Source: Neotamlana sargassicola (lineage in GTDB: Bacteria; Bacteroidota; Bacteroidia; Flavobacteriales; Flavobacteriaceae). Taken from it: DNA of 64,000 bases. This document shows, piece by piece, positions 1 through 64,000 of the stretch (the stretch's first letter is position 1; each line of letters begins with the position of its first letter). Where the stretch lies: assembly GCF_020523965.1 (NCBI RefSeq), contig NZ_JAJAPX010000001.1, positions 558,001-622,000 on the forward strand. Reading direction: 5' to 3'. Below the pieces are notes generated by a model. The model saw nothing but the letters and a program-made list of their open reading frames with translations. It was not told where the DNA came from and did no database searches. The position numbers and the translations under genes were made by a program.

Positions 1-587
1 TTTTTTGTTTTTGCAATAAAAGCAGCCATACCACCTCCTTGCGACTGACCAGAAACCGCTATTTCGCTCCATTTTGGTTTACCATCTTCTAAGTAAGCAC
101 TCCAATTTGTATTTTTATCATTTTTCGCTAGATAAATAAGTAGCTTAGTAAATCGGTTTTCAATAGCATCGTAAGATGCATCACCTATAAAATCGAATTT
201 ATTTGTGCCATAAATTCTTCTTGTTCTAAATTCCTCGGTACATTTCCTGTTTTTTGCTAAATTTTCACCTTTACAAATTTGAGCAACTGCGGGCCTATTG
301 ATATAAGATAAATTAATAACATGATACCCTTGCTGTACAGCAACCGCAAATAATTGCTTAGGTCCCTTTGTGGCAATTCCGCCTGTACCTGGCAAAAACA
401 ATAATAATTTTCCTTGCTTTTGTTTTTGATTATACATTATTAAATGCGGCGTATTAGAATTTGCAATTCTAGCATCGGTTTTTGATGGTTCTACATTTAA
501 AATTGTATAACTTTCGTCAAGAGATTGTGCATAAAACAGGCTTGAATTAAATAACACACAGAGAGTAATAAGGAATCGGTTTAGCAT
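1..587 (-). CDS. Secreted alpha/beta hydrolase, BPSS1187-like (3-prime end outside window)
   Basis: About 195 residues can be read from an ATG at 587 down to the window edge with no stop, so the C-terminus is missing. Residues 1-21 form a signal peptide ending in FYA before QS. The body has a G-T-G-G loop after a hydrophobic strand (LLLFLPGTGG) and a nucleophile elbow SGQSQGGG with Ser about 182, followed by a small-residue helix, as in alpha/beta hydrolases. The conserved text around IC, RRIYG and the elbow resembles the BPSS1187 family, whose substrate is unknown. It probably acts in the periplasm or outside the cell. The substrate cannot be told, and the acid and histidine of the triad lie beyond the edge. 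Confidence 0.75.
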   Translation of the reverse strand, partial: MLNRFLITLCVLFNSSLFYAQSLDESYTILNVEPSKTDARIANSNTPHLIMYNQKQKQGKLLLFLPGTGGIATKGPKQLFAVAVQQGYHVINLSYINRPAVAQICKGENLAKNRKCTEEFRTRRIYGTNKFDFIGDASYDAIENRFTKLLIYLAKNDKNTNWSAYLEDGKPKWSEIAVSGQSQGGGMAAFIAKTK

Positions 588-670
588 AAAAAAGTTTTAA
601 GAAATCATGAATATATTATATATAAGTAAATTACTCTTAATTTATAGACAACTAAAACTATATAAAAACA

Positions 671-701
671 AAAAAGGACCTCAAGTTGAGATCCTTTTTT
701 T
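671..701. terminator. Bidirectional intrinsic terminator
   Basis: Stem AAAAAGGA-c-CTCA, loop AGT, stem TGAG-a-TCCTTTTTTT, with one internal mismatch and A/T runs on both sides. It lies just downstream of the porin remnant on the minus strand. Confidence 0.7.
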
Positions 702-755
702 CACCAATAAAATTAACTTTAATAAAAAAAGTTAACCACCAAAACTTTTAACTGC

Positions 756-950
756 TTAGTTTAAAAACTTAGGCTTAATAACTAACATAGCCCAAGCCCA
801 GTTTTGAGTGCTAAAACACGCATCTTCTGTAATACCTTTTAAATCGTACATACCGTCTGCGCCAAACATGTGTGAATAACCTGTAACTAAAGCATAACCT
901 TTAAACGCCTTTTTAAATACAACATCTAATTCTGTACCTAATGCCTTCAT
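756..950 (-). pseudogene. C-terminal remnant of an alginate-export-like outer-membrane porin
   Basis: This 64-residue reading frame looks like only the last strands of a beta-barrel. The segments ALGTELDVVF, GYSHMFG, then NWAWAMLVIKPKF before the stop match the C-terminal pattern of Bacteroidota alginate-export family porins, which are normally around 400 residues or more. There is an in-frame TAA immediately before the ATG, and the 248 bases upstream hold no longer matching frame. I read this as a decayed remnant rather than a small gene. In this phylum such porins often sit beside nitrate or nitrite genes, which fits its position after the cytochrome operon. A short expressed protein cannot be ruled out. 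Confidence 0.55.
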
Positions 951-1198
951 TTAAATCATTTGTAATAAATAAGGCAGAATCAAAAATCACGTATGTATGC
1001 ACTTAATGACGAATTGACAACTTTTTATACTTTTAACAACCTGCGAGAAAACATGTTTTTTTTATAAAATTATTGCAAATCAACATTTTAAAAATTAAAA
1101 TACACCAAAACAAACCCCCATACATATACGTAAAATCATGAAACAACTGTTCTTATTTTCAAGAATGAAATTTGTATGAAATAGATAAATTTTAAATA

Positions 1199-1900
1199 TT
1201 ATTTTTTATTCAACCATTCTTCTTGAGAAAGTGCGGTGTATTTTTTATCCATTCCGTAAGGATCTTTACCTCCTTTTAAATAGTTGCTAATCAATTTTAA
1301 GGAAAATGTATCCTTCATTTGTGTTGGTACTTCGTATCTATGATTTCCATGAAAATCATGACATTGGATACATGTTTCCCATTTTTCTTGAGCAATTAAA
1401 TCTTTATGAGATATATCCAATGGATCGCTTTCAACAGACAAATCTTGATGACAATTCATGCAATAATCAATTTTACCTAAAGTAACACGCTCCCCATGAT
1501 GCTCGGAATGACACGTTACACAAGTGGTTGCATCAATATTTTTAATAGCATCACTAAATCGTGGCTCTGAAAATCGATAAATTGGATGTCTGTCGTTTGG
1601 CCTATCATGACATTCTAAACAATTATTCGCAGTTACATCCTGTGTTCCAAAATCTACACCTTCTTCTCTAAAACCAAAAGCATGAGATGTATTTGACTGT
1701 ACTTGCTGAATTAAATTACCTTTAGCATCTGCATGACAAGCAAAACACGAAAGCTCTTCATGTCCTGTATTCATCGGACCAACAGAAACATACTCCTCAT
1801 TAGATTCCAAGGAAAGCAAAACGAATACTAAAGCCCCAACAACTAAACCTATTATCCCACCTATAACTTGCCTTGTTCTTAATGGACTTATACTAAACAT
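1199..1900 (-). CDS. Membrane-anchored pentaheme c-type cytochrome
   Basis: The protein has 233 residues with an N-terminal membrane segment (about 11-31) and a periplasmic domain with five CxxCH heme sites starting at C52, C94, C127, C147 and C177, plus extra histidines (HSEHHGE, FHGNH) that can be distal ligands. The layout recalls cytochrome c3 and NapC/NirT-type electron carriers, though it is not a close match to NrfH, which has four hemes. It is the last gene of a five-gene minus-strand operon, 13 bp after the reductase gene. I infer a role as periplasmic electron carrier taking electrons from the membrane heme protein of the same operon. The final acceptor is unknown. No catalytic nitrite reductase (NrfA) lies next to it. 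Confidence 0.8.
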   Translation of the reverse strand: MFSISPLRTRQVIGGIIGLVVGALVFVLLSLESNEEYVSVGPMNTGHEELSCFACHADAKGNLIQQVQSNTSHAFGFREEGVDFGTQDVTANNCLECHDRPNDRHPIYRFSEPRFSDAIKNIDATTCVTCHSEHHGERVTLGKIDYCMNCHQDLSVESDPLDISHKDLIAQEKWETCIQCHDFHGNHRYEVPTQMKDTFSLKLISNYLKGGKDPYGMDKKYTALSQEEWLNKK

Positions 1901-1913
1901 GAACTATATTTTT

Positions 1914-2942
1914 TTAAAATTCTATAACAACTTTTTCACTTACCGGATACGATACACAGGTTAAAATATTTCCTGCTGAAACCTCTTCGTGAGGCATTAT
2001 ATGACCATCAATCATTTTTACCTCACCCTCAAGACATTTTGCCTTACAAGAAGAACACATACCCGACCTACATGAATAAGGTATTACCACATTATCAGAC
2101 AATGCCTGCTGAAGTATTGATTTATCGCCTCTTACCGACAAATTATATTCTTCCCCTTTTAGTTTTAAAATTACTTCGCTGAGTAAATTTTTTCCAGTTA
2201 ATTTAACTTTTGGAGCTTTAAATACCTCAAGTTTAATCTGCTCTCGAGTAATTCCATTTTCTTTCAAAATTTCTTTTACCTTTTCCATGTAACCATTTGG
2301 ACCACAAATCATGTATTCATAATTACCAAAATCCAAACTATATTTAGCAAAAACCTGATTTACGAGCCCATTGGTAATTTGCCCTTTATGGTACCCTTCA
2401 CCACAAGCATCGCAATTAGAAATAACATGCTCCGCATTAAATCTATCTTTATAATTAGCTTTTACTTGTTTAATTTCCTCATGAAAAATAATAGATTCTA
2501 AATTTCGATTTGCATAAATTAAAAGCACGCTAGAATCGTTCTCCTCGGTTAAAACAGATTTTATTATTGAAAACATAGGGGTTATGCCACTACCTCCAGC
2601 AAATAACACATACTGTTTTTTATTACTTTTTTCTGGAGATACACAAAAACTTCCTGCGGGATTATCTACATTTAATTTATCACCAACCTTTAAATTATCG
2701 TGAACATAATTTGAAACTAAGCCTCCTTCAACACGTTTTATAGTAATTTTTAAATCCTTATCGGTATAAGGGTTACTACAAAACGAGTAAGCTCGTTTAT
2801 GCACTTGCCCGCTTACTGGCACATGAATGGTTAGAAATTGTCCAGGTTTATAGCTTAATTTTTTAAAAAAATTTCCGTTTTTAAAAGCCACTGTTAAAGC
2901 ATCAGGCGTTTCTTTTATAAGTTCTTTTACTACTAATTTCAT
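1914..2942 (-). CDS. NAD(P)H oxidoreductase with FAD, NAD and C-terminal [2Fe-2S] ferredoxin domains
   Basis: The protein has 342 residues in the order FAD domain (about 1-100, RAYSFCSNP at 50-58), NAD(P) domain (about 108-235, FAGGSGITP at 114-122, CGPNGYM) and plant-type ferredoxin domain (about 255-342) with cluster ligands C292, C297, C300 and C330. This is the layout of PaaE and Hcr-type reductases. It has no membrane segment, so it acts in the cytoplasm. It lies 8 bp after the heme-b membrane protein gene and in the same operon as a single-domain globin. It could therefore feed electrons either into the membrane or to the globin. Family assignment is firm; the partner is inferred. Confidence 0.9.
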   Translation of the reverse strand: MKLVVKELIKETPDALTVAFKNGNFFKKLSYKPGQFLTIHVPVSGQVHKRAYSFCSNPYTDKDLKITIKRVEGGLVSNYVHDNLKVGDKLNVDNPAGSFCVSPEKSNKKQYVLFAGGSGITPMFSIIKSVLTEENDSSVLLIYANRNLESIIFHEEIKQVKANYKDRFNAEHVISNCDACGEGYHKGQITNGLVNQVFAKYSLDFGNYEYMICGPNGYMEKVKEILKENGITREQIKLEVFKAPKVKLTGKNLLSEVILKLKGEEYNLSVRGDKSILQQALSDNVVIPYSCRSGMCSSCKAKCLEGEVKMIDGHIMPHEEVSAGNILTCVSYPVSEKVVIEF

Positions 2943-2950
2943 TTGATAGC

Positions 2951-3427
2951 TTATTTATAATAAAACACCATTGTAACATGAAACACCATGAGTATGGTTA
3001 TTATTAAAGAAAGTGCAACATGCGCAATCATCCAGCCTTTAAAATAAATTTCTCCGCTTTTTTTAATTACATCTAAATTAAAATACCCCAATACGGTATT
3101 AGCAAGAAAAAAATATGACAACAAAAGCAAATACCCATAGCCTAATCTTATGCTGTGGGTATAAAACAACAACGGACTAATTGCACCAAGCCACTTATGA
3201 ATTTCTTGCATATTAACTGCAAACTTCTTTAAACTTTTCACCGTCCTAACCAACGACAACAACCATTGAAACAACACAAAAATAGCAAGAAGTAAACCCG
3301 TCCATCTTTTGTACATTTCTTGTTGCTGCAATTGAAACAACCATTCCCAATTGAGTTTAAAAAGAAACTGAACAACAAAAGCTAAGAAAAAAATAATACC
3401 TAAAATGCTTGTTTTACTTAATGCCAT
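2951..3427 (-). CDS. Four-helix membrane protein with ferric-reductase-like heme-b histidines
   Basis: The 158-residue protein has about four membrane segments (roughly 6-24, 42-62, 84-118 and 130-155). Four histidines lie in or next to them: H77 and H91, then H136 and H150. Each pair is separated by 13 residues, the spacing used to hold two stacked b hemes in ferric reductases, NADPH oxidases and MsrQ-like proteins. No soluble reductase domain is attached, but the adjacent gene encodes exactly such a domain. I read the two as a split ferric-reductase-like module moving electrons from cytoplasmic NAD(P)H across the inner membrane. Without a profile search the family name stays provisional. 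Confidence 0.65.
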   Translation of the reverse strand: MALSKTSILGIIFFLAFVVQFLFKLNWEWLFQLQQQEMYKRWTGLLLAIFVLFQWLLSLVRTVKSLKKFAVNMQEIHKWLGAISPLLFYTHSIRLGYGYLLLLSYFFLANTVLGYFNLDVIKKSGEIYFKGWMIAHVALSLIITILMVFHVTMVFYYK

Positions 3428-3482
3428 AAAAACAGATTGAAAAAATGAATTATTCCCGACGTGAACCGAATACTTAACTAAA

Positions 3483-4307
3483 TTATTTTTTGTTTAGTGA
3501 AACTAAGTGTTTCATAGTCTCGTAAGACGATAATTTTTTCACACTATCTAAAAACACTTCTGCAGTTGGCAAATATTTTCCATCTTGAGGCCACTTATTA
3601 CCAATTTCAGGCTTCTCACTTTCTTTAAAATGCTCAATTTCATCTAAGTATTCCATATAGATATCAACCGTACCTTTTGCATAAGAGTTTAAGACAGCGA
3701 TAGTTTCTTTATATGTAAGCGAATCTTTAGGGTATTGCCAAGTGGTTGCTCCCATAACATCTCCTAGTTTCCAATCGGACTTTGTTGTTTGTGGATGATC
3801 GTTATGACATGAAACACAAGCTCCGGCACTAGCCAAATCTGCAAACATAGCTGTGTGCAACTGTTGGGAATCGTCATAAAAAAACTGCGGCTCTTGGTTT
3901 TGTTTAATTTCTTCAAATAATTCCGCTTGCTTACCTTCAAATTTATTAGCTGCGTTAACAGGGTGATCTGACCCTAAGTACAAGCCTAAAGGCACAGGAC
4001 CGCGTTTAATACTTGTAGCTACACCACGCAAAAACAATGCTGGCAATGGCCCCGCTTCTACTTTGTCTTTTCGCCAATCTTCATCAAATTTCATACCTTG
4101 TAATTTACCTTTACCAACAATAGCTTTAGTATATAGTGTGCGGGTTACATCATTCTCTTTTGCCACCATTTCTAGAACTTCTTCAACAGAAAAAACATTT
4201 TCTTCACCTTGTAATTCTGCTTTTTCTTCAGGAACACCACCGCATGACACAATTATAAATGAAGCCAATAATGGATATATAAATTTTAGTTTATAAAAAG
4301 TTTTCAT
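3483..4307 (-). CDS. Lipoprotein monoheme cytochrome, DUF3365 (Tll0287-like)
   Basis: The 274-residue protein starts with a lipoprotein signal (hydrophobic 9-20, lipobox IIVSC with C22 as lipidated cysteine). A single CVSCH heme site lies at C164-H168, preceded by a helical alpha/beta domain with the G-P-L-P-A-LFLRG and VPLGLYLGSDHPVN segments and followed by DWKLGDVMGA, the pattern of DUF3365 heme sensor-like domains. It is predicted to be held in the periplasm by its lipid. It lies 30 bp after the globin gene in the same operon. DUF3365 domains often sense gas or redox state; here the lack of a signalling domain and the cytochrome neighbours favour electron transfer or ligand binding. Confidence 0.8.
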   Translation of the reverse strand: MKTFYKLKFIYPLLASFIIVSCGGVPEEKAELQGEENVFSVEEVLEMVAKENDVTRTLYTKAIVGKGKLQGMKFDEDWRKDKVEAGPLPALFLRGVATSIKRGPVPLGLYLGSDHPVNAANKFEGKQAELFEEIKQNQEPQFFYDDSQQLHTAMFADLASAGACVSCHNDHPQTTKSDWKLGDVMGATTWQYPKDSLTYKETIAVLNSYAKGTVDIYMEYLDEIEHFKESEKPEIGNKWPQDGKYLPTAEVFLDSVKKLSSYETMKHLVSLNKK

Positions 4308-4337
4308 TGTATTAATTTTTAGTTTATTGTATGCTTT

Positions 4338-4751
4338 TTAATAAGATGCTTTAATCATAACATCTGCCATAGTACCATAAACAGTTGCCCAAGCTTCTTT
4401 CACTTCCGATGTAAAATCATCCCCAAGTCCAACCTCTAATGTTCCCAGTAATGCTGCCCCAACAGTATCATAATGACTTTGCTCTACGTTATAATCAACA
4501 TGACGTTTACCCAAATCTTGTAGCACAGGAATTAACGCATCTAGATTACTTAACCCAGCAACGGCAGCACCTAACATGGTCATTAATTTATTTCCTTGCT
4601 GCTTCATAGCTTCACTGCTATTAGGAAATAACGGTTTTAACTTTGGGTCTAATTCAAAAAGTTTAGTATAAAAAATGTCAGCCGCTGTAGCTGCTATAGG
4701 TTTTACTTTCTCGAACGAGGTTTGCACAAGTGCTACTGTTTTTTGCTCCAT
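4338..4751 (-). CDS. Single-domain globin (Vitreoscilla/flavohemoglobin type)
   Basis: The 137-residue globin matches the heme domain of flavohemoglobins over its whole length. The B10 tyrosine (Y28 in FYTKLF), an E7-region glutamine (Q51/Q52) and the proximal histidine H84 in GKRHVDY are present. The reductase half of flavohemoglobin is absent, but an FAD/NAD/[2Fe-2S] reductase is encoded three genes downstream. Globins of this type dioxygenate nitric oxide to nitrate or bind oxygen. It is the first gene of the operon, and a near-perfect 28-bp palindrome lies 36-63 bp upstream of its start. A role in nitric oxide defence during nitrate or nitrite metabolism is inferred. Confidence 0.9.
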   Translation of the reverse strand: MEQKTVALVQTSFEKVKPIAATAADIFYTKLFELDPKLKPLFPNSSEAMKQQGNKLMTMLGAAVAGLSNLDALIPVLQDLGKRHVDYNVEQSHYDTVGAALLGTLEVGLGDDFTSEVKEAWATVYGTMADVMIKASY

Positions 4752-4786
4752 AATATTTTTAAGTTAGTTAACAATACATAAATTGA

Positions 4787-4814
4787 TTAAGCATAAATAC
4801 GTATTTATACTTAA
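4787..4814. promoter_or_regulatory. 28-bp palindromic operator upstream of globin-cytochrome operon
   Basis: The 28 bases form an inverted repeat with one mismatched pair around a central TACGTA; the inner 16 bases, ATAAATACGTATTTAT, are perfect. It reads as three half-sites one helical turn apart: TAAGTA (here TAAGCA), TACGTA and TACTTA, each separated by four bases. The same half-sites recur upstream of three other transcription units in this window (5789, 17104, 23369). The centre is 50 bp before the globin ATG. The binding protein is not shown by the sequence. Confidence 0.7.
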
Positions 4815-4948
4815 CAAATTTAAAATGACTATTTAAAACTAAGTATGAGAAATTACATGCTATTCACTTTTTTTTAAACAAGTAAAAAGCTGTAAAAAAA
4901 CAGATTATAAGATGTCAAAATATTAATCAAAAAACTGTTAAAACAAAA

Positions 4949-4974
4949 AAAGCCGCACAAGAAAGTACAGCTTT
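4949..4974 (-). terminator. Intrinsic terminator of the FNR-like gene
   Basis: Read on the minus strand, AAAGCTGTAC pairs with GTGCGGCTTT over ten pairs including two G-U pairs, with a six-base loop and then a T run. It lies 26 bp after the stop codon of the regulator at 5000. Confidence 0.6.
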
Positions 4975-4999
4975 AATTATAGTTGTTGGCAAAAGTGAG

Positions 5000-5740
5000 T
5001 TAACTATCTAAATAAAAATTATGTTCACTAATTTCATTTTTTAATCCTTGAATATCGTTGATTGCTATTTTTTTTCCACTTGCTGAAATTAACTTTTCTG
5101 TTTTTAAAGCAGAAAACACACGAATAACCTGCTCCTCTGTTGTTCCAGCATGATCTGCATATTCTTTTCGACTTAAAACAACATCTAAATAACCTTTATT
5201 TACGCCGAATTTTCTATGAATATACAACAAAGTATCTATTACTCGTTCTCTAACCGTCATTTGAGAAATAGACTTAACTTTAGATTCACTTCTATTTAAT
5301 TCATCTGCATAAAACATCATAAAATCGTAAGCTAACTTCGCATTAGACAATAAAGCTTCTTGTAAAACCGATTTTGAAAAATAACACAAAACAGTATTTT
5401 CAATTGCTATGGCACCAATAGAATAGTATTCCTCTGTACCAAACCCTCTATGACCAATAATTTCACCTTCTTTTGCAAAACGCACTATTTGCTCTTTTCC
5501 ATTAATACCGGTTCGAAAAACCTTTACTTTTCCTTTTAAAACAAAAAACAACCCGTTAACAGGAGCGCCTTCTATAATAAATTGCTGGCCTTTTTTACAG
5601 CGTATACTTCTTTTTAACAAAGCATCAGAACCTGCTGTTAAAAGCAAATTTTTTTTTATTAAACAATTGTAATTCTCACACACTTCACAGCCCACATCAA
5701 AAGCTGCTCTTTTTTTAATAACTGAAGAAGTGGTAGGCAT
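5000..5740 (-). CDS. Crp/Fnr-family regulator with FNR-like cysteines
   Basis: I choose the ATG at 5740; a GTG codon directly before it is in frame too. The 246-residue protein has a cyclic-nucleotide-binding fold (about 45-125) and a C-terminal winged helix (about 160-225) with recognition segment TTEEQVIRVFSALK. Four cysteines, C18, C21, C26 and C119, parallel the iron-sulfur ligands of E. coli FNR (C20, C23, C29, C122), and the last gap, 93 residues, is identical. An oxygen or nitric-oxide sensitive cluster is therefore plausible. The recognition helix has Glu-x-x-Ile-Arg where FNR has Glu-x-x-Ser-Arg, so a different DNA site is likely. Its own promoter carries the TAAGTA-N4-TACTTA dyad, suggesting self-regulation. 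Confidence 0.85.
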   Translation of the reverse strand: MPTTSSVIKKRAAFDVGCEVCENYNCLIKKNLLLTAGSDALLKRSIRCKKGQQFIIEGAPVNGLFFVLKGKVKVFRTGINGKEQIVRFAKEGEIIGHRGFGTEEYYSIGAIAIENTVLCYFSKSVLQEALLSNAKLAYDFMMFYADELNRSESKVKSISQMTVRERVIDTLLYIHRKFGVNKGYLDVVLSRKEYADHAGTTEEQVIRVFSALKTEKLISASGKKIAINDIQGLKNEISEHNFYLDS

Positions 5741-5778
5741 CACAAGTTTAACTAAAAATTATAAATAACTATTTTTCA

Positions 5779-5804
5779 ATATCAAATATAAGTAATTATA
5801 CTTA
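5779..5804 (-). promoter_or_regulatory. Promoter and dyad of the FNR-like gene
   Basis: On the minus strand TAAGTATAATTACTTA is a 6-4-6 inverted repeat (5789-5804). It runs directly into TATATTTG, a perfect Bacteroidota -7 box (complement of about 5783-5790). No TTG -33 element is seen at the usual distance, so the dyad stands where RNA polymerase contacts would be. The arrangement is the same as at nirB, where TACTTA also overlaps TATATTTG. Strong as a shared pattern; the regulator is inferred. Confidence 0.6.
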
Positions 5805-5970
5805 GTTTTTTGTGTTTATACTTATTTTTACAAAATACGCAAATAGAAAGAGTCTTATTTATGAAATTCAAAATTAACACCCATATTAAAAGGCTTTTTA
5901 CTAAAAAAAGCACACAAAACAACCTCTACTTCAAAAAAGCGTTATATTTACAAAAACACAACGAAAAAAA

Positions 5971-7149
5971 ATGATATCTATTACTGATGCTATTTCAAAA
6001 ATAAAATTAAGTATTACACCCAGCTTTAAAACAACAATAAAACCTATTGAAAAAGCAAATGGTTATATTCTAGCAAACAACTTAATTTCCCCTATTAACA
6101 TGCCACCATTTAGGCAATCTGCCATGGATGGTTATGCCTTAAACCTACACGATAGCTTAACTTATAATTTAATTGATGAAGTTAAAGCCGGAGACCAACA
6201 CCAACCGATTTTAAAACCAGGTGAAGCCGTTAGAATTTTTACTGGTGCGGCTGTTCCAGACACAGCAAACGCCATAATGATGCAAGAGAAAATTGTAGTA
6301 AAGGGCAAACAAATTAAAATTGACCATCAAATTAATGAACAACTCAATATACGCCCTTTAGGCGAGCAGGTAAAAAAAGGGGACATTGCTTTAAAAAAAG
6401 GAATCAAATTAAACCCAGCTGCCATTGGTTATTTAACGTCTCTAGGAATCACCGAAGTTTCAGTAATTAAAAAACCAGACATTGCTATTATTACAACTGG
6501 TAACGAACTTATTGAACCCGGAACGCCACTAAAACACGGACAAATTTACGAGAGCAACTCTAAAATGCTTCAAACCGCTTTATATGGTTTAAAATTTTAC
6601 AACGTTACACTTCATAAAGTTAAAGACAATTACGAAAAAACATTACAACTCTTAAATTCAGCAATTAAAACAAACGACTTGGTAATAATTACCGGCGGCA
6701 TCTCTGTTGGCGATTACGATTTTGTTGGTAAAGCTTTAAATGAATTAAATGTAAAAGAGCATTTTTATAAAGTAAAACAAAAACCAGGGAAACCTTTATT
6801 CTTCGGAAAAAAAGATAACACCTCTATTTTTGCATTACCCGGAAATCCGGCAGCCGCATTAAGCTGTTTTTATGTGTACGTTTATATCGCATTACAAAAA
6901 ATGATGAACAGAAGCGAAATAGAATTACCAAGAAAACAAGCAATATCAAACTGTAACTTCACAAAAAAAGGTGATCGTCCGCAATTTTTAAAAGCGATAT
7001 ATTCTGAAGGAAAAGTAGAAATTCTTGAAGGTCAAAACTCATCAATGCTTCAAACTTTTGCCTTAGCAAATGCTTTAGTTTTTATTCCAGAAAATATTTC
7101 TGAAATAAAAATAAACGACACCGTAGAAACCATTTTACTCCCTGTTTAA
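5971..7149 (+). CDS. moeA: Molybdopterin molybdotransferase MoeA
   Basis: The 392-residue protein is full length for MoeA, which inserts molybdate into adenylylated molybdopterin in the last step of cofactor synthesis. Diagnostic segments are MPPFRQSAMDGYAL near residue 48, TGAAVPDTAN near 92, TTGNELIEPG near 176, ITGGISVGDYDFV near 240 and LPGNPAAALSC near 290. It opens a plus-strand run of cofactor genes, 11 bp before the ModE-like gene, and diverges from the FNR-like gene across a 230-bp spacer. The cofactor serves the nitrate reductase encoded at 13502-17023. Confidence 0.95.
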   Translation: MISITDAISKIKLSITPSFKTTIKPIEKANGYILANNLISPINMPPFRQSAMDGYALNLHDSLTYNLIDEVKAGDQHQPILKPGEAVRIFTGAAVPDTANAIMMQEKIVVKGKQIKIDHQINEQLNIRPLGEQVKKGDIALKKGIKLNPAAIGYLTSLGITEVSVIKKPDIAIITTGNELIEPGTPLKHGQIYESNSKMLQTALYGLKFYNVTLHKVKDNYEKTLQLLNSAIKTNDLVIITGGISVGDYDFVGKALNELNVKEHFYKVKQKPGKPLFFGKKDNTSIFALPGNPAAALSCFYVYVYIALQKMMNRSEIELPRKQAISNCNFTKKGDRPQFLKAIYSEGKVEILEGQNSSMLQTFALANALVFIPENISEIKINDTVETILLPV

Positions 7150-7160
7150 ACCTTAATAAC

Positions 7161-7499
7161 ATGAGCTATAAAATTAAAAGTAGAATATGGATTGAAGCAG
7201 ACAACAACGTGCTGCTTGGTCAAGGTCGTGTACAATTATTAAAAGCTATAGCCCAAACAGGGTCACTTTCGAAAGCTGCTAAATCGTTAAACATTTCATA
7301 TAAAAAGGCATGGACGCTTTTAGATTCTGTAAACAAATCAGCCAAAAAACCTGTGACCATAAATAGCACTGGCGGCAAAGGTGGCGGTGGTGCCGAATTA
7401 ACAGATTACGGCAAATCTTTAATTACTGCTTTTGATGAGATAAACCAAAATTGCTGGGATTTTTTGGATAAGCAAATACAAAAAATAGATAGTTTATAA
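7161..7499 (+). CDS. ModE-like winged-helix regulator without molybdate-binding domain
   Basis: The 112-residue protein is a single LysR/ModE-type winged helix: GRVQLLKAIAQTGSLSKAAK and NISYKKAWTLLDSVN form the HTH, followed by the G-G-K-G-G-G-G wing and a helix. It corresponds to the N-terminal domain of ModE and lacks the C-terminal TOBE (molybdate-binding) domains, a common short form. It sits between moeA and the TauE-like gene, one base before the latter start. A role in controlling molybdenum genes is inferred from family and place; without a ligand domain the signal is unknown. Confidence 0.85.
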   Translation: MSYKIKSRIWIEADNNVLLGQGRVQLLKAIAQTGSLSKAAKSLNISYKKAWTLLDSVNKSAKKPVTINSTGGKGGGGAELTDYGKSLITAFDEINQNCWDFLDKQIQKIDSL

Positions 7500-7500
7500 A

Positions 7501-8241
7501 ATGCTTCAAACCGAAAACATATATATTTTCCTTACAATACTACCAATTGTATCATTTCTATACGCAAGTGTAGGACATGGTGGAGCAAGTGGCTATCTAG
7601 CATTAATGGCCTTATTTTCTTTTGCTCCAGAAACTATGAAACCCACCGCTTTACTTCTTAATTTATTTGTGGCCGGCATATCGTTTTACTATTATTTTAA
7701 AGCAGGACATTTTAATAAAAAGCTGTTTTTAGCATTCGCCATTACCTCCATTCCTTGTGCATTTTTAGGCGGAACCATTGAAGTTGACGCTTCTATATAC
7801 AAGAAAATATTAGCCATACTACTCGTATTCGCCATCTTAAAAATGCTTAATGTTTTTGGCAATAAAAAAGAAAATATAAAACCGTTAAAACTATGGCAAG
7901 GACTTATTTTTGGTGGCATAATCGGTTTTTTTTCAGGTTTAATAGGTATTGGAGGCGGCATAATATTAACCCCAGTAATTTTACTGTTACATTGGGGTAA
8001 AATGAAGGAAGCCGCAGCAGTTTCAGCACTATTTATTTGGGTAAATTCTGCATCTGGATTAATTGGGCAAATTAGTAGCGGTGTTACCATTAAATCCGAA
8101 TCATTTATACTAGTTATTATTGCGTTAATTGGCGGAACTTTAGGAGGCTATTTTGGCAGCAAAAAACTAAACAACAAAAGGTTACGCCATATTTTAGCTT
8201 TTGTACTAATAATTGCCTGTTTTAAATTGATTTTAACTTAA
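7501..8241 (+). CDS. TauE/SafE-family membrane transporter
   Basis: The 246-residue protein has about eight membrane segments in two halves, each opening with a glycine-rich signature (SVGHGGASGYLALM near residue 22; IGIGGGIILTPVILL near 144), the mark of the TauE/SafE (DUF81) family. Members export sulfite, sulfoacetate or other organic anions. It is packed between the ModE-like gene and mobA with single-base gaps, so it is cotranscribed with cofactor synthesis. No ModABC molybdate importer lies in the window. It may move molybdate, sulfite or another anion linked to this pathway; the substrate cannot be read from sequence. Confidence 0.85.
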   Translation: MLQTENIYIFLTILPIVSFLYASVGHGGASGYLALMALFSFAPETMKPTALLLNLFVAGISFYYYFKAGHFNKKLFLAFAITSIPCAFLGGTIEVDASIYKKILAILLVFAILKMLNVFGNKKENIKPLKLWQGLIFGGIIGFFSGLIGIGGGIILTPVILLLHWGKMKEAAAVSALFIWVNSASGLIGQISSGVTIKSESFILVIIALIGGTLGGYFGSKKLNNKRLRHILAFVLIIACFKLILT

Positions 8242-8242
8242 A

Positions 8243-8827
8243 ATGATTAACAAAAACCACATAACAGGCATTGTTTTAGCCGGCGGAAAAAGCTCTAGAA
8301 TGGGAACCGATAAAGGGTTTTTAAAACTGAATAACAAATATTTTGTTTCCCACAGTATCGACGCATTAAAACCATTAGTTTCTGAAACTCTTATTGTTTC
8401 AGACAACAAAGACTACGATGTTTTTAAATGCCAAAGAGTTGAAGATACCATTAAAAACTCTGGTCCGGTAGCAGGAATTTATTCAGGCTTAGCCGCATCA
8501 AAAACCAAGTGGAACTTAATTTTAAGCTGCGATATTCCATTAATTAAAACCGAAATATTACAAAAACTATTAAATGAAATACCTAACGATTTTGATGCTG
8601 TTTTAACCAAAAGCAACAACAGACTTATGCCACTAATTGGGTTGTACAAAAAATCGTGTCGTAACACTTTTAAAAACGCATTACAAAACAATGAAAAACG
8701 ATTGCAAATGGTTTTAAAATCGCTTAAAACAAAACAAATAGTTTTAAAAAACAACGAACAACAAACCACAACCAACATAAATACACCTAACGAATTTAAC
8801 GCTATAAAAAATGCAAATAACTATTAA
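8243..8827 (+). CDS. mobA: Molybdenum cofactor guanylyltransferase MobA
   Basis: The 194-residue nucleotidyltransferase carries the N-terminal loop LAGGKSSRMGTDKG (residues about 13-26), the middle SGPVAGIYSGL segment and the metal-binding LSCDIPL (near 95). It joins GMP to molybdopterin to make the dinucleotide form used by DMSO-reductase-family enzymes such as the nitrate reductase downstream. Its last 17 bases overlap the moaD start, which indicates translational coupling. The C-terminal 20 residues are low-complexity Asn/Thr-rich. Confidence 0.92.
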   Translation: MINKNHITGIVLAGGKSSRMGTDKGFLKLNNKYFVSHSIDALKPLVSETLIVSDNKDYDVFKCQRVEDTIKNSGPVAGIYSGLAASKTKWNLILSCDIPLIKTEILQKLLNEIPNDFDAVLTKSNNRLMPLIGLYKKSCRNTFKNALQNNEKRLQMVLKSLKTKQIVLKNNEQQTTTNINTPNEFNAIKNANNY

Positions 8828-9044
8828 ATATTTCGGGCAAATAGTGGAAGTTACCCATAAAACCGAAGAAACTCTTGAGGTTTCAGGCAATCAAATTGCC
8901 GATGTATTAAATACACTTCAAGCAAAATATATTAAACTAAAAGATTTAGGCTTTCAAATTGCTCAAAATCAAGAATTAGTTTCGTTAAACACTAAAATAT
9001 CTGGAGCCGAAATCGCACTATTACCTCCTTTTGCAGGCGGATAA
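8811..9044 (+). CDS. moaD: Molybdopterin synthase small subunit MoaD
   Basis: The 77-residue ubiquitin-like protein ends in PPFAGG, the double-glycine tail that is thiocarboxylated and donates sulfur in molybdopterin synthase. Length and beta-grasp pattern (ITIKYFGQIVEV at the N-terminus, ALLPPFAGG at the end) are standard. It overlaps mobA by 17 bp and precedes moaE, its catalytic partner, by 53 bp. Confidence 0.93.
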   Translation: MQITIKYFGQIVEVTHKTEETLEVSGNQIADVLNTLQAKYIKLKDLGFQIAQNQELVSLNTKISGAEIALLPPFAGG

Positions 9045-9097
9045 ATAATTTATTTTTTTCGCTTTCGCGGAAGAATAGCCAAACTCAAAAAAAACAT

Positions 9098-9541
9098 ATG
9101 AAAAATAAAACCATAAAAAACGTATTTAAAGAAGGCCCTATTTCATCAGAATTTATAGGAAATAGCATTTACAAGCACCAAAGTAAAACTAGCATTGGCG
9201 CACATAATATTTTTCTTGGTCAAGTGCGTGCCGATAAAGTTGACGACAAAACAGTTTCAGCCATAGAATACACAGCTTACCAAGACATGGCAAACCAAAA
9301 ATTTCATGATATCCGTGAAGCCACTTTTAATAAATTTGAACTCACTTGCATGCATATTTACCACAGTTTAGGGACAGTAAAAGCTGGAGAAATTTGCCTA
9401 TTTGTTTTTGTTTCTGCACCACACCGTAAAGTAGTTTTTGAAGCTTTAGAATATGTTGTGGAAGAAATAAAAGCACATGTTCCCGTTTTTGGCAAAGAAA
9501 TTTTCGAAGACCAATCGCATCAATGGAAAGTTAATAATTGA
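9098..9541 (+). CDS. moaE: Molybdopterin synthase catalytic subunit MoaE
   Basis: The 147-residue protein matches MoaE throughout: IFLGQVRADKV near residue 38, IEYTAYQDMA near 55, HSLGTVKAGEICLFVFVSA near 88-106 and HRKVVFEALEYVVEEIKAHVP after it, including the conserved basic and lysine residues that line the active site. With MoaD it converts cyclic pyranopterin monophosphate to molybdopterin. The 53-bp gap to moaD contains the imperfect hairpin CGCTTTCGCGGAAG, so transcription may be modulated there. Confidence 0.93.
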   Translation: MKNKTIKNVFKEGPISSEFIGNSIYKHQSKTSIGAHNIFLGQVRADKVDDKTVSAIEYTAYQDMANQKFHDIREATFNKFELTCMHIYHSLGTVKAGEICLFVFVSAPHRKVVFEALEYVVEEIKAHVPVFGKEIFEDQSHQWKVNN

Positions 9542-9567
9542 TTATTGACTAATAATTATTGATTATT

Positions 9568-9917
9568 ATGAAAGAAGTCCTAAAAAAACGTACAAAAATT
9601 TTTGCTCATAATTGCATTAAATTGACTGAGTATTTACCTAAAACATATTTAGCAAATCACATAAAAGGACAGTTAATTAGATGCTCAACATCGGTTGCTG
9701 CTAATTATAGAGCAACCTGTATTGCGCAATCAAAAGCTAGTTTTATTGCTAAAATAAGCATAGTAATAGAAGAGGTTGATGAATCAAATTTTTGGTTAGA
9801 ATTTACACGCGACGAACAATTAAAATTTCAGAAAATAAAATCAACTATTTATTGAAAGAATCTAGCGAATTGACCTCTATTTTCATTGCTTCAAGAAAAA
9901 CAGCAAGCAAAAAATAA
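9568..9917 (+). pseudogene. Four-helix-bundle (S23/IVS-type) protein, frameshifted
   Basis: From ATG 9568 the first 75-80 residues match the small four-helix-bundle proteins related to 23S rRNA intervening-sequence proteins (LIRCSTSVAANYRA, KISIVIEEVDESNFWLE). The frame then runs into a stop at 9855, but the expected C-terminal end, ESSELTSIFIASRKTASKK, continues in another frame from about 9843 to a TAA at 9917. One frameshift near 9835-9845 explains this. The gene interrupts the moa cluster between moaE and moaC-moaB, and is preceded by two copies of ATTGATTATT (9537-9567). It looks like a decaying inserted cassette with no role in the pathway. Confidence 0.7.
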
Positions 9918-9949
9918 TCAATAAAAATTATACAATACAAAATAATAAA

Positions 9950-10861
9950 ATGGTAGACATCACTCATAAAAACACAACACTTAGAACAGCCATAGCCCAA
10001 GCAACCGTTAAGGTTAGTAAACCAGAAACTATAGAGGCTATAAAAAACAACACCGTGCCAAAAGGCCATGTATTTGCCATGAGTAAAGCTGCGGGACTTT
10101 TAGGTGTAAAACGCACACCCGATATTTTACCCGATTGCCACCCATTACCTATTGAGTTCACCGGTGTTGAATATGAAATTGACGGATTAGATATTCATGT
10201 TATTTTCACGGTAAAAACCATTTATAAAACTGGTGTTGAAGTTGAGGCTATGCACGGCGCCAGCGTTGTAGCATTAAACATGTACGATATGCTAAAACCA
10301 ATTGATAAAGGCATAGAAATTCATGCTATCAAACTCCTAAAGAAAAAAGGAGGAAAATCTGATTTTAAAAACAAATTCAGGAAAGATTTAACCGCAGCCG
10401 TTGTAGTTTGTAGCGACAGTATATCGGCAGGACATAAAGAAGATAAAGCAGGAAAAGCCATTATTGAAAAGCTAAAAACTTGCGAAGTTACTGTTTCAGA
10501 ATACGTAATTATTCCTGATGAGCTTGAAAGCATTCAAAATAAAGTAAAAAGCTATGAAAATATGGGGATTGACATGGTGATTTACACTGGTGGCACAGGT
10601 CTTTCAGGAAGAGACGTAACACCAGAAGCACTAATACCTATTTTAGATAGACGAATTCCAGGAATAGAAGAAGCCATTAGAAATTACGGCCAGCAACGTA
10701 TGCCATACGCCATGTTATCGAGAAGCGTTGCTGGAACTATTGGAAGCACCTTGGTTATAGCGCTTCCAGGATCAACCAATGGTGCAAAAGAATCTATGGA
10801 CGCTATTTTCCCATCGGTGCAGCATGTATTTGGAGTTTTAAGAGGTGCCCGACATGATTAA
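9950..10861 (+). CDS. moaCB: MoaC-MoaB fusion: cyclic pyranopterin monophosphate synthase plus MPT-binding domain
   Basis: The 303-residue protein fuses two pathway steps. Residues about 1-150 are MoaC (MVDITHK start, LPDCHPLPI near 60, VEVEAMHGASVVALNMYDM near 92-110, K-K-GGKS), which with MoaA makes the pyranopterin ring. Residues about 155-303 are a MoaB/MogA-type domain (VVVCSDSIS, YTGGTGLSGRDVTPEAL, LPGSTNGAKE) that binds or adenylylates molybdopterin. The fusion is known in Bacteroidota. It follows the broken four-helix gene and precedes moaA by 84 bp. Confidence 0.93.
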   Translation: MVDITHKNTTLRTAIAQATVKVSKPETIEAIKNNTVPKGHVFAMSKAAGLLGVKRTPDILPDCHPLPIEFTGVEYEIDGLDIHVIFTVKTIYKTGVEVEAMHGASVVALNMYDMLKPIDKGIEIHAIKLLKKKGGKSDFKNKFRKDLTAAVVVCSDSISAGHKEDKAGKAIIEKLKTCEVTVSEYVIIPDELESIQNKVKSYENMGIDMVIYTGGTGLSGRDVTPEALIPILDRRIPGIEEAIRNYGQQRMPYAMLSRSVAGTIGSTLVIALPGSTNGAKESMDAIFPSVQHVFGVLRGARHD

Positions 10862-10945
10862 AATGTTTAGTCGTGCAAATGTTTAATAGATTAAGCGTTT
10901 CAAGAATTAAATAATTCAAGATTAAACAACTCAACAATTAAAGAA

Positions 10946-11953
10946 ATGAGCGAAAGTAAAAACATACTAACAGATAAATTTAATAGGCAACACAGCTACT
11001 TACGCATTTCGCTTACCGAAAGGTGCAATTTACGCTGCACATATTGCATGCCCGAAGCTGGCGTACCTTTATCGCCTAAAAGTCATTTAATGACCTACGA
11101 AGAAGTGTACACCATCGCAAAAACCTTTGTAGATCATGGTGTAACCAAAATTAGATTAACCGGTGGCGAACCTCTAGTGCGTAAAGATTTTAGCACCATT
11201 TTAGAAAAACTAGCGTCGCTTTCTGTGGAATTATCCATCACCTCAAACGCAGTAATTATAGATCGTTTTATTGATGATTTAAAAAAATATGGTGTAAAAA
11301 ACATAAATGTAAGCCTAGATTCTTTGAACAAGGAAAAATTTACACATATAACGCGCCGCAATAATTTCGATAAAGTTTATAACAACATTTTAAAACTTAT
11401 AAATGAAGACTTTAATGTTAAACTTAATGCGGTTTTAATGAAAGACTTTAATGAAGATGAAATAGTAGAATTTATAAAATTTACTAAAAACCTGCCTATT
11501 TCTGTTCGATTTATTGAGTTTATGCCTTTTGATGGTAATAAATGGGATAAAAGTAAAATGATATCTTATGCTGAAGTTATGCAATATGCCGAAGAAGCAT
11601 TTAACAAAAATGATATTTTAAGATTACAAGATGCCCCGAACGACACCTCTAAAAACTATAAAATTAAAGGCTATAAAGGAAGTTTCGCCATTATAAGTTC
11701 TGTTACCAATCCGTTTTGCGATTCATGTAACCGACTTAGATTAACTGCAAATGGCCAGTTAAAAAATTGTTTATTTTCTGCTGAAGAATCTGACTTGTTA
11801 ACAACACTTCGCCAAGGAAAATCTATAGAACCTGTTATTAAAAAAGCCATAGAAGCCAAGTTTAAAATACGTGGTGGGATGGACACTTTACAAAAACTAG
11901 AAAAACCTCAGCTTCACTCCAAAAATAGAAGCATGATAACCATAGGAGGATAG
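10946..11953 (+). CDS. moaA: GTP 3,8-cyclase MoaA (radical SAM)
   Basis: The 335-residue protein has the radical SAM motif CNLRCTYC (about residues 28-35), the SAM-binding TGGEPL segment, a second [4Fe-4S] site in NPFCDSCNRLRL with a third cysteine in NCLF, and the C-terminal Gly-Gly (MITIGG) needed for activity. It starts molybdenum cofactor synthesis by rearranging GTP. It is the last gene of the plus-strand cofactor cluster and converges on the rubredoxin-tailed gene across 115 bp. Confidence 0.95.
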   Translation: MSESKNILTDKFNRQHSYLRISLTERCNLRCTYCMPEAGVPLSPKSHLMTYEEVYTIAKTFVDHGVTKIRLTGGEPLVRKDFSTILEKLASLSVELSITSNAVIIDRFIDDLKKYGVKNINVSLDSLNKEKFTHITRRNNFDKVYNNILKLINEDFNVKLNAVLMKDFNEDEIVEFIKFTKNLPISVRFIEFMPFDGNKWDKSKMISYAEVMQYAEEAFNKNDILRLQDAPNDTSKNYKIKGYKGSFAIISSVTNPFCDSCNRLRLTANGQLKNCLFSAEESDLLTTLRQGKSIEPVIKKAIEAKFKIRGGMDTLQKLEKPQLHSKNRSMITIGG

Positions 11954-12068
11954 CAAATGCCGGTTTAAGTAATATTTTAAACAATTAAAATTGAGAATGC
12001 CTCTCACTACTTCTTAAGTTTTAACTAACTAAAAACCTCAAACCGACAGGCTGCAATCCTTTTCCCGA

Positions 12069-13502
12069 TTAAATTTTACTAACTAAAGTCCTTTTTTCAA
12101 AACTCGATTTAGGAGCTTCACAAACCGAACATTGGTAAGTAACTGGTAAATTCTCGAAACTTGTATTTGGTGGAATGTCTTGTGTAACATCTCCATAAAT
12201 TTTGTTATACACCGTTAAACATTCACTACATTGAAATACAGCTTCCTCTAAAGTTTCAGAAATCACAATATCTGCTTCATCATCAACACTTTCATTTCCT
12301 AAATTTTCAAAGTATAACTTACTTAATTCCATTAACAATCCTGGGAGTTCAACCATGTCAACATCTTGAACATGCACAATGTACTCTCTTGTATTTGGAT
12401 CGAAATTTTTAGCATAAAGCAAATTATAGGTGTCACGAATTACAAAATCGCCTACAGATTCTGGTGCTTTATTTTTTTCGATTACTATCGAAGTGAAGTT
12501 ATATGTTGTACTATCGAAACTTGTAATTCCAAACGTTAAACCATAGGTACTAATATCGTTTTGATCGAAATTTGTAACTAAATATTTTTTAAGATTTAAA
12601 GCCTCTTTATCGTTTACTGGTAAATGCCAATTCATTTCTAACATCGAGTGACGAACATTAATTCCAAAACGGCCTAATAACTTTTCCCAGTCTAATTTCG
12701 ATTCCGATGGAATTCCTTTAACAATAAAGCTTTTCCATGGTGTTATAGATATTTTACCAACTTTATTTTCTGCACATATTTCGCACAGTGCTTTTAAAAA
12801 TTTTATATCGTAACGGTTATTTCTCCAATATAACCCTAACCAATATTTATCACCAATCCTATTCATGCCTTCGTAATAAGGAAACGGATAAAACGGCACT
12901 TCAAGCGGTTTATCTACTGTTCTGTTATTGGTATCGACAGCATCGCTAACCAACTGAAAAATGGTTTCCACATTCTCTGGATCTTCTTGAAGCACATTTT
13001 CTATGGCCAATTCAATTTTATCCATATCCCAACTATAAATTAACGCCGGATACATTTGTGTTTTTTTCCAACCAGGTAATCGAATAAACAAATACCAGTA
13101 ATCTTCATGCTCAGATGCAATAAAATTTACATTTCCGGTAAATAATGGTACCATTCGTTGCTTTGGGTCGGTAACATTTACGCGTAATTTTAGGTTATGC
13201 TTAAACTGCTCGATTATGTACAAATAGCGATCGCTTGTTAACCATGAAGTGCTCGGTAAAATATCGGCCGACACATAGGATGATGATAAATTTTCTACAC
13301 CATCGCGTTTTGGTTTTACAAATTTTATTTTATCGAATTGGCTAAATTTACTTTCATCGATTTCTTCGGGGAAAATAATATCCTGACGAGACCCAAAGGA
13401 AATAGCATCTAATCCTAAATATTCTGCAGCTTCGCATATATATTTTAATTCTCCTGGCGATAATACACCGCCGTTTATTCGTAATCTGTATGGCTCAATC
13501 AT
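12069..13502 (-). CDS. Sulfite/nitrite-reductase-like protein lacking siroheme cysteines, with rubredoxin tail
   Basis: The 477-residue protein starts like a ferredoxin-type nitrite or sulfite reductase (LRINGGVLSPGELKYICEAA) with a second half-domain near 240-300 (KISITPWKSFIVKGI). The cysteine pairs that hold [4Fe-4S]-siroheme are absent: apart from C23 and a pair in LCEICAE, the only clustered cysteines are in the C-terminal rubredoxin (C425, C428, C458, C461). It is thus unlikely to reduce nitrite itself. The ATG overlaps the TAA of the nitrate reductase gene (TAATG), so the two are coupled. I infer an electron-transfer or scaffold partner of nitrate reductase. The reductase-fold call is from motif reading only. 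Confidence 0.7.
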   Translation of the reverse strand: MIEPYRLRINGGVLSPGELKYICEAAEYLGLDAISFGSRQDIIFPEEIDESKFSQFDKIKFVKPKRDGVENLSSSYVSADILPSTSWLTSDRYLYIIEQFKHNLKLRVNVTDPKQRMVPLFTGNVNFIASEHEDYWYLFIRLPGWKKTQMYPALIYSWDMDKIELAIENVLQEDPENVETIFQLVSDAVDTNNRTVDKPLEVPFYPFPYYEGMNRIGDKYWLGLYWRNNRYDIKFLKALCEICAENKVGKISITPWKSFIVKGIPSESKLDWEKLLGRFGINVRHSMLEMNWHLPVNDKEALNLKKYLVTNFDQNDISTYGLTFGITSFDSTTYNFTSIVIEKNKAPESVGDFVIRDTYNLLYAKNFDPNTREYIVHVQDVDMVELPGLLMELSKLYFENLGNESVDDEADIVISETLEEAVFQCSECLTVYNKIYGDVTQDIPPNTSFENLPVTYQCSVCEAPKSSFEKRTLVSKI

Positions 13503-16500
13503 TACGCTAATACTTTAGAGTTATTAAGAATTTCTCGCACTTCGGTTTTACAACTACCACAGCCTAAACCGGCTCCAGTAGAATTACATAATTCGGTAAA
13601 ATCTACACACCCGCCACGAATCGCTTCTTCAATATTACCAACACCTACTTGACTACACGAACACACTAATTCCCCTTTTACTGGTTCTGTATTTGATGCG
13701 CCACGAAGTAAAGTATCTCGCTTTTCGGCCATTTCAATTTTACTTTCAATCATCGATTTAAACTCAGCAAATTCATTTTTATCTCCCATTAAAACCGCTC
13801 CAATAAGTAAATCGTCTTTTACTATACATTTTTTGTAGTAGCGTTTCTTTATATCGGTAAAAATAATTTCTTCGTAGCTATTGTCGTTCTCAGGCACTTT
13901 AATTTCTCCTATACTACACAAGTTTAAATCGTTGAATTTTAAAATATTCATAAGTACCGAACCGTGATACGACGACCCTAAATCGCCGGCAATATAATTG
14001 GCTAAAATATTAGCTTGCTCTTCGGCCGCCGAGGTAATTCCAAATAACTGATTGTTATATTCGGCAATTTCACCAATGGCAAAAATATCTGGATTACAAG
14101 ATTGTAAATGTTGATTTACCTTAACACCTCTTCCGCATAAAATACCATTTTCTCGAGCTATTTCAACATTTGGTATAGTTCCAATAGCATAAACAATGGC
14201 GTTTGCAGTTAAAAACTTACCACTTTTTAGGGTAATATTTAATTCACCTGTATCTTCATCGTCGAAAACCGTGCTTACTTCGTTATCAAAATAAATTTGA
14301 ATGCCACGTTCTTGCACATCAAGCGATAATAATTTACTCGAAATACTATCTAATTGGCGCTCCATTAATCGTGAAGCACGTTGGATAATAGTAATTTTAG
14401 CGTTTTTATGTTTCATGGCAGCAGCCAATTCTAAACCAAGTAAACCACCACCAACAATTACAACATGTTGCTCTTCTGGCGGCAAGCCTGTAGCATCGAG
14501 ATAAGCTTTAAACTCATCGGCATCTTGTTTGTTACGCATGGTAAAACGCCCTGGCAAATCTATTTGAACATCACGCGGCACAAAGGCACGACTACCTGTG
14601 GCCAAAATAAGTTTATCAAAATTATGCTTCTCGTTATTACTATCTATTACGTATTTTTCTTTCTGGTTTATTTCGACTATAAACGTTTCAGGATGCACGT
14701 TAATATCGAGTTTAGAAAGTTCTTGCTTCTTAATTTTAAGTAATTGCTCCCAACTTAATTCATCGGTTACATATTCGGGAAGCAGCACACGGTTATAAAA
14801 TAAATTAGGCTCTTTAGAAAATACGTGAATATCGTCCGCTTCATTTAATTCACGATAATTTTGCACAAACCTAAATGCCGCAGCACCTGCACCTACAATT
14901 ATAATTTTATCTTTTGGCTTTTTATATTTAGCGACCTTAACGCGGGTATATTTAAAATCGGGTTCTTTACTACTTGGATCTAAAACAGTGTGCGTTAAAT
15001 TATTAGCTCTATTTAGAGTGTTTTGCAACTGTTTTCCCCAGTGCATTGGTAAAAACACGACACCTTTAGCTATATTTTTGGTAACCTTTGCTCGCACACG
15101 AACCTCGCCATTTTCGCTAGTTATTTGTGTAATATCGCCTTCTTTTATATTATTTAAATAGGCATCTACAGGATTAATTTCTAATACAGGCTTAGGATAA
15201 TGCGTTTTTAATCGAGCTACTTTACCCGTTTTGGTCATGGTATGCCATTGGTCACGCACACGACCTGTAGTTAAAACCAAAGGAAAATCGCCATTAGGTT
15301 TTACAGCCGTATTTTCTACGGAAGTGGGCACGTTAAAAATCGCTTTTTTCGATGGGGTATAAAACACTTTATCTTCGAACAAACGCGGTGTTCCTGCATG
15401 CCTGTATTCTGGCACTGGCCACTGGAATGTACCTTCGGTTTTTAACCTGTCGTAATTAAGAAAAGACACATCAATATTGGTGCCTTTAGTCATGCTACAA
15501 TATTCATCGTATATTTCTTCGGCACTGTTATAATTAAATCCACGAAAGCCCATGCGTTGCGCAAAGTCGCAGAAAATTTCAACGTCTGGACGCGCTTCGC
15601 CTGGTGCTTGAATTTCTTTAGGCAAGTACGAAATTCTGCGTTCAGAATTCGTCATTGTTCCTTCTTTTTCCAACCATCCGGCCGCAGGAAGCAACAAATC
15701 GGCATACTCTGTTGTATCCGATTTATGAGATATATCTTGTACCACAACAAACTTAGCGTTTGCCATAGCTTTTTCTATTTTATGAGAATTTGGTAAACTA
15801 ACTGCTGGATTTGTGCATGCAATCCAAATGGCTTTTAATTCACCCGACTCTAAAGCATCGAACATTTGGGTAGCTGTTAGTCCTGGTTTAGGTGAAATAT
15901 CTTCAACACCCCAAAATTGAGCGACTTCGCGACGGTGTTCTGCATTTGCCAAATCTTTATGTACAGCCAACAAATTTGCCATACCGCCAACTTCACGCCC
16001 GCCCATGGCATTTGGCTGACCAGTTAATGAAAATGGACCTGCTCCCGGCTTACCAACATTTCCTGTAATTAGCGATAAGTTTAAGAGCGATACATTTTTA
16101 TCGGTTCCTACAACGCTTTGGTTAAGCCCCATTGCCCACATGCTAATAAAACCTTTTGAAAGCCCTATTACATCGGCAACCTTACGAATGCTTTTTTCGG
16201 GAACACCACAAAGTTTAGAAGCTTGTTTAACCGAAGTTTTAAAAATGAGTTCTTTATAAGCTGTAAAACCATCGGTGTAATTATTTATAAAATCTTCATC
16301 TATTAAACCGCGTTCGTATATACAACGTGCAATAGCATTGTAAAGAATAATATCGGTTCCTGGAATAAGTTGTAAATGAATATCTGCAAAATTTGCCGAA
16401 TCGGTTTTTCGCGGATCGACAACAATAATTTTAACGTTCGGGTTTTCTTCTTTATGTTTTTCAATCCTTCTGAATAAAATAGGATGGCACCAAGCTGGAT

Positions 16501-17023
16501 TTGCCCCAGTAATTAAAAAACAGTCTGCAAGCTCAATATCTTCGTACGAAATAGGAACACTATCTTCACCAAAAGTTTTTTTATAACCTACCACGGCAGA
16601 ACTCATACACAAACGAGAGTTTGTGTCGATATTATTGGTTCCCAAGAAGCCTTTTGTTAATTTATTTGCTATGTAATATTCTTCGGTTAAACTTTGTCCT
16701 GAAACGTAAAAAGCAACACTATCTGGACCATATTTTTTAATCATGGTTTTAAAAACACTAGCTGCTCTATCGAGTGCGTCGTCCCAACTTACGCGTTCTC
16801 TGGGATGAGAACGAGACCAACGCATTTCTGGATATAAAATTCTATCGGAAGTATCGTTAGCAACATAATGCAAATTCATACCTTTACTACAAAGCATACC
16901 TTTATTAACAGGATGATCTTTATCGCCCTCAACAAATACCTTATCGTTATTATCTTTTTTAACTACAATTCCGCAGCCAACACCGCAATAAGAACAGGTT
17001 GTTTTAATTTCATTTTTTAACAT
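13502..17023 (-). CDS. Assimilatory nitrate reductase fused to NAD(P)H reductase and [2Fe-2S] domains
   Basis: The 1173-residue protein combines three parts. Residues about 1-680 are a molybdopterin enzyme of the NasA/NarB type with N-terminal [4Fe-4S] ligands C10, C13, C17 and C45 and the C-terminal molydopterin-binding fold (TTGRVRDQWHTMT). Residues about 695-1100 are a NirB-like FAD/NAD(P)H oxidoreductase (IIIVGAGAAA; VVIVGGGLLGLELA; AIGEIA). Residues about 1117-1173 are a bacterioferritin-ferredoxin-like [2Fe-2S] domain with C1121, C1123, C1155 and C1158. All parts needed to take electrons from NAD(P)H to nitrate are in one chain. Cytoplasmic; no Tat signal. The upstream region carries two dyads (17104-17142). 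Confidence 0.9.
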   Translation of the reverse strand: MLKNEIKTTCSYCGVGCGIVVKKDNNDKVFVEGDKDHPVNKGMLCSKGMNLHYVANDTSDRILYPEMRWSRSHPRERVSWDDALDRAASVFKTMIKKYGPDSVAFYVSGQSLTEEYYIANKLTKGFLGTNNIDTNSRLCMSSAVVGYKKTFGEDSVPISYEDIELADCFLITGANPAWCHPILFRRIEKHKEENPNVKIIVVDPRKTDSANFADIHLQLIPGTDIILYNAIARCIYERGLIDEDFINNYTDGFTAYKELIFKTSVKQASKLCGVPEKSIRKVADVIGLSKGFISMWAMGLNQSVVGTDKNVSLLNLSLITGNVGKPGAGPFSLTGQPNAMGGREVGGMANLLAVHKDLANAEHRREVAQFWGVEDISPKPGLTATQMFDALESGELKAIWIACTNPAVSLPNSHKIEKAMANAKFVVVQDISHKSDTTEYADLLLPAAGWLEKEGTMTNSERRISYLPKEIQAPGEARPDVEIFCDFAQRMGFRGFNYNSAEEIYDEYCSMTKGTNIDVSFLNYDRLKTEGTFQWPVPEYRHAGTPRLFEDKVFYTPSKKAIFNVPTSVENTAVKPNGDFPLVLTTGRVRDQWHTMTKTGKVARLKTHYPKPVLEINPVDAYLNNIKEGDITQITSENGEVRVRAKVTKNIAKGVVFLPMHWGKQLQNTLNRANNLTHTVLDPSSKEPDFKYTRVKVAKYKKPKDKIIIVGAGAAAFRFVQNYRELNEADDIHVFSKEPNLFYNRVLLPEYVTDELSWEQLLKIKKQELSKLDINVHPETFIVEINQKEKYVIDSNNEKHNFDKLILATGSRAFVPRDVQIDLPGRFTMRNKQDADEFKAYLDATGLPPEEQHVVIVGGGLLGLELAAAMKHKNAKITIIQRASRLMERQLDSISSKLLSLDVQERGIQIYFDNEVSTVFDDEDTGELNITLKSGKFLTANAIVYAIGTIPNVEIARENGILCGRGVKVNQHLQSCNPDIFAIGEIAEYNNQLFGITSAAEEQANILANYIAGDLGSSYHGSVLMNILKFNDLNLCSIGEIKVPENDNSYEEIIFTDIKKRYYKKCIVKDDLLIGAVLMGDKNEFAEFKSMIESKIEMAEKRDTLLRGASNTEPVKGELVCSCSQVGVGNIEEAIRGGCVDFTELCNSTGAGLGCGSCKTEVREILNNSKVLA

Positions 17024-17103
17024 AACAAAGGCTTTCTTCTAAATTAAGGTAAATTTTGATGTGAATTTATTTTAAAAAATAAAAATATAACTCATATCAA
17101 AAA

Positions 17104-17142
17104 TACGTATAAATACTTAATTTTCTAAGTACTTTATACGTA
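17104..17142. promoter_or_regulatory. Paired dyad operators upstream of the nitrate reductase operon
   Basis: TACGTA-N4-TACTTA (17104-17119) is followed six bases later by TAAGTA-N5-TACGTA (17126-17142). Together they form a long near-perfect inverted repeat around 17122. The half-sites match those before the globin, FNR-like and nirB genes. The block is 81-119 bp upstream of the start codon at 17023, farther than at the other genes. Confidence 0.65.
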
Positions 17143-17258
17143 TTTTTAAATTAATATGATATTTACAATAAGAAATTTTACTTTTTAAGAATATGACAAA
17201 AAGAAAGCGATTTATACTTAAAAAAATACAAATCGCTAAAAATTAAGTTTATACTACC

Positions 17259-17933
17259 TTAAATAAGTTCGTACTCCTTTGCTTTATTTGTTAATTCCAT
17301 GAGGTTTTTAACGTTTAATTTCTTCATTAAATTAAAGCGATGTACTTCGGCGGTTCGTTTACTTATCTCTAACTCTTTAGCTATATCTTTATTATTTTTT
17401 AACTGCAACACTAGTTCTAAAATTTGTTTTTCGCGTTTAGTTAATTTAAAAGGATCTTCTTTTGCTATTTGCGGTTTTGGTACTATTATTTCTGATTCAG
17501 TATTATTTCCACCAACAAAATTATTGAGCAAAATAGCAGATACTTCACCTGTAAAATACTTACCTCCAGAGGCCACTGTATTAAGCGCTTTTAAAAACTC
17601 ATCTTTACTCGCTCCTTTAAGCATATAACCATCGGCACCAGCCTGAATAGATTTTAGTACATATTCTTCGGAATCGTGCATAGATAACACCAAAGCTTTT
17701 ACTTTAGGGTGTTTTTGTTTTAACTCCCCAACAACTTCAATCCCGTTTTTATTTGGCATACGTATATCTACAATTAAAACGTGCGGTTGTTCGTTATCAA
17801 TTATTTCTAAAGCCTCTACACCATCTGATGCTTCATTAACAACATTTATACCGTCTTGATCTTCTAACAAAGCCTTTATACCATCGCGAACTAACACATG
17901 ATCGTCGGCCAAAACCACATTTATAACATCCAT
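17259..17933 (-). CDS. NarL/LuxR-family response regulator
   Basis: The 224-residue protein has a receiver domain (acidic pair D10-D11, phosphoacceptor D56 in VDIRMPNKNG, lysine near 106) and a C-terminal LuxR-type HTH (LTKREKQILELV; NKDIAKELEISKRTAEVHR). The gene is 13 bp after the sensor kinase and ends the nirB operon. With a PilJ-type sensor it forms a NarX-NarL-like pair, so nitrate or nitrite is the probable signal. Targets are not shown; nirB and nitrate reductase promoters are the obvious candidates. Confidence 0.88.
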   Translation of the reverse strand: MDVINVVLADDHVLVRDGIKALLEDQDGINVVNEASDGVEALEIIDNEQPHVLIVDIRMPNKNGIEVVGELKQKHPKVKALVLSMHDSEEYVLKSIQAGADGYMLKGASKDEFLKALNTVASGGKYFTGEVSAILLNNFVGGNNTESEIIVPKPQIAKEDPFKLTKREKQILELVLQLKNNKDIAKELEISKRTAEVHRFNLMKKLNVKNLMELTNKAKEYELI

Positions 17934-17946
17934 AACTTAGCTTAGT

Positions 17947-19803
17947 TTATATTGTTGGTAAATTTACTAATTTTTCCTTATTTACTTCTTTGGGCAACGG
18001 TATGTTTAACGTTACCCGCGTGCCTTTTCCTTCCTCCGATGATATAAAAAAGCGACCATCAATAAATTTTATACGCTCTCTCATAAAAGTCATTCCCATA
18101 CCACCATCTCCATTTTTTACTTTTTCTACTTTTTTAGGATTAAACCCCTTACCGTTATCATCTATCACAATACTTAGTATATTCTCACTATGCGCAAGAG
18201 ACACAATTATATATGAAGATTCTGCATACTTAATAGCGTTATTAACTGCCTCTTGAACAATACGATATATGTTTATTTCGACTAACGAATCTAACCGCTG
18301 ATTAAAATTACTTTTATTAAAAATTTGAATGTTTTTATTAGTAAGCTTAGAGAGTTCCTGTATTAATTTAGTAATGGCAGGTACAACGCCATGATCGGAT
18401 AATTCGGGAGGCGTTAAATTAAAAGTTGCCGTGCGAACGCCTTTTATAATATTTAACGCCAGCTCTTTTAAGTATTCTATTTTTTGCGCTGCTTTATCGG
18501 TATCGTTTAAATTTATACTTTCTAAATTATATTTTAAACCTGTTAGCATTTGCCCAATCCCATCATGAACATCTTTAGCTATACGGCTTTGTTCTTTTTC
18601 TTGATTTTCTATAATTTGACTTGAAATGACTTTTTGATGACTCATTTTTTCGTCGAAACCTTGCTTGGTTAAACGTTCAATTTCAAGTTGCGCTTCTTTT
18701 CTATACGTAATATCTGAAGCAATTATAAGTAACTCAGATTTATCTTCGGAAGGATTAAAAGGTATAAAAGCCATTTCTAGCCAAATATCTTTTTCCTCTT
18801 TAGTAGTTGCTTTCACTTCGCCTTGCCAGCCAATTTTTTTATATTTCGCTACTATATTTTCAATTACCAATTGCTCATTTTCGTGAATTGAAAGTATTTC
18901 GGCAAAAGAATTTGACACACTAAAACGAGAAACTCTAAACAATTTAGAAAACTTTTTACCCATGTGCACCAAAGAACCACTTGGGGTTATTCTTGCAAAA
19001 AGCAAAGTTTCGTCCATGGCATAATTTAACGCTCGTAATTCCTTAATTGATTTTTCTTTAGCGATACTTAATTCATCGGCTTCAATTGCCATTTTTTTAG
19101 CATTTCGTTCTGCATTAATTAAATCGAATAAAGTGGCTCTAATATTTTTTGCTGTTGGCCAGAAAATAAACAGAAATTCTAATAATAAAACCACCAAGGT
19201 AAACACCGTAATTATTGTCTCTAACTGGCGTAACCAATTTACTTTTTTAGTTGCCTCAATATCATATTGATTTACAATGTCGTCCATTAAAACCAAAAAT
19301 TCACCTTCGGCATTGGTAACAGTTTCAATTTCAAACTTGTATTGACTTAAGGGCAGAGGAGGTGTTTTTTCAATTTTAGCAATAATTCCTCTAGAAGCAT
19401 TACTAATACTTAAAAAAACAGGTTTTAATTTTTGAAATTTTAATTGAATAGCCTTACTGTTGTCTCCCGGCAAGCCCATACTATCGCTACCATTTTGCAA
19501 AGCATAATGCGATGTTTCCCAAAGACTTAAGGTTTGCTTTATTTGGTTTTTTAATTGAAGCTGAACATCTAAATTTTTAGCTGAGTTAAGTTTTAAAATA
19601 TCTTTTGTAAGCTTTTGGCTAAGCATACGTTGCCGTCCTGCAACGTTAATAATTGTTGAATCGCTTTCTTGAGTATTAAGATGCCGCCTAACTAAATACT
19701 GACTTACTATAATAGATATCGCAATTACTGTTAACGCAATAATGTACAACCGGCTTAGTTTACCAAAGGTACGTTGGTCCAATGTGTTGCCGTTGTTACT
19801 CAT
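17947..19803 (-). CDS. NarX-like sensor histidine kinase with PilJ-type sensor domain
   Basis: The 618-residue protein has two membrane segments (about 17-36 and 195-215) around a periplasmic domain that opens with NVAGRQRMLSQKLTK, the PilJ/NarX P-box pattern used to bind nitrate. A PAS domain (about 255-380), a HisKA_3 dimerisation domain (EQSRIAKDVHDGIGQM, His about 411) and an HATPase domain (DDNGKGFNP, GGMGMTFMRERI) follow. It lies between the DUF4202 gene and the response regulator in the nirB operon, so nitrate sensing and nitrite reduction are transcribed together. Ligand is inferred from family. Confidence 0.88.
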   Translation of the reverse strand: MSNNGNTLDQRTFGKLSRLYIIALTVIAISIIVSQYLVRRHLNTQESDSTIINVAGRQRMLSQKLTKDILKLNSAKNLDVQLQLKNQIKQTLSLWETSHYALQNGSDSMGLPGDNSKAIQLKFQKLKPVFLSISNASRGIIAKIEKTPPLPLSQYKFEIETVTNAEGEFLVLMDDIVNQYDIEATKKVNWLRQLETIITVFTLVVLLLEFLFIFWPTAKNIRATLFDLINAERNAKKMAIEADELSIAKEKSIKELRALNYAMDETLLFARITPSGSLVHMGKKFSKLFRVSRFSVSNSFAEILSIHENEQLVIENIVAKYKKIGWQGEVKATTKEEKDIWLEMAFIPFNPSEDKSELLIIASDITYRKEAQLEIERLTKQGFDEKMSHQKVISSQIIENQEKEQSRIAKDVHDGIGQMLTGLKYNLESINLNDTDKAAQKIEYLKELALNIIKGVRTATFNLTPPELSDHGVVPAITKLIQELSKLTNKNIQIFNKSNFNQRLDSLVEINIYRIVQEAVNNAIKYAESSYIIVSLAHSENILSIVIDDNGKGFNPKKVEKVKNGDGGMGMTFMRERIKFIDGRFFISSEEGKGTRVTLNIPLPKEVNKEKLVNLPTI

Positions 19804-19818
19804 ATTTATAATTTAAAT

Positions 19819-20403
19819 TTATGCTAAAGCCTGTTTTATAAGCGCCAAACTTTTTTCTGAATACTTAATTTTTAAGGCTTCTTCATGGCCTTCATCAGAC
19901 ATTTTAACCCATGTTTTTTGAAGAATATCAATTATTTTTTCATCGGAATGTTTTTCGGCAAACTCTTCGAAATAATAATCTAAAAACACCAAACAAATAA
20001 CATCTTCTAGTATTTGCGTTTCTTCGTTTTTCTTTATTAGTTTCTTTTTTATTAAGTCGGTTACTCGTTTAATAAACTCATCGTTGTAACCTACTTCTTT
20101 TAAAATCTCTTCAGTTAAATCGGCATGCATTTTTTTTAAAGCCTCCCGCCATTTTAAATACCCAACACGATCCATTGGATATTCTTTCCTATCTATTTTC
20201 CAACGACAAATGTGTTGTGCTCGCGCTGCTAATTGCAATGCTCTTGAAGCATTAGGTTTAAATTGCAATAATTTTTGCGACATGCGTTGCGAATACAATA
20301 ATTCCTTTGGAAAATTTAATCCATTGGTTGTATATACATTTGTGTCTTCTGCGTTTTTTTTATCTATTAATGCTATTGCGGTTTCAAATCTAGTAGGCTT
20401 CAT
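19819..20403 (-). CDS. DUF4202 family protein
   Basis: The 194-residue all-helical protein matches DUF4202 (AARAQHICRWKIDRKEYPM near residue 65-83, W-R-x-x-L-x-x-x-HA near 90-100, then VCLVFLDYYFEEFA). Conserved His and Asp residues suggest an HD-like metal site, but function is not established. The family is often found beside nirB or ammonium/nitrite genes; here it lies 15 bp after nirD and 15 bp before the kinase. A link to nitrite reduction is inferred from context only. Confidence 0.85.
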   Translation of the reverse strand: MKPTRFETAIALIDKKNAEDTNVYTTNGLNFPKELLYSQRMSQKLLQFKPNASRALQLAARAQHICRWKIDRKEYPMDRVGYLKWREALKKMHADLTEEILKEVGYNDEFIKRVTDLIKKKLIKKNEETQILEDVICLVFLDYYFEEFAEKHSDEKIIDILQKTWVKMSDEGHEEALKIKYSEKSLALIKQALA

Positions 20404-20418
20404 ATGTGTTTTTAAATA

Positions 20419-20796
20419 TTAGTCTGCAAAGCCAATATACACATTTTCTTCTTCAATTTTTATAGGATATGTTGCAATAGGATCTAAATCGCCATTTAAA
20501 TTAGTGCCATCTACTAAAGAAAATAATTTTTTATGTAAAGGACAAGCTACCATAGGCGTTCCTTTATGATCGCCAATCATGCCACGACTTAACACCATTT
20601 CTTCTTTTTCTGGCGATAAGTTTTGCGTAGCAAACCAAGTATTTAATCTAGCAAAGTTAAAAACGGCTATTTGTAAATCTTTATACTTTACGCAAGCACC
20701 ACCATCTTTTGGAAAATCGTTAACCGACGCCGCTTTAAACCAAACTTTTACCTCGTCTGGTTTTACGCTTTTATATTTTTTAGCAACTGTAATCAT
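20419..20796 (-). CDS. nirD: Nitrite reductase small subunit NirD
   Basis: The 125-residue Rieske-fold protein (KVWFKAASVNDFPKDGGACV; PMVACPLHKKLFSL) is the normal length for NirD. Only one half of the Rieske ligand set (C-x-x-H in CPLH) is present; the first C-x-H is GDH, so no complete Rieske cluster is expected, as in other NirD proteins. It supports NirB in the cytoplasmic NADH nitrite reductase. It lies 30 bp after nirB. Confidence 0.92.
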   Translation of the reverse strand: MITVAKKYKSVKPDEVKVWFKAASVNDFPKDGGACVKYKDLQIAVFNFARLNTWFATQNLSPEKEEMVLSRGMIGDHKGTPMVACPLHKKLFSLVDGTNLNGDLDPIATYPIKIEEENVYIGFAD

Positions 20797-20826
20797 GTTT
20801 ATGTTTTGTGTTTTTAGCTGTAATTA

Positions 20827-23343
20827 TTATTTCCAAGGTTCTGGCATTTTTTGATCTCTCATTGGCACGAAAACAATGTTATCGTCTTCTTCTTTGCTAT
20901 TTACAAAATGATTAAAACGTTTCATCATTTCTGGATCGTTAACAGCTTGTGTCCATTCGCATTCAAACTTATTCACTAAGGTTTGCATTTCTTCTTCTAA
21001 ATCTTTTGCAATACCTAATTTATCTTCTATAATAACTTCTTTTAAATATTCTATACCGCCTTCTAGTCGTTCTTGCCATGCAGCAGTACGTTGTAACGGT
21101 TTTGCTGTACGCATGTACAACATTAAGTAACGATCTAAGTATTTAATTACGGTTTCGTTATCAATTTGCTCTGCAAATAACTCGGCATGTCTAGGTGTTG
21201 CACCACCGTTACCACCAACATAAAGATTCCAACCGCCCTCAACAGCAATTAAACCAAAATCTTTTCCGCGAGCTTCGGCACATTCACGAATACAACCAGA
21301 AACACCACCTTTAATTTTATGCGGTGCACGAATACCACGATAGCGGTTTTCTAGCTCTATACCAAAACTCACACTTTCGTCCATACCGTAACGACACCAA
21401 GTAGAACCTACACAGGTTTTTACAGTACGTAGTGATTTACCATAAGCATGACCACTCTCGAAACCATGCGCTATTAAATCTTTCCAAATTAATGGTAATT
21501 GATTTAAGGTTGCACCAAATAAATCGATACGAACACCACCCGTTACTTTTGTGTATAAATCGTATTTTTTAGCTATTTCGCCAAGTGCAATTAACTTATC
21601 CGGTGTAATTTCTCCACCAGGAACTCTAGGCACTACAGAATACGTTCCGTTTCGCTGAATATTGGCTAAAAATCTGTCGTTTGAATCTTGAATAGCATAT
21701 TCCTTATTCGCGGTATCGGCATGAATACTTGCCATTAACGATGCTACTACAGGCTTACACAGCTCGCAACCATGACCACCATTTCCGTGATTATCTAAAA
21801 CCTCGTTAAACGTTTGGTAACCTTTAACCTGGATAATTTTATATAAATCTTGACGGTTATAATCGAAATGCTCACAAATAGAATCTTTAACCTCAATACC
21901 TAAAGATTTTAAAGTTGCTTCGGTAATATCTTTAACCATTGGTTTACAACCACCACAACCAGTTCCTGCTTTTGTGCACGACACAACATCGGCTAAATCT
22001 TTAGCTTCACCACTTTCAATAGCGCCGCAAATTTGCCCTTTAGTTACACTTTCGCAGGAACAAACTTGTGCATCGTCTGGTAAATCCATAACATCGCCAA
22101 AGGCTGCAGCCCCATCGCTAGTTGGTAAAATTAATTGTGCTGGCTCTTCTGGAATAGCCATACTATTCATATACATTTGGTGTAACATATTATAATCGGC
22201 AGCATCGCCAACTAAAATTCCACCAAGAAGTGTTTTTCTATCTAAACTTACATTAATACGTTTATATAAAAACTTCGTTTTATCTTCATATATTATTGAA
22301 TGTCCTTTTGATGCTGGCATAAAAGGCTCTCCAAAACTCGCTACATCTACACCAATTAATTTCAGTTTTGTAGACATATCAATTTCTTCTGGCATTTCAG
22401 CACTTACATCTCCTAAAATTTGTTTAACCGCAATATCTGCCATATCGTAACCAGGAGCTACCAAACCATAAATCATTTGGTTTAACAAGGCTACCTCACC
22501 AATGGCATAAATATTCTCGTCGGTGGTTTGCATTTTGTTATTAACCACAATACCGCCACGAACACCAACTTCTAAATCGCATGTTTTAGCGAGTTCATCA
22601 CGCGGGCGAATACCTGCCGAAACAATTAGCATATCAACATTTAAAACATCGTCTTCACCAAACTCCATTCCAACAATGGCATCGTCTCCTAAAATTTGAT
22701 TTGTTGCTTTACTTAAATGAATATTTAAACCAATAGATTCTAATTTTAACTGAAGCACTTTACTACTTCTAGAATCTAATTGTCTTGGCATTAGTTTAGG
22801 TGCAAACTCTACAATATGTGGTTCTAAGCCCATATCTAAAACAGCTTTACCAGCCTCTAAACCAAGTAAACCACCACCTAAAACAGCCGCTTTAGCATCT
22901 GGATTAGTCTTTTTTAAATCTGCAGCATAAGCTAGCATGCCTTCCAAATCTTCAATAGTTCTGTAAACAAAAACCCCTTTTTTCTCAACACCTTTAATTG
23001 GCGGCACAAAAGGTGAAGATCCTGTAGCAAGAATTAAATAATCGTAAGTAAAGGTTCTATCTTTTGATGTGGTAATTGTTTTAGAATCACGATGTATATC
23101 TACCACACGCTCGTTTGTAACCAAATCGATTCCATTTTCTACATACCATTCAGCAGGAGCCATTTCTAATGCTTTGGCGTCTTGATTTTCAAAATATTCA
23201 CTTAAATGAACACGATCGTAAGCCGGACGAGGCTCTTCGCCAAAAACAGTTAATTTAAAAGCACTATCGGTTGATTGCTGTACAAATTTTTCACAAAATT
23301 TATAACCTACCATTCCATTACCTACTACTATGATTTTTTTCAT
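20827..23343 (-). CDS. nirB: NAD(P)H nitrite reductase large subunit NirB
   Basis: The 838-residue protein has an FAD/NAD(P)H domain (VVGNGMVGYKF; LGGGLLGLEAG; AIGEVA), a BFD-like [2Fe-2S] domain (CSCESV ... GTGCGGCKPM), a second cysteine pair (HGCELCKP) and the nitrite/sulfite reductase core. Siroheme-[4Fe-4S] ligands are C644, C650, C684 and C688. It reduces nitrite to ammonium in the cytoplasm. It heads a five-gene operon with nirD, DUF4202 and the NarX/NarL-like pair. A promoter with TATATTTG and the recurring dyad lies just upstream. Confidence 0.95.
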   Translation of the reverse strand: MKKIIVVGNGMVGYKFCEKFVQQSTDSAFKLTVFGEEPRPAYDRVHLSEYFENQDAKALEMAPAEWYVENGIDLVTNERVVDIHRDSKTITTSKDRTFTYDYLILATGSSPFVPPIKGVEKKGVFVYRTIEDLEGMLAYAADLKKTNPDAKAAVLGGGLLGLEAGKAVLDMGLEPHIVEFAPKLMPRQLDSRSSKVLQLKLESIGLNIHLSKATNQILGDDAIVGMEFGEDDVLNVDMLIVSAGIRPRDELAKTCDLEVGVRGGIVVNNKMQTTDENIYAIGEVALLNQMIYGLVAPGYDMADIAVKQILGDVSAEMPEEIDMSTKLKLIGVDVASFGEPFMPASKGHSIIYEDKTKFLYKRINVSLDRKTLLGGILVGDAADYNMLHQMYMNSMAIPEEPAQLILPTSDGAAAFGDVMDLPDDAQVCSCESVTKGQICGAIESGEAKDLADVVSCTKAGTGCGGCKPMVKDITEATLKSLGIEVKDSICEHFDYNRQDLYKIIQVKGYQTFNEVLDNHGNGGHGCELCKPVVASLMASIHADTANKEYAIQDSNDRFLANIQRNGTYSVVPRVPGGEITPDKLIALGEIAKKYDLYTKVTGGVRIDLFGATLNQLPLIWKDLIAHGFESGHAYGKSLRTVKTCVGSTWCRYGMDESVSFGIELENRYRGIRAPHKIKGGVSGCIRECAEARGKDFGLIAVEGGWNLYVGGNGGATPRHAELFAEQIDNETVIKYLDRYLMLYMRTAKPLQRTAAWQERLEGGIEYLKEVIIEDKLGIAKDLEEEMQTLVNKFECEWTQAVNDPEMMKRFNHFVNSKEEDDNIVFVPMRDQKMPEPWK

Positions 23344-23362
23344 AACTACGTATTTTACAAAA

Positions 23363-23395
23363 CAAATATAAGTAAAAACTACGTAATTATACTTA
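23363..23395 (-). promoter_or_regulatory. nirB promoter with overlapping dyad
   Basis: Read on the minus strand, TAAGTA-N4-TACGTA-N5-TACTTA (23395-23369) runs into TATATTTG (23370-23363), a perfect Bacteroidota -7 box 20 bp before the nirB ATG. The three half-sites are spaced about one helical turn apart like those at 4787. The dyad replaces a normal TTG -33 element, so it could bind an activator or, as it overlaps the -7 box, a repressor. Confidence 0.65.
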
Positions 23396-23557
23396 ATTTT
23401 AGATTTAAAAATGAAGATAACTCATATTATTATGAAATTACTAAATTGAAATATTAAAAATTAAACATTAAACAAAATACCAATATCAATATTTACGAAT
23501 AATAAAATTTCTTTAAACTGAATAAAAATCTCTGTTTTCTAAAGTTATACTTTTAAT

Positions 23558-23565
23558 TACCTTTG
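23558..23565 (+). promoter_or_regulatory. -7 box of yicC promoter
   Basis: TACCTTTG matches TAnnTTTG and lies 22 bp before the yicC ATG; no clear TTG is present at -33. Confidence 0.5.
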
Positions 23566-23586
23566 TAATCTTTAACACATAGCTTT

Positions 23587-24444
23587 ATGATTTATTCAAT
23601 GACAGGTTACGGAAAATCTGTTTTACAATTACCAACAAAAAAAATCACTATAGAACTTAAGTCTTTAAACAGTAAAAACTTAGACTTAAATGCAAGAATG
23701 CCGTCGATTTACAGAGAAAAGGAACTAAGTATTCGAAAACTATTGGCCGATAAATTAGTTCGTGGTAAAGTAGATTTTTCAATATACGTTGAAGCCACCG
23801 CCGATGATTCTTCTACACAAATAAACACTCCTGTTGTTAAACAATACATGGAACAACTAAAACAAGTTGTTGATGCCAACGAGGTAGAACTTCTTAAAAT
23901 GGCAGTGCGCTTCCCAGACGCTTTAAATACCGTTAGAGAGGAAATTAATGAAGATGAATGGTTAGCAATACAAACCGAAATTAATAATGCCGTTTCCGAT
24001 TTAGTTAAATACCGCCTTAATGAAGGCCAAGTGTTAGAGCAAGATTTTAACCAACGCATAAAAACCCTAGAGAACCTATTAGAACAAGTAGCAGCAATGG
24101 ATCCAGAGCGTGTTGAGGGCGTTAGAGAACGCTTATTAAAAGGCGTTGAGGAATTAAGAGAAAAATACGACGAAAACAGATTCGAGCAAGAACTGGTTTA
24201 TTATATCGAAAAGTTTGATATTACCGAAGAAAAAGTGCGCTTAAAAAATCATCTTAACTATTTTATAGAATCTATAAACTCCAAAGATTCTAACGGAAAA
24301 AAACTTGGATTTATTAGCCAAGAAATGGGCAGAGAAATTAACACCATTGGCTCTAAAAGTAATTATGCACCAATGCAACAGCTTGTGGTACAAATGAAAG
24401 ACGAACTAGAAAAAATTAAGGAACAATTATTGAATGTGCTTTAA
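23587..24444 (+). CDS. yicC: YicC family endoribonuclease-like protein
   Basis: The 285-residue protein starts with the family hallmark MIYSMTGYGK and has the conserved ELKSLNSKNLDLNARMP segment and the C-terminal LGFISQEMGREINTIGSKS. YicC proteins are reported to act as endoribonucleases on RNA in E. coli; the flavobacterial role is not known. It is the first of three closely spaced genes (12 bp to gmk, 3 bp from gmk to nadD). Full length. Confidence 0.92.
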   Translation: MIYSMTGYGKSVLQLPTKKITIELKSLNSKNLDLNARMPSIYREKELSIRKLLADKLVRGKVDFSIYVEATADDSSTQINTPVVKQYMEQLKQVVDANEVELLKMAVRFPDALNTVREEINEDEWLAIQTEINNAVSDLVKYRLNEGQVLEQDFNQRIKTLENLLEQVAAMDPERVEGVRERLLKGVEELREKYDENRFEQELVYYIEKFDITEEKVRLKNHLNYFIESINSKDSNGKKLGFISQEMGREINTIGSKSNYAPMQQLVVQMKDELEKIKEQLLNVL

Positions 24445-24456
24445 AAAACTATTTAC

Positions 24457-25044
24457 GTGACACAACAAACAAAAACACAAGGCAAACTTATTGTATTTTC
24501 TGCACCATCTGGCTCGGGTAAAACAACCATTGTAAGACATCTGCTTAAACAAGATACTTTAAATTTAGAGTTTTCAATTTCTGCAACCTCGAGAGAAAAA
24601 CGTGGCACCGAAATAGATGGTAAAGACTACTACTTTTTATCGGCTAAAGATTTTAAAAGCAAAATTAAAGATGAAGCTTTTTTAGAATGGGAAGAAGTAT
24701 ATCGCGACAACTTTTATGGCACTTTAAAAACTGAAGTAGAACGTATTTGGGCACAAGGTAAAAACGTTATTTTTGATATTGATGTTTCTGGTGGCCTGCG
24801 AATAAAACGAAAATTTCCAGAAGCGACTTTGGCTATTTTTGTAAAACCACCAAGTATTGACGAATTAAAAATTAGACTAAAAAAACGAAAAACCGAAAGC
24901 GAAGACAAAATTAACATGCGTGTGGCAAAAGCTTCGGCAGAATTAGCAACCGCACCTTTATTCGACACCATAATTGTTAACGATAATTTAGAGAAAGCCC
25001 TAAACGAAGCCGAAACCTTAGTAAGCAACTTTATAAACTCGTAA
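24457..25044 (+). CDS. gmk: Guanylate kinase
   Basis: The 195-residue protein has the P-loop FSAPSGSGKTTI and the GMP-binding segments SREKRGTEIDGKDYYF and FLEWEEVYRDNFYGT. It phosphorylates GMP to GDP. The start is GTG at 24457, as no ATG precedes the P-loop in frame at a suitable place. It is probably cotranscribed with yicC and nadD, an order common in Bacteroidota. Confidence 0.95.
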   Translation: MTQQTKTQGKLIVFSAPSGSGKTTIVRHLLKQDTLNLEFSISATSREKRGTEIDGKDYYFLSAKDFKSKIKDEAFLEWEEVYRDNFYGTLKTEVERIWAQGKNVIFDIDVSGGLRIKRKFPEATLAIFVKPPSIDELKIRLKKRKTESEDKINMRVAKASAELATAPLFDTIIVNDNLEKALNEAETLVSNFINS

Positions 25045-25047
25045 TTA

Positions 25048-25626
25048 ATGAAAATTGGTTTATACTTTGGCTCATTTAACCCCATACATATTGGACACTT
25101 AATAATTGCCAACCATTTAGCAGAAAACAGCGACTTAGATAAAATTTGGTTTGTAGTTACACCCCACAACCCTTTTAAAAAGAAAAGTAGTTTACTAGAT
25201 AATTACCAACGACTAGAAATGGTGCACCTAGCCACAGAAGAGTACGATAAACTAGAGCCCAGCGACATAGAGTTTAACTTACCTCAGCCAAATTACACCG
25301 TAAATACACTTGCCTACCTACAAGAAAAGCATCCTAAACATGAATTTGCATTAATAATGGGCGAAGACAACCTAAAGAGTTTTCATAAATGGAAAAACTA
25401 TAATGTTATTTTAGAAAATCATCACATATACGTATATCCAAGAATTTCAGATAACATCACCCCTAAGCATTTGCTTAATCACGAAAAAATTCACTCGGTT
25501 AAAGCTCCAATTATGCAAATCTCCTCTACCGACATTCGAAATGCCATAAAAAACAGCAAAAACATTAAACCATTATTACCAACAAATGTTTGGAAGTATT
25601 TAGACGACATGAATTTTTATCGATAA
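25048..25626 (+). CDS. nadD: Nicotinate-nucleotide adenylyltransferase NadD
   Basis: The 192-residue protein has the nucleotidyltransferase motif GSFNPIHIGHL at residues about 8-18 and the ISSTDIRNAI motif near 168. It adenylylates nicotinate mononucleotide in NAD synthesis. It starts 3 bp after the gmk stop. Length and motifs are standard. Confidence 0.95.
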   Translation: MKIGLYFGSFNPIHIGHLIIANHLAENSDLDKIWFVVTPHNPFKKKSSLLDNYQRLEMVHLATEEYDKLEPSDIEFNLPQPNYTVNTLAYLQEKHPKHEFALIMGEDNLKSFHKWKNYNVILENHHIYVYPRISDNITPKHLLNHEKIHSVKAPIMQISSTDIRNAIKNSKNIKPLLPTNVWKYLDDMNFYR

Positions 25627-25743
25627 ATCTACTAGTAAACTTTAAAAAAGTGTTAATCTTTTAAAACCTCCGAGTCTTTCTAAAAAAAAAGAAGAATTAA
25701 TTGGTTATAATATGTTAATTTAGTTTGCTAGTTCTCCCTAATT

Positions 25744-28700
25744 ATGACCAAAAAAAATTCTAGTTTACAAGTTGTTGGCATTGGTGCTTCTGCCGGAGGC
25801 TTAGATGCTTTACAAAGCTTGTTTAAAAACATACCAAACAACACTGGTAAGGCATTTATAATTATCCAACATCTTTCGCCAGACTTTAAAAGCTTAATGC
25901 CCGAATTGCTTGCAAAGTATACTAAAATGCCCATTTTTACTGCAGAAGATAAGCAAACAATAAAACCAAATTGCATCTATTTAAATCAGCGTAATAAAAA
26001 CTTACATATAAAAGGGTCCGAACTCTATTTGCTTAATAAAGGCCCTAAAAACAACTTAAATTTACCAATAGATATTTTTTTCCATACGTTGGGAGAAGAA
26101 TTTAAAGAACACTCCACTGGTGTTATTTTATCTGGAACAGGTTCAGATGGTTCACGAGGTATTCGAACTATTAAAGAAAACAACGGCACCATAATCGCTC
26201 AAGACCCTATTACGGCACAATTTAATGGCATGCCTAATTCTGCCATTGCAACTAATTTGATCGATTACATTTTAAATCCTAAAGAAATAGCTGAGTTATT
26301 TACTAAAACCCCAATTGCCGCCCCATTGCTTAAAGAACGCTTTAACCCCAAATCTACCACCGAAACCTTAATTGACAATATTCTTGAAACCATTTATGAA
26401 TTTTCCGGTGTAAATTTCAAAGAATATAAAAAAAACACACTTTTAAGACGCTTAGAAAAGCGTATGAATATTAACAATTTAAATGAAATCTACGATTACC
26501 TTGTTTTTTTAAACAACAACGAAACCGAAAAACAAATACTAAAAGAAGAATTTTTAATTGGCGTAACTCGTTTTTTTAGAGACCCTGTTGCTTTTACCAC
26601 TCTAAAAGAAAAAGTAATCCCCAAAATTTGTAACGCAAAAAATAACTCAGAGGTTGTTAGAATCTGGATTGCTGGTTGCTCAACTGGTGAAGAAGTTTAT
26701 TCTATAGCTATTTTAATTGACGACTACATACGCCAAACCAAACTAAGCATAGATTATAAAATTTTCGCGACAGATATAGACCCTAAAGCCTTAGCTATTG
26801 CAAGTGCGGGAACCTATAATGTTAATATTGTAAATGAAATAGATAACGTTTATTTAGATCGATATTTTTTAAAAACAGGAAACAAAGTACAAATTATTAA
26901 ACGTATTCGTGAAAAAATTGTATTCTCTAATCACAATCTTATTAAGGATCCTCCATTTATAAGAATGGATTTAATTTCTTGCAGAAACCTACTTATTTAT
27001 TTAGATAATAAAGTACAAAACAAAGTAATGAACCACTTTCACTTTGCTTTAAATAAATTAGGGTATTTATTTTTAGGCAGTAGTGAGTCGTTGGGCGAAG
27101 TATCAAAGCATTTTGAAGCTATTGACGTAAAGTGGAAAATTTTTCAAAATATATCAAATACAAGACACATATCAACCCAAAACAATCCAGTTGAAAGATT
27201 CCCTTCCTTAGCCCATAATTCAACACTCTTAAAACCTTCTAATAGAAGTTATAATTATGAAAAAGACAACCCTGAGTATATTTTTCATAAATATTTAGGA
27301 ACTAAAAATAGCCCAGCATCCATATTTATTGATGCCGATTATAATATTTTATTTATTAAAGGCGATGCCGGTAAAAGACTATCCCATACCGAGGGTGTTT
27401 TTCAAAATAACTTATTAAACGTTGTTAACCCAGAAATTGCATCTATTATTAGAAACGGTATTAGACGACTAAATAAGGATAAAAAAGATATTTTAATTAA
27501 AGATATTGTAAATAAAAAAGGAAACAGTTTTATAACATTCGATTTAACGTTTCATAAACCCACTAACGAACTTCATAATTGTTATTTAATTGAATTTAGT
27601 AACGACCGCGCTATTGATAAGCCACTAACATTAAAAAATATTGATTTAAATGAGGCATCAACACAACGTTTAGAAGATTTAGAAAACGAACTGAAATTTG
27701 TAAAAACAGAGCTTCAAAATGCTATTGAAGAACTTGAAACTAGCAATGAAGAACTACAGTCTTCAAACGAAGAACTGATGGCCTCCAACGAAGAACTTCA
27801 AAGTACTAATGAAGAATTACAATCTGTAAACGAAGAATTATACACCGTAAACTCTGAACTTCAAGAAAAAAACTCAGAATTAACCAATTTAAGCAACGAC
27901 GTTACCAATCTTTTAGATAATACCGATATAGCCACGTTGTTTTTAGATACCGATTTACGAATACGAAAATTTACACCAGCAATAAAACAAGTATTTAACC
28001 TAAGAGAAACCGATTACGGTCGACCTTTATCGAGCTTCACATCAAACTTTAGTGAAGAAACACGTGAAAATATACTTGTTGATGCCAAACTTGTTCTTAA
28101 AAAATTAGTTACTGTAGAAAAGCAAGTTGTAGATAAGTTTGATAATTACTACTTACAACGTATTAGTCCATTTATCACCGCCTCAAAAAAAATTAATGGT
28201 GTTGTAATTACTCTAGATAATATAAACAATTTAAAAGAAGCAGAAAAAGAACTTGCTAGTACCGAACAAAGATATCATAGACTGTTCGAAAATTTAAACG
28301 AAGGCTTTTTACACGGCAAATTAACTAAAGATAATCCTAACGAACTTGAAATAATCGATATAAACCCTGCTTTTGAAACCATTTTAGGATTAAAAGCAAA
28401 AGACGTAATAGGTTTAAATTTTACCGATTTAGAACCATATACCAAACCCGTCACCTCCTTATGGACAGATAGTTTTAAGGAAGCTGCACTATCAGCTAAA
28501 GAACAATTTATAAAAAACTTCACCGCAAACAATCAACATTATTATGTGCATATTTTTTCACCCGGAAAAAACGAATTTGCAGCAACATTTACAGACATTA
28601 CCGAACTTAATAACCAAAAAGAAGCTCTTAAAAAAAGTAAATCTGAACTAACTCGAGTACAAGAGTTAGCTGAAATTGGTAGTTGGTATTTAAACCTAGA

Positions 28701-30159
28701 AACGGGAGATGTACAATGGACCATAGAATTATTTAAAATATTCGATTGGAATCCTAAATTACCACCTCCAACCTTTGAAGAAACGGAAGCTATTTTAACT
28801 CCAGAAAGCTGGGAACAACTTAACACTGCCGTTGATAATACAGTTAAAACTGGTAATCCTTACGAGATTGAATTAAATTTAAAAACCGAAACTGGTAAAA
28901 ACAGATGGATTTGGTCTCGAGGGGAAACCGACCAAGACGAAAAAGGAAATATTATTGGCTTACGCGGGGTAGCACAGAATATTACAGAATCAAAAATAGT
29001 TCAACAGGAACTAATAAAAGCAAAAAAAGAAGCAGAACTTGCCAATTCGCATAAAAACTATTTCTTGGCTAATATGAGCCACGAAATACGAACTCCTATG
29101 AACGGTGTTTTAGGGTTTTCTGAGCTTTTAAAGAACGACCAATTAACTACAGAAGACCGGCTTAAATATCTTAAAATAATCGATGGAAATTCAAAACAAC
29201 TTTTAAACTTAATTGATGATATTATTGATATTGCAAAAATAGAATCCGACGATTTAAAAATTCTATTTAAGCCTGTTCACCTTCCAAACCTTATTAATAA
29301 CTTAGAAATTACTTACAATCAATTAAAAGTTAGTCGATATAAAAAAGCAAATATTAACCTAAAAGTACACGTTCCAGAAGAATACAAAGATTTGGTGGTA
29401 ATAACAGATCCGCAACGATTACAACAAATCATATCAAACTTATTAAACAACGCTTTAAAATTTTCAAACGATGGAGAAATTTTATTCGGCTTTAATATTG
29501 TAGAGAACAACATTAAATTCTTTGTGCAAGACCAAGGAATTGGTATTGAACAAAGCAAACAAAACGAAATTTTTGAGCGATTCAAACAAGTAAACTACGA
29601 TCAAAACACCAATTATGGTGGTACAGGACTAGGACTAGCTATTTGTAAAGGTTTAGTGCTGCTATTAAATGGCGAAATTTCCTTAAAATCTGAATACAAC
29701 GTTGGCACCTTATTCGAATTTACAATTCCTTTAACTCGCGGTACTTTAAAAACCAATAAAAAGAAAATTTCTAGTTTTTATGATACCGATTTTTTAAAAG
29801 GAAAAACTATTTTAATCGCAGAAGACGATTCACTAATACAACTACTTTTTAAAATTACACTTAAAAACACAGGCGCGAATTTACTATTCGCAAAAAATGG
29901 AAAAATTGCAATCGATATTTATAAAACAACACCTAAAATTGATGTTTTATTATTTGATATTAGAATGCCAGAAATGAATGGTTTTGACGCCTTGGATAAA
30001 ATTTTAGCAATAAATCCAGATGCTAAAATTGTAATGCAAACCGCTTACGCAATGCCAGAAGAAAAAGAAAAATGCTTCCAAAAAGGCTGTGTTGGTTATT
30101 TAACTAAACCTGTTTCAAAAGAAGATTTATTCGAAGAATTAAACAAATGGATTCAGTAA
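25744..30159 (+). CDS. CheB-CheR-PAS hybrid sensor histidine kinase
   Basis: The 1471-residue protein joins a CheB methylesterase domain (about 8-185; GIGASAGGLDAL, SGTGSDGSRG), a CheR methyltransferase domain (about 215-475; GCSTGEEVYS, SCRNLLIYL), a long coiled coil of NEELQSxNEEL repeats (about 640-715), three PAS domains (about 720-1085), a HisKA/HATPase kinase core (MSHEIRTPMNG with His about 1113; GGTGLGLAI) and a C-terminal receiver (Asp about 1405 in FDIRMPEMNG). Such chimeras are common in Bacteroidota and are not tied to chemotaxis; the signal is unknown. It appears to be transcribed alone. Codon use looks like that of its neighbours. Confidence 0.93.
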   Translation: MTKKNSSLQVVGIGASAGGLDALQSLFKNIPNNTGKAFIIIQHLSPDFKSLMPELLAKYTKMPIFTAEDKQTIKPNCIYLNQRNKNLHIKGSELYLLNKGPKNNLNLPIDIFFHTLGEEFKEHSTGVILSGTGSDGSRGIRTIKENNGTIIAQDPITAQFNGMPNSAIATNLIDYILNPKEIAELFTKTPIAAPLLKERFNPKSTTETLIDNILETIYEFSGVNFKEYKKNTLLRRLEKRMNINNLNEIYDYLVFLNNNETEKQILKEEFLIGVTRFFRDPVAFTTLKEKVIPKICNAKNNSEVVRIWIAGCSTGEEVYSIAILIDDYIRQTKLSIDYKIFATDIDPKALAIASAGTYNVNIVNEIDNVYLDRYFLKTGNKVQIIKRIREKIVFSNHNLIKDPPFIRMDLISCRNLLIYLDNKVQNKVMNHFHFALNKLGYLFLGSSESLGEVSKHFEAIDVKWKIFQNISNTRHISTQNNPVERFPSLAHNSTLLKPSNRSYNYEKDNPEYIFHKYLGTKNSPASIFIDADYNILFIKGDAGKRLSHTEGVFQNNLLNVVNPEIASIIRNGIRRLNKDKKDILIKDIVNKKGNSFITFDLTFHKPTNELHNCYLIEFSNDRAIDKPLTLKNIDLNEASTQRLEDLENELKFVKTELQNAIEELETSNEELQSSNEELMASNEELQSTNEELQSVNEELYTVNSELQEKNSELTNLSNDVTNLLDNTDIATLFLDTDLRIRKFTPAIKQVFNLRETDYGRPLSSFTSNFSEETRENILVDAKLVLKKLVTVEKQVVDKFDNYYLQRISPFITASKKINGVVITLDNINNLKEAEKELASTEQRYHRLFENLNEGFLHGKLTKDNPNELEIIDINPAFETILGLKAKDVIGLNFTDLEPYTKPVTSLWTDSFKEAALSAKEQFIKNFTANNQHYYVHIFSPGKNEFAATFTDITELNNQKEALKKSKSELTRVQELAEIGSWYLNLETGDVQWTIELFKIFDWNPKLPPPTFEETEAILTPESWEQLNTAVDNTVKTGNPYEIELNLKTETGKNRWIWSRGETDQDEKGNIIGLRGVAQNITESKIVQQELIKAKKEAELANSHKNYFLANMSHEIRTPMNGVLGFSELLKNDQLTTEDRLKYLKIIDGNSKQLLNLIDDIIDIAKIESDDLKILFKPVHLPNLINNLEITYNQLKVSRYKKANINLKVHVPEEYKDLVVITDPQRLQQIISNLLNNALKFSNDGEILFGFNIVENNIKFFVQDQGIGIEQSKQNEIFERFKQVNYDQNTNYGGTGLGLAICKGLVLLLNGEISLKSEYNVGTLFEFTIPLTRGTLKTNKKKISSFYDTDFLKGKTILIAEDDSLIQLLFKITLKNTGANLLFAKNGKIAIDIYKTTPKIDVLLFDIRMPEMNGFDALDKILAINPDAKIVMQTAYAMPEEKEKCFQKGCVGYLTKPVSKEDLFEELNKWIQ

Positions 30160-30342
30160 AATATTTCACATACCGTTATTAAAAATTCAGAAATACGTAT
30201 AGCTATTAAGTAATTTTATCATATCTCTTTAAAAGAAAAAATAAGTATTTAAACGAATACTCGTTGTATTTTAAAGAATGATTAGTAGTTTTTATCGAAA
30301 AATGTTATTTAATACAATTTAGAATTAACAAATATTTATAAC

Positions 30343-30360
30343 TTTACATCGCTATTAATT
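30343..30360 (+). promoter_or_regulatory. Shared leader of exosortase substrate gene 1
   Basis: TTTACATCGCTATTAATT lies 16 bp before the first substrate ATG and matches 17 of 18 bases of the leader before the second substrate (31718-31735). The TAacTTTA just upstream in the same line resembles a -7 box. Shared control of the two substrates is inferred. Confidence 0.5.
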
Positions 30361-30375
30361 AATCCCCTCAAACTC

Positions 30376-30618
30376 ATGAAAAATAAAAAATTACCTAACA
30401 GTATCGCAACCTTAAGTGTTATTTTTGCACTTAGTTTAACAACCAATGTTTTTGCCGGCAGTTCCGGTAATTGGATGGATAAATGGTACCAATACCAATC
30501 TCAAAATAATAGTGGGCATACCTCTGTACCAATTGATGGTGGTATGGGAATATTAGTATTAGGAGCTGCTGCTTTTGGCGCGTACAAATTAAGAGGCGAA
30601 AAAAATGCTAAACATTAA
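30376..30618 (+). CDS. Small exosortase substrate 1 (VPIDGG sorting signal)
   Basis: The 80-residue protein has a signal peptide (1-27, ending NVFA), a short polar Tyr/Gln/Ser/Asn-rich body (about 28-50) and a C-terminal tripartite signal: VPIDGG (51-56), a small-residue membrane segment GILVLGAAAFGAYKL and a basic tail. This is the layout of PEP-CTERM/PID-CTERM-type proteins cut and anchored by exosortases. The mature product would be only about 25 residues. The gene overlaps the exosortase gene by 14 bp. Compare the second substrate at 31764: same signal, different body. Confidence 0.8.
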   Translation: MKNKKLPNSIATLSVIFALSLTTNVFAGSSGNWMDKWYQYQSQNNSGHTSVPIDGGMGILVLGAAAFGAYKLRGEKNAKH

Positions 30619-31204
30619 AGACTCACTAAAAAGCATACCCAAACCTGTAAGGCTTTTCTTAGGAAAAGCCTTATTGTTTTTTGTAGTTTGGAAACTCCTT
30701 TACGGTTTCTATTTTTCTCATACTAAAACCTTAGACTATCCGCTAACAAAACATGTTGGCGAAGCCTCAACGTATTTATTAAACAACTTTAGTCCTATGA
30801 GCGGCTTTACCGTAGAGCGTAATGTAGGGACGTTTTATATTGGAGACGAATTGGTAGAAGGGGGTATCTCTTCTCAAATTTTTCATAATGGATATTTGGT
30901 ATTGCATATTGCCGATAATTGTAATGGTCTAGAACTAATGATATTATTTATTGGTTTTATAATATGCATGCCTTCAAGTTTAAAGAGAAAACTTTTATAC
31001 ATTGTTCTAGGAATACTAATTATTGACTTTGTTAATATACTACGATGTATGGGCTTAATTTATCTTCGAGAATATTATCATGCGTATTTTGATTTCGCCC
31101 ACCACTACTTATTCAAAGCCGTTGTTTATACTTGTACATTTTTAATTTGGATGTACTTTTCTAGAAAAATTAGTTTTAAAAATGAAAATTTACAAATCGG
31201 ATAA
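30605..31204 (+). CDS. Archaeosortase/exosortase family transpeptidase
   Basis: The 199-residue membrane protein carries the exosortase triad: C106 in ADNCNGLELM, R147 in NILRC and H166/H167 in AHHYLF, each at the start or end of membrane helices. Family members cut C-terminal sorting signals of secreted proteins and transfer them to another molecule. It overlaps the substrate gene upstream by 14 bp and the partner gene downstream by 23 bp, so the three are translated together. At 199 residues it is the short, single-domain type. The exact subfamily (Xrt letter) was not determined. Confidence 0.88.
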   Translation: MLNIKDSLKSIPKPVRLFLGKALLFFVVWKLLYGFYFSHTKTLDYPLTKHVGEASTYLLNNFSPMSGFTVERNVGTFYIGDELVEGGISSQIFHNGYLVLHIADNCNGLELMILFIGFIICMPSSLKRKLLYIVLGILIIDFVNILRCMGLIYLREYYHAYFDFAHHYLFKAVVYTCTFLIWMYFSRKISFKNENLQIG

Positions 31205-31592
31205 AGTTCGTTTTATTGCTGGTTTAATACTTATTGTTATCGTCTATTCATGGAACGGTTTGTTCTTTATAACTGAGAATCAAGAATGGATGAAACTACC
31301 AAAATTAACCTTCCATTTAATACGCTTCGGAATTACTATAGTTGTATACTTTATAGGCACATATCATTTAGGAAAGATTAAAGAATCTTGGATGAGCACT
31401 ATTTGGCATTTAGTGCACGTTTCTGGCTTAATTATTATTACAAGTTTAGGATTAATAGACTGGTTTATAATTGAAATACCTCGCGCCTTAAAAAGCTTTG
31501 CTCATAATGTGCAAGAAATTTTAATTTCTCCGGTTTTATACGTTGCTATGGGCTTATTAAACCGAAGTTTAAATAAAGAAAATAAGGTCTAA
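31182..31592 (+). CDS. Exosortase-associated membrane protein
   Basis: The 136-residue protein has four predicted membrane segments (about 10-30, 43-62, 75-97, 108-130). It has no motif I recognise with certainty; by place and topology it resembles the small partner proteins that accompany exosortases in Bacteroidota (for example XrtF-associated proteins). Its start lies inside the exosortase gene (23-bp overlap), which is strong evidence for joint function. Conserved-looking His and Trp residues (H45, H83, H87 region) sit at helix ends. No catalytic claim is made. Confidence 0.6.
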   Translation: MKIYKSDKVRFIAGLILIVIVYSWNGLFFITENQEWMKLPKLTFHLIRFGITIVVYFIGTYHLGKIKESWMSTIWHLVHVSGLIIITSLGLIDWFIIEIPRALKSFAHNVQEILISPVLYVAMGLLNRSLNKENKV

Positions 31593-31717
31593 ATCACCAA
31601 TCTTTTTATCGGATTAATAACATGTTTTATCCCGTAAAATGTAACCCGAAGGTGTTTTAAGCCTTAAAATTTTAACTTCATCGAAAAAAAATAACAGACA
31701 CCTTAATAAAATATACA

Positions 31718-31735
31718 TTTACATTGCTATTAATT
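31718..31735 (+). promoter_or_regulatory. Shared leader of exosortase substrate gene 2
   Basis: TTTACATTGCTATTAATT differs by one base from the leader of substrate gene 1 (30343-30360) and lies 28 bp before the ATG at 31764. Confidence 0.5.
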
Positions 31736-31763
31736 TTAACAACAGTAACATTAATTAAACATT

Positions 31764-32003
31764 ATGAAAACAAATCGTTCAATTTTATTCTCAGCTACCT
31801 TATTTGCTGCTTTATTATTTAGTGTAAATGTAAGTGCTTTTGGTGGCGGTGGTCATGGACATGGTGGATCTAAACACAAACCTAAAAAACCTAAAACTAA
31901 GAAACCTAAAAAGCAAGATTCTGTGCCATTAGATGGTGGTTTAAGCATTTTAGTATTAGGAGCAGCTGCATTTGGTGTGAAAAAATTACGCGATAACAAG
32001 TAA
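31764..32003 (+). CDS. Small exosortase substrate 2 (VPLDGG sorting signal)
   Basis: The 79-residue protein has a signal peptide (1-25), a Gly/His-rich stretch FGGGGHGHGG, a Lys/Pro-rich stretch (about 37-50) and the sorting signal VPLDGG (54-59) followed by ILVLGAAAFG and a basic tail. The last 25 residues are almost the same as in substrate 1, while the bodies differ. The mature peptide would be about 28 residues, highly basic and with possible metal-binding histidines. It is separated from the exosortase operon by 171 bp, has its own leader and is followed by a strong terminator. Confidence 0.8.
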   Translation: MKTNRSILFSATLFAALLFSVNVSAFGGGGHGHGGSKHKPKKPKTKKPKKQDSVPLDGGLSILVLGAAAFGVKKLRDNK

Positions 32004-32022
32004 TTTTTATCGTATATGAAAT

Positions 32023-32055
32023 AAAAAAAGGCACTTTTAAAAGTGCCTTTTTTTT
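32023..32055. terminator. Strong bidirectional terminator
   Basis: A-run, GGCACTTTTAAAAGTGCC perfect inverted repeat, T-run. It separates substrate gene 2 (plus) from asd (minus). Confidence 0.9.
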
Positions 32056-32084
32056 ATGTTTATAATGGAACTTAATATCCTTAA

Positions 32085-33074
32085 TTATATTAATTCTTTT
32101 TCAACCAAATACTCAGCAATTTGAACAGTATTGGTTGCGGCGCCTTTACGAAGATTATCAGCAACAATCCACATGTTTAAAGAGTTTGGTTGCGTTTCGT
32201 CTCTACGAATACGTCCAACAAAAACCTCATCTTTATCGTGAGCAAAAATAGGCATTGGGTAACTGTTTGTAGCCGTATTGTCTTGTACAACAACTCCTGG
32301 AGTTTCACTTAATAATTGACGAACTTCGGCTAAATCGAAATCGTTTTCAAATTCTACATTAACAGATTCGCTATGTCCACCAGCAGTAGGAATTCTAACA
32401 GCTGTTGCAGAAACAGAAAATGTTTTATCGTCCATTATTTTTTGTGGCTCACGCGCCAATTTCATTTCTTCTTTTGTGTATCCGTTATCTAAAAATACGT
32501 CGCAATGTGGTAAAGCATTTCTACCAATAGGATAAGGGTATGCCATTTCGCCTTCTACACCAGCAATTTCGTTTTCTAATTGGCGTACAGCTTTTACACC
32601 TGTACCAGAAACCGATTGGTAAGTTGAAACTACAACACGTTTCATCTTATATTTTTTATGTAACGGATTTAAAGCCATAACTAACTGAATTGTAGAACAG
32701 TTTGGGTTGGCAATAATTTTGTCTTCTTTAGTTAAAACAGAGGCGTTAATTTCTGGAACTACTAATTTTTTAGAAGGATCCATTCTCCAAGCCGAAGAGT
32801 TATCTACAACAGTTGTACCTGCTTCAGCAAATTTTGGAGCCCACTCTAAAGAAGTATCTCCACCGGCTGAAAATAACGCAATATCTGGTTTCATAGAAAC
32901 AGCAGTTTCTAAACCAACAACGGTATAATCTTCACCTTTATAATTTAGTTTTTTACCAACAGAACGTTCTGAAGCTACAGGAATTAATTCTGTAACAGGA
33001 AAATTACGTTCTGCAAGAACTTTTAGCATCACTTCGCCTACCATACCAGTGGCACCAACAACAGCTACTTTCAT
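32085..33074 (-). CDS. asd: Aspartate-semialdehyde dehydrogenase
   Basis: I start at the ATG at 33074, which gives MKVAVVGATGMVGEVML, the family N-terminus with its NADP-binding GxTGxVG; a longer reading from 33107 adds eleven unlikely residues. The 329-residue protein has the active-site cysteine in NPNCSTIQLV and the histidine in IPTAGGHSESV. It makes aspartate semialdehyde for lysine/diaminopimelate, threonine and methionine synthesis. Transcribed alone on the minus strand. Confidence 0.95.
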   Translation of the reverse strand: MKVAVVGATGMVGEVMLKVLAERNFPVTELIPVASERSVGKKLNYKGEDYTVVGLETAVSMKPDIALFSAGGDTSLEWAPKFAEAGTTVVDNSSAWRMDPSKKLVVPEINASVLTKEDKIIANPNCSTIQLVMALNPLHKKYKMKRVVVSTYQSVSGTGVKAVRQLENEIAGVEGEMAYPYPIGRNALPHCDVFLDNGYTKEEMKLAREPQKIMDDKTFSVSATAVRIPTAGGHSESVNVEFENDFDLAEVRQLLSETPGVVVQDNTATNSYPMPIFAHDKDEVFVGRIRRDETQPNSLNMWIVADNLRKGAATNTVQIAEYLVEKELI

Positions 33075-33115
33075 TTTTTTAATGTTTAGTTTAAAATGTG
33101 GAGGCAAAAATACAT

Positions 33116-33152
33116 AAAAAAAGACCTTATTTAATTAAAAATAAGGTCTTTT
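33116..33152 (-). terminator. Terminator of mscL
   Basis: Read on the minus strand, AAGACCTTATTT pairs with AAATAAGGTCTT, then a T run. It lies 39 bp after the mscL stop. Confidence 0.85.
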
Positions 33153-33190
33153 AACAACAAATAACAGGTTGTTATTTATTAAACTTTATG

Positions 33191-33592
33191 TTATTTTTTT
33201 AGCAAATCTCTAATTTCAGCTAGTAAATCTTCTTGACTAGGTCCTGCAGGAGCTTCTGGAGCTGGCTCTTCTTTCTTCTTTAATTTGTTAACACCTTTTA
33301 CAACTAAGAACATTACAAATGCAACAATAATAAAATCTAAAACATTAGTAATAAATTGTCCGTGCTCCAAATAAACTTCGCCTACCATTTCTCCAGCTTC
33401 GTTTAATTCTCCGTCTTGTAATTTCAATCTTAAATCTTTAAAGTCTGTATTGAATAATAAACCAATTAGAGGAGATACAATTCCTCCTGTAAAAGATGTA
33501 ACTACTTCTTTAAAAGCAGCACCCATAACAAAACCAACTGCAATGTCTATAAGGTTACCCTTCATTGCAAATTCTTTAAACTCTTTTAACAT
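33191..33592 (-). CDS. mscL: Large-conductance mechanosensitive channel MscL
   Basis: The 133-residue protein has the MscL N-terminus (EFKEFAMKGNLIDIAVGFVMGAAF), two membrane segments (about 13-40 and 83-103), a periplasmic loop and the C-terminal helix (PSQEDLLAEIRDLLKK). It opens under high membrane tension and protects the cell from osmotic downshock. Length is standard. Confidence 0.95.
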   Translation of the reverse strand: MLKEFKEFAMKGNLIDIAVGFVMGAAFKEVVTSFTGGIVSPLIGLLFNTDFKDLRLKLQDGELNEAGEMVGEVYLEHGQFITNVLDFIIVAFVMFLVVKGVNKLKKKEEPAPEAPAGPSQEDLLAEIRDLLKK

Positions 33593-33659
33593 GATAAAAT
33601 TTTTATTAATAGTTAGTGAACTACTAAATTAAATAAAATATTTAAAAAAATGTTAAAAT

Positions 33660-34766
33660 TTAATATAAATACACCCGTTTAATACGTTGCGAGAGGGATG
33701 TTAAAATTTCGTAAGATATAGTATTAGCGGTTTGTGCAAATTTTTCAGCAGTATTATTTGGGCCAAAAATTATAACCTCATCGCCTTCATTACAGTCTAT
33801 GTCGGTGACATTTACCATAATCATATCCATACAAACATTGCCTATTATTGGTGCTTTTTGGTTATTAATTATTACGTATCCTTTTTCGTTACCATATTGC
33901 CTACCAATACCGTCGGCATGCCCAATTGGTAAAGTAGCTGTTTTTAACACACCATTACTAATATAACCACGATTATAGCCAACGGAGTCTCCTTTTTTTA
34001 AAGTGTGAATTTGCGAAATAATAGTTTTTAAAGTGCCTATTGGTTTTAAATTTTGATTTTCTTTTACGGAGTTACCATAACCATAAAGGCCAATGCCGCT
34101 GCGCACCATATTAAAGTGTGCATCAGGATAGTTTAAAATACCAGAAGTATTACATAAGTGTAAAATTGGTTTGTAACCAATTAAATTAGACAGCTTATCT
34201 GTAATAGTTTTAAAACTATTTATTTGGGTTAGTGTAAAAGGTTTTTCATTTAAATCTTCGCTGGCTGCCAAATGTGAAAACATCGATTTTACTTTTATAG
34301 CATCCGTTTTTTTTAAGGTTTCAGCTAAATAAGATATATCATTTACAGAAAATCCTAATCTATTTAATCCAGTATTAAATTTAAGGTGTACTGGGTAATT
34401 AATTAATTTTTCAGTTTGTGCTAATTCAATAAACTCGTTTAAAATTTTACGACTGTATAAATTAGGCTCTAGTTTATATTCTATTAGTTTACTAAAGTTT
34501 ACTGCTTGCGGGTGTAACACTAAAATAGGTGTTTTTATTCCAGCGTTTCTGAGTGCAACACCCTCGTTAGTATAAGCAACTGCAAAATAATCTACACCTA
34601 AATTTTCAAGATATTTAGCAAGTTCTTCAGCATTATTACCATAGGCGTAGGCTTTAACAACTGCTAAAAATTTAGTGTTTTTATGTAGTTTAGATTTTAG
34701 GTAATTAAAATTATGTTGTAGTGCTTTTAAGTCAATTTCAAGCACCGTTTCATTTGCTGTCGGCAT
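33660..34766 (-). CDS. alr: Alanine racemase
   Basis: The 368-residue PLP enzyme has the cofactor lysine K38 in VVKAYAYG, the [10 protein letters not shown] segment, [10 protein letters not shown] near the catalytic tyrosine and [11 protein letters not shown] near the C-terminus. It makes D-alanine for peptidoglycan. Its first 17 bases overlap the tdk 3-prime end, so the two are coupled. Confidence 0.94.
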
Positions 34767-35409
34767 TAGTGTCTTTAGAATTAGAAGTCGGTATTTCCTC
34801 TGGATTGTTTACCTTTATATTACGAATTTTATCACGCGACATGGCTTTGTAATAAGCAGCTCTACTAAGTGGTTCGTATTCTTCAACTTCACCCAAAAGC
34901 ACTAGATTATCGCTTTGGGCTTTTCGGTAGCTGTATTGAGCTAAATTACCAGTTCTAGTGCAAACCGCATGAACTTTGGTAACATACTCTGCAGTGGCCA
35001 TTAAATTAGGCATTGGCCCAAACGGATTGCCTTTAAAATCCATGTCTAAGCCAGCGACAATAACACGAATGCCTTTGTTAGCTAAATCGTTGCAAATACG
35101 CACAATTTCGTCGTCGAAAAATTGGGCTTCATCAATACCTACAACATCGCAGCCATCGGCCAGAATAGGAATATTGGCCGCGGCGGGTACAGGCGTAGAT
35201 CGAATTTCGTTAGAATCATGAGAAACCACCATTTCTTCATCATAACGTACATCAATAGCAGGTTTAAAAATTTCAACCTTTTGTTTTGCAAATTGTGCAC
35301 GTTTTAATCGGCGAATAAGCTCTTCGGTTTTACCAGAAAACATGGAACCGCAAATAACTTCAATCCAACCAAATTGTTCTTTATGATTTACTGTATTTTC
35401 AAGAAACAT
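34750..35409 (-). CDS. tdk: Thymidine kinase (type II)
   Basis: The 219-residue protein has the P-loop [17 protein letters not shown], the GIDEAQFF motif and the [21 protein letters not shown] segment. The zinc-binding cysteine set is incomplete: VCTRTG where C-x-x-C is usual, a variant that may mean the zinc ribbon is lost. It phosphorylates thymidine in salvage. It lies upstream of alr with a 17-bp overlap. A C-terminal Ser/Asp/Lys tail is likely disordered. Confidence 0.92.
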
Positions 35410-35513
35410 TTTGTAAATTTAACACTAAAACAAATCGATTTTTCGTTTGTATAAAGGTGGCGCAAATTTATTAAAAAACAAAAACCTGTTAATAACAATT
35501 AAAAAATAAAATA

Positions 35514-36227
35514 ATGAAGAAGAAGTTAGAAGCTGAACTCATTAGCATTGCACATAAAATATTAAAACTTAAAGGAAGAGAAGATGTGAAAAAAATGCAC
35601 GAACAGGTTGCGGTGTTATATGAAAAACTTTCGGTTTTAAAATTTGCCGAAGAAAATGCCGAAGCAGGCATGCCAAGTATAGGCAGCAATTCATCGTTTT
35701 TTGGAATGTTAGACAGCGCTTTTAACAACAAAATAAGCGATAGCATTGAGGTTGAAGATAAGGTTTACATAAAACTGGAAGACGAAGAAGATAATAAAGA
35801 TGATATTATGGAGCACGCCATACACAAAATAAAAGATATGGCAACGCTAATGCCAGATAAAATAGATGAACCTCTTGCAAAACCAGACTTCGACGAAATT
35901 ACAGCAGGTTTTAAAGAAACCCCAGTTTTCGAACCAGTAGCAAAAGCAACAAGTAGTGTTTCATTTGAAAAAAAATCGTTAAACGATAAATTAAACATTA
36001 ATAAATTAAACATAGGTTTAAACGATAAAATAGCCTTTATAAACAAACTATTTAACGGTAAAAGTGAAGATTACGATCGGGTAATTTCTCAATTAAACAC
36101 CACCGAAACCTTTACAGAAGCCCAACAGTTTATTACAACAATGATAAAGCCAGATTACAATAATTGGCAGGGAAAAGAAGAGTTTGAAGATCGTTTTTTA
36201 GAAATAATAGAAGCTAAGTTTAATTAA
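35514..36227 (+). CDS. Conserved Bacteroidota protein of unknown function
   Basis: The 237-residue soluble, acidic protein has no signal peptide or membrane segment. The N-terminal about 60 residues are helical and likely coiled coil (LEAELISIAHKILKLKGRED), the middle is disordered and acidic, and the C-terminal about 80 residues form a compact helical domain (LNDKIAFINKLFNG, F-x-x-A-x-x-F-I). I recall similar proteins beside tdk/rsmI in Flavobacteriaceae but no function is known. The next gene, rsmI, is 178 bp away. Single transcription unit likely. Confidence 0.7.
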   Translation: MKKKLEAELISIAHKILKLKGREDVKKMHEQVAVLYEKLSVLKFAEENAEAGMPSIGSNSSFFGMLDSAFNNKISDSIEVEDKVYIKLEDEEDNKDDIMEHAIHKIKDMATLMPDKIDEPLAKPDFDEITAGFKETPVFEPVAKATSSVSFEKKSLNDKLNINKLNIGLNDKIAFINKLFNGKSEDYDRVISQLNTTETFTEAQQFITTMIKPDYNNWQGKEEFEDRFLEIIEAKFN

Positions 36228-36233
36228 TTTTTT

Positions 36234-36290
36234 GGGTGTTACCACGCTTTAAACGCTATCGCGAGCGCGGTCGTGCTTTCCGTTATATCT
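36234..36290. repeat. Flavobacterial GC-rich intergenic repeat, copy 1 (degenerate)
   Basis: GGGTGTTACCAC followed 23 bases later by GGTCGTGCTTTC matches the reverse complement of the repeat at 39736-39811 (GGGCGTTACCAC, GGTCGGGCTTTC). It stands out by GC content and lies between convergently spaced housekeeping genes. Confidence 0.45.
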
Positions 36291-36307
36291 TTTTTTATTA
36301 TTTGTAA

Positions 36308-36315
36308 TACATTTG
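36308..36315 (+). promoter_or_regulatory. Candidate -7 box upstream of rsmI
   Basis: TACATTTG matches TAnnTTTG, 91 bp before the rsmI ATG. Confidence 0.4.
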
Positions 36316-36405
36316 CGCTTATAAGCATTATTCTATGTTCTATTTTTTTTAAATACAATTAAAGCTTATTTAATAAAAAAAGGATGCCACTACAATCACT
36401 AACAC

Positions 36406-37077
36406 ATGAGTAAACTGTACATTGTGCCTACACCCATAGGTAATTTAAAAGATATTACCTTTAGAGCCATAGAGGTTTTAAAAGAAGCCGATTTAATACT
36501 TGCCGAAGATACCAGAACTTCAGGTAAACTCCTAAAGCATTTCGAAATTTCAACTCATATGCAATCACATCACATGCATAATGAGCATAAAACGGTTGAA
36601 AATATTATTCAAAAACTAAAAACAGGAACAACCATTGCTTTAATTAGCGATGCCGGAACACCGTGTATTTCCGATCCTGGTTTTTTACTTTCAAGAGCAT
36701 GTATAGAAAATAATATAGATATTGAGTGCTTACCCGGAGCAACAGCATTTGTGCCAGCTCTTGTAAATAGTGGTTTACCAAACGACAAATTTATTTTTGA
36801 AGGCTTTTTACCAGTAAAAAAAGGAAGGCAAACGCGTTTAAATTTACTAGCCGAAGAAACACGAACCATGATATTTTACGAAAGCCCACATAAATTAATA
36901 AAAACGCTTGGGCATTTTTGCGAATATTTTGGCGAAGATAGGCAAGTTTCTGTATCTCGCGAGCTTACAAAAATGTTTGAAGAAACCATACGTGGCACAG
37001 CAAAAGAAGTTTTAGAGTTTTATACTAACAAGCCGCCTAAAGGAGAAATTGTTATTATTGCAGCTGGAAAAAAATAA
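36406..37077 (+). CDS. rsmI: 16S rRNA (cytidine-2-O)-methyltransferase RsmI
   Basis: The 223-residue protein starts LYIVPTPIGNLKDITFRA and contains EDTRTSGKLL, SDAGTPCISDPG and the C-terminal KPPKGEIVI segment, all typical of the tetrapyrrole-methylase-fold RsmI, which methylates C1402 of 16S rRNA. It is slightly shorter than the E. coli protein because it lacks the C-terminal extension. It precedes the HopJ-family gene by 18 bp. Confidence 0.95.
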   Translation: MSKLYIVPTPIGNLKDITFRAIEVLKEADLILAEDTRTSGKLLKHFEISTHMQSHHMHNEHKTVENIIQKLKTGTTIALISDAGTPCISDPGFLLSRACIENNIDIECLPGATAFVPALVNSGLPNDKFIFEGFLPVKKGRQTRLNLLAEETRTMIFYESPHKLIKTLGHFCEYFGEDRQVSVSRELTKMFEETIRGTAKEVLEFYTNKPPKGEIVIIAAGKK

Positions 37078-37095
37078 TTAAACATTTAAATTGTA

Positions 37096-37440
37096 ATGAA
37101 AATAGAGACTTTTAAAACGAAACTAAAAAACAATCCAGAAGCTATCGATTTTTCTGAAACCATGGAAACTATCGAGGCTAACTATAATTTTACACCAACA
37201 GCTTTTATAAACGGAGATTTACAAAACGAAGAAGGGCAAAACTCTGGGTCTTGTAAATTATTTGCTTTTGCAAAAGCACAAGAGTTAACTAAAGCAGAAA
37301 CTTTAGCCTGTTTTGGTAAATATTATTTCGATGAGGTTTTAAATGACCCAACAGGAACTGGGCACCAAAATATTAGAAATTTTATGAAAACCGGATTTGA
37401 AGGTTTAGTTTTTAAAGTAGAAGCTTTAGTAGAAAAGTAA
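37096..37440 (+). CDS. HopJ-family protein
   Basis: The 114-residue protein matches the HopJ type III effector family (FSETMETIEANYNFTPTAF, N-G-x-x-x-N-xxQNSGSCKLFAFA, CFGKYYFDEVL, G-T-G-H-Q-N-I-R-N-F). In Bacteroidota these are ordinary cytosolic proteins: no type III secretion system is present here, so the effector name is historical. Function unknown. Probably cotranscribed with rsmI. Confidence 0.85.
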   Translation: MKIETFKTKLKNNPEAIDFSETMETIEANYNFTPTAFINGDLQNEEGQNSGSCKLFAFAKAQELTKAETLACFGKYYFDEVLNDPTGTGHQNIRNFMKTGFEGLVFKVEALVEK

Positions 37441-37561
37441 AATGCTTTTTTAACTTGTAATTGTAAATCATTTTTACTTCTCCTAAAAAATCATCCTCTC
37501 ATTTTATGTTTTTTATAAAATTTTCATCGTCTTTTAATAATCCTTTTAGGTAATTATTAAT

Positions 37562-38140
37562 ATGCAAACGCTTTTAAAAAACATAAAATCCTGCACAATT
37601 TGCGAACCAAATTTATTACTAGGAGCAAGACCCGTTGTAATTGCACATCCAGAATCTAAAATTGTAATTATTGGGCAGGCTCCTGGCACAAAAGTACACG
37701 CCTCTGGCATTCCCTGGGACGATGCCAGTGGTAAGCAATTACGAAAATGGTTAAATGTTAGTACCGACAAATTTTACAATCCCGAAAATTTTGCGATCAT
37801 ACCTATGGGTTTTTGCTACCCCGGAAAAGGAAAAACTGGCGATTTACCGCCGCGTCCAGAATGTGCTCCAAAATGGCACGAATTACTTTTTAACGAGCTA
37901 AACAAGGTAGAACTTGTGCTATTAATTGGTATGTATGCTCAAAATTACTACTTGGGTAAATCGGCAAAAAAAACACTTACCGAAACGGTTAAAAACTACA
38001 ACCATTATTTACCTAAATTTTTTCCATTACCGCACCCATCTCCAAGAAACCGATTTTGGCTAACCAAAAACCCTTGGTTTGAAACCAATACTATTCCCGT
38101 TTTGCAACAACTTGTTAAACATATAATTTACAATAGTTAA
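37562..38140 (+). CDS. Uracil-DNA glycosylase family protein
   Basis: The 192-residue protein has the glycosylase fold motifs IIGQAPGTKVHASGIPWDD (about 38-56) and PLPHPSPRN (about 163-171), with cysteines CTIC near residue 11 and further cysteines in the middle. Motif 1 GQAPG is of the family 4/5 or SAUDG-like kind. It may remove uracil or another base from DNA, though some members act elsewhere. It stands alone after a 121-bp gap. Confidence 0.85.
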   Translation: MQTLLKNIKSCTICEPNLLLGARPVVIAHPESKIVIIGQAPGTKVHASGIPWDDASGKQLRKWLNVSTDKFYNPENFAIIPMGFCYPGKGKTGDLPPRPECAPKWHELLFNELNKVELVLLIGMYAQNYYLGKSAKKTLTETVKNYNHYLPKFFPLPHPSPRNRFWLTKNPWFETNTIPVLQQLVKHIIYNS

Positions 38141-38214
38141 ATTGTTTTTAAGGCCTTTAAAAAACAACTTAAAAGAGACGTATTTTTAGCTCTATAAATA
38201 AAAAAACTATTACC

Positions 38215-38222
38215 TATATTTG
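38215..38222 (+). promoter_or_regulatory. -7 box of the peptidoglycan-binding gene
   Basis: TATATTTG is a perfect TAnnTTTG box. It overlaps an in-frame ATG at 38220, so that ATG is upstream of the transcript and the start at 38241 is preferred. Confidence 0.6.
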
Positions 38223-38240
38223 TGTATAAAGCATAGGCAA

Positions 38241-38903
38241 ATGAAAAAAATTCTTATCACCATTCTTGTAGTTATTATCGCAATTTTTGGGTATAACGAA
38301 TACAAGGATTACAAGAGGTTTCATCCTAAAACGTCCAACTACAAAACCAGTGAAAACATAGATTTAGATTATTACAATAAAACTATAGTTCACAATTATT
38401 TTAATGCAGTTGAAAACCTAAACGGATATGTTTTAATGCAATGGAGTGCTAACGAAATAGATGTTAAATCTCCTGAAAACGACAATAAAGAAACAGAATA
38501 TGCAGTAAACCAATACCGCGAAAAACTTGCAAAAGTTAAATATTTCGAAGCCCTATTGAAGCAGTCTAAAAAATTAAAAAATCAAGGTTTTAATAATGCG
38601 GATGTTCAGAATTTTGAATTGAAAGGCTTATCTGTTGAGGCTTACAATAAAAAATTAAATGCCGAAAAATATAAAAATCGGTTAATGTCCAGTATTCCTA
38701 AAGAAAACCTTAATTATGGTGGTGGCGGAAACGCCTTTGTTTATGAAGTACAAAAATTACTAGTAAAAAAAGGGTATAACATACCTTTAGATGGAATTTT
38801 TAAATCGGAAACTAGAAATGCTATTATAGATTTCGAAACGAAACATAATTTGTTTCCCGACGGCCAAATAGATGAATATACTCTTGAAGCTTTGTTGGAG
38901 TAA
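38241..38903 (+). CDS. Membrane-anchored peptidoglycan-binding domain protein
   Basis: I start at ATG 38241 (MKKILITILVVIIAIFGYNEY) because the earlier in-frame ATG at 38220 falls inside the promoter -7 box. The 220-residue protein has one N-terminal membrane anchor (about 3-20), a helical middle and a C-terminal PGBD domain (about 165-220: VYEVQKLLVKKGYNIPLDGIF, then TRNAIIDFETKHNL). It probably holds the inner membrane to cell wall or supports a wall enzyme; no catalytic domain is visible. Confidence 0.8.
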   Translation: MKKILITILVVIIAIFGYNEYKDYKRFHPKTSNYKTSENIDLDYYNKTIVHNYFNAVENLNGYVLMQWSANEIDVKSPENDNKETEYAVNQYREKLAKVKYFEALLKQSKKLKNQGFNNADVQNFELKGLSVEAYNKKLNAEKYKNRLMSSIPKENLNYGGGGNAFVYEVQKLLVKKGYNIPLDGIFKSETRNAIIDFETKHNLFPDGQIDEYTLEALLE

Positions 38904-38924
38904 TTTTGTTCTATTAAAAGAATA

Positions 38925-39680
38925 TTACTCGTATTTATTTAATTGAAATGTTTTTCCATCAAAAACGCCGTAGGTATAATAAATAATCCAATCGCCTAGA
39001 TTTATGTATTTTGATTTGTCTTCAATAGAAATTTCTAGCGGCAAATGCCTGTGTCCAAACACATAGTAATCGCGATGTTTTTGGCTTTCTTTGCGCTTGC
39101 AATATTGCACGAGCCATTCGTTATCTTCTCCTAAAAATTTAGCATCCTCGTCGCCCGAAATCATTTTATTCTCTACCGATAAATATTGAGCTAGTTTTAC
39201 GCCAATATCGGGGTGCAACCACCTAAACAACCACTTACAAAACGGATTGGTAAACACTTTTTTCATGCGTTTGTAACCTTTATCGCCAGGGCCTAAACCA
39301 TCGCCATGTCCTATAAAAAAAGTGGTGTTATTAAAAGTGAATTCTTTGGGTTTGTGGTAAACAGGAATGTTTAATTCTTCTTCAAAATAGCCATTCATCC
39401 ATAAATCGTGGTTACCAACAAAGTAATAAATTGGAATTCCAGAATCGGAAATTTCGGCAAGTTTGCCTAAAGTTCTTGTAAAGCCTTTTGGTACAACGGT
39501 TTTATAATCGAACCAAAAATCGAATAAATCGCCTAAAAGGAAAATAGCTGCCGCATCTTGTTTTATTTCGTCTAACCAGGCTACAAACTTTTTTTCGCGT
39601 GGTCGCGAGGCTTCTTTTGTTGGTGCGCCTAAGTGATTATCGGAAGCGAAATATATTTTTTTTCCTTCGGGTATTTGCAT
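38925..39680 (-). CDS. lpxH: UDP-2,3-diacylglucosamine diphosphatase LpxH
   Basis: The 251-residue metallophosphatase has the metal motifs FASDNHLG, LLGDLFDFW, VGNHDLWM, IGHGDGLGPGDKGYK and FGHRHLP. It hydrolyses UDP-diacylglucosamine in lipid A synthesis at the inner membrane. The middle segment KVFTNPFCKWLFRWLHPDIG is the hydrophobic insertion typical of LpxH. Transcribed on the minus strand, followed by the intergenic repeat at 39736. Confidence 0.92.
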   Translation of the reverse strand: MQIPEGKKIYFASDNHLGAPTKEASRPREKKFVAWLDEIKQDAAAIFLLGDLFDFWFDYKTVVPKGFTRTLGKLAEISDSGIPIYYFVGNHDLWMNGYFEEELNIPVYHKPKEFTFNNTTFFIGHGDGLGPGDKGYKRMKKVFTNPFCKWLFRWLHPDIGVKLAQYLSVENKMISGDEDAKFLGEDNEWLVQYCKRKESQKHRDYYVFGHRHLPLEISIEDKSKYINLGDWIIYYTYGVFDGKTFQLNKYE

Positions 39681-39735
39681 GTTATAAATATAGCTTTTTT
39701 TGAGTTTTGGCTTTTTTTAACTACCTGCTAGTTTT

Positions 39736-39811
39736 GCGTTAGGGATTGAGCAATTGTTGGAGCTCCTTGAAAAGAGCGACTTGCGAAAGCCCGACCCTTG
39801 TGGTAACGCCC
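39736..39811. repeat. Flavobacterial GC-rich intergenic repeat, copy 2
   Basis: GCGTTAGGG at one end and GGTAACGCC at the other form an inverted repeat around a GC-rich core with AAGCCCGACCC. The family is common between genes in Flavobacteriaceae by my recall. Its end overlaps the queD stop codon at 39811. A degenerate copy lies at 36234. Confidence 0.6.
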
Positions 39812-40266
39812 TAAATATTATCGTAAGCAAACCACTCGGCATACGAGGTGTCTGTTTCTTGCAACTTTAACGAATGTAAACTAATGTGCTTTGGTAGGCG
39901 CTTTTTTATTTTATTTGCAAAATCGATAACCATCATTTCGCTTGTGGGTTGGTAATCGACAAGTAGTACGTTGTGGCCGCGGTCTTTTAATTCTTTTGCA
40001 AGCTCTACATGTGGCGTGTTTTGGTTAAAAACGGTGGCATGATCGAACACATCAACGATTTCTTCTTTTACAATTTTTTTAAGGTCACCAAAGTCTATTA
40101 CCATACCAAATTTTACATTGTTAGGATCTGAAATTGGAGTGCCAATAACGGTTACGGAAAGTTTATAACTATGACCGTGAACGTTTTTGCATTTACCATC
40201 GTAACCGTAAAGGGCGTGACCGGTCTCGAACGAAAATTGTTTGGTAATACGAATATGGTTGTTCAT
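39811..40266 (-). CDS. queD: 6-carboxytetrahydropterin synthase / 6-pyruvoyl-tetrahydropterin synthase QueD
   Basis: The 151-residue protein has the zinc histidines and cysteine in FETGHALYGYDGKCKNVHGHSY, the GMVIDFGDLK motif and the PTSEMMVIDFA glutamate segment. It makes carboxytetrahydropterin for queuosine, or acts in tetrahydrobiopterin-like pathways. No other que genes are near. The stop codon lies in the GC-rich repeat. Confidence 0.9.
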   Translation of the reverse strand: MNNHIRITKQFSFETGHALYGYDGKCKNVHGHSYKLSVTVIGTPISDPNNVKFGMVIDFGDLKKIVKEEIVDVFDHATVFNQNTPHVELAKELKDRGHNVLLVDYQPTSEMMVIDFANKIKKRLPKHISLHSLKLQETDTSYAEWFAYDNI

Positions 40267-40333
40267 GATATTGCTTAGAAAATATAATTTGTCACAAAGA
40301 TATTCATTTTGTTTTACGAATCGATTTTTAGAT

Positions 40334-40341
40334 TACATTTG
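40334..40341 (+). promoter_or_regulatory. -7 box of the 2OG oxygenase gene
   Basis: TACATTTG, 45 bp before the ATG at 40386. Confidence 0.45.
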
Positions 40342-40385
40342 CGCACTTTTATCCGCGGTGGATAGATTTATATTTCTATTTGCTT

Positions 40386-41015
40386 ATGAGCCATTTGTTT
40401 GAGGCTATTGATTTTGTTGAAAATTCGCTTTATGAAAAAATAATTGAGGATTTAGCGAAGCAACAATATTGTATTGTTGAGGATTTTTTCTCGAACAATG
40501 AAGTTGAATTACTTAGAGATTCACTTTTAAAACGAAAAACAGAAGACGATTTTAAAAAAGCGGCCATTGGAAATCGAACGAATGAAAACATTATAAAATC
40601 GATTCGTGGTGATTTAATTTTTTGGATTGATGAGCTTATGGCTAATGCTGCCGAAGGCTTGTTTTTTGCTAAAATTAATGATTTGATTGGGTATTTAAAC
40701 CGTACGTGTTTTTTAGGCGTGTTGTTTAAAGAATTTCATTATGCTATTTATCCTAAAGGCACGTTTTACAAACGCCATATTGATACTTTCCAGAATGATG
40801 ATAGGCGTAAACTTTCGTTTGTGTGTTATTTAAACGAAGATGGTTGGTTGCCCGAAAATGGTGGCGAATTGGTGCTCTATTTAAAAAATGAAGAAAAAAC
40901 TATTTATCCGTTTCCTGGGCGCGTGGTTATTTTTGAAAGCCAAATTATTGAACACGAGGTTAAGCCTGTAAATACACAACGTTTTAGTATTACGGGTTGG
41001 CTAAAAACGCGATAA
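40386..41015 (+). CDS. 2-oxoglutarate/Fe(II) dioxygenase, prolyl 4-hydroxylase-like
   Basis: I choose ATG 40386 over an in-frame TTG at 40380. The about 209-residue protein has the iron ligands in HIDTFQNDDRRKLSFVCYLN (His-x-Asp) and a later His in EHEVKPV, with R in NTQRFSITGWL to bind 2-oxoglutarate. It resembles SM-20/EGL-9-like prolyl hydroxylases found as single enzymes in many bacteria. Substrate unknown; elongation factor Tu is one target reported for related enzymes. Confidence 0.85.
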   Translation: MSHLFEAIDFVENSLYEKIIEDLAKQQYCIVEDFFSNNEVELLRDSLLKRKTEDDFKKAAIGNRTNENIIKSIRGDLIFWIDELMANAAEGLFFAKINDLIGYLNRTCFLGVLFKEFHYAIYPKGTFYKRHIDTFQNDDRRKLSFVCYLNEDGWLPENGGELVLYLKNEEKTIYPFPGRVVIFESQIIEHEVKPVNTQRFSITGWLKTR

Positions 41016-41016
41016 T

Positions 41017-41115
41017 TTAGCGTTTTCTTATGCGGTTTACTATATAAACTATTATTAAAATTAATGCTAAAAGTAGAAATAAGCCATTACCACTTATAAA
41101 AGACATGAAATCCAT
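41017..41115 (-). CDS. Possible 32-residue single-helix membrane peptide
   Basis: A short frame from ATG 41115 to TAA 41017 encodes a peptide with one hydrophobic helix (NGLFLLLALILIIVYIV) and a basic end (NRIRKR), positive-inside. It lies 21 bp after the MATE gene on the same strand and does not overlap another gene. Small size and no clear start signal keep confidence low. Confidence 0.35.
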   Translation of the reverse strand: MDFMSFISGNGLFLLLALILIIVYIVNRIRKR

Positions 41116-41136
41116 AGGTTTGTTTTTTGAGTAAAT

Positions 41137-42471
41137 TTAATTGTTTTTAGCAAGTGGCAAAAATAGTTGTCTAAATTTAACTATTAAGGGTAAGCCACGT
41201 GCTATAATCCAAATGGTTAGCGCTATAAAAATGGCATAAAGCTTAAAGTTGAAATAATCTAGTAAAAAAAGTATAGGTAAAAACACTAAAAAGGTTGCGC
41301 ATAAAAGCACATTGCGAAGGTATTTCATTTTACCAAGGCCTTTAAACATGCCATCAAAAATAAAAGCTAATGCGCATAAAGGCTGCATAATTAGTATTAC
41401 AAAGAAAATAGAGTAAAATGCTTGTAAAACTTGGGTTTCGTTTGTAAAAATTCTTCCGATAGGATAATATAAAATAGCACCAATAATAGCGGTGGTAAAT
41501 CCTAAAATTACACCATATTTTATGAGTTTATTACTTAATTTAATAAGTAAATTATATTGTTTGGCGCCATACAATTTACCCGATAATATGTTTCCGGCGC
41601 TGGCGTAACCATCTATAATAAAAGCACCTAAAAACCATAAGTTTATGGCAATAGTATAAGCCGCTATATAATTAGCGCCGTAACTTGTTGCGTAGGAACT
41701 TGCAAAATATAGCGTAACGTTTAAAGCTACTGTTCTAATAAACAAATTTAAAACCATTAATAAAAAACGGTTTATTTCTTTGTTAAAAGGAAAGTTTATT
41801 TTTAAAGTTATTGGTGTTTTTGTTAGTAAAAAGTAAGCCGATAATAATGCCATAATTATTTGAGCAATAATGCTGGCATAAGCTGCACCATTTACATACA
41901 TTGGGCTAATATAATTGGGTATTCCGTAAACTAAAATAAAGTCTAAAACTATATTTAAGGCAGCACCAATTATGGCTATTATCATAGGGTAAAACGTGTT
42001 TTGTAAACCACGAAAAGCCCCAAAAACAGCCATTGTAAAAAGTGTAAATGGAAAACCGAAAACTCGTATACGATAATAGTCTATACAATACTCTAAAATT
42101 AAATTACTGGCATTATAAAGCTTAAAAATACTTCTAGCAAATGGGTATGTACCAATAATAATTAAAACACTTATTGAGGTAACTATAAAAATGGCTTGTG
42201 CTGGTAAGCTGGTAATTTCGTTTAATTTATTTGCACCAACATATTGAGATACAATAGAAGAAATAGCGCTACGCGTTTGCCCTAAAACCCATATAAGCAT
42301 AGATAAAAATGTTGTTACTATACCAACGGCTGCTAACGATTCGGTTGCGTTTTCTGAAATATTTCCAACTACAGCAGCATCGGTTAAAGACAAAATAGGT
42401 TCTGAAACACCCGCAATTAATGCAGGAATTGCTAGTTTGTTTATATGTTTAAAACTTATATCTGCGCTCAC
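41137..42471 (-). CDS. MATE-family efflux transporter
   Basis: The 444-residue protein has about 12 membrane segments in two halves and the MATE N-terminal segment INKLAIPALIAGVSEPILSLTDAAVVGNIS, with GAFRGLQNT and FDGMFKGLGKMKY in the half repeats. It likely exports drugs or cationic metabolites using a sodium or proton gradient. Its start overlaps the end of the GNAT gene by four bases. Confidence 0.92.
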   Translation of the reverse strand: MSADISFKHINKLAIPALIAGVSEPILSLTDAAVVGNISENATESLAAVGIVTTFLSMLIWVLGQTRSAISSIVSQYVGANKLNEITSLPAQAIFIVTSISVLIIIGTYPFARSIFKLYNASNLILEYCIDYYRIRVFGFPFTLFTMAVFGAFRGLQNTFYPMIIAIIGAALNIVLDFILVYGIPNYISPMYVNGAAYASIIAQIIMALLSAYFLLTKTPITLKINFPFNKEINRFLLMVLNLFIRTVALNVTLYFASSYATSYGANYIAAYTIAINLWFLGAFIIDGYASAGNILSGKLYGAKQYNLLIKLSNKLIKYGVILGFTTAIIGAILYYPIGRIFTNETQVLQAFYSIFFVILIMQPLCALAFIFDGMFKGLGKMKYLRNVLLCATFLVFLPILFLLDYFNFKLYAIFIALTIWIIARGLPLIVKFRQLFLPLAKNN

Positions 42472-42968
42472 AATACTAGTTCGAAACAGTGAAACGGAAA
42501 TTCACTTTGTTTAGGGAAAAAGATATCACCCAAGCGCTGGTAACCTCTGGTTTCGTAGAATTTTACATTTCTTGGATTTTGTGAAAAGGTATCTAATCTT
42601 ACCGAAGCAAAATGATTAGTTTTCGCATAGTTTTCAGCAAAATTCATAAGTTTTTGAGCATAACCTTTTCCTTGAGCTTCTGGATGGACGGCTAAACGGT
42701 GGATATAAATGTTGTTTTTATTTGCAGTAAGCCATTTAATTGGCATGTATTCTTCATCCATAAGTGTTGAAATAGTTATACATCCCATAACTTTATTGTC
42801 TATTTCTAAAACATAAAGTTCGTCGCGATTAAAATCGTTTAAAAATGGTTTTTTACTAGGATAAAACTCGTTCCACTGGAAAATATTTTGTGCAATCATG
42901 TTGGCTGCACATGCTTTTGTAATTTCTAATAACCTATCAATATCTGTAACTTTTGCTTTTCTAATCAT
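42468..42968 (-). CDS. GNAT-family N-acetyltransferase
   Basis: The 166-residue protein has the acetyl-CoA loop HRLAVHPEAQGKGYAQKLM (R/Q-x-x-G-x-G/A near 112) and the C-terminal FYETRGYQRLGD. Substrate unknown. Its stop overlaps the MATE start (ATGA type, four bases), so the two are translationally coupled and may act on the same compound. Confidence 0.9.
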   Translation of the reverse strand: MIRKAKVTDIDRLLEITKACAANMIAQNIFQWNEFYPSKKPFLNDFNRDELYVLEIDNKVMGCITISTLMDEEYMPIKWLTANKNNIYIHRLAVHPEAQGKGYAQKLMNFAENYAKTNHFASVRLDTFSQNPRNVKFYETRGYQRLGDIFFPKQSEFPFHCFELVL

Positions 42969-43048
42969 GAAAAATGTTTACATTTACAGCAAATTTATTT
43001 TAATTTTTCTGTTTGCTAACAGAAGTTAAAACAAATATATGTTAAAAT

Positions 43049-43122
43049 GGGGATGTAGCTCAGTTGGCTAGAGTGCTTGACTGGCAGTCAAGAGGTCACG
43101 GGTTCGAATCCCGTCTTCTCCA
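43049..43122 (+). tRNA. tRNA-Ala (anticodon GGC)
   Basis: A full cloverleaf can be drawn: acceptor GGGGATG/CTTCTCC with the G3-T70 wobble pair that marks alanine tRNA, D arm GCTC, anticodon stem CTTGA/TCAAG with loop CTGGCAG (anticodon GGC), T arm ACGGG-TTCGAAT-CCCGT and discriminator A. One T-T mismatch is in the acceptor stem. CCA is not encoded. Its 3-prime 14-15 bases are the left attachment site of the integrative element. Confidence 0.95.
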
Positions 43123-43123
43123 C
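43109..43123 (+). other. attL: left attachment repeat in the tRNA 3-prime end
   Basis: TCCCGTCTTCTCCAC covers part of the T arm and acceptor end of tRNA-Ala and recurs exactly at 50066-50080. Confidence 0.9.
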
Positions 43124-43129
43124 AATATA

Positions 43130-43168
43130 AAATCCTAACTATCTGTTAATTAAATGTTTAGGATTTTT
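43130..43168 (+). terminator. Terminator supplied by the element to the tRNA
   Basis: AAATCCTAA pairs with TTAGGATTT, followed by a T run. It lies 7 bp after the attachment site, inside the element, and ends the tRNA transcript after integration. Confidence 0.7.
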
Positions 43169-43180
43169 TGTTTTGGTGTT

Positions 43181-43201
43181 TGTCCGTAATATGTACCGAA
43201 A
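43181..43201 (+). repeat. Left arm-type repeat
   Basis: The 21 bases TGTCCGTAAT-A-TGTACCGAAA match 49906-49926 except one base. It is 58 bp inside attL. A role as an integrase arm site is inferred. Confidence 0.6.
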
Positions 43202-43245
43202 CGAAGCAAAAACGAGTTTTTTTAACCAGTATTAAAACAAATTAT

Positions 43246-43253
43246 TACCTTTG
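43246..43253 (+). promoter_or_regulatory. Candidate plus-strand -7 box inside the element
   Basis: TACCTTTG fits TAnnTTTG. No plus-strand gene follows; a terminator hairpin begins 41 bp downstream. See findings. Confidence 0.3.
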
Positions 43254-43293
43254 GTATATCTTACCGACTTAAGGTAAAATTTGAACACATAAA

Positions 43294-43323
43294 AACGCTA
43301 GACTTTTAATTAAGTGTAGCGTT
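43294..43323. terminator. Bidirectional terminator at the element left end
   Basis: AACGCTA pairs with TAGCGTT and both flanks are A/T runs. It ends the duplicated-domain gene on the minus strand. Confidence 0.75.
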
Positions 43324-43325
43324 TT

Positions 43326-43727
43326 TTAATTTAAGTATGATTGTACTAATGTATCTATAAAATTATTTAACCAATAATGGCCGTCTTTAATTTCAAGCCT
43401 ATACAAATTATCTTCATCGTTTAGATGTAGCATTAAATAGGCATTTTGTAAATTTTTAATATAAGTTACAAACTCATCTAAACTAATTACAGGATCGAAA
43501 AAATAATTAATTTCCTCTAAAGGCTTGTTAACTAAGACTTCAATAAAATTATTTAACCAATAATGACCGTCTTTAATTTCAAGCCTATACAAGTTATCTT
43601 CATCGTTTAGATGTAGCATTAAATAGGCATTTTGTAAATTTTTAATATAAGTTACAAATTCATCTGTACTAATTACAGAATCGAAAAAATAATTAATTCC
43701 CTCTAAAGGCTTGTTAACTAAAACCAT
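43326..43727 (-). CDS. Unknown protein made of two nearly identical 62-residue units
   Basis: The 133-residue protein is a tandem duplication. Unit 1 (residues 2-63, DNA 43539-43724) and unit 2 (64-125, DNA 43353-43538) differ at only four or five residues; each runs from VLVNKPLE through YIKNLQNAYLMLHLNDED to GHYWLNNFI. The duplication must be recent, since the DNA is also nearly identical. No known domain is recognised; the sequence is acidic and aromatic with no membrane segment. It is the last gene before the tRNA end of the element and may be cargo. Confidence 0.7.
   Translation of the reverse strand: MVLVNKPLEGINYFFDSVISTDEFVTYIKNLQNAYLMLHLNDEDNLYRLEIKDGHYWLNNFIEVLVNKPLEEINYFFDPVISLDEFVTYIKNLQNAYLMLHLNDEDNLYRLEIKDGHYWLNNFIDTLVQSYLN
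43353..43724 (-). repeat. 186-bp in-frame tandem duplication
   Basis: Two adjacent 186-bp copies (43353-43538 and 43539-43724) with only scattered base changes, in frame with the gene that contains them. Confidence 0.9.
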
Positions 43728-43744
43728 AATTCATAATATTAAAA

Positions 43745-43835
43745 TATGAAGCCCGAAAAGCTTAGGTGTCCTACGCTGTAAAAACGAGCGTTGCGGGTGT
43801 TTCCAAAACCGCCACCATACCAAACGGGCAAAAAA
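43745..43835. other. GC-rich structured intergenic block, candidate replication origin
   Basis: GCCCG (43751) and CGGGC (43825) can close a multi-branch structure containing ACGCT/AGCGT (43773-43791) and GCGG-TTT/AAA-CCGC (43793-43812) hairpins. The block is far more GC-rich than the element around it and codes for nothing visible on either strand. In an element with a II/X-type replication protein a hairpin-rich origin is expected; that role is inferred. Confidence 0.45.
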
Positions 43836-43885
43836 TCTTTATTGTAATTCAATGTTTTTACTTTTAGGAATTATAAAAATAAAAA

Positions 43886-43911
43886 AAACACCTCTAATTA
43901 AAGAAGTGTTT
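43886..43911 (-). terminator. Terminator after small HTH gene
   Basis: On the minus strand AAACAC-t-TCT pairs with AGA-g-GTGTTT, followed by a T run; 76 bp after the stop of the gene at 43987. Confidence 0.65.
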
Positions 43912-43986
43912 AAAAAAAAAGCCATTGCCTTAACAAATACAGTCTGTCAGGAATTACACTTTTATAAATTTAAATTAAAACAAATT

Positions 43987-44175
43987 TCAATCTTTGCCAT
44001 AATTGCCCTCATTGTTTAAAATTGCTGTAATTGTTCTACTTGTAAGAAAAAAAGTTTTTTCAAGCTCTAAAACTACAGCCTCATGTTTCCATTTTGGATT
44101 TTTCAACGAAATTTCGTTGTAACGTTTTTTAATATTTAAATTTCTAAGCTGTATTAAATCCTTTTTACGAGGCAT
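43987..44175 (-). CDS. Small HTH-like protein of Bacteroidota mobile elements
   Basis: The 62-residue basic protein (MPRKKDLIQLRNLNIKKRYN, then WKHEAVVLELEKTFFLTSRTITAIL) has a helix-turn-helix-like C-terminal half. Similar short proteins occur in Bacteroidota phages and integrative elements. It probably binds DNA; no target is visible. It lies between the structured block and the 49-residue HTH gene. Confidence 0.6.
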   Translation of the reverse strand: MPRKKDLIQLRNLNIKKRYNEISLKNPKWKHEAVVLELEKTFFLTSRTITAILNNEGNYGKD

Positions 44176-44209
44176 AATTTTAATATTATTATACTCTAAT
44201 TAAAATTAA

Positions 44210-44243
44210 AAGCCTTTAATCATTACAAATGACATAAAGGCTT
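44210..44243 (-). terminator. Terminator after the 49-residue HTH gene
   Basis: AAGCCTTTA and TAAAGGCTT form a nine-pair stem with a 16-base loop; T-rich sequence follows on the minus strand. Confidence 0.6.
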
Positions 44244-44329
44244 AAAATTGAATCTATGATTTATAACTAGTATAAAGAGCATAAATTTATTTCGGGGTCA
44301 TCCTTAGATATCCGCTATAAAGATATATA

Positions 44330-44479
44330 TTATTTTTTTTTCCTCTTATCTTTCCAATTTTCAGAACTCATGTAATTTTGAATTGTCCTATAACTACAAT
44401 CTAATAATTTTGCAATCTCTTTACTGTTTAGCCCCATGCAATAATAGTTAAAAGCTTTTTTTGTGTTAATTGAATTCAT
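44330..44479 (-). CDS. 49-residue HTH peptide (resolvase-type)
   Basis: Starting at ATG 44479 and ending at TAA 44330, this small gene encodes a peptide whose centre, MGLNSKEIAKLLDCSYRTIQ, is a textbook helix-turn-helix like those at the end of resolvases or in LuxR proteins. It ends in a Lys/Arg tail. It lies in the element between two other small HTH genes and has its own terminator at 44210. Good motif, short length. Confidence 0.6.
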   Translation of the reverse strand: MNSINTKKAFNYYCMGLNSKEIAKLLDCSYRTIQNYMSSENWKDKRKKK

Positions 44480-44560
44480 TAATTTTTTATATTAAATTAC
44501 AATACTAAGCATATTTATATATCATTAAATTATAATATTTAAACAAAAAATATTACGATT

Positions 44561-44595
44561 TTAACGTACTTTTTTAAGCTGTCTTAACGCACTTT
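44561..44595. repeat. Pair of 12-bp direct repeats
   Basis: TTAACGTACTTT (44561) and TTAACGCACTTT (44584) are 23 bp apart and differ by one base. They might be binding sites for an element protein; two copies are too few to call iterons. Confidence 0.3.
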
Positions 44596-44663
44596 AAAAG
44601 TTGTTTAATCAATTAACCGCCCCCCTAAAACAAACATGACTTTTTAAGGTGTTTATTTAACTT

Positions 44664-44951
44664 TTAAAGGTTCTTTTTTTCATTCCTTATAGCCCTATGC
44701 ACCTGAAACACATGAGTATTAAAAAAATCTGCTATAACCTTTGCAGGAATCCCCGAAACGCTCATTTGAAACATTCGTTTTTGTTTTAAACTTCCCTTGC
44801 CAAAAATCTCATGTTTCCATTTTAAAAGCTTACGCCTATCAACGTTATATTGTTTAGCCAATAGGGTAACGCTAACTTTTCCGCTTTGAAAATCTGCAAT
44901 AAACCTTTGTTTTAAATTGTGGTTTTGATGCTTAGTTAATTTTCTCCTCAT
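44664..44951 (-). CDS. Small HTH protein, transposase-like fold
   Basis: The 95-residue basic protein has two HTH-like segments: KVSVTLLAKQYNVDRRKLLKW (about 25-45) and VSGIPAKVIADFFNTHVFQVHRAI (about 65-89). The first looks like the HTH of IS3-type transposase subunits but the protein is shorter and not followed by a transposase. It overlaps the upstream gene by four bases (ATGA), so it belongs to the replication operon and may regulate it or assist origin recognition. Confidence 0.6.
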   Translation of the reverse strand: MRRKLTKHQNHNLKQRFIADFQSGKVSVTLLAKQYNVDRRKLLKWKHEIFGKGSLKQKRMFQMSVSGIPAKVIADFFNTHVFQVHRAIRNEKKNL

Positions 44952-45508
44952 TGTAAGCTTTTTTTAATTGCGTAAAAATCCTCGTTACTCTCACACATCA
45001 AAATATAACCTTGACTAAATGGCTTACCTTGCATATTAGGAAAACTATAATTTTTGATGACAATTTCATTTATTTGGAATAATTCACAAATACTATTACT
45101 TATTGAAACGGGTATATTTTTACTCACTAAATCAATAATATTTTGCACCTGTTCTGTTGGGTAACTTTTAGGGTTTTTCATGTCAATACAAACCCCCTCA
45201 ATTTTTATCTTATAATTGTCATTAGAAATAAATTCTTTTACAGTTCCTTTTCGTTCGTTACCAATTAGTGCCGTTTCTACAATATTTTTTTTTGAAGAAA
45301 TTGTTATTAATGGCTCATTTGGCAAGCGAACGCCATCAATTGTAACGTCCATAAAAAAAGGTTTACCTAAAATGTTTTTGCCTTTTATAGCCTCTCCAAC
45401 TGTTAATAAATCGGGCTGTAAGTTTTCAAAATTTAGGTTAGGAAACGGCAAACCGACATACCCCCCGTTATTAATTATCATTTTTTTAATATTAAATTCG
45501 TTTTTCAT
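44948..45508 (-). CDS. DUF6046-like, phage tail/baseplate-like protein
   Basis: The 186-residue protein has the run LPNEPLITISSKKNIVET, then GTVKEFISNDNYKIKIEG, then YPTEQVQNIIDLV and INEIVIKNYSFP; this order matches, as far as I recall, DUF6046 and related small phage tail or baseplate proteins of Bacteroidota. No membrane segment. It overlaps the replication gene by 17 bp and the HTH gene by four. A tail-like protein without capsid genes is odd in a 7 kb element; it could be a satellite factor, or the fold may serve another role. Confidence 0.55.
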   Translation of the reverse strand: MKNEFNIKKMIINNGGYVGLPFPNLNFENLQPDLLTVGEAIKGKNILGKPFFMDVTIDGVRLPNEPLITISSKKNIVETALIGNERKGTVKEFISNDNYKIKIEGVCIDMKNPKSYPTEQVQNIIDLVSKNIPVSISNSICELFQINEIVIKNYSFPNMQGKPFSQGYILMCESNEDFYAIKKSLQ

Positions 45509-46931
45509 TATCTAATTTTTTGACATTTAACTTATTAACGATTATTATTAATTTTTTCGCTCTACTTTCAGTTAACAATATGGTTTTAGAGTTTTTACGA
45601 TACCCATTAACAACAACCGTTTTAATTTTAGAAACCCAAAATTTCGTCGTTAGTATCTCTTTTTGTTGCAAGCTATCTGAATAAATCCCCTCATCGGTTT
45701 TATAGGTAATTATTAGTTCTAGCTTATTTTTATAAAGGATTGGAATAAGCTTATTTAATAACTTAATTTCTGTTTGTCTAATGCGTTGTTTTCGTTTCGT
45801 TCGTTTTACTCCATTAACTTTATTGTTACATTTTTTAGAGCAATATTTTGCATCGGTTCGTTTGTGCGAAATACTTGTTTTGCAAACACAGCAAACACGT
45901 CTTTTTTTGGTAGGATTTTCGACCTTTTTTTTGTTTCTCATTTTAGTATTGTTTTTGTCCACATTGTAACTGTGTATTCTAACGGTTAATTCGTGGACAT
46001 TTAGAGCCGTTTCTTTTGGGTGTAAATCGTGGTTAATTTGTGGACAAAAAGAAGCTGTTAATATTTCTGTTTTTTCGGCTATTAAATGAGCAATATCTTG
46101 GTGCGTTTTTGAGGTGCTATAAAAATGCATTAACTCTTTAAAATGCTTTTTTGCTCTGTACCTTTGTTTTCGGTCGAAATCTTCCCAGTTTCGAGGTGTT
46201 GCATAGTATAACAACTTTTTGCGCTCAAAAGGTGTCAATTGCTTCCAGTTAACTTTTTTATCGTAGTATATAACATCATCCCAGTAAGACAGTAAAAGAC
46301 CACCTAAAGGCTTTATTTTATTAATATTGACTAAATCCGAAAGAGTTGTTATGTTATAAGCCTTTAAGAACTCCATTTTTTTAACGGCTAATTCAATTCG
46401 AGTAAGGTTTTTAACTTCCAAATTATACTGTTTTCCCTTATCGTAAATCTTTAACTCTGTTCTTTGTTGACTAATATTCTTACCAACTTTTACCCTCTCA
46501 ATTTTTAGAGTTCCAAATGTGTAGTTTCCATAACAAACAAGGTTCTTTAATAATTCATTGACGGTTATTGTTGTATTGATGTTTACACCAAATTCTAAGT
46601 TTCTTAATATTGCCGTTTTAGGCTCTACACTAAATTTTTGCTCTAATTCTGCGATAATTTTTTGCAAGTGGTACAATGTGAAATCGTTTGCGTTATGCTT
46701 TCCTTTATTAAAGTATTTATGTAAAGAGCCTTGAATACTGCAATAGGTTTTATTTTGGTATTTTTTAGACTTCGTTATAAAGAATTTAAGACCTTTATAC
46801 TTTGCCACTATTGTACCGTCTAATAACTCCCCTGTTTTGGTATTGGTGTATGTGTAGAAGTCTAACAAACGGCAATTAAGCCACTCGCTCCCAGTTAAAT
46901 TAGGCACATCTATTTTTACACCGTCAATCAT
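45492..46931 (-). CDS. Phage/plasmid replication protein, II/X family, with C-terminal zinc finger
   Basis: The 479-residue protein carries the landmarks of filamentous-phage gene II/X replication initiators: GSLHKYFNKGKHNANDF at 68-84 (compare GSPAKxxxGHN), NLEFGVNI at 111-118, KIYDKGKQ at 161-168 and RIELAVKK at 178-185. These enzymes nick the origin and start rolling-circle replication. A C-terminal treble-clef-like zinc finger (C347/C348, C350, C364, C368 in YCSKKC) and a basic helix follow, probably for DNA binding. It is the central gene of the element operon, one base overlapping its upstream neighbour. Confidence 0.75.
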   Translation of the reverse strand: MIDGVKIDVPNLTGSEWLNCRLLDFYTYTNTKTGELLDGTIVAKYKGLKFFITKSKKYQNKTYCSIQGSLHKYFNKGKHNANDFTLYHLQKIIAELEQKFSVEPKTAILRNLEFGVNINTTITVNELLKNLVCYGNYTFGTLKIERVKVGKNISQQRTELKIYDKGKQYNLEVKNLTRIELAVKKMEFLKAYNITTLSDLVNINKIKPLGGLLLSYWDDVIYYDKKVNWKQLTPFERKKLLYYATPRNWEDFDRKQRYRAKKHFKELMHFYSTSKTHQDIAHLIAEKTEILTASFCPQINHDLHPKETALNVHELTVRIHSYNVDKNNTKMRNKKKVENPTKKRRVCCVCKTSISHKRTDAKYCSKKCNNKVNGVKRTKRKQRIRQTEIKLLNKLIPILYKNKLELIITYKTDEGIYSDSLQQKEILTTKFWVSKIKTVVVNGYRKNSKTILLTESRAKKLIIIVNKLNVKKLDNEKRI

Positions 46932-47224
46932 TAATCAATCAATAAACTTAATGCACTTTCTAAATTTTTGCTAACTAATTGATAGGCCTCACAACTACCA
47001 ATAAAGCCGTTAATACACAGCTTACATGCGTTTCGAGAATTACTGATAAAAAGGTATGCACCCAAATTTTTGGTATTGGTACATATTTCTTTTTTCGTGT
47101 GAGGTTTGGGGTAATTCCTTAAAACATCAATTACACTTATAAGTGTTTGTTTTTGTTCGCGCCATTCGCACAAATCAAAACCCGCTAATGAATCCATGCA
47201 ATTTTTTACAATTTCCTTTTTCAT
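46931..47224 (-). CDS. Cysteine-containing small protein of the element
   Basis: The 97-residue protein has six cysteines (C9, C19, then CTNTKN, CKLC, SC), some in pairs that could bind zinc, and no signal peptide. I do not recognise a family. It is placed between the excisionase-like gene (4 bp) and the replication gene (1-base overlap), so it is expressed with them and may assist replication or control. Confidence 0.55.
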   Translation of the reverse strand: MKKEIVKNCMDSLAGFDLCEWREQKQTLISVIDVLRNYPKPHTKKEICTNTKNLGAYLFISNSRNACKLCINGFIGSCEAYQLVSKNLESALSLLID

Positions 47225-47228
47225 CTTG

Positions 47229-47525
47229 CTAACTATGTTTAATAGTTTGCAAGGCTGTTAAAACCTCGTTTTTCTTATACCTTATTTTGTTTCCAATTCG
47301 ATAAGATTTAAGAATACCGTTTTTAGTCCATGCGTGAAGCGTGGGTAAGGAAATACTAAGCCACTCCGCAACGGTTTGACGGGTTAATAATTCGGTTTCG
47401 GGTTGAGGTTGTACGGCTTTTTGAAGTTCTAAAATGCCGTTTTGAATTTTCTCGAAACGAGATAACAGGGTGTTTGCATCTAAGCCCTGTATTTCAGTTT
47501 TGATAATTTTACTTTGCGTTTCCAT
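47229..47525 (-). CDS. Excisionase/MerR-type HTH protein
   Basis: The 98-residue protein has an N-terminal coiled coil (about 10-40) and the HTH_17 excisionase-type domain: LLTRQTVAEWLSISLPTLHAW then GILKSYRIGNKIRYKK. It matches the small DNA-binding proteins next to tyrosine integrases in Bacteroidota elements, which direct excision or regulate replication. It is the first gene of a tightly packed operon that runs to 44664. Confidence 0.85.
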   Translation of the reverse strand: METQSKIIKTEIQGLDANTLLSRFEKIQNGILELQKAVQPQPETELLTRQTVAEWLSISLPTLHAWTKNGILKSYRIGNKIRYKKNEVLTALQTIKHS

Positions 47526-47620
47526 ACGTTGATCGTTTTGTATGGTGCAAAGAATTAAAAGAAGTAAAACCCTTGAAACACCTCAAATATATGGAGTGCT
47601 TATTTTGTGGTATTAAAAAA

Positions 47621-47640
47621 CCCTTATAAATAAGGGCTTA
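47621..47640 (-). terminator. Terminator after the 277-residue gene
   Basis: CCCTTA-taaa-TAAGGG stem; on the minus strand followed by six T. It separates the 47670 gene from the replication operon. Confidence 0.7.
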
Positions 47641-47669
47641 AATAACTATTTATATAGTTAAAACAATTT

Positions 47670-48503
47670 TTATTTTGTGGTACTTGTTTTTAAATATTCC
47701 ACCCATGAGTTTGCGTTGTTTTCCGTTTCTTCATCATAATAGCACTTGTTTTCGGCGGTGTAAACTTTAAGGTTTACATTGTCCTTAACACTACTTTCTA
47801 CCAAATTATCAAACATAGCAGTTAACCCCCTTATCATGTCAGTTTTTGACCCATCTATAATTTTAGCATTATGCAACATTCCAAACAAAGTGCCAATACT
47901 AGATTTTTTTGCATTCCACACCAAAGGCTTTTTTGTAATTAATGTTTCTCGAATATCGTCAATCGGTATGTTTACAAACTCATTAATTTTTTTTTGTAAT
48001 AAGTCATAAATTAAATGATTGTATTGTGTTCTATAAATAATATCGCTTTTAGGGTCATCAAAAACATCTTTGTGTTCTTTAAATTGTTCGTCGATTAAAA
48101 AACAAATTGTATCAAACGAGCTTTTATTTTTACCAAATATCTTACTAGCGTTATCATATAAACCCAAAATATAAACCTCAATTTCTAAAGCTCTTTTATT
48201 ACTTACTTCAACCCAGTTACCAAAAAACATATTTTGGTTTTTAAGTTTAATAAATTCCTCTAAACTTTCAAAACCGTAATTTTCCCAGTTTATTGTTTTA
48301 GATTTAGATACATGAGTATTTAATTTAAAATCATTATTATTTTTCAATAACTCCCTTACTTTTTTAAGTCTTTTGGTTTTGTTTTCAATATAATAGGTTT
48401 TATTTAACTCTTTTTGAAGTTCTTTGTTTGGCTTATCTACATACATACAATATCGTGCAGACTGATAAACCCCGTTAGGTATTTCTAAGCCTAATATTTT
48501 CAT
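47670..48503 (-). CDS. Unknown element protein with RteC-like C-terminal segment
   Basis: The 277-residue protein begins MKILGLEIPNGVYQSARYCMYVDKP. Its last third (LVWNAKKSSIGTLFGMLHN, then GSKTDMIRGLTAMFDNL) recalls the C-terminal domain shared by RteC and other regulatory proteins of Bacteroidota mobile elements. The rest is Lys/Glu-rich and helical. No enzyme motif is seen. It lies 19 bp after the integrase gene, so the two are likely one transcript. A regulatory role in excision is possible but weakly supported. Confidence 0.5.
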   Translation of the reverse strand: MKILGLEIPNGVYQSARYCMYVDKPNKELQKELNKTYYIENKTKRLKKVRELLKNNNDFKLNTHVSKSKTINWENYGFESLEEFIKLKNQNMFFGNWVEVSNKRALEIEVYILGLYDNASKIFGKNKSSFDTICFLIDEQFKEHKDVFDDPKSDIIYRTQYNHLIYDLLQKKINEFVNIPIDDIRETLITKKPLVWNAKKSSIGTLFGMLHNAKIIDGSKTDMIRGLTAMFDNLVESSVKDNVNLKVYTAENKCYYDEETENNANSWVEYLKTSTTK

Positions 48504-48522
48504 TTAAATGCTATTTAAATTA

Positions 48523-49839
48523 TCATTTAGCGACCTTTAAAACGCTCTCCTTTTGTTGCTTTTGGCTTTGTATATTCCAGTATTTTGCCATTTGTTCGGC
48601 ATAATCAATATTGGTTTTGCCTATATAGTTTAAAAACTCTTTTTCGGTACTATGCCCTGTAATATTTAACAGTAGAGGTGTAGGCATATCCCCGTAATGG
48701 TTGGTTGCAAAAGAACGCCTACATATATGCGATGTTATTAGTTTGTATTTTGGAAAATGACCGTTTTCTTTTCGGTTGGTTTTTGGGTTAATAAGACCGC
48801 CCTCAATTATAGTTGTCAACTTTGCTTTGTAGCAAACCTTTTTTATTAAACGGTTAAAAATGGTTTTAGCACTATCAATATTTTTACTGTACGTTGGTGG
48901 AAATTGACCCCCTCTAGTATTTAAAATATCTTGAACTTTTGGATGTATTAGTATAGATACTCGTTTTTTGGTTTTTTGTTGTACCAATTCTATAAAGTCA
49001 AGTTTTCCATTTGTGGTTAGGTTATTAGAAGTTAATTGTAATAAGTCGCCTACTCTTTGCCCTATATAGCAACCTATAATTAACCAATCTTTTGCACTTT
49101 GTAATTGTTCATCCTCAAAGTAAGTGTTTTCAATGGTTTGTAATTCGTCAAAGTTTAGGTATATTTTTTTAATATCAACTTTAAAACCTTTAATTTGATT
49201 TAGTTCGGGGCTTACTTTATAGCCTAATTGTTTAGCATCTAAAACAATTGTTTTTAAAAATCTTATATAACGACCAACGGTGTTACGTGATAATTTTTCC
49301 ACGTCTAACAAGTAGTTTAAAAAAGCATCTTTAAACTTTAAATTAACATCGTTTAAACGATACTTTTTACGCTTGTATTTTTCAAAATCGGAAATCTTTG
49401 TTTTAATAGTACTATACTTTGAAATTGTCGCCTTAGAAACGCCCAAAGTACCTGTTTTATCATTTGTTTTAGTTCTTAACTTTTCAATGTAGTAAGTACA
49501 ATAATTTATTAAATAATTATAGTCTGTAACCTCAATTAAATTAAAATGAGTGTTGATACAGTTTTTTAACCAATCTGAACTAATAAAACCACCCTTTACA
49601 ATAGTGTTATTGTAATTGTCAATAACGAAAGTTTGTAAAGCGTGTAACTGGTTTTGTATTTTGTCTTTGTCTTTAAAGTGGGTTAACTGTCTTACTTTGC
49701 CCGTTTTGTTATTAAAAAATGCGGGATTTATTAGTAACGGGGTTGTAAGTTTAAAATCTGTTTGCCTATCAATTACTAATCGAATTGATATTTTAGAGGG
49801 GTTGGATTTTCCCCTAACATTATATTTGACTGATGCCAT
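48523..49839 (-). CDS. Tyrosine-type integrase
   Basis: The 438-residue recombinase has an N-terminal arm-binding domain (about 1-100), a SAM-like core-binding domain (about 105-205) and the catalytic domain with R262 (IGQRVGDLL), H371 and R374 (SHICRRSFAT), H396 (GHS) and nucleophile Y405 (FLNYIG). All catalytic residues are intact. It resembles integrases of Bacteroidota conjugative and phage-like elements. It lies at the end away from the tRNA, with a perfect -7 box TATATTTG (49868-49861) and repeat sites just upstream. Confidence 0.93.
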   Translation of the reverse strand: MASVKYNVRGKSNPSKISIRLVIDRQTDFKLTTPLLINPAFFNNKTGKVRQLTHFKDKDKIQNQLHALQTFVIDNYNNTIVKGGFISSDWLKNCINTHFNLIEVTDYNYLINYCTYYIEKLRTKTNDKTGTLGVSKATISKYSTIKTKISDFEKYKRKKYRLNDVNLKFKDAFLNYLLDVEKLSRNTVGRYIRFLKTIVLDAKQLGYKVSPELNQIKGFKVDIKKIYLNFDELQTIENTYFEDEQLQSAKDWLIIGCYIGQRVGDLLQLTSNNLTTNGKLDFIELVQQKTKKRVSILIHPKVQDILNTRGGQFPPTYSKNIDSAKTIFNRLIKKVCYKAKLTTIIEGGLINPKTNRKENGHFPKYKLITSHICRRSFATNHYGDMPTPLLLNITGHSTEKEFLNYIGKTNIDYAEQMAKYWNIQSQKQQKESVLKVAK

Positions 49840-49860
49840 AAAAGTAAAATTTGAACATTA

Positions 49861-49868
49861 CAAATATA
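49861..49868 (-). promoter_or_regulatory. Integrase promoter -7 box
   Basis: TATATTTG on the minus strand, 22 bp before the integrase ATG. The arm-type repeats begin 27 bp upstream, so integrase binding could repress its own promoter. Confidence 0.6.
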
Positions 49869-49894
49869 GCCCTTTTATTTTATCGAAATTGAGT

Positions 49895-49926
49895 TGTCCG
49901 TAATTTGTCCGTAATTTGTACCGAAA
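49895..49926 (+). repeat. Right arm-type repeats
   Basis: One and a half copies: TTGTCCGTAATT at 49894-49905 and the full 21-base match to the left arm at 49906-49926 (one mismatch, same orientation). Confidence 0.6.
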
Positions 49927-50065
49927 ATAATTTTATTTGGTTTAATTCGTTTTAATTTGGTTTTACTCTTTAAAACTCCCTTATATACTGTAATTTAAGT
50001 AAATTCGATAGGTTTTTTTAGGTTTTTAAAGTCTTTGTGTTTTTCTTTAAAAAAGGTCATTACGT

Positions 50066-50080
50066 TCCCGTCTTCTCCAC
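50066..50080 (+). other. attR: right attachment repeat
   Basis: TCCCGTCTTCTCCAC, identical to the tRNA 3-prime end at 43109-43123. Confidence 0.9.
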
Positions 50081-50090
50081 TAGTGTTACT

Positions 50091-50119
50091 AAGGCTTCCA
50101 AGAAATTGGAAGCTTTTTT
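50091..50119 (+). terminator. Original terminator of the tRNA, displaced by the element
   Basis: GCTTCCAA-gaaa-TTGGAAGC then six T on the plus strand. It lies 11 bp after attR, where the tRNA transcript would have ended before integration. It also overlaps the stop of the next gene. Confidence 0.65.
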
Positions 50120-50960
50120 AGTTTTGCACAAAATCAAGAACTAATGTTACAACCGCCTTCAATTCTTTAGGAAGTTCGGTTTTTTCCCAAGGATGACTCG
50201 CATTAAATACATGATTAGCTTTATCAATTATTTTTAATTCACTGTGATTGCACCATTCTTTTAAACTAAAGGCTTCATCAATTAAAACACTTGTATCTTC
50301 ATTTCCATGAATAATTAAATATGGTATTTTTAAATTGCTCACAGCTCGTTTTATAGTTAGGCGTTCTTCATTTTGAATAAAATCTTCATAAAACTGTATG
50401 TAATGTGGCATTTTTTGTTTTGTACGACCGTTTATAATGTATTTTACCCCATCCTTTTGCCACTGTTCTAAATCACCTGTTGTAGCGCTGCGTTTGCCAT
50501 AATCTGCAACTCCTGCTAAGGAGATTACCTTTGTTATACGAGTATCTTCTTCTGCTTTAATGGTTACAATACCTCCTGCTCGACTGTGACCGAATAAGGT
50601 AATTTGGCTTAAATCGGCTTCATTTTTAAAATCTTCGTTGTTAAATAGCCAATCGATAACCGATTTTAAATCGTCTAATTCTTTAGTGTAGTTATTATTT
50701 CCAAAAGCTTCTAAATCTGGGAAATCTATAGGTTTCTCCAACGTACCGCCATTATGCGAAAAATTAAATTTTATAAAAAACACATTAGCTTTAGCTATGT
50801 TTTCTGCCATTAAATTCCATGCTCCCCAATCTTTAAAACCTTTGTAACCGTGGCAAAATATAGTTACGGGTTTTTTGGTAGTATTTTTATTGAAAAACAC
50901 ATCAGTTACTATAGGTTTTCCATGAATGCCTTCAACAGCTATATTTTTAATAATTTGCAT
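50118..50960 (-). CDS. Alpha/beta hydrolase
   Basis: The 280-residue cytosolic protein has the oxyanion segment FCHGYKGFKDWG, the nucleophile elbow FGHSRAGG (Ser near 127), an acid in IIHGNEDTSV and a late His in KANHVFNASHP, the full triad of serine hydrolases of the dienelactone/peptidase S9-like kind. Substrate unknown. It lies 2 bp after the AddB-like gene, so cotranscribed, though a functional link is doubtful. Confidence 0.88.
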   Translation of the reverse strand: MQIIKNIAVEGIHGKPIVTDVFFNKNTTKKPVTIFCHGYKGFKDWGAWNLMAENIAKANVFFIKFNFSHNGGTLEKPIDFPDLEAFGNNNYTKELDDLKSVIDWLFNNEDFKNEADLSQITLFGHSRAGGIVTIKAEEDTRITKVISLAGVADYGKRSATTGDLEQWQKDGVKYIINGRTKQKMPHYIQFYEDFIQNEERLTIKRAVSNLKIPYLIIHGNEDTSVLIDEAFSLKEWCNHSELKIIDKANHVFNASHPWEKTELPKELKAVVTLVLDFVQN

Positions 50961-50962
50961 AA

Positions 50963-53728
50963 TTAAACTTCTTTTTCGGTAAAATCTATCTCTGGATTAC
51001 AAATTTCTAAAATAAGTTGTTTTAGTTGTTTTGAAAATTCTGAAAGTGTGTCTTCTGTAATTAAACTATCTTTTTTTCTAGAATGGGTTGATGGTTTTGT
51101 AGAAAATTTTAATAAACCAGCGCTTAAATTTTTAAATGAAACTATACCAGCTTCAATCGGGAATTTTAATGGTTGTGATTTAGCCATCATATAAGCATAA
51201 CAAAGTATCTGGAAACTTTTACTGTATTTTTTATAATCGGTATTTAAATCGTCCCAATTAATAATTTCAACTTGCCCTTGATCTACTTTGCCTGTTTTGT
51301 AGTCTATAATTCTTATAACGTCATTGTATTCATCAACTCTATCAACCTTTCCTCTTAGCTTTACTGTTTGGTTTAGTTCTGGAATATCAATACTAACATT
51401 ATTATCGGCTTCAATAGCTATAATTTTTATTTTTTTTCCAGACTTTAGTTCTTTTATTTCTAAATCTAGAAAGTTTAAAACATAGCGTTTAGCAATTTCG
51501 AATATAATTAGGTTTTTGCCACGTGCAATGTCTCCTTCTTTGTATTCCGTTTTAAAGTGATAAGTAACGCGTTCTTCAATATTTTTCTTTAGATTTTGAA
51601 TGATTTCTACTGATAAGAATTTATTTATTAGGGGTTTATAAAAATCTTCTAAAGTATTATGTACAACTGTACCTAAGGTGTTTGCTGCAACGGTTTCCTC
51701 AACATCGTTGTGCTCTTTAATTTTTAATATTTTTTGATAGTAAAAATCAATTGGATTACGAATATAATTAGTTAAAGATGAGGGTGAAAAACCATCTTCA
51801 GCTACTTTTAAAATAGATTTTGTAAGTGCTTCTGTTTTTTTTACAACTGTTAGTTTTTCTGGAATTACAGGTACATTTGGCGCAACTACATGTTTTTTAA
51901 GCTCATGAATATTTTCAAGTTCAAGTTGTGTTATTAAGCGGCTTTTTTCACCTCCAGTTAAAACGTCTTGTTCTGTATTATAAAGAATATACACATTTTT
52001 TGCACGATGTAATAAATGATAAAAGTGATAGGTGTAAACAGCATCTTTTTCTTTGTACGTAGGTAATTTATTTTCAACTCTAACATCAAACGGAATAAAA
52101 GAATTGTTGCTTTTGCCTGAAGGAAGCACGCCTTCGTTAACCGAAGTTATTATTACAGTTTCAAAATCTAAAACACGAGACTCTAACATACCCATAAGTT
52201 GCAAGCCTTGTAATGGTTCTCCTTGAAAATCGAGTGTATTGCTGCTTAAAAGCTCTTTATAAATACTGTAAAGCGCCGATATGTCTTTTATGTGGCTGTA
52301 ATCGTTATTTAATCTTGTTAGCTCATTAAATAGTTCGTTAAATCGAAATAAATATTCTAAGCTTAACGTATTCTGTGTTTTATCTAAATTAAGATGATTT
52401 TTTATAATATGAATTAACTCTGTACAATTGTTTAGTGCAGTTGTTGGGTTATTCATCCAGTTGGAGAATAGCATATTAATTACAGCATCGAATTTTGATT
52501 CACTTATTGTTAATAATCTATCTTTATTGATAAATATAATATTGTTGCTGTCTATAGTTTCAATAATTTTTGAAGCATAGTCAACATCATTAAAATAAAA
52601 TAGTGGTTTTATAAATTGATGAGATAGTATTTTAATAACGTCTTTATAATAAAAATCGTTACTAGCTTTTTTATGCAGATGAAATAAATTCTCGAATATT
52701 GAAGCTAAAGGAATAGATTTTAATGGAAAACCCATTGTGATGTTTAATTCATTTAAACTTTCAGGTAATGAATTTAAAACAGGAACCAATAAATTTTCGT
52801 CACCTAAAACCACAGCGGTATTCTCAAGATTATGGTTTGTTTCTTTCAGTTTTTCTAAAATAGATCCAACATATTTTGCTTGGCCAATATTTTTTGGAAC
52901 TGCAAAAAGCGAGATGTTTTTTTCCTGATTATAATTATCCTTTATCCAATTAAAAGGGTTGTTTTTAAAGTGTTTCCAGTTTTTTTTATGTTGATTTATA
53001 AATAAACCCGCATCATGGTTTTTAGTATTGATAAAAGCAGCATCTGTGTCCCAATAAATTTTGGCTTGGTTTAGTTCTAATAATTTTTGTATTAAGGTTT
53101 CTTCGGCCGTATTTAAAGCATTAAATCCTAAAAACACATGTTGTTTATTTGGGTTTTGCTGTAAATACGTTTCAAAATTATTAACGGCCTCTCTGTAAAC
53201 TAAACCTTGATAACCTATGTTTTTAGCAATTAATAATTCTGTGTAGCTTTTATAGTAAGTGTATAATTGGTTCCAAAAATTTATATAGTTTTTTATAAAA
53301 TCACTTTTGTTTTCACTTATAGACCAATGATCACTTTCAATTTCCTTAATTGCACTTAAATAATTAAAAATTTTTTCTTGAGGAATTAAGTAACGGTCTA
53401 CTTCGTTAAAATCCTGCAATAAAATTTGTGCCCATTTAACAAAAGTCTCAAAAGAATCACGTTGTTTATCTGGTGTTAATTCGCAATAGGTTGTATAAAA
53501 ATTAAAAAGTAGTTCTGTATTGGTTATGGTTTTTAAACCCGATAGTTCGCCAACAAACTCTTCAATACTCAAAATTTCAGGCGCGAAAATAGTTTTACCT
53601 ACAACTTTCGGTATTTGGTGTTTTAAAAATAAACCAGCGCGCTTGCTTGGTAAGATAAAGGTTGTATTTGCAATATCAATGTTATTTGTTTGCAGGTCGT
53701 TTAAAACATCAAATATAAAAGTAGTCAT
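50963..53728 (-). CDS. AddB-like PD-(D/E)XK nuclease/inactivated helicase
   Basis: The 921-residue protein starts like AddB (TTFILPSKRAGLFLKHQI) and ends with a RecB-type nuclease domain: LGTVVHNTLEDFY, KLRGKVDRVDEYN and RIIDYKTGKVDQG, then SFQILCYAYMM (about 690-870). The helicase motifs in the middle are weak, as in AddB. With the AddA-like protein at 56522 it would process double-strand breaks for RecA. The AddB iron-sulfur cysteines are not evident. The start is supported by the leading hydrophobic strand; a terminator separates it from ompA. Confidence 0.85.
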   Translation of the reverse strand: MTTFIFDVLNDLQTNNIDIANTTFILPSKRAGLFLKHQIPKVVGKTIFAPEILSIEEFVGELSGLKTITNTELLFNFYTTYCELTPDKQRDSFETFVKWAQILLQDFNEVDRYLIPQEKIFNYLSAIKEIESDHWSISENKSDFIKNYINFWNQLYTYYKSYTELLIAKNIGYQGLVYREAVNNFETYLQQNPNKQHVFLGFNALNTAEETLIQKLLELNQAKIYWDTDAAFINTKNHDAGLFINQHKKNWKHFKNNPFNWIKDNYNQEKNISLFAVPKNIGQAKYVGSILEKLKETNHNLENTAVVLGDENLLVPVLNSLPESLNELNITMGFPLKSIPLASIFENLFHLHKKASNDFYYKDVIKILSHQFIKPLFYFNDVDYASKIIETIDSNNIIFINKDRLLTISESKFDAVINMLFSNWMNNPTTALNNCTELIHIIKNHLNLDKTQNTLSLEYLFRFNELFNELTRLNNDYSHIKDISALYSIYKELLSSNTLDFQGEPLQGLQLMGMLESRVLDFETVIITSVNEGVLPSGKSNNSFIPFDVRVENKLPTYKEKDAVYTYHFYHLLHRAKNVYILYNTEQDVLTGGEKSRLITQLELENIHELKKHVVAPNVPVIPEKLTVVKKTEALTKSILKVAEDGFSPSSLTNYIRNPIDFYYQKILKIKEHNDVEETVAANTLGTVVHNTLEDFYKPLINKFLSVEIIQNLKKNIEERVTYHFKTEYKEGDIARGKNLIIFEIAKRYVLNFLDLEIKELKSGKKIKIIAIEADNNVSIDIPELNQTVKLRGKVDRVDEYNDVIRIIDYKTGKVDQGQVEIINWDDLNTDYKKYSKSFQILCYAYMMAKSQPLKFPIEAGIVSFKNLSAGLLKFSTKPSTHSRKKDSLITEDTLSEFSKQLKQLILEICNPEIDFTEKEV

Positions 53729-53740
53729 AGTATAAAAATA

Positions 53741-53770
53741 AAAAACGCATCGGAAACCCGATGCGTTTTT
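53741..53770. terminator. Bidirectional terminator downstream of ompA
   Basis: AAAAACGCATCGG-aaac-CCGATGCGTTTTT, a perfect 13-pair stem. Confidence 0.9.
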
Positions 53771-53803
53771 ATAAAACTTATTTTAAGAATTAAGTCAGTA
53801 AAA

Positions 53804-55195
53804 TTATTTTACTAAGTTAATTTCAACACGTCTGTTGTTAGCTCTACCAGCTCTAGTTTTGTTAGTGTCGATTGGTTTAGACTCACCGTAACCTAGAGAA
53901 GATAATCTGAAAGCATCAATACCATGGCTTACTAAGTATTCTTTTACAGAGTTAGCACGAGAATCAGATAATCTTTGGTTTAATTTTTCGCTACCTACAC
54001 TATCAGTATGACCTTCAACTGTAAATTTAGCAGTTGGGTATTCTTTTAAGATACTGATGATATCACCTAATACAGCTTCAGATTGAGCTTTAATTGAAGA
54101 TTTACCAGTATCGAATAAGATAGTTTTAGCGTACTCATTTAAAGTTTTTTGAACTTCAGCAGTTACTTCAGGACAACCAGCGTTAGCAACAGTACCTTTA
54201 ATTTCAGGACACTTGTCATCTTTATCTAACACACCATCACCATCAGTATCTGGCCAAGGACAACCTTTGTTAGCAGCAGGACCAGCAACATCTGGACAAG
54301 CATCGTCAGCATCAGTAACACCGTCACCGTCAGCATCAGGACAACCAGCTAAAGCTTTTAAACCAGCAACTGTAGGACAGCTATCATCTTTATCAGCGAT
54401 ACCATCACCGTCAGTATCAGGACAACCGTTTAACTCAGCTAAACCAGCTTCGTTAGGACAATCATCTTTAGAATCTTCAATACCGTCACCGTCAGTATCA
54501 GGACAACCATTGAAAGCTTCTAAACCAGCAACTTCTGGACAAGCATCATCTTTATCGTAGATACCATCACCATCAGTATCAGTACCACCAAATTTAATTG
54601 AGATACCAGCTGTGTGTTGGAAATGCGTTTGTAAATAATCTTCGAAAGCGTGCTTATATGCAGACTGAAGTGTTAAACCTACGTTCTCTGTGAACCATAC
54701 GTTTAAACCAACAGTACCGTTTACTGTACCAGCACCAATTTCATTAATCCAAGTGTAACCACCACCAACACCAACGTATGGGTCTAAAGTAGTTCCTTCT
54801 AAGAAATTATATTTAATTGTACCATCTAATCCGTAGTAAGATAAATCATCTTCTGAATTTACAACTTCAGGATCTGAACCAGGAACATCTCCCCAGCTTT
54901 CAATTTTGTTTAAAGAACCAGTAACACCTAAAGAGAAACCGTTTTTAATGTATTTAGATACAGAAATAGTTGATAAAGAAGGTAAAATATTCCAGTGATC
55001 ACTTACGTTAAAGTACTCATCGAAAATAGTTTCACCAAACTGAGCATCACCTACTACACCATCTCCAGAAGGATAAGCATCGACAGCATTTGCTCCAATA
55101 GTAATTTGCCAAGGATTGTTTTGGTCTTGCGCATTAGCATTGCTATAACCAAGAACTAGCAACATAGCTAATAATAATCTGCTAAGATTTTTCAT
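53804..55195 (-). CDS. OmpA-family outer-membrane protein with thrombospondin type-3 repeats
   Basis: I start at ATG 55195, giving signal peptide [22 protein letters not shown]; a TTG at 55201 is also in frame. The about 463-residue protein has an N-terminal beta-barrel (about 25-195), five calcium-binding DxDGDGxxDxxDxCP repeats (about 198-330) and a C-terminal OmpA peptidoglycan-binding domain (about 345-463; [36 protein letters not shown]). It anchors the outer membrane to the cell wall and is probably abundant: it has a near-consensus promoter and strong terminator. Confidence 0.95.
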
Positions 55196-55230
55196 ATTCA
55201 AAAGTTTAATTTTTAAGTGTTAATTGTGAA

Positions 55231-55261
55231 CAAAAGTAAGTTGTTAAAAGTAATTAACAAA
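55231..55261 (-). promoter_or_regulatory. Consensus flavobacterial promoter of ompA
   Basis: On the minus strand TTTG (55261-55258), 19 bases, then TACTTTTG (55238-55231), the best match in the window to TTTG-N17/23-TAnnTTTG. Confidence 0.7.
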
Positions 55262-55316
55262 ACAAATATAAAAAAAATAGTTAAAAACAGTTAATTATAC
55301 ATACTTAATACTGGCC

Positions 55317-56510
55317 TTAGATGATTTTAAGGGCTTTACCTACCTTTATAAACGCGGATATGGCTTTGTCCAGATGTGTTTGCGTGTGCGCCGCAGATAA
55401 CTGTACACGAATTCTTGCCTTTTCTTTTGGAACCACAGGAAAAAAGAATCCTATTACGTAAATGCCTTCTTTTAAAAGCATATTAGCCATTGTTTGAGAT
55501 AGTTGTGCGTCGTAAAGCATTACTGGAACTATTGCAGAATCTCCATCTATTATATCGAAACCAGCTGTTTTCATGCCGTTTTTAAAGTAATTGGTATTCC
55601 ATTCTAATGTGTCGCGAAGTTCAGTGTTGTTTTCAAGCATATCGAATACTTTAATTGATGCGCCAACAATAGCCGGAGCTAATGAGTTTGAAAACAAATA
55701 AGGCCTAGAGCGTTGGCGTAACATTTCGATAATTTCTTTTTTGCCGGTTGTATAGCCACCCATTGCACCTCCTAATGCTTTACCCAGTGTTCCCGTAATA
55801 ATATCTATGCGGTTTAATACGTTTTTTTCTTCAAGTGTTCCGCGTCCGGTTTTGCCAATAAACCCAGCGGCGTGACATTCATCAATCATTACTAGAGCGT
55901 CATATTTATCGGCTAAATCACAAATTTTATCTAATGGAGCAACTAATCCGTCCATAGAAAATACACCATCGGTTACAATTATTTTAAAACGCGCTCCGTT
56001 TTTATTTGCTTCTATAAGTTGTTTTTCTAAATCTACCATATCATTATTTTGGTAACGGTAACGCGCCGCTTTACAAAGGCGAACACCATCAATAATAGAG
56101 GCATGGTTAAGTGAATCTGAAATTATGGCGTCTTCTTTAGATAAAAGGGGCTCAAAAACACCACCATTAGCATCGAAAGCTGCAGCATACAAAATAGTGT
56201 CTTCGGTTTGATAAAAATGCGCGATTTTTTCTTCTAATTCTTTATGAATATCTTGTGTTCCACAAATAAATCTTACCGAACTCATCCCGAATCCGTGTGT
56301 GTCCATAGCATCTTTTGCAGCTTGAATTACCTCCGGGTGCGACGATAAGCCTAAATAATTATTGGCACAAAAGTTTAAAACAGTTTCGCCTGTGTTTAAT
56401 GTTATTTCGGCACCTTGAGCCGATGTTATTATACGTTCTTCTTTAAAAAGTCCGTTGTTCTTTATGTCTTTAAGTTCTTCTTTTAAATATTCTTTAATTT
56501 CTCCGTACAT
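55317..56510 (-). CDS. kbl: Glycine C-acetyltransferase (2-amino-3-ketobutyrate CoA ligase)
   Basis: The 397-residue PLP enzyme of the alpha-oxoamine synthase family has [39 protein letters not shown] and the PLP lysine in [14 protein letters not shown]. It splits 2-amino-3-ketobutyrate with CoA to glycine and acetyl-CoA in threonine breakdown. Threonine dehydrogenase is not in the window. It lies 11 bp after the AddA-like gene and may be cotranscribed. Confidence 0.93.
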
Positions 56511-56521
56511 AGTTTTGGGTT

Positions 56522-59500
56522 TTAAATAACGGTTACGTTTATATCTTGGTTTATGTAGACTAGAATTTTTTCATTTACTTTAAAATTCATGTCTTCTAAA
56601 ACATCTTGATAGAGTTGTAATTGTTGTTGGTGTTTTTTGTTTTCGCCACCCGTTTTGTAATCTATAATAGTAGCTTCGTTTTGCGAATTTATAACTATTC
56701 TATCTGGTCGTAAAATAGTTCCGTATTTATCAATAATATCACGTTCGTTAAAAATAGTTGAATTGGAGTTAAAATACTGTTCTAGCTGCGGATGATTGAT
56801 AATTTTGAAAATATCGGACTTTAAATATTCTGCTTGGTTTTTAGTTATGGTTGAAGCTTTTATAAACTCGTTTAAAACAGAATCAACATCATCAATAATT
56901 TTTATTTTAGCCATAATATCGTGCACTAAATTCCCTTTTTCAATCGCTTCTTGTTGGTTGGTATCCCAAAGTAAGCCCGATTTGGTAACCACTTTAATAT
57001 TATGATCTTCTTTTGCGGTTGAAATAAAACGCTGTTCGATAGTTGAGTCTAGCTTTTCCTTGTGTGTAGATGTTTTAGATTTGTCTCCGAATGAATATAA
57101 TAATTGCGAATCGTTCCATAAACCTAGATATTGCAAATAGCTTATAAATAATCCTGAATGATTTTTAATATTAACTTCTCCTTTTGCATTAATATCTTTT
57201 TTAGAGATTATATAAAGTTGCTCGACAGGTCGTGTTAATGTTACATATAATAAATTAATACTGTCTAACTCCAATTCCGCTTGATGGCGATTATGAATTT
57301 GATTACCTTCTTCTCCAAAATATTCAAAATCTTTAGTGTAACTGAGTAAGCTGTGTGTAAATCCGTTATATTTTTCGGCATCAAGCTTATACCATTCTTT
57401 AGGTTCTATATCTTCATAAATGTTTAAATCTGCGTAAGGAAAAATAACCACCGGAAATTCTAACCCTTTAGATTTATGAATGGTCATGATTTGAATAGCG
57501 TTTTGACCCTTGGGCGATACTACGCTTAAATTGTCTTTTTTCTTATCGAAATACTCTAAAAAAGCTGAAATATCTGATCCTTTTTTCTGGGAAAAATCTA
57601 AAACAACATCTAAATAAAATTGAATGTAAGCGTTAGAGTTTTCAACCAAATTAAAACTTCTTACAATAGTTTCTGCTAAATCGTAAAGTGGTAATTCAAT
57701 AAGTTGTTTGCTGTTTATATAAATGCCAAATTTTTCGAAACCTTCAAAGAACTCTGTGCTGTCTAGGTTAATATAGTTTGTATAAAATTCGTGTTTGTTT
57801 TCAATATTAAAATGATCTGATAAAAAGTTTAAAATGGCAATTTTTATTTCTTTATTTTTTGGTTGAAGTAATAACCATAACATGTTATTTATAAAAACAA
57901 CTTCGGGTGAATTATGAATTAATAAACCGTCTGCTGAAATAATTTTAAGGTGTTTTTCTTTGGCCAAAAACTTTGCTAATGCTCTTTCTTCTTTTCCTTT
58001 TCTAACTAAAACACAAATATCACTTTGGCTGTAACCGTTTTTTAAACAATTGTTTATGGTGTTTAAAACTTCAATACCAAAAACTTCGTCTCTGTCATCA
58101 TCTTTTAATATGTCTAGAAAATTAAGCTCTACATAACCTTTGTTATCTATTCTAATATCTTGATGTGCGTTACTAAAAAGTTCGCTATAAACGGGGTTAC
58201 TAAAGGTTTGTGTAGCTAAGTAATTAAAAAAACCGTTATTAAAACTTACTATTTCTTTGTAGCTTCTAAAATTATTCGGGAGTTTCTCAACGTTTTGATT
58301 TATAAACGGGAATGGCTTATTAGTTTTATTAAATAAATTGATAAATTGTTCAGCTTTACCACCGCGCCAACGGTATATAGCTTGTTTAGCATCGCCAACT
58401 AGCATGCTACTGCCAACTTGGGTAGCTAACGAGTTGCCAATTAATGGTAATAAATTTTCCCATTGCATGGTAGAGGTGTCTTGAAACTCGTCGATAAAAA
58501 AATGGTTGAATTTATCGCCCAAACGCTCGTAAATAAAAGGTGTAGGTTGTTTTTTTATTTCTTTGCTAATTAAGGTGTTAAATTCTGAAATTAGCATTTT
58601 GTTTTGCTCTTCCTTAAGTTCTGTTAACTCTTTATTTATAGCACTTAAAACCGATAGCGGTGTTATGTTTTTGTAGAAGTTTTTTAAGAATTTTAGATTA
58701 TAAACAGCAGCTTTAATTACTTTATAATAGCTTTCTATTTCAGGTAATAAGTTGTCGATAGTAGTTTTAAGTGTGTCATCTAATTTTTGAGTATAAATAC
58801 CTTTTCTTTCGGCTAAATTTTCTTCAAGTTTATTGTCGTAAATCTTATAAAAATCTAGATTTAAAACTTTCATAAAATGATTTGGTAGTGTGCTTCTTGA
58901 AAAATTTTCATGCGATAAACCAGCGCTTTCAATTAACTTTAAAACTTCCTGAGCATTTTCTTTAATTAGTTCTTCGGTAGATTTTATGTCTTTTATTAAT
59001 TGATTTTTTAAAGTTTTAAAATCATCAAAAGTTTTATTATTAAGCTTTGTTACATATTCTGCATCATTTTCATTTACAAGTAGTTTTGCAATTTTATTAA
59101 AATCGAAGCTAACATCGCCACTTTTATCATCGTCTACTTTTTCAATGGCAAAATCAACTAAAATTTGGGTTAACGCTTTATTTGTTCCAGCTTTAGCAAT
59201 AAGACTGTCTACAGCTTCATTTAAAAGGCTGTTTTGGTCTAATTCTACTTCAAAATTTAAGGGTAATTTTAAATCGTAAGCAAAGGTTCTAATTATGCGA
59301 TGTGTAAAACCATCGATAGTTGAAATATCGAATGCAGCATAATTGTGCATAATATGGTTTAATATTTTCTTTGCTTTTTCGTGAAGGTTATTTTGGTCTA
59401 AGTTTAATTCATTTTGAATAGCCAGAAACATATCGTTTGGCTGGGTTAAAATAGAGTTATCTGCAAACTGTTTAAGCGTATTTATAATGCGCTCTTTCAT

Positions 59501-59662
59501 TTCGGCCACAGCTTTGTTAGTAAAAGTTATGGCCAAAATATTTTTAAACAAAAATAAATTGTTTGATGCCAGTAATATTTTTAAATACTCTTTTACCAAG
59601 GTGAAGGTTTTGCCGCTTCCCGCTGAGGCATTATATATTGTAAAAGTTGGTTTGTTTTGCAT
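56522..59662 (-). CDS. AddA-like UvrD-family helicase-nuclease
   Basis: I prefer ATG 59662 ([19 protein letters not shown]) over the in-frame ATG at 59677; either fits. The about 1046-residue protein has the Walker [29 protein letters not shown], the Walker B-like [41 protein letters not shown] and LLYVTLTRP helicase motifs, and a C-terminal PD-(D/E)XK nuclease ([18 protein letters not shown]). It would partner the AddB-like protein at 50963 in recombination repair. The pair is split by kbl and ompA. Confidence 0.9.
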
Positions 59663-59741
59663 AAAGGTAATTTGCATACAAGATAAAAACTATCAATGAT
59701 TTCATAACAATATATTATTTTTTATTACCCGCTTTTATGTG

Positions 59742-59749
59742 TAAATTTG
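59742..59749 (+). promoter_or_regulatory. -7 box of the sod gene
   Basis: TAAATTTG matches TAnnTTTG, 38 bp before the ATG at 59787. Confidence 0.5.
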
Positions 59750-59786
59750 AATGAAATTAAATATTAATAATTTAAAACTAAAAATT

Positions 59787-60395
59787 ATGGCTTTCGAATT
59801 ACCGAAACTAGGATATGCGTACGATGCTTTAGAACCAAATATTGATGCACGTACCATGGAAATACATCATACAAAACACCATAACGGGTATACTACTAAA
59901 TTAAATGCTGCTATTGAAGGTACAGATTTAGAAGGAAAATCTATTGAAGATATTTTAACTGGATTAGACTTAAGTAACGGTGCTGTTAGAAATAACGGTG
60001 GTGGCTACTACAACCACTGTTTATTTTGGGAAGTAATGAACCCAGAAGATAAAGGTTACCTTTCTGGCGAATTAAAAGATGCTATTGAAGCAGAATTTGG
60101 ATCGAAAGAAGCTTTTATTGAAGCTTTTAGTAAAGCCGCTGCAACACAATTTGGTTCTGGATGGGCTTGGTTATGTGTGCATAAAGGTGGTAAAGTAGAA
60201 GTTTGTTCTACACCAAACCAAGATAACCCATTAATGCCAGGAGTTGGTTGTGGAGGTACACCAATTTTAGGTTTAGATGTATGGGAGCATGCTTATTACT
60301 TAAACTACCAAAACCGTCGTCCAGATTATATCGATGCTTTCTTTAAAGTAATTAACTGGAACGAAGTAGAAAAACGTTACGCCGAGGCTAAATAA
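59787..60395 (+). CDS. sod: Superoxide dismutase (Fe/Mn)
   Basis: I start at ATG 59787 ([20 protein letters not shown]), the usual N-terminus; an in-frame ATG at 59751 lies only a few bases after the -7 box. The 202-residue protein has metal ligands in [21 protein letters not shown] and [15 protein letters not shown]. It converts superoxide to hydrogen peroxide in the cytoplasm. Iron or manganese use cannot be settled with certainty from these motifs. A strong terminator follows. Confidence 0.95.
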
Positions 60396-60415
60396 GCTTT
60401 AAAACATAACATTTT

Positions 60416-60448
60416 AAAACGCCTAAATTAAAGTTTAGGCGTTTTTTT
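60416..60448 (+). terminator. Terminator of sod
   Basis: AAAACGCCTAAA pairs with TTTAGGCGTTTT around a six-base loop, followed by further T. Confidence 0.9.
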
Positions 60449-60640
60449 TGCCTAATAGTGACTTTTAATTTTAGCTGTGTCTAAAATGTAGTAAGAGCAA
60501 AGATTTTAAGTTTTTAAAATATAAACACACACACTCAAATAAAAAGGTAAGACTGTTAATAGCAAGATTACTAGTTAATTCGAGCGGTTATATTTTTTTT
60601 AAATAACCGCTCTATTTAAAAATTCAATAAAATCGTTACA

Positions 60641-61462
60641 ATGAAGAAATATTTACTTTTTATTACAATGTTATCGGTAGGTTTAGCATTTGGTCAAAAA
60701 AAAGAAAAGATAAAAGGAAATAAAGAGGTTATTGAGGTTTACGAAAACTTACCAGCCTTTTCACAACTTGATATCGCCGATGGCTTAGAGGTATCACTTA
60801 TGCAAACTGGAGCAACAGGATATCGATTAAAAACCGATTCTAATTTAGTTGATATTATTAAAATTGAGGTTGTTGATAGCATTTTAAAGCTATATACAAC
60901 CATGAATGTTTCGTCTTCAAAAAAATTAGAAATTCATTTAACATCGGCACAATTAAATCAAATTAATTTGTCGCAAGGCGCGAGATTAGAAGGACAGAAT
61001 TTAATTCAGTCCGACTCACTTACCATAGCCACTTTTAACAATTCGAAGTATAATTTAGATGTGGCTTCTGCGAATTTATCGATTAATATGCAAGGTAACT
61101 CTAATGGAAAATTAATTTACAGAGGCGATAACCTTACTATGGGTTTAAATGATGGAGCGTTGGTTAAGGGAAATATATCTACTACTAATTTCGATATAGT
61201 TGTAAACGATCGTGCCGATTTGGATATTGAGGGGAATTGCGAACACCTAAATTTAATTGCTACTGGATCGACCGATATTAAAGCAAAAGATTTAAATGTT
61301 ACCCATGCTAAAATAAACGGTTCCAGTAATTCTGACATTTATGTGTATTCCAATAAAGATTTGAGCTTATATGCAAAAGGAAAGAGTAATGTATATGTTT
61401 ATGGAAACCCTAAAATTAATATTGAAGGATTAAGTGATAAATCTCAGATAATAAAAAAATAA
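60641..61462 (+). CDS. GIN-domain (DUF2807) secreted beta-helix-like protein
   Basis: The 273-residue protein has a signal peptide (MKKYLLFITMLSVGLAFG) and a GIN/DUF2807 auto-transporter-like domain: FSQLDIADGLEVSLMQTG, repeated short beta strands with Asn/Ser/Gly turns (SQGARLEG, NNSKYNLDV, NDGALVKGN, NDRADLDIEG, GSTDIKAKDL), and an aromatic end. Such domains are common in Bacteroidota and are thought to be surface or periplasmic; function is unknown. A terminator at 61504 ends it. Confidence 0.88.
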   Translation: MKKYLLFITMLSVGLAFGQKKEKIKGNKEVIEVYENLPAFSQLDIADGLEVSLMQTGATGYRLKTDSNLVDIIKIEVVDSILKLYTTMNVSSSKKLEIHLTSAQLNQINLSQGARLEGQNLIQSDSLTIATFNNSKYNLDVASANLSINMQGNSNGKLIYRGDNLTMGLNDGALVKGNISTTNFDIVVNDRADLDIEGNCEHLNLIATGSTDIKAKDLNVTHAKINGSSNSDIYVYSNKDLSLYAKGKSNVYVYGNPKINIEGLSDKSQIIKK

Positions 61463-61503
61463 AAAATAGAGGTTAGTTTAGAATTAGTTAGTTTTTTAAA
61501 ATG

Positions 61504-61576
61504 AAAAAGGTGAACAAGAATGTTCACCTTTTTGCCCCAAATCTACCATAAACTTAACCTACTTATGTTATGGTGA
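61504..61576. ncRNA. Terminator-linked structured repeat, copy A (candidate small RNA)
   Basis: A perfect hairpin AAAAAGGTGAAC / GTTCACCTTTTT (61504-61533) is joined by GCCCCAAATCT to a second inverted repeat, ACCATAA (61545-61551) / TTATGGT (61568-61574). On the minus strand this reads as a 5-prime hairpin followed by an intrinsic terminator, the shape of a small RNA; on the plus strand it is the terminator of the GIN-domain gene with a conserved tail. Bases 61521-61576 recur at 61725-61782. Strand is undecided. Confidence 0.45.
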
Positions 61577-61710
61577 ATCAAAAATATAATTGTAAAATCT
61601 TCTTTTAAAATATTTTAGTTAAACCGCATATTAATTAGCTTAAACGAGAGGAAGTAAAAATATAGGTTTAACGGTTAAAAAAGTCGTAAAAAGTAACAAT
61701 CTTACATAAA

Positions 61711-61782
61711 AAAAGGCGAACAGCTGTTCACCTTTTTTTGCCCCAAATCTACCATGAACTTAACCTACTTATGTTATGGTGA
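61711..61782. ncRNA. Terminator-linked structured repeat, copy B
   Basis: Same layout as copy A: GGCGAAC / GTTCACC hairpin with T/A flanks, GCCCCAAATCT, then ACCATGA / TTATGGT. The one change in the tail keeps a G-T pair on the plus strand, while the one change in the terminator keeps a G-U pair on the minus strand. The 46-base tail differs from copy A at a single position. Confidence 0.45.
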
Positions 61783-61874
61783 CACTAATTTATTTCTAAT
61801 TTAACTAAATCTAACTATTTTTAGACGAAATACGAATTTATCCGTTTATAGGTGATTTTTTATAGATAATTAAA

Positions 61875-63773
61875 TTAATATGCTCTTTCTTTATTGCCTT
61901 CATAAAAGTTTATAAAAGCCCTATTAACAACACGATTACCACCTACGGTTGGATAATTTCCTGTGAAATACCAATCCCCTAAATGTTCTGGACAGGCTTT
62001 ATGTAAGTTTTCTACAGATTGAAAAATAATTTTAACCTCGGCATTTATACTTTCGTCATTTAACAATTCAGCTATTTTATCAGATATTTGTTCATCAGTA
62101 AATGGTTCATAAATTTCTTTTACAAAATTCACCACATCTTTATCGGCTAAATCGGTTTGATCTAAACATTTTTTATAAACTTCATCAACAATACTATATT
62201 GGTTATTATCCTTTAAAAGCTCTAAAGCTGCTTGAAAAGCAATTAAACCTTCTAAATTCGCCATATCGATGCCATAACAATCGGGATAACGAATTTGCGG
62301 TGCAGAGGATACAACAATTATTTTATTAGGGTTTAACCTATCAAGCATTTTTAAAATACTCTTTTTTAAGGTCGTTCCGCGAACAATACTATCATCTATA
62401 ATAACCAGGTTATCACTAGGCTTTACAACACCATAAGTTATATCGTAAACATGTGCAACAAGATCGTCTCTACTACTATCTTCTGTAATAAAAGTTCTTA
62501 ATTTAACATCTTTTATAGCTATTTTTTCAACACGTGCACGCTCAGCTAATATTTCAGTAACTTTTTCTGCCGAAATAGAACGTTGCCCTTTTAAAATAGC
62601 GTCGGTTTTTTTCTGATTAATAAAACTCTCGGCTGTTTCAACCATGCCATAAAACGAGGTTTCTGCCGTATTAGGAATATACGAAAACACCGTATTTTTA
62701 GTATCGTTATTTATAGCTTTTAAAACTTTTGGCATTACTAATTTACCAAGCATTTTACGCTCTTGATAAATCTCTGCATCACTACCGCGCGAAAAATAAA
62801 TACGCTCAAACGAACACGATTTCTTTTCAAGAGGTTCTAAAATTTGTTTTAACCTCATTTCGCCCGATTTTTTTGTAATAATGGCTTGTCCTGGCTGTAA
62901 TTCTTTTACATCATCGAATTTTACATTGAAAACCGTTTGAATAACTGGACGCTCTGATGCAATTACTACAACTTCATCATCTTTATAATAATACGCTGGA
63001 CGAATTCCCGCTGGGTCGCGCAAAACAAAAGCATCTCCATGGCCAATTAAACCTGCCATAGCATAACCTCCGTCCCAGTTTTTTGCAGCGCGCTTTAGTA
63101 TTTTGGCCACTTTTAATCGCTCTGCAATAAGCGGCGATGCTTCTTGTTTATTATAACCTTCCTTTTTAAGGTCTTTATATATTTTACTTACAGCATCATC
63201 TAAAAAGTGACCAATTTTCTCCATAATAGTTATGGTATCGGTATAATCTTTTGGGTGCTGCCCTAATTGAATCAAGTTATCGAAAAGCTCTTTAACATTA
63301 GTCATGTTAAAGTTTCCTGCCATAATAAGGTTTCTGTGCATCCAGTTGTTTTGGCGTAAAAATGGGTGTACACTTTCCACGCTATTTTTACCAAATGTAC
63401 CGTAACGTACATGACCCAAAAGAACTTCTCCAATGTATGGAATATTCTTTTTTTGTGCCGCAACATCGTCTAAATATTCCGGATGTAACTTAAACTCGTT
63501 GTTTATTCGGTCGTTAATTTGCCCAAAAATATCTTGAATAGGCTGTTGTGCTACAGAACGTACTCGACTAATGTATCTCTCTCCAGGTTTAGTATCTAGT
63601 TTTATACTTGCAAAGCCTGCACCGTCTTGCCCACGGTTATGTTGTTTTTCCATCATGAGGTACATTTTATTTACACCATAAAATGCACTTCCGTATTTTT
63701 CTTTGTAATACTCTAAAGGTTTTAATAGCCTTATCATGGCTATACCACATTCGTGTTTTAAAAAATCACTCAT
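61875..63773 (-). CDS. purF: Amidophosphoribosyltransferase (class II glutamine amidotransferase)
   Basis: The 632-residue protein has the N-terminal nucleophile cysteine at C9 (KHECGIAMI) after a short leader that is presumably removed, RGQDGAGFA for the glutamine site, and the PRPP loop LVIIDDSIVRGTTLKK near residue 475. It commits PRPP to purine synthesis. It is longer than E. coli PurF (about 505) owing to insertions typical of the Bacteroidota form. The gene is followed by the structured repeats and preceded by the PfkB-family gene. Confidence 0.92.
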   Translation of the reverse strand: MSDFLKHECGIAMIRLLKPLEYYKEKYGSAFYGVNKMYLMMEKQHNRGQDGAGFASIKLDTKPGERYISRVRSVAQQPIQDIFGQINDRINNEFKLHPEYLDDVAAQKKNIPYIGEVLLGHVRYGTFGKNSVESVHPFLRQNNWMHRNLIMAGNFNMTNVKELFDNLIQLGQHPKDYTDTITIMEKIGHFLDDAVSKIYKDLKKEGYNKQEASPLIAERLKVAKILKRAAKNWDGGYAMAGLIGHGDAFVLRDPAGIRPAYYYKDDEVVVIASERPVIQTVFNVKFDDVKELQPGQAIITKKSGEMRLKQILEPLEKKSCSFERIYFSRGSDAEIYQERKMLGKLVMPKVLKAINNDTKNTVFSYIPNTAETSFYGMVETAESFINQKKTDAILKGQRSISAEKVTEILAERARVEKIAIKDVKLRTFITEDSSRDDLVAHVYDITYGVVKPSDNLVIIDDSIVRGTTLKKSILKMLDRLNPNKIIVVSSAPQIRYPDCYGIDMANLEGLIAFQAALELLKDNNQYSIVDEVYKKCLDQTDLADKDVVNFVKEIYEPFTDEQISDKIAELLNDESINAEVKIIFQSVENLHKACPEHLGDWYFTGNYPTVGGNRVVNRAFINFYEGNKERAY

Positions 63774-63830
63774 AAATTAAGTTTTTGTTTTAATGAAAAA
63801 ACAATTGTCGTTTGCGTTTTGTGTTAATTA

Positions 63831-63858
63831 AAAAACGCACTCTTTTTAGAGCGCGTTT
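63831..63858 (-). terminator. Terminator of the PfkB-family gene
   Basis: On the minus strand AAACGC-g-CTCT pairs with AGAG-t-GCGTTT, then T. It lies 3 bp after the stop at 63861. Confidence 0.8.
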
Positions 63859-63860
63859 AT

Positions 63861-64000
63861 TTATGTTAATTCTATTTCAAATTGCGTTAGTTCCTTAAAT
63901 TGCAGGAGACGCTTATGTATTTCTGCACTGGATAAATTAAGCATACGCTCGGTGCCAAATTTTTCGACACAAAAAGAAGCCAATGTTGATCCAAAAATAA
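63861..64000 (-). CDS. PfkB-family carbohydrate kinase, C-terminal end (start outside window)
   Basis: The last 45 residues of a protein are visible: IFGSTLASFCVEKFGTERML, then a helical end in FEIELT before TAA 63861. The segment matches the C-terminus of PfkB-family sugar kinases that precede purF in Flavobacteriaceae, by recall of gene order. Only the end is present, so ATP- and sugar-binding motifs cannot be checked. Confidence 0.55.
   Translation of the reverse strand, partial: IFGSTLASFCVEKFGTERMLNLSSAEIHKRLLQFKELTQFEIELT

Follow-up and report, generated by a model that had tools for sequence, protein, structure and literature searches.

Why should a globin gene share an operon with genes for haem c proteins, an NAD(P)H reductase and a membrane protein? 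The question is raised by five open reading frames in the window, the 64,000 nucleotide stretch of the Neotamlana sargassicola genome analysed here. The first-pass annotation had described them as a five-gene minus-strand operon for a split ferric-reductase-like transmembrane electron conduit, and their coordinates and spacing agree with a single operon. Separated in this order by 13, 8, 55 and 30 bp, they encode a pentahaem c cytochrome with an N-terminal membrane anchor (1199–1900), a PaaE/Hcr-like reductase (1914–2942), a membrane protein, here TMb (2951–3427), a Tll0287-like lipoprotein (3483–4307) and a globin (4338–4751).

Of 203 lipoprotein relatives, the 80 best were kept as a set of named loci, and the lipoprotein, TMb, reductase and pentahaem cytochrome genes were found together in all 80. 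All five genes were present in the same order in 74 of these 80 and, when the order was followed across the Flavobacteriaceae, in 21 of 22 loci, so the operon is not a chance arrangement. The genera in the best-80 set include Maribacter, Zobellia, Algibacter, Polaribacter and Aquimarina. A phylum-wide search with TMb gave matches in 6 of 395 genomes, its own included, the other five being partial matches of 30–51 residues, while a class-wide search with the pentahaem profile matched 1 of 325 genomes, namely the window's own. In these sampled genomes the system was not detected beyond the Flavobacteriaceae.

TMb has five long helices with a positive-inside charge pattern and, as the first-pass annotation had pointed out, two H-x13-H pairs, identified from the sequence as H77/H91 and H136/H150. 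Conservation of these histidines was checked among homologues, and all four were invariant (22/22 and 81/81 sequences), lying in helices 3 and 5 in all 81. The window protein matched Pfam Ferric_reduct (PF01794) with an E value of 0.025 and 15.1 bits, below the cut-off of 28. The same profile was matched by 46 of 50 TMb members at E values up to 1 (best 4e-5), and DUF1529 was also matched by 21 of the 50 (best 0.0014). For comparison with the ferric reductase domain (FRD), 22 proteins were extracted and 20 kept, L116 and L120 being left out because they were in the wrong frame. Using subsets picked by eye after the sequences had been viewed, profile–profile comparison gave an E value of 7.8e-5 against 15 four-His sequences and 3.5e-4 against eight NOX-like sequences, the latter with all four histidines aligned in register, and against these two sets no reversed or shuffled profile did better than 0.08. 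Values for the full 20-sequence profile and for DUF4405 were 0.0058 and 0.0035, respectively; of the other subsets picked in this way, seven long FRD proteins alone gave 0.08 and five sequences grouped as MsrQ-like gave 0.16, which is no match. Foldseek, run with an AF2 model of TMb built from a shallow alignment (pLDDT 86), found nothing at E up to 0.001 (best 0.46), with no NOX, STEAP or ferric reductase among the best 50 of 98 matches, and the PDB and viral libraries likewise yielded nothing at that threshold. PDB sequence searches with the single TMb sequence and with its profile found no match. The profile comparisons indicate that TMb is probably a remote five-helix relative of the FRD.

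Several known systems resemble this arrangement in part. Bacterial NOX and long FRD proteins share the four histidines in two pairs and the FAD/NAD dehydrogenase logic, but in the operon the dehydrogenase is a separate chain, TMb lacks a sixth helix, and pentahaem and sCache_heme proteins are added. MsrQ/Fre of Escherichia coli (YedZ and a flavin reductase), as described in PMC5676040, likewise has a haem b protein in the membrane and, as a separate chain, a flavin reductase in the cytosol, which together feed a periplasmic acceptor. However, YedZ is described in PMC3591440 as having three canonical histidines where TMb has all four, and the Arg that replaces the first of them in YedZ is His in 81/81 TMb sequences. 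The five-long-helix TMb, the [2Fe-2S]-containing reductase and the c-type cytochromes further separate the operon from MsrQ/Fre, and Pfam detected no MsrP within it. The MsrQ-like and NapH-like flavinylated conduits, in the account given in PMC8238504, export cytosolic electrons through membrane b-haem or Fe-S proteins, as is proposed here, whereas the operon has a multihaem c cytochrome and none of its five proteins has an FMN-binding or ApbE match in Pfam.

The reductase carries the Pfam domains FAD_binding_6, NAD_binding_1 and Fer2, the FAD, NAD(P)H and plant-type [2Fe-2S] domains, and its FeS-ligating cysteines are kept in 81/81 sequences. The pentahaem protein is a c3/c7-type multihaem cytochrome according to Pfam, with five CXXCH motifs and six extra conserved histidines (H47, H105, H134, H165, H184 and H187), kept in 80–81 of 81 sequences; its AF2 model was poor (pLDDT 53) and was left out of the analysis. 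In one genome (L151), the two proteins are naturally fused in the order reductase–membrane helix–pentahaem cytochrome, next to Tll0287-like and TMb genes, and no globin was found at this locus. As the fusion joins the reductase to the pentahaem cytochrome where there is no globin, the constant partner of the reductase is the conduit.

The globin, by its Pfam Globin match, is a single-domain protein of the flavohaemoglobin type. Y28, Q52, H84 and Y94, which we take to be B10 Tyr, E7 Gln, F8 His and G5 Tyr, are invariant in 78/78 sequences. This conservation favours a split flavohaemoglobin, also suggested in the first-pass annotation, in which the reductase would mainly reduce the cytosolic globin with the cytochromes as adjuncts, as has been proposed for Flp/Bjgb. 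The globin and reductase are separate genes rather than one Hmp chain, but each fits one part of the Hmp model, and in 74/80 loci the globin gene stands immediately ahead of the other four. There is also a precedent in the narK-bjgb-flp-nasC genes of Bradyrhizobium, a nitrate-assimilation system with a single-domain globin and an FAD-containing NAD(P)H oxidoreductase, where Bjgb and Flp protect against NO and which, as described in PMC4724949, includes neither a haem conduit in the membrane nor c cytochromes. However, the globin is away from the operon in 5/80 loci (L081, L086, L089, L090 and L092), two without a globin match and three with opposite-strand globins nearby, and at these loci, as at L151, the reductase stays with TMb and the cytochromes. 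(In one further locus the globin position is cut off by the contig end.) The split flavohaemoglobin was thus not borne out and, with the reductase fused to the pentahaem cytochrome at L151, we regard it as unlikely. The window genome has no Hmp match over the cut-off, and full-length Hmp, considered as an alternative NO system, exceeded it in only 1 of 80 sampled genomes, so Hmp offers no test of complementarity.

The lipoprotein had been called a lipoprotein monohaem cytochrome. It is a lipoprotein with one CXXCH, located after a lipobox-like Cys, but it belongs with the Tll0287-like (sCache_heme) proteins and is no ordinary cytochrome c, matching PF11845 with 32.7 bits against a cut-off of 24.1, as did 12/12 aligned members at E up to 0.01. 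The CXXCH is invariant (81/81); C164 and C167 are present in 81/81 sequences and the lipobox C22 in 80/81, with exactly three cysteines in 67 of the 81 and a fourth in 13. Tll0287 proper has a spare Cys as an axial haem ligand; across the 81 sequences no such conserved Cys was found, and the operon protein also differs in being a lipoprotein encoded in a redox operon. PDB searches with its profile or sequence gave weak, chance-like matches (best E values 0.5 and 0.86).

A preprint (PMC12889525) reports tight NO binding by an sCache_heme protein that has a signalling part and lacks the axial Cys. A stand-alone sCache_heme protein studied there loses NO rapidly whether its Cys is present or replaced by Ala, so an absent Cys alone does not create an NO site, and stand-alone domains were assigned redox roles. 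The first of these proteins, together with the missing spare Cys, would suit a sensing module, with the lipoprotein as reporter of NO or redox state and its haem held in the reduced form by the other proteins. However, Pfam found no signalling domain within the operon and the redox roles are those given to stand-alone domains, making sensing very unlikely in our estimation. The operon lipoprotein has the stand-alone architecture, and the preprint results for it also weigh against an NO site.

Upstream of the operon and of genes for nitrate transport or reduction lies a palindrome, TAAGTA-N4-TACTTA. This site, common to the operon and the nitrate-uptake and assimilation genes, was absent from the first-pass annotation. 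In the window it is found as TACGTA-N4-TACTTA, with one mismatch, about 47 bp before the globin gene (4798–4813), in perfect form between moeA and a regulator gene (5789–5804), and with one mismatch before a NasC-type gene (17104–17119) and before nirB (23380–23395). On the minus strand, like the operon, are an FNR/CRP-type regulator (5000–5743), the nitrite reductase NirB (20827–23343) and a NasC-type molybdopterin enzyme fused to NirB-like FAD and BFD [2Fe-2S] domains (13502–17023), which falls below the NCBIfam cut-offs for NasC and Fdh-alpha and is followed directly downstream by a NIR_SIR ferredoxin-like plus rubredoxin protein (12069–13502). Three perfect copies were found in the window genome, before an NrtA-like gene, at the FNR-like regulator (crp)/moeA and before narK. 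The palindrome was perfect in 53 of 73 globin upstream regions, where none of 73 shuffled control regions did better than two mismatches. With at most one mismatch it was found before nrtA (59/63), the globin gene (63/81), crp (39/64) and narK (10/17), in a minority of loci before nasC (6/18) and nirB (3/17), and never before napA (0/11) or nrfA (0/10). At two mismatches there was no excess in the window (14 versus 11 expected). An alternative palindrome, TTGAC-N4-GTCAA, was dropped, with 18 hits versus 32 expected.

The regulator has an FNR-like Cys set (C19, C22, C27 and C120), of which the first three are present in 65/65 sequences and C120 in 57/65, with His there in seven; the spacing is C-x2-C-x4-C, compared with C-x2-C-x5-C in E. 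coli FNR. The operon is assigned to the regulon for nitrate uptake and assimilation, probably with an FNR-type regulator in control; the palindrome would be the control site and this regulator its putative binding protein. Enzymes of this regulon carry Fe-S domains and NirB a sirohaem, which, with the remote homology of TMb to the FRD, would fit a ferric reductase working on Fe(III) outside the inner membrane to provide the iron-rich nitrate and nitrite reductases with iron. That role leaves the globin and the Tll0287-like protein unexplained and is distinctly unlikely.

Co-occurrence was examined in 80 genomes, 22 with TMb and 58 without, the latter taken from 227 at roughly even steps and chosen before the results. 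NirB and the NasC-type enzyme were both present in 22/22 genomes with TMb versus 8/58 without, and NirB over the cut-off showed the same counts (p 2e-13). NapA and NrfA were also commoner with TMb (14/22 each versus 7/58 and 6/58, respectively); among the 30 NirB genomes the difference was 14/22 versus 1/8 for NrfA (p 0.035) and 14/22 versus 2/8 for NapA (p 0.10). Together with nap or nrf genes neighbouring the operon in L025 and L026, this would suit an electron donor to periplasmic NapA or NrfA. As a general role this was excluded, as 5 of the 22 TMb genomes hold neither enzyme. In the window genome no NapA was found over the cut-off, its matches being the NasC-type gene, and neither NrfA nor NirK was matched at E up to 1e-20. 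None of the three can therefore be served by the conduit there. Neither napA nor nrfA is preceded by the palindrome, and the L025 nap genes are accompanied by a DsrO/DsrP-like pair and further cytochromes; donation to NapA or NrfA is the least probable of the roles considered. Also weighing against the reading we prefer, some copies of the operon have no adjacent globin, and 8 of the 30 sampled NirB genomes have no TMb.

The split ferric-reductase-like conduit of the first-pass annotation is supported by the remote FRD homology, the invariant histidines, the co-occurrence of the genes and the reductase–pentahaem fusion, and the conduit itself is well supported. The full reading, in which the operon encodes a conduit of split ferric-reductase type that carries electrons from NAD(P)H to the periplasm, belongs to the nitrate-assimilation regulon and, with the globin, most likely deals with NO, stands at a little under even odds (about 0.48). 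The cytosolic FAD/[2Fe-2S] reductase would take electrons from NAD(P)H and pass them across the inner membrane via two stacked b haems predicted in TMb, ligated by H77/H136 near the cytosol and H91/H150 near the periplasm, and on through the membrane-anchored pentahaem cytochrome to the lipoprotein haem; haem loading and this direction of flow are putative. The purpose would most likely be to clear NO, or related nitrosative species, arising from nitrate and nitrite reduction, the globin acting as the cytosolic arm and the conduit feeding electrons to an NO-reactive haem outside, this terminal acceptor and the NO role being likewise conjectural. Bjgb and Flp of Bradyrhizobium are a precedent for this reading too, and the tight NO binding by one sCache_heme protein also speaks for it. 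A bolder proposal, which we consider doubtful, is a previously undescribed membrane-spanning, NAD(P)H-driven NO-handling complex with TMb, the pentahaem cytochrome and the haem-Cache lipoprotein as its outer arm and the globin as its inner arm, the whole tied into nitrate assimilation, where the lipoprotein would be the enzyme, a periplasmic NO reductase or dioxygenase, and not a sensor.

Nitrate assimilation is usually regarded as a process of the cytosol. In these Flavobacteriaceae its regulon seems to contain an electron line of its own from NAD(P)H to the periplasm. The small four-His TMb would amount to the NOX/ferric-reductase core in minimal form, encoded by a separate gene, and the reductase–pentahaem fusion makes the partnership directly testable. 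If NO is what is handled, nitrate use would be linked to NO chemistry beyond the inner membrane, and stand-alone haem-Cache proteins would gain a function.

The first-pass annotation described a five-gene operon on the minus strand at 1199–4751, and the open reading frames, the intergenic gaps (13, 8, 55 and 30 bp) and the Pfam domains bore this out. The operon's products are a pentahaem cytochrome, a reductase with FAD, NAD and [2Fe-2S] domains, a membrane protein of 158 residues (TMb), a Tll0287-like lipoprotein and a globin. The nearest named relatives over the lipoprotein were contigs of two Tamlana species (96–97% identity). Of 249 Flavobacteriaceae genomes sampled, 22 had a TMb relative, and all five genes were present in the same order at 21 of the 22 loci. 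A scan of named genomes with a lipoprotein profile recovered 203 relatives, and the best 80 of the 203 were analysed as loci. The lipoprotein, TMb, reductase and pentahaem genes occurred together in 80/80, a globin match was found at 77 and all five genes were adjacent and in order at 74. The exceptions were L081 and L086, which had no globin match, L089, L090 and L092, where globins lay nearby on the opposite strand, and L084, where the contig starts within the lipoprotein gene. At L089 (Aquimarina), a 292-aa protein made up of two tandem globin domains (14305–15183) lies beside the globin-less operon copy, and L090 and L092 contain two globin matches each. Among 325 genomes of the class, the pentahaem profile matched only the window's own genome, which was also the only one of 395 genomes of the phylum with full-length TMb; as these samples matched no other known positive genome, they bear mainly on other families.

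TMb is probably, though not provenly, a distant relative of ferric reductase domain (FRD) proteins. H77, H91, H136 and H150 were invariant in all 81 sequences. An AF2 model (pLDDT 86) contained long helices at residues 5–22, 37–62, 64–91, 99–115 and 126–156 as well as two short ones. The mean K+R content of loops 1 to 4 (2.48, 5.05, 0.11 and 2.3) fits an N-in, C-out topology, less clearly for loop 1, and this would place H77 and H136 on the cytosolic side and H91 and H150 on the periplasmic side. The same histidine arrangement is described for FRD proteins (PMC3591440). Of 50 TMb members, 46 matched Pfam Ferric_reduct at E ≤ 1 (lowest 4e-5) and 21 matched DUF1529 (lowest 0.0014). Profile–profile comparisons drew on 20 of the 22 FRD proteins extracted from the phylum, with hand-picked subsets. 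The TMb profile matched 15 four-His FRD sequences at E 7.8e-5 (probability 61%) and eight NOX-like proteins at E 3.5e-4 (37%), all four histidines being in register in the printed alignment with the latter. Values were 0.0058 for all 20 FRD proteins, 0.08 for seven long FRD proteins alone, 0.16 for five MsrQ-like proteins and 0.0035 for DUF4405, while controls with the TMb profile reversed or shuffled did no better than 0.08 with the four-His and NOX-like sets and no better than 0.05 with all. The earlier reading of TMb as ferric-reductase-like thus gains from the histidines and these matches, but the window protein's own Ferric_reduct score was below the cut-off and Foldseek returned no match at E up to 0.001, with no NOX-like structure among the 50 of 98 matches listed. 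Ferric reduction is accordingly one of the purposes weighed for the operon, as a rival to our first choice, the handling of NO.

In the pentahaem protein, five CXXCH motifs and six further histidines were kept in 80–81 of 81 sequences (L095 is cut). This is enough for bis-His ligation of all five haems, so a role in electron transfer seems more likely than catalysis. The lipoprotein matches PF11845 and contained only three cysteines, those of the lipobox and the CXXCH pair, in 67 of 81 sequences, so that the Cys haem ligand of Tll0287 appears to be absent. One sCache_heme protein that lacks the axial Cys and is joined to a signalling part holds NO tightly, whereas a stand-alone protein releases it fast both as wild type and as the Cys-to-Ala variant, and stand-alone domains are assigned redox roles in the same 2026 preprint (PMC12889525). 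The open ligand site of the lipoprotein is therefore only suggestive of an NO site; sensing is a further rival to NO handling.

The single odd locus among the 22, L022 (extended as L151), encodes a 571-aa chain (10214–11929) in which the reductase leads through a hydrophobic segment into the pentahaem cytochrome, so that the two are coupled across the membrane. The genes for the lipoprotein and TMb come after the fusion gene, and no globin was found among the open reading frames listed there, which speaks for the globin being an optional partner. This bears on the split flavohaemoglobin proposed previously, in which the reductase would serve the globin, and which we keep as a rival to NO handling. 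The globin itself retains Y28, Q52, H84 and Y94 in 78/78 sequences, and its best PDB matches were bacterial globins of 131–139 residues named hemoglobin-like flavoprotein. In the proposed conduit, NAD(P)H would give electrons to the FAD and then the [2Fe-2S] centre of the reductase, from which they would pass to two b haems, the pentahaem cytochrome c and lastly the lipoprotein haem. This is the best-supported part of our reading, with a probability of about 0.75. A split FRD protein with a flavin reductase is already known from MsrQ/Fre (PMC5676040), making the operon a variant of a known split arrangement. No description of the operon or gene set was found in the titles and abstract openings listed for the Tll0287/DUF3365 or wider literature, as far as mostly open-access main papers cover it.

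Co-occurrence with nitrogen enzymes was examined in 80 genomes, the 22 with TMb and 58 of the 227 without. NirB was over the cut-off in 22/22 TMb genomes versus 8/58 others (Fisher p 2e-13, kinship ignored), and the same 30 genomes carried a frame of 1173–1191 residues matching the NapA model below the cut-off, a NasC-type enzyme. In the window this is a 1173-aa molybdopterin enzyme fused to NirB-like FAD and BFD [2Fe-2S] domains (13502–17023). Its scores with the NCBIfam models for NasC (539, cut-off 1100) and formate dehydrogenase alpha (595, cut-off 666) both fall short, and the name therefore rests on the NirB-like half and the neighbours. Directly 3' of it, a single protein (12069–13502) combines NIR_SIR ferredoxin-like domains with a C-terminal rubredoxin and had no NCBIfam match at 1e-10. 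A short exosortase-family (EpsH) membrane protein is encoded at 30605–31204. NapA over the cut-off (14/22 versus 7/58) and NrfA (14/22 versus 6/58) were found more often with TMb, and NirK was found in 4/22 versus 13/58. Within the 30 NirB genomes the comparison gave 14/22 versus 1/8 for NrfA (p 0.035) and 14/22 versus 2/8 for NapA (p 0.10). Supply of Nap/Nrf by the conduit is the remaining rival to NO handling; both enzymes were absent from five of the 22 TMb genomes, including that of the window (99.7% complete), which also showed no NirK and no Hmp over the cut-off. Besides NapA, one nap cluster (L025:2251–8448) contains two multihaem cytochromes, one of them NapB-like, and a DsrO/DsrP-like pair.

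In Flavobacteriaceae, the palindrome TAAGTA-N4-TACTTA looks like the signature of a nitrate regulon. It was perfect in 53 of 73 regions of 300 nt upstream of the globin and had at most one mismatch in 60, starting 44–67 nt before the globin start; none of 73 shuffled regions did better than two mismatches. The window held five sites with at most one mismatch against 0.62 expected, before the globin (4798), between crp and moeA (5789), before the NasC-type gene (17104), before nirB (23380) and at 55292–55307, with no excess at two mismatches (14 versus 11 expected). Three perfect sites were found in the genome, versus one for the backward-read pattern. They precede an NMT1-like substrate-binding protein (NrtA-type in our reading) and a NarK-family transporter scoring 302 bits against a cut-off of 312, and lie between crp, the neighbouring FNR/CRP-type regulator gene, and moeA. 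Sites beyond the window were at C10:526855 and C10:744390. Across the 80 loci, raw counts of sites with at most one mismatch 10–160 nt upstream, made without a shuffled control, were 59/63 for nrtA, 63/81 for globin placements (tandem and extra globins counted), 39/64 for crp, 10/17 for narK, 6/18 for nasC, 3/17 for nirB, 4/28 for moeA, 6/25 for a response regulator, 3/52 for an alginate-export-type porin, 1/14 for a tetrapyrrole methylase and 1/79 for the lipoprotein. None was found for TMb, the reductase or the pentahaem gene (0/80 each), napA (0/11), nrfA (0/10) or any other gene queried, among them the rest of the Moco genes, nirD and the kinase. The regulator kept C19, C22 and C27 in 65/65 sequences and C120 in 57/65, with His in seven; these cysteines resemble those of FNR but are spaced slightly differently. 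We infer that the regulator binds the palindrome.

The tie of the conduit to nitrate assimilation is strong, and we regard it as very probable. Its purpose is a more tentative matter, at a little under even odds for our first choice. In the Bradyrhizobium nas operon, a single-domain globin and an FAD oxidoreductase guard against NO, which NasC is able to make (PMC4724949), and in Sinorhizobium assimilatory enzymes add to NO indirectly only (PMC6616083). By analogy with these precedents, the operon may serve to handle NO on both sides of the membrane.
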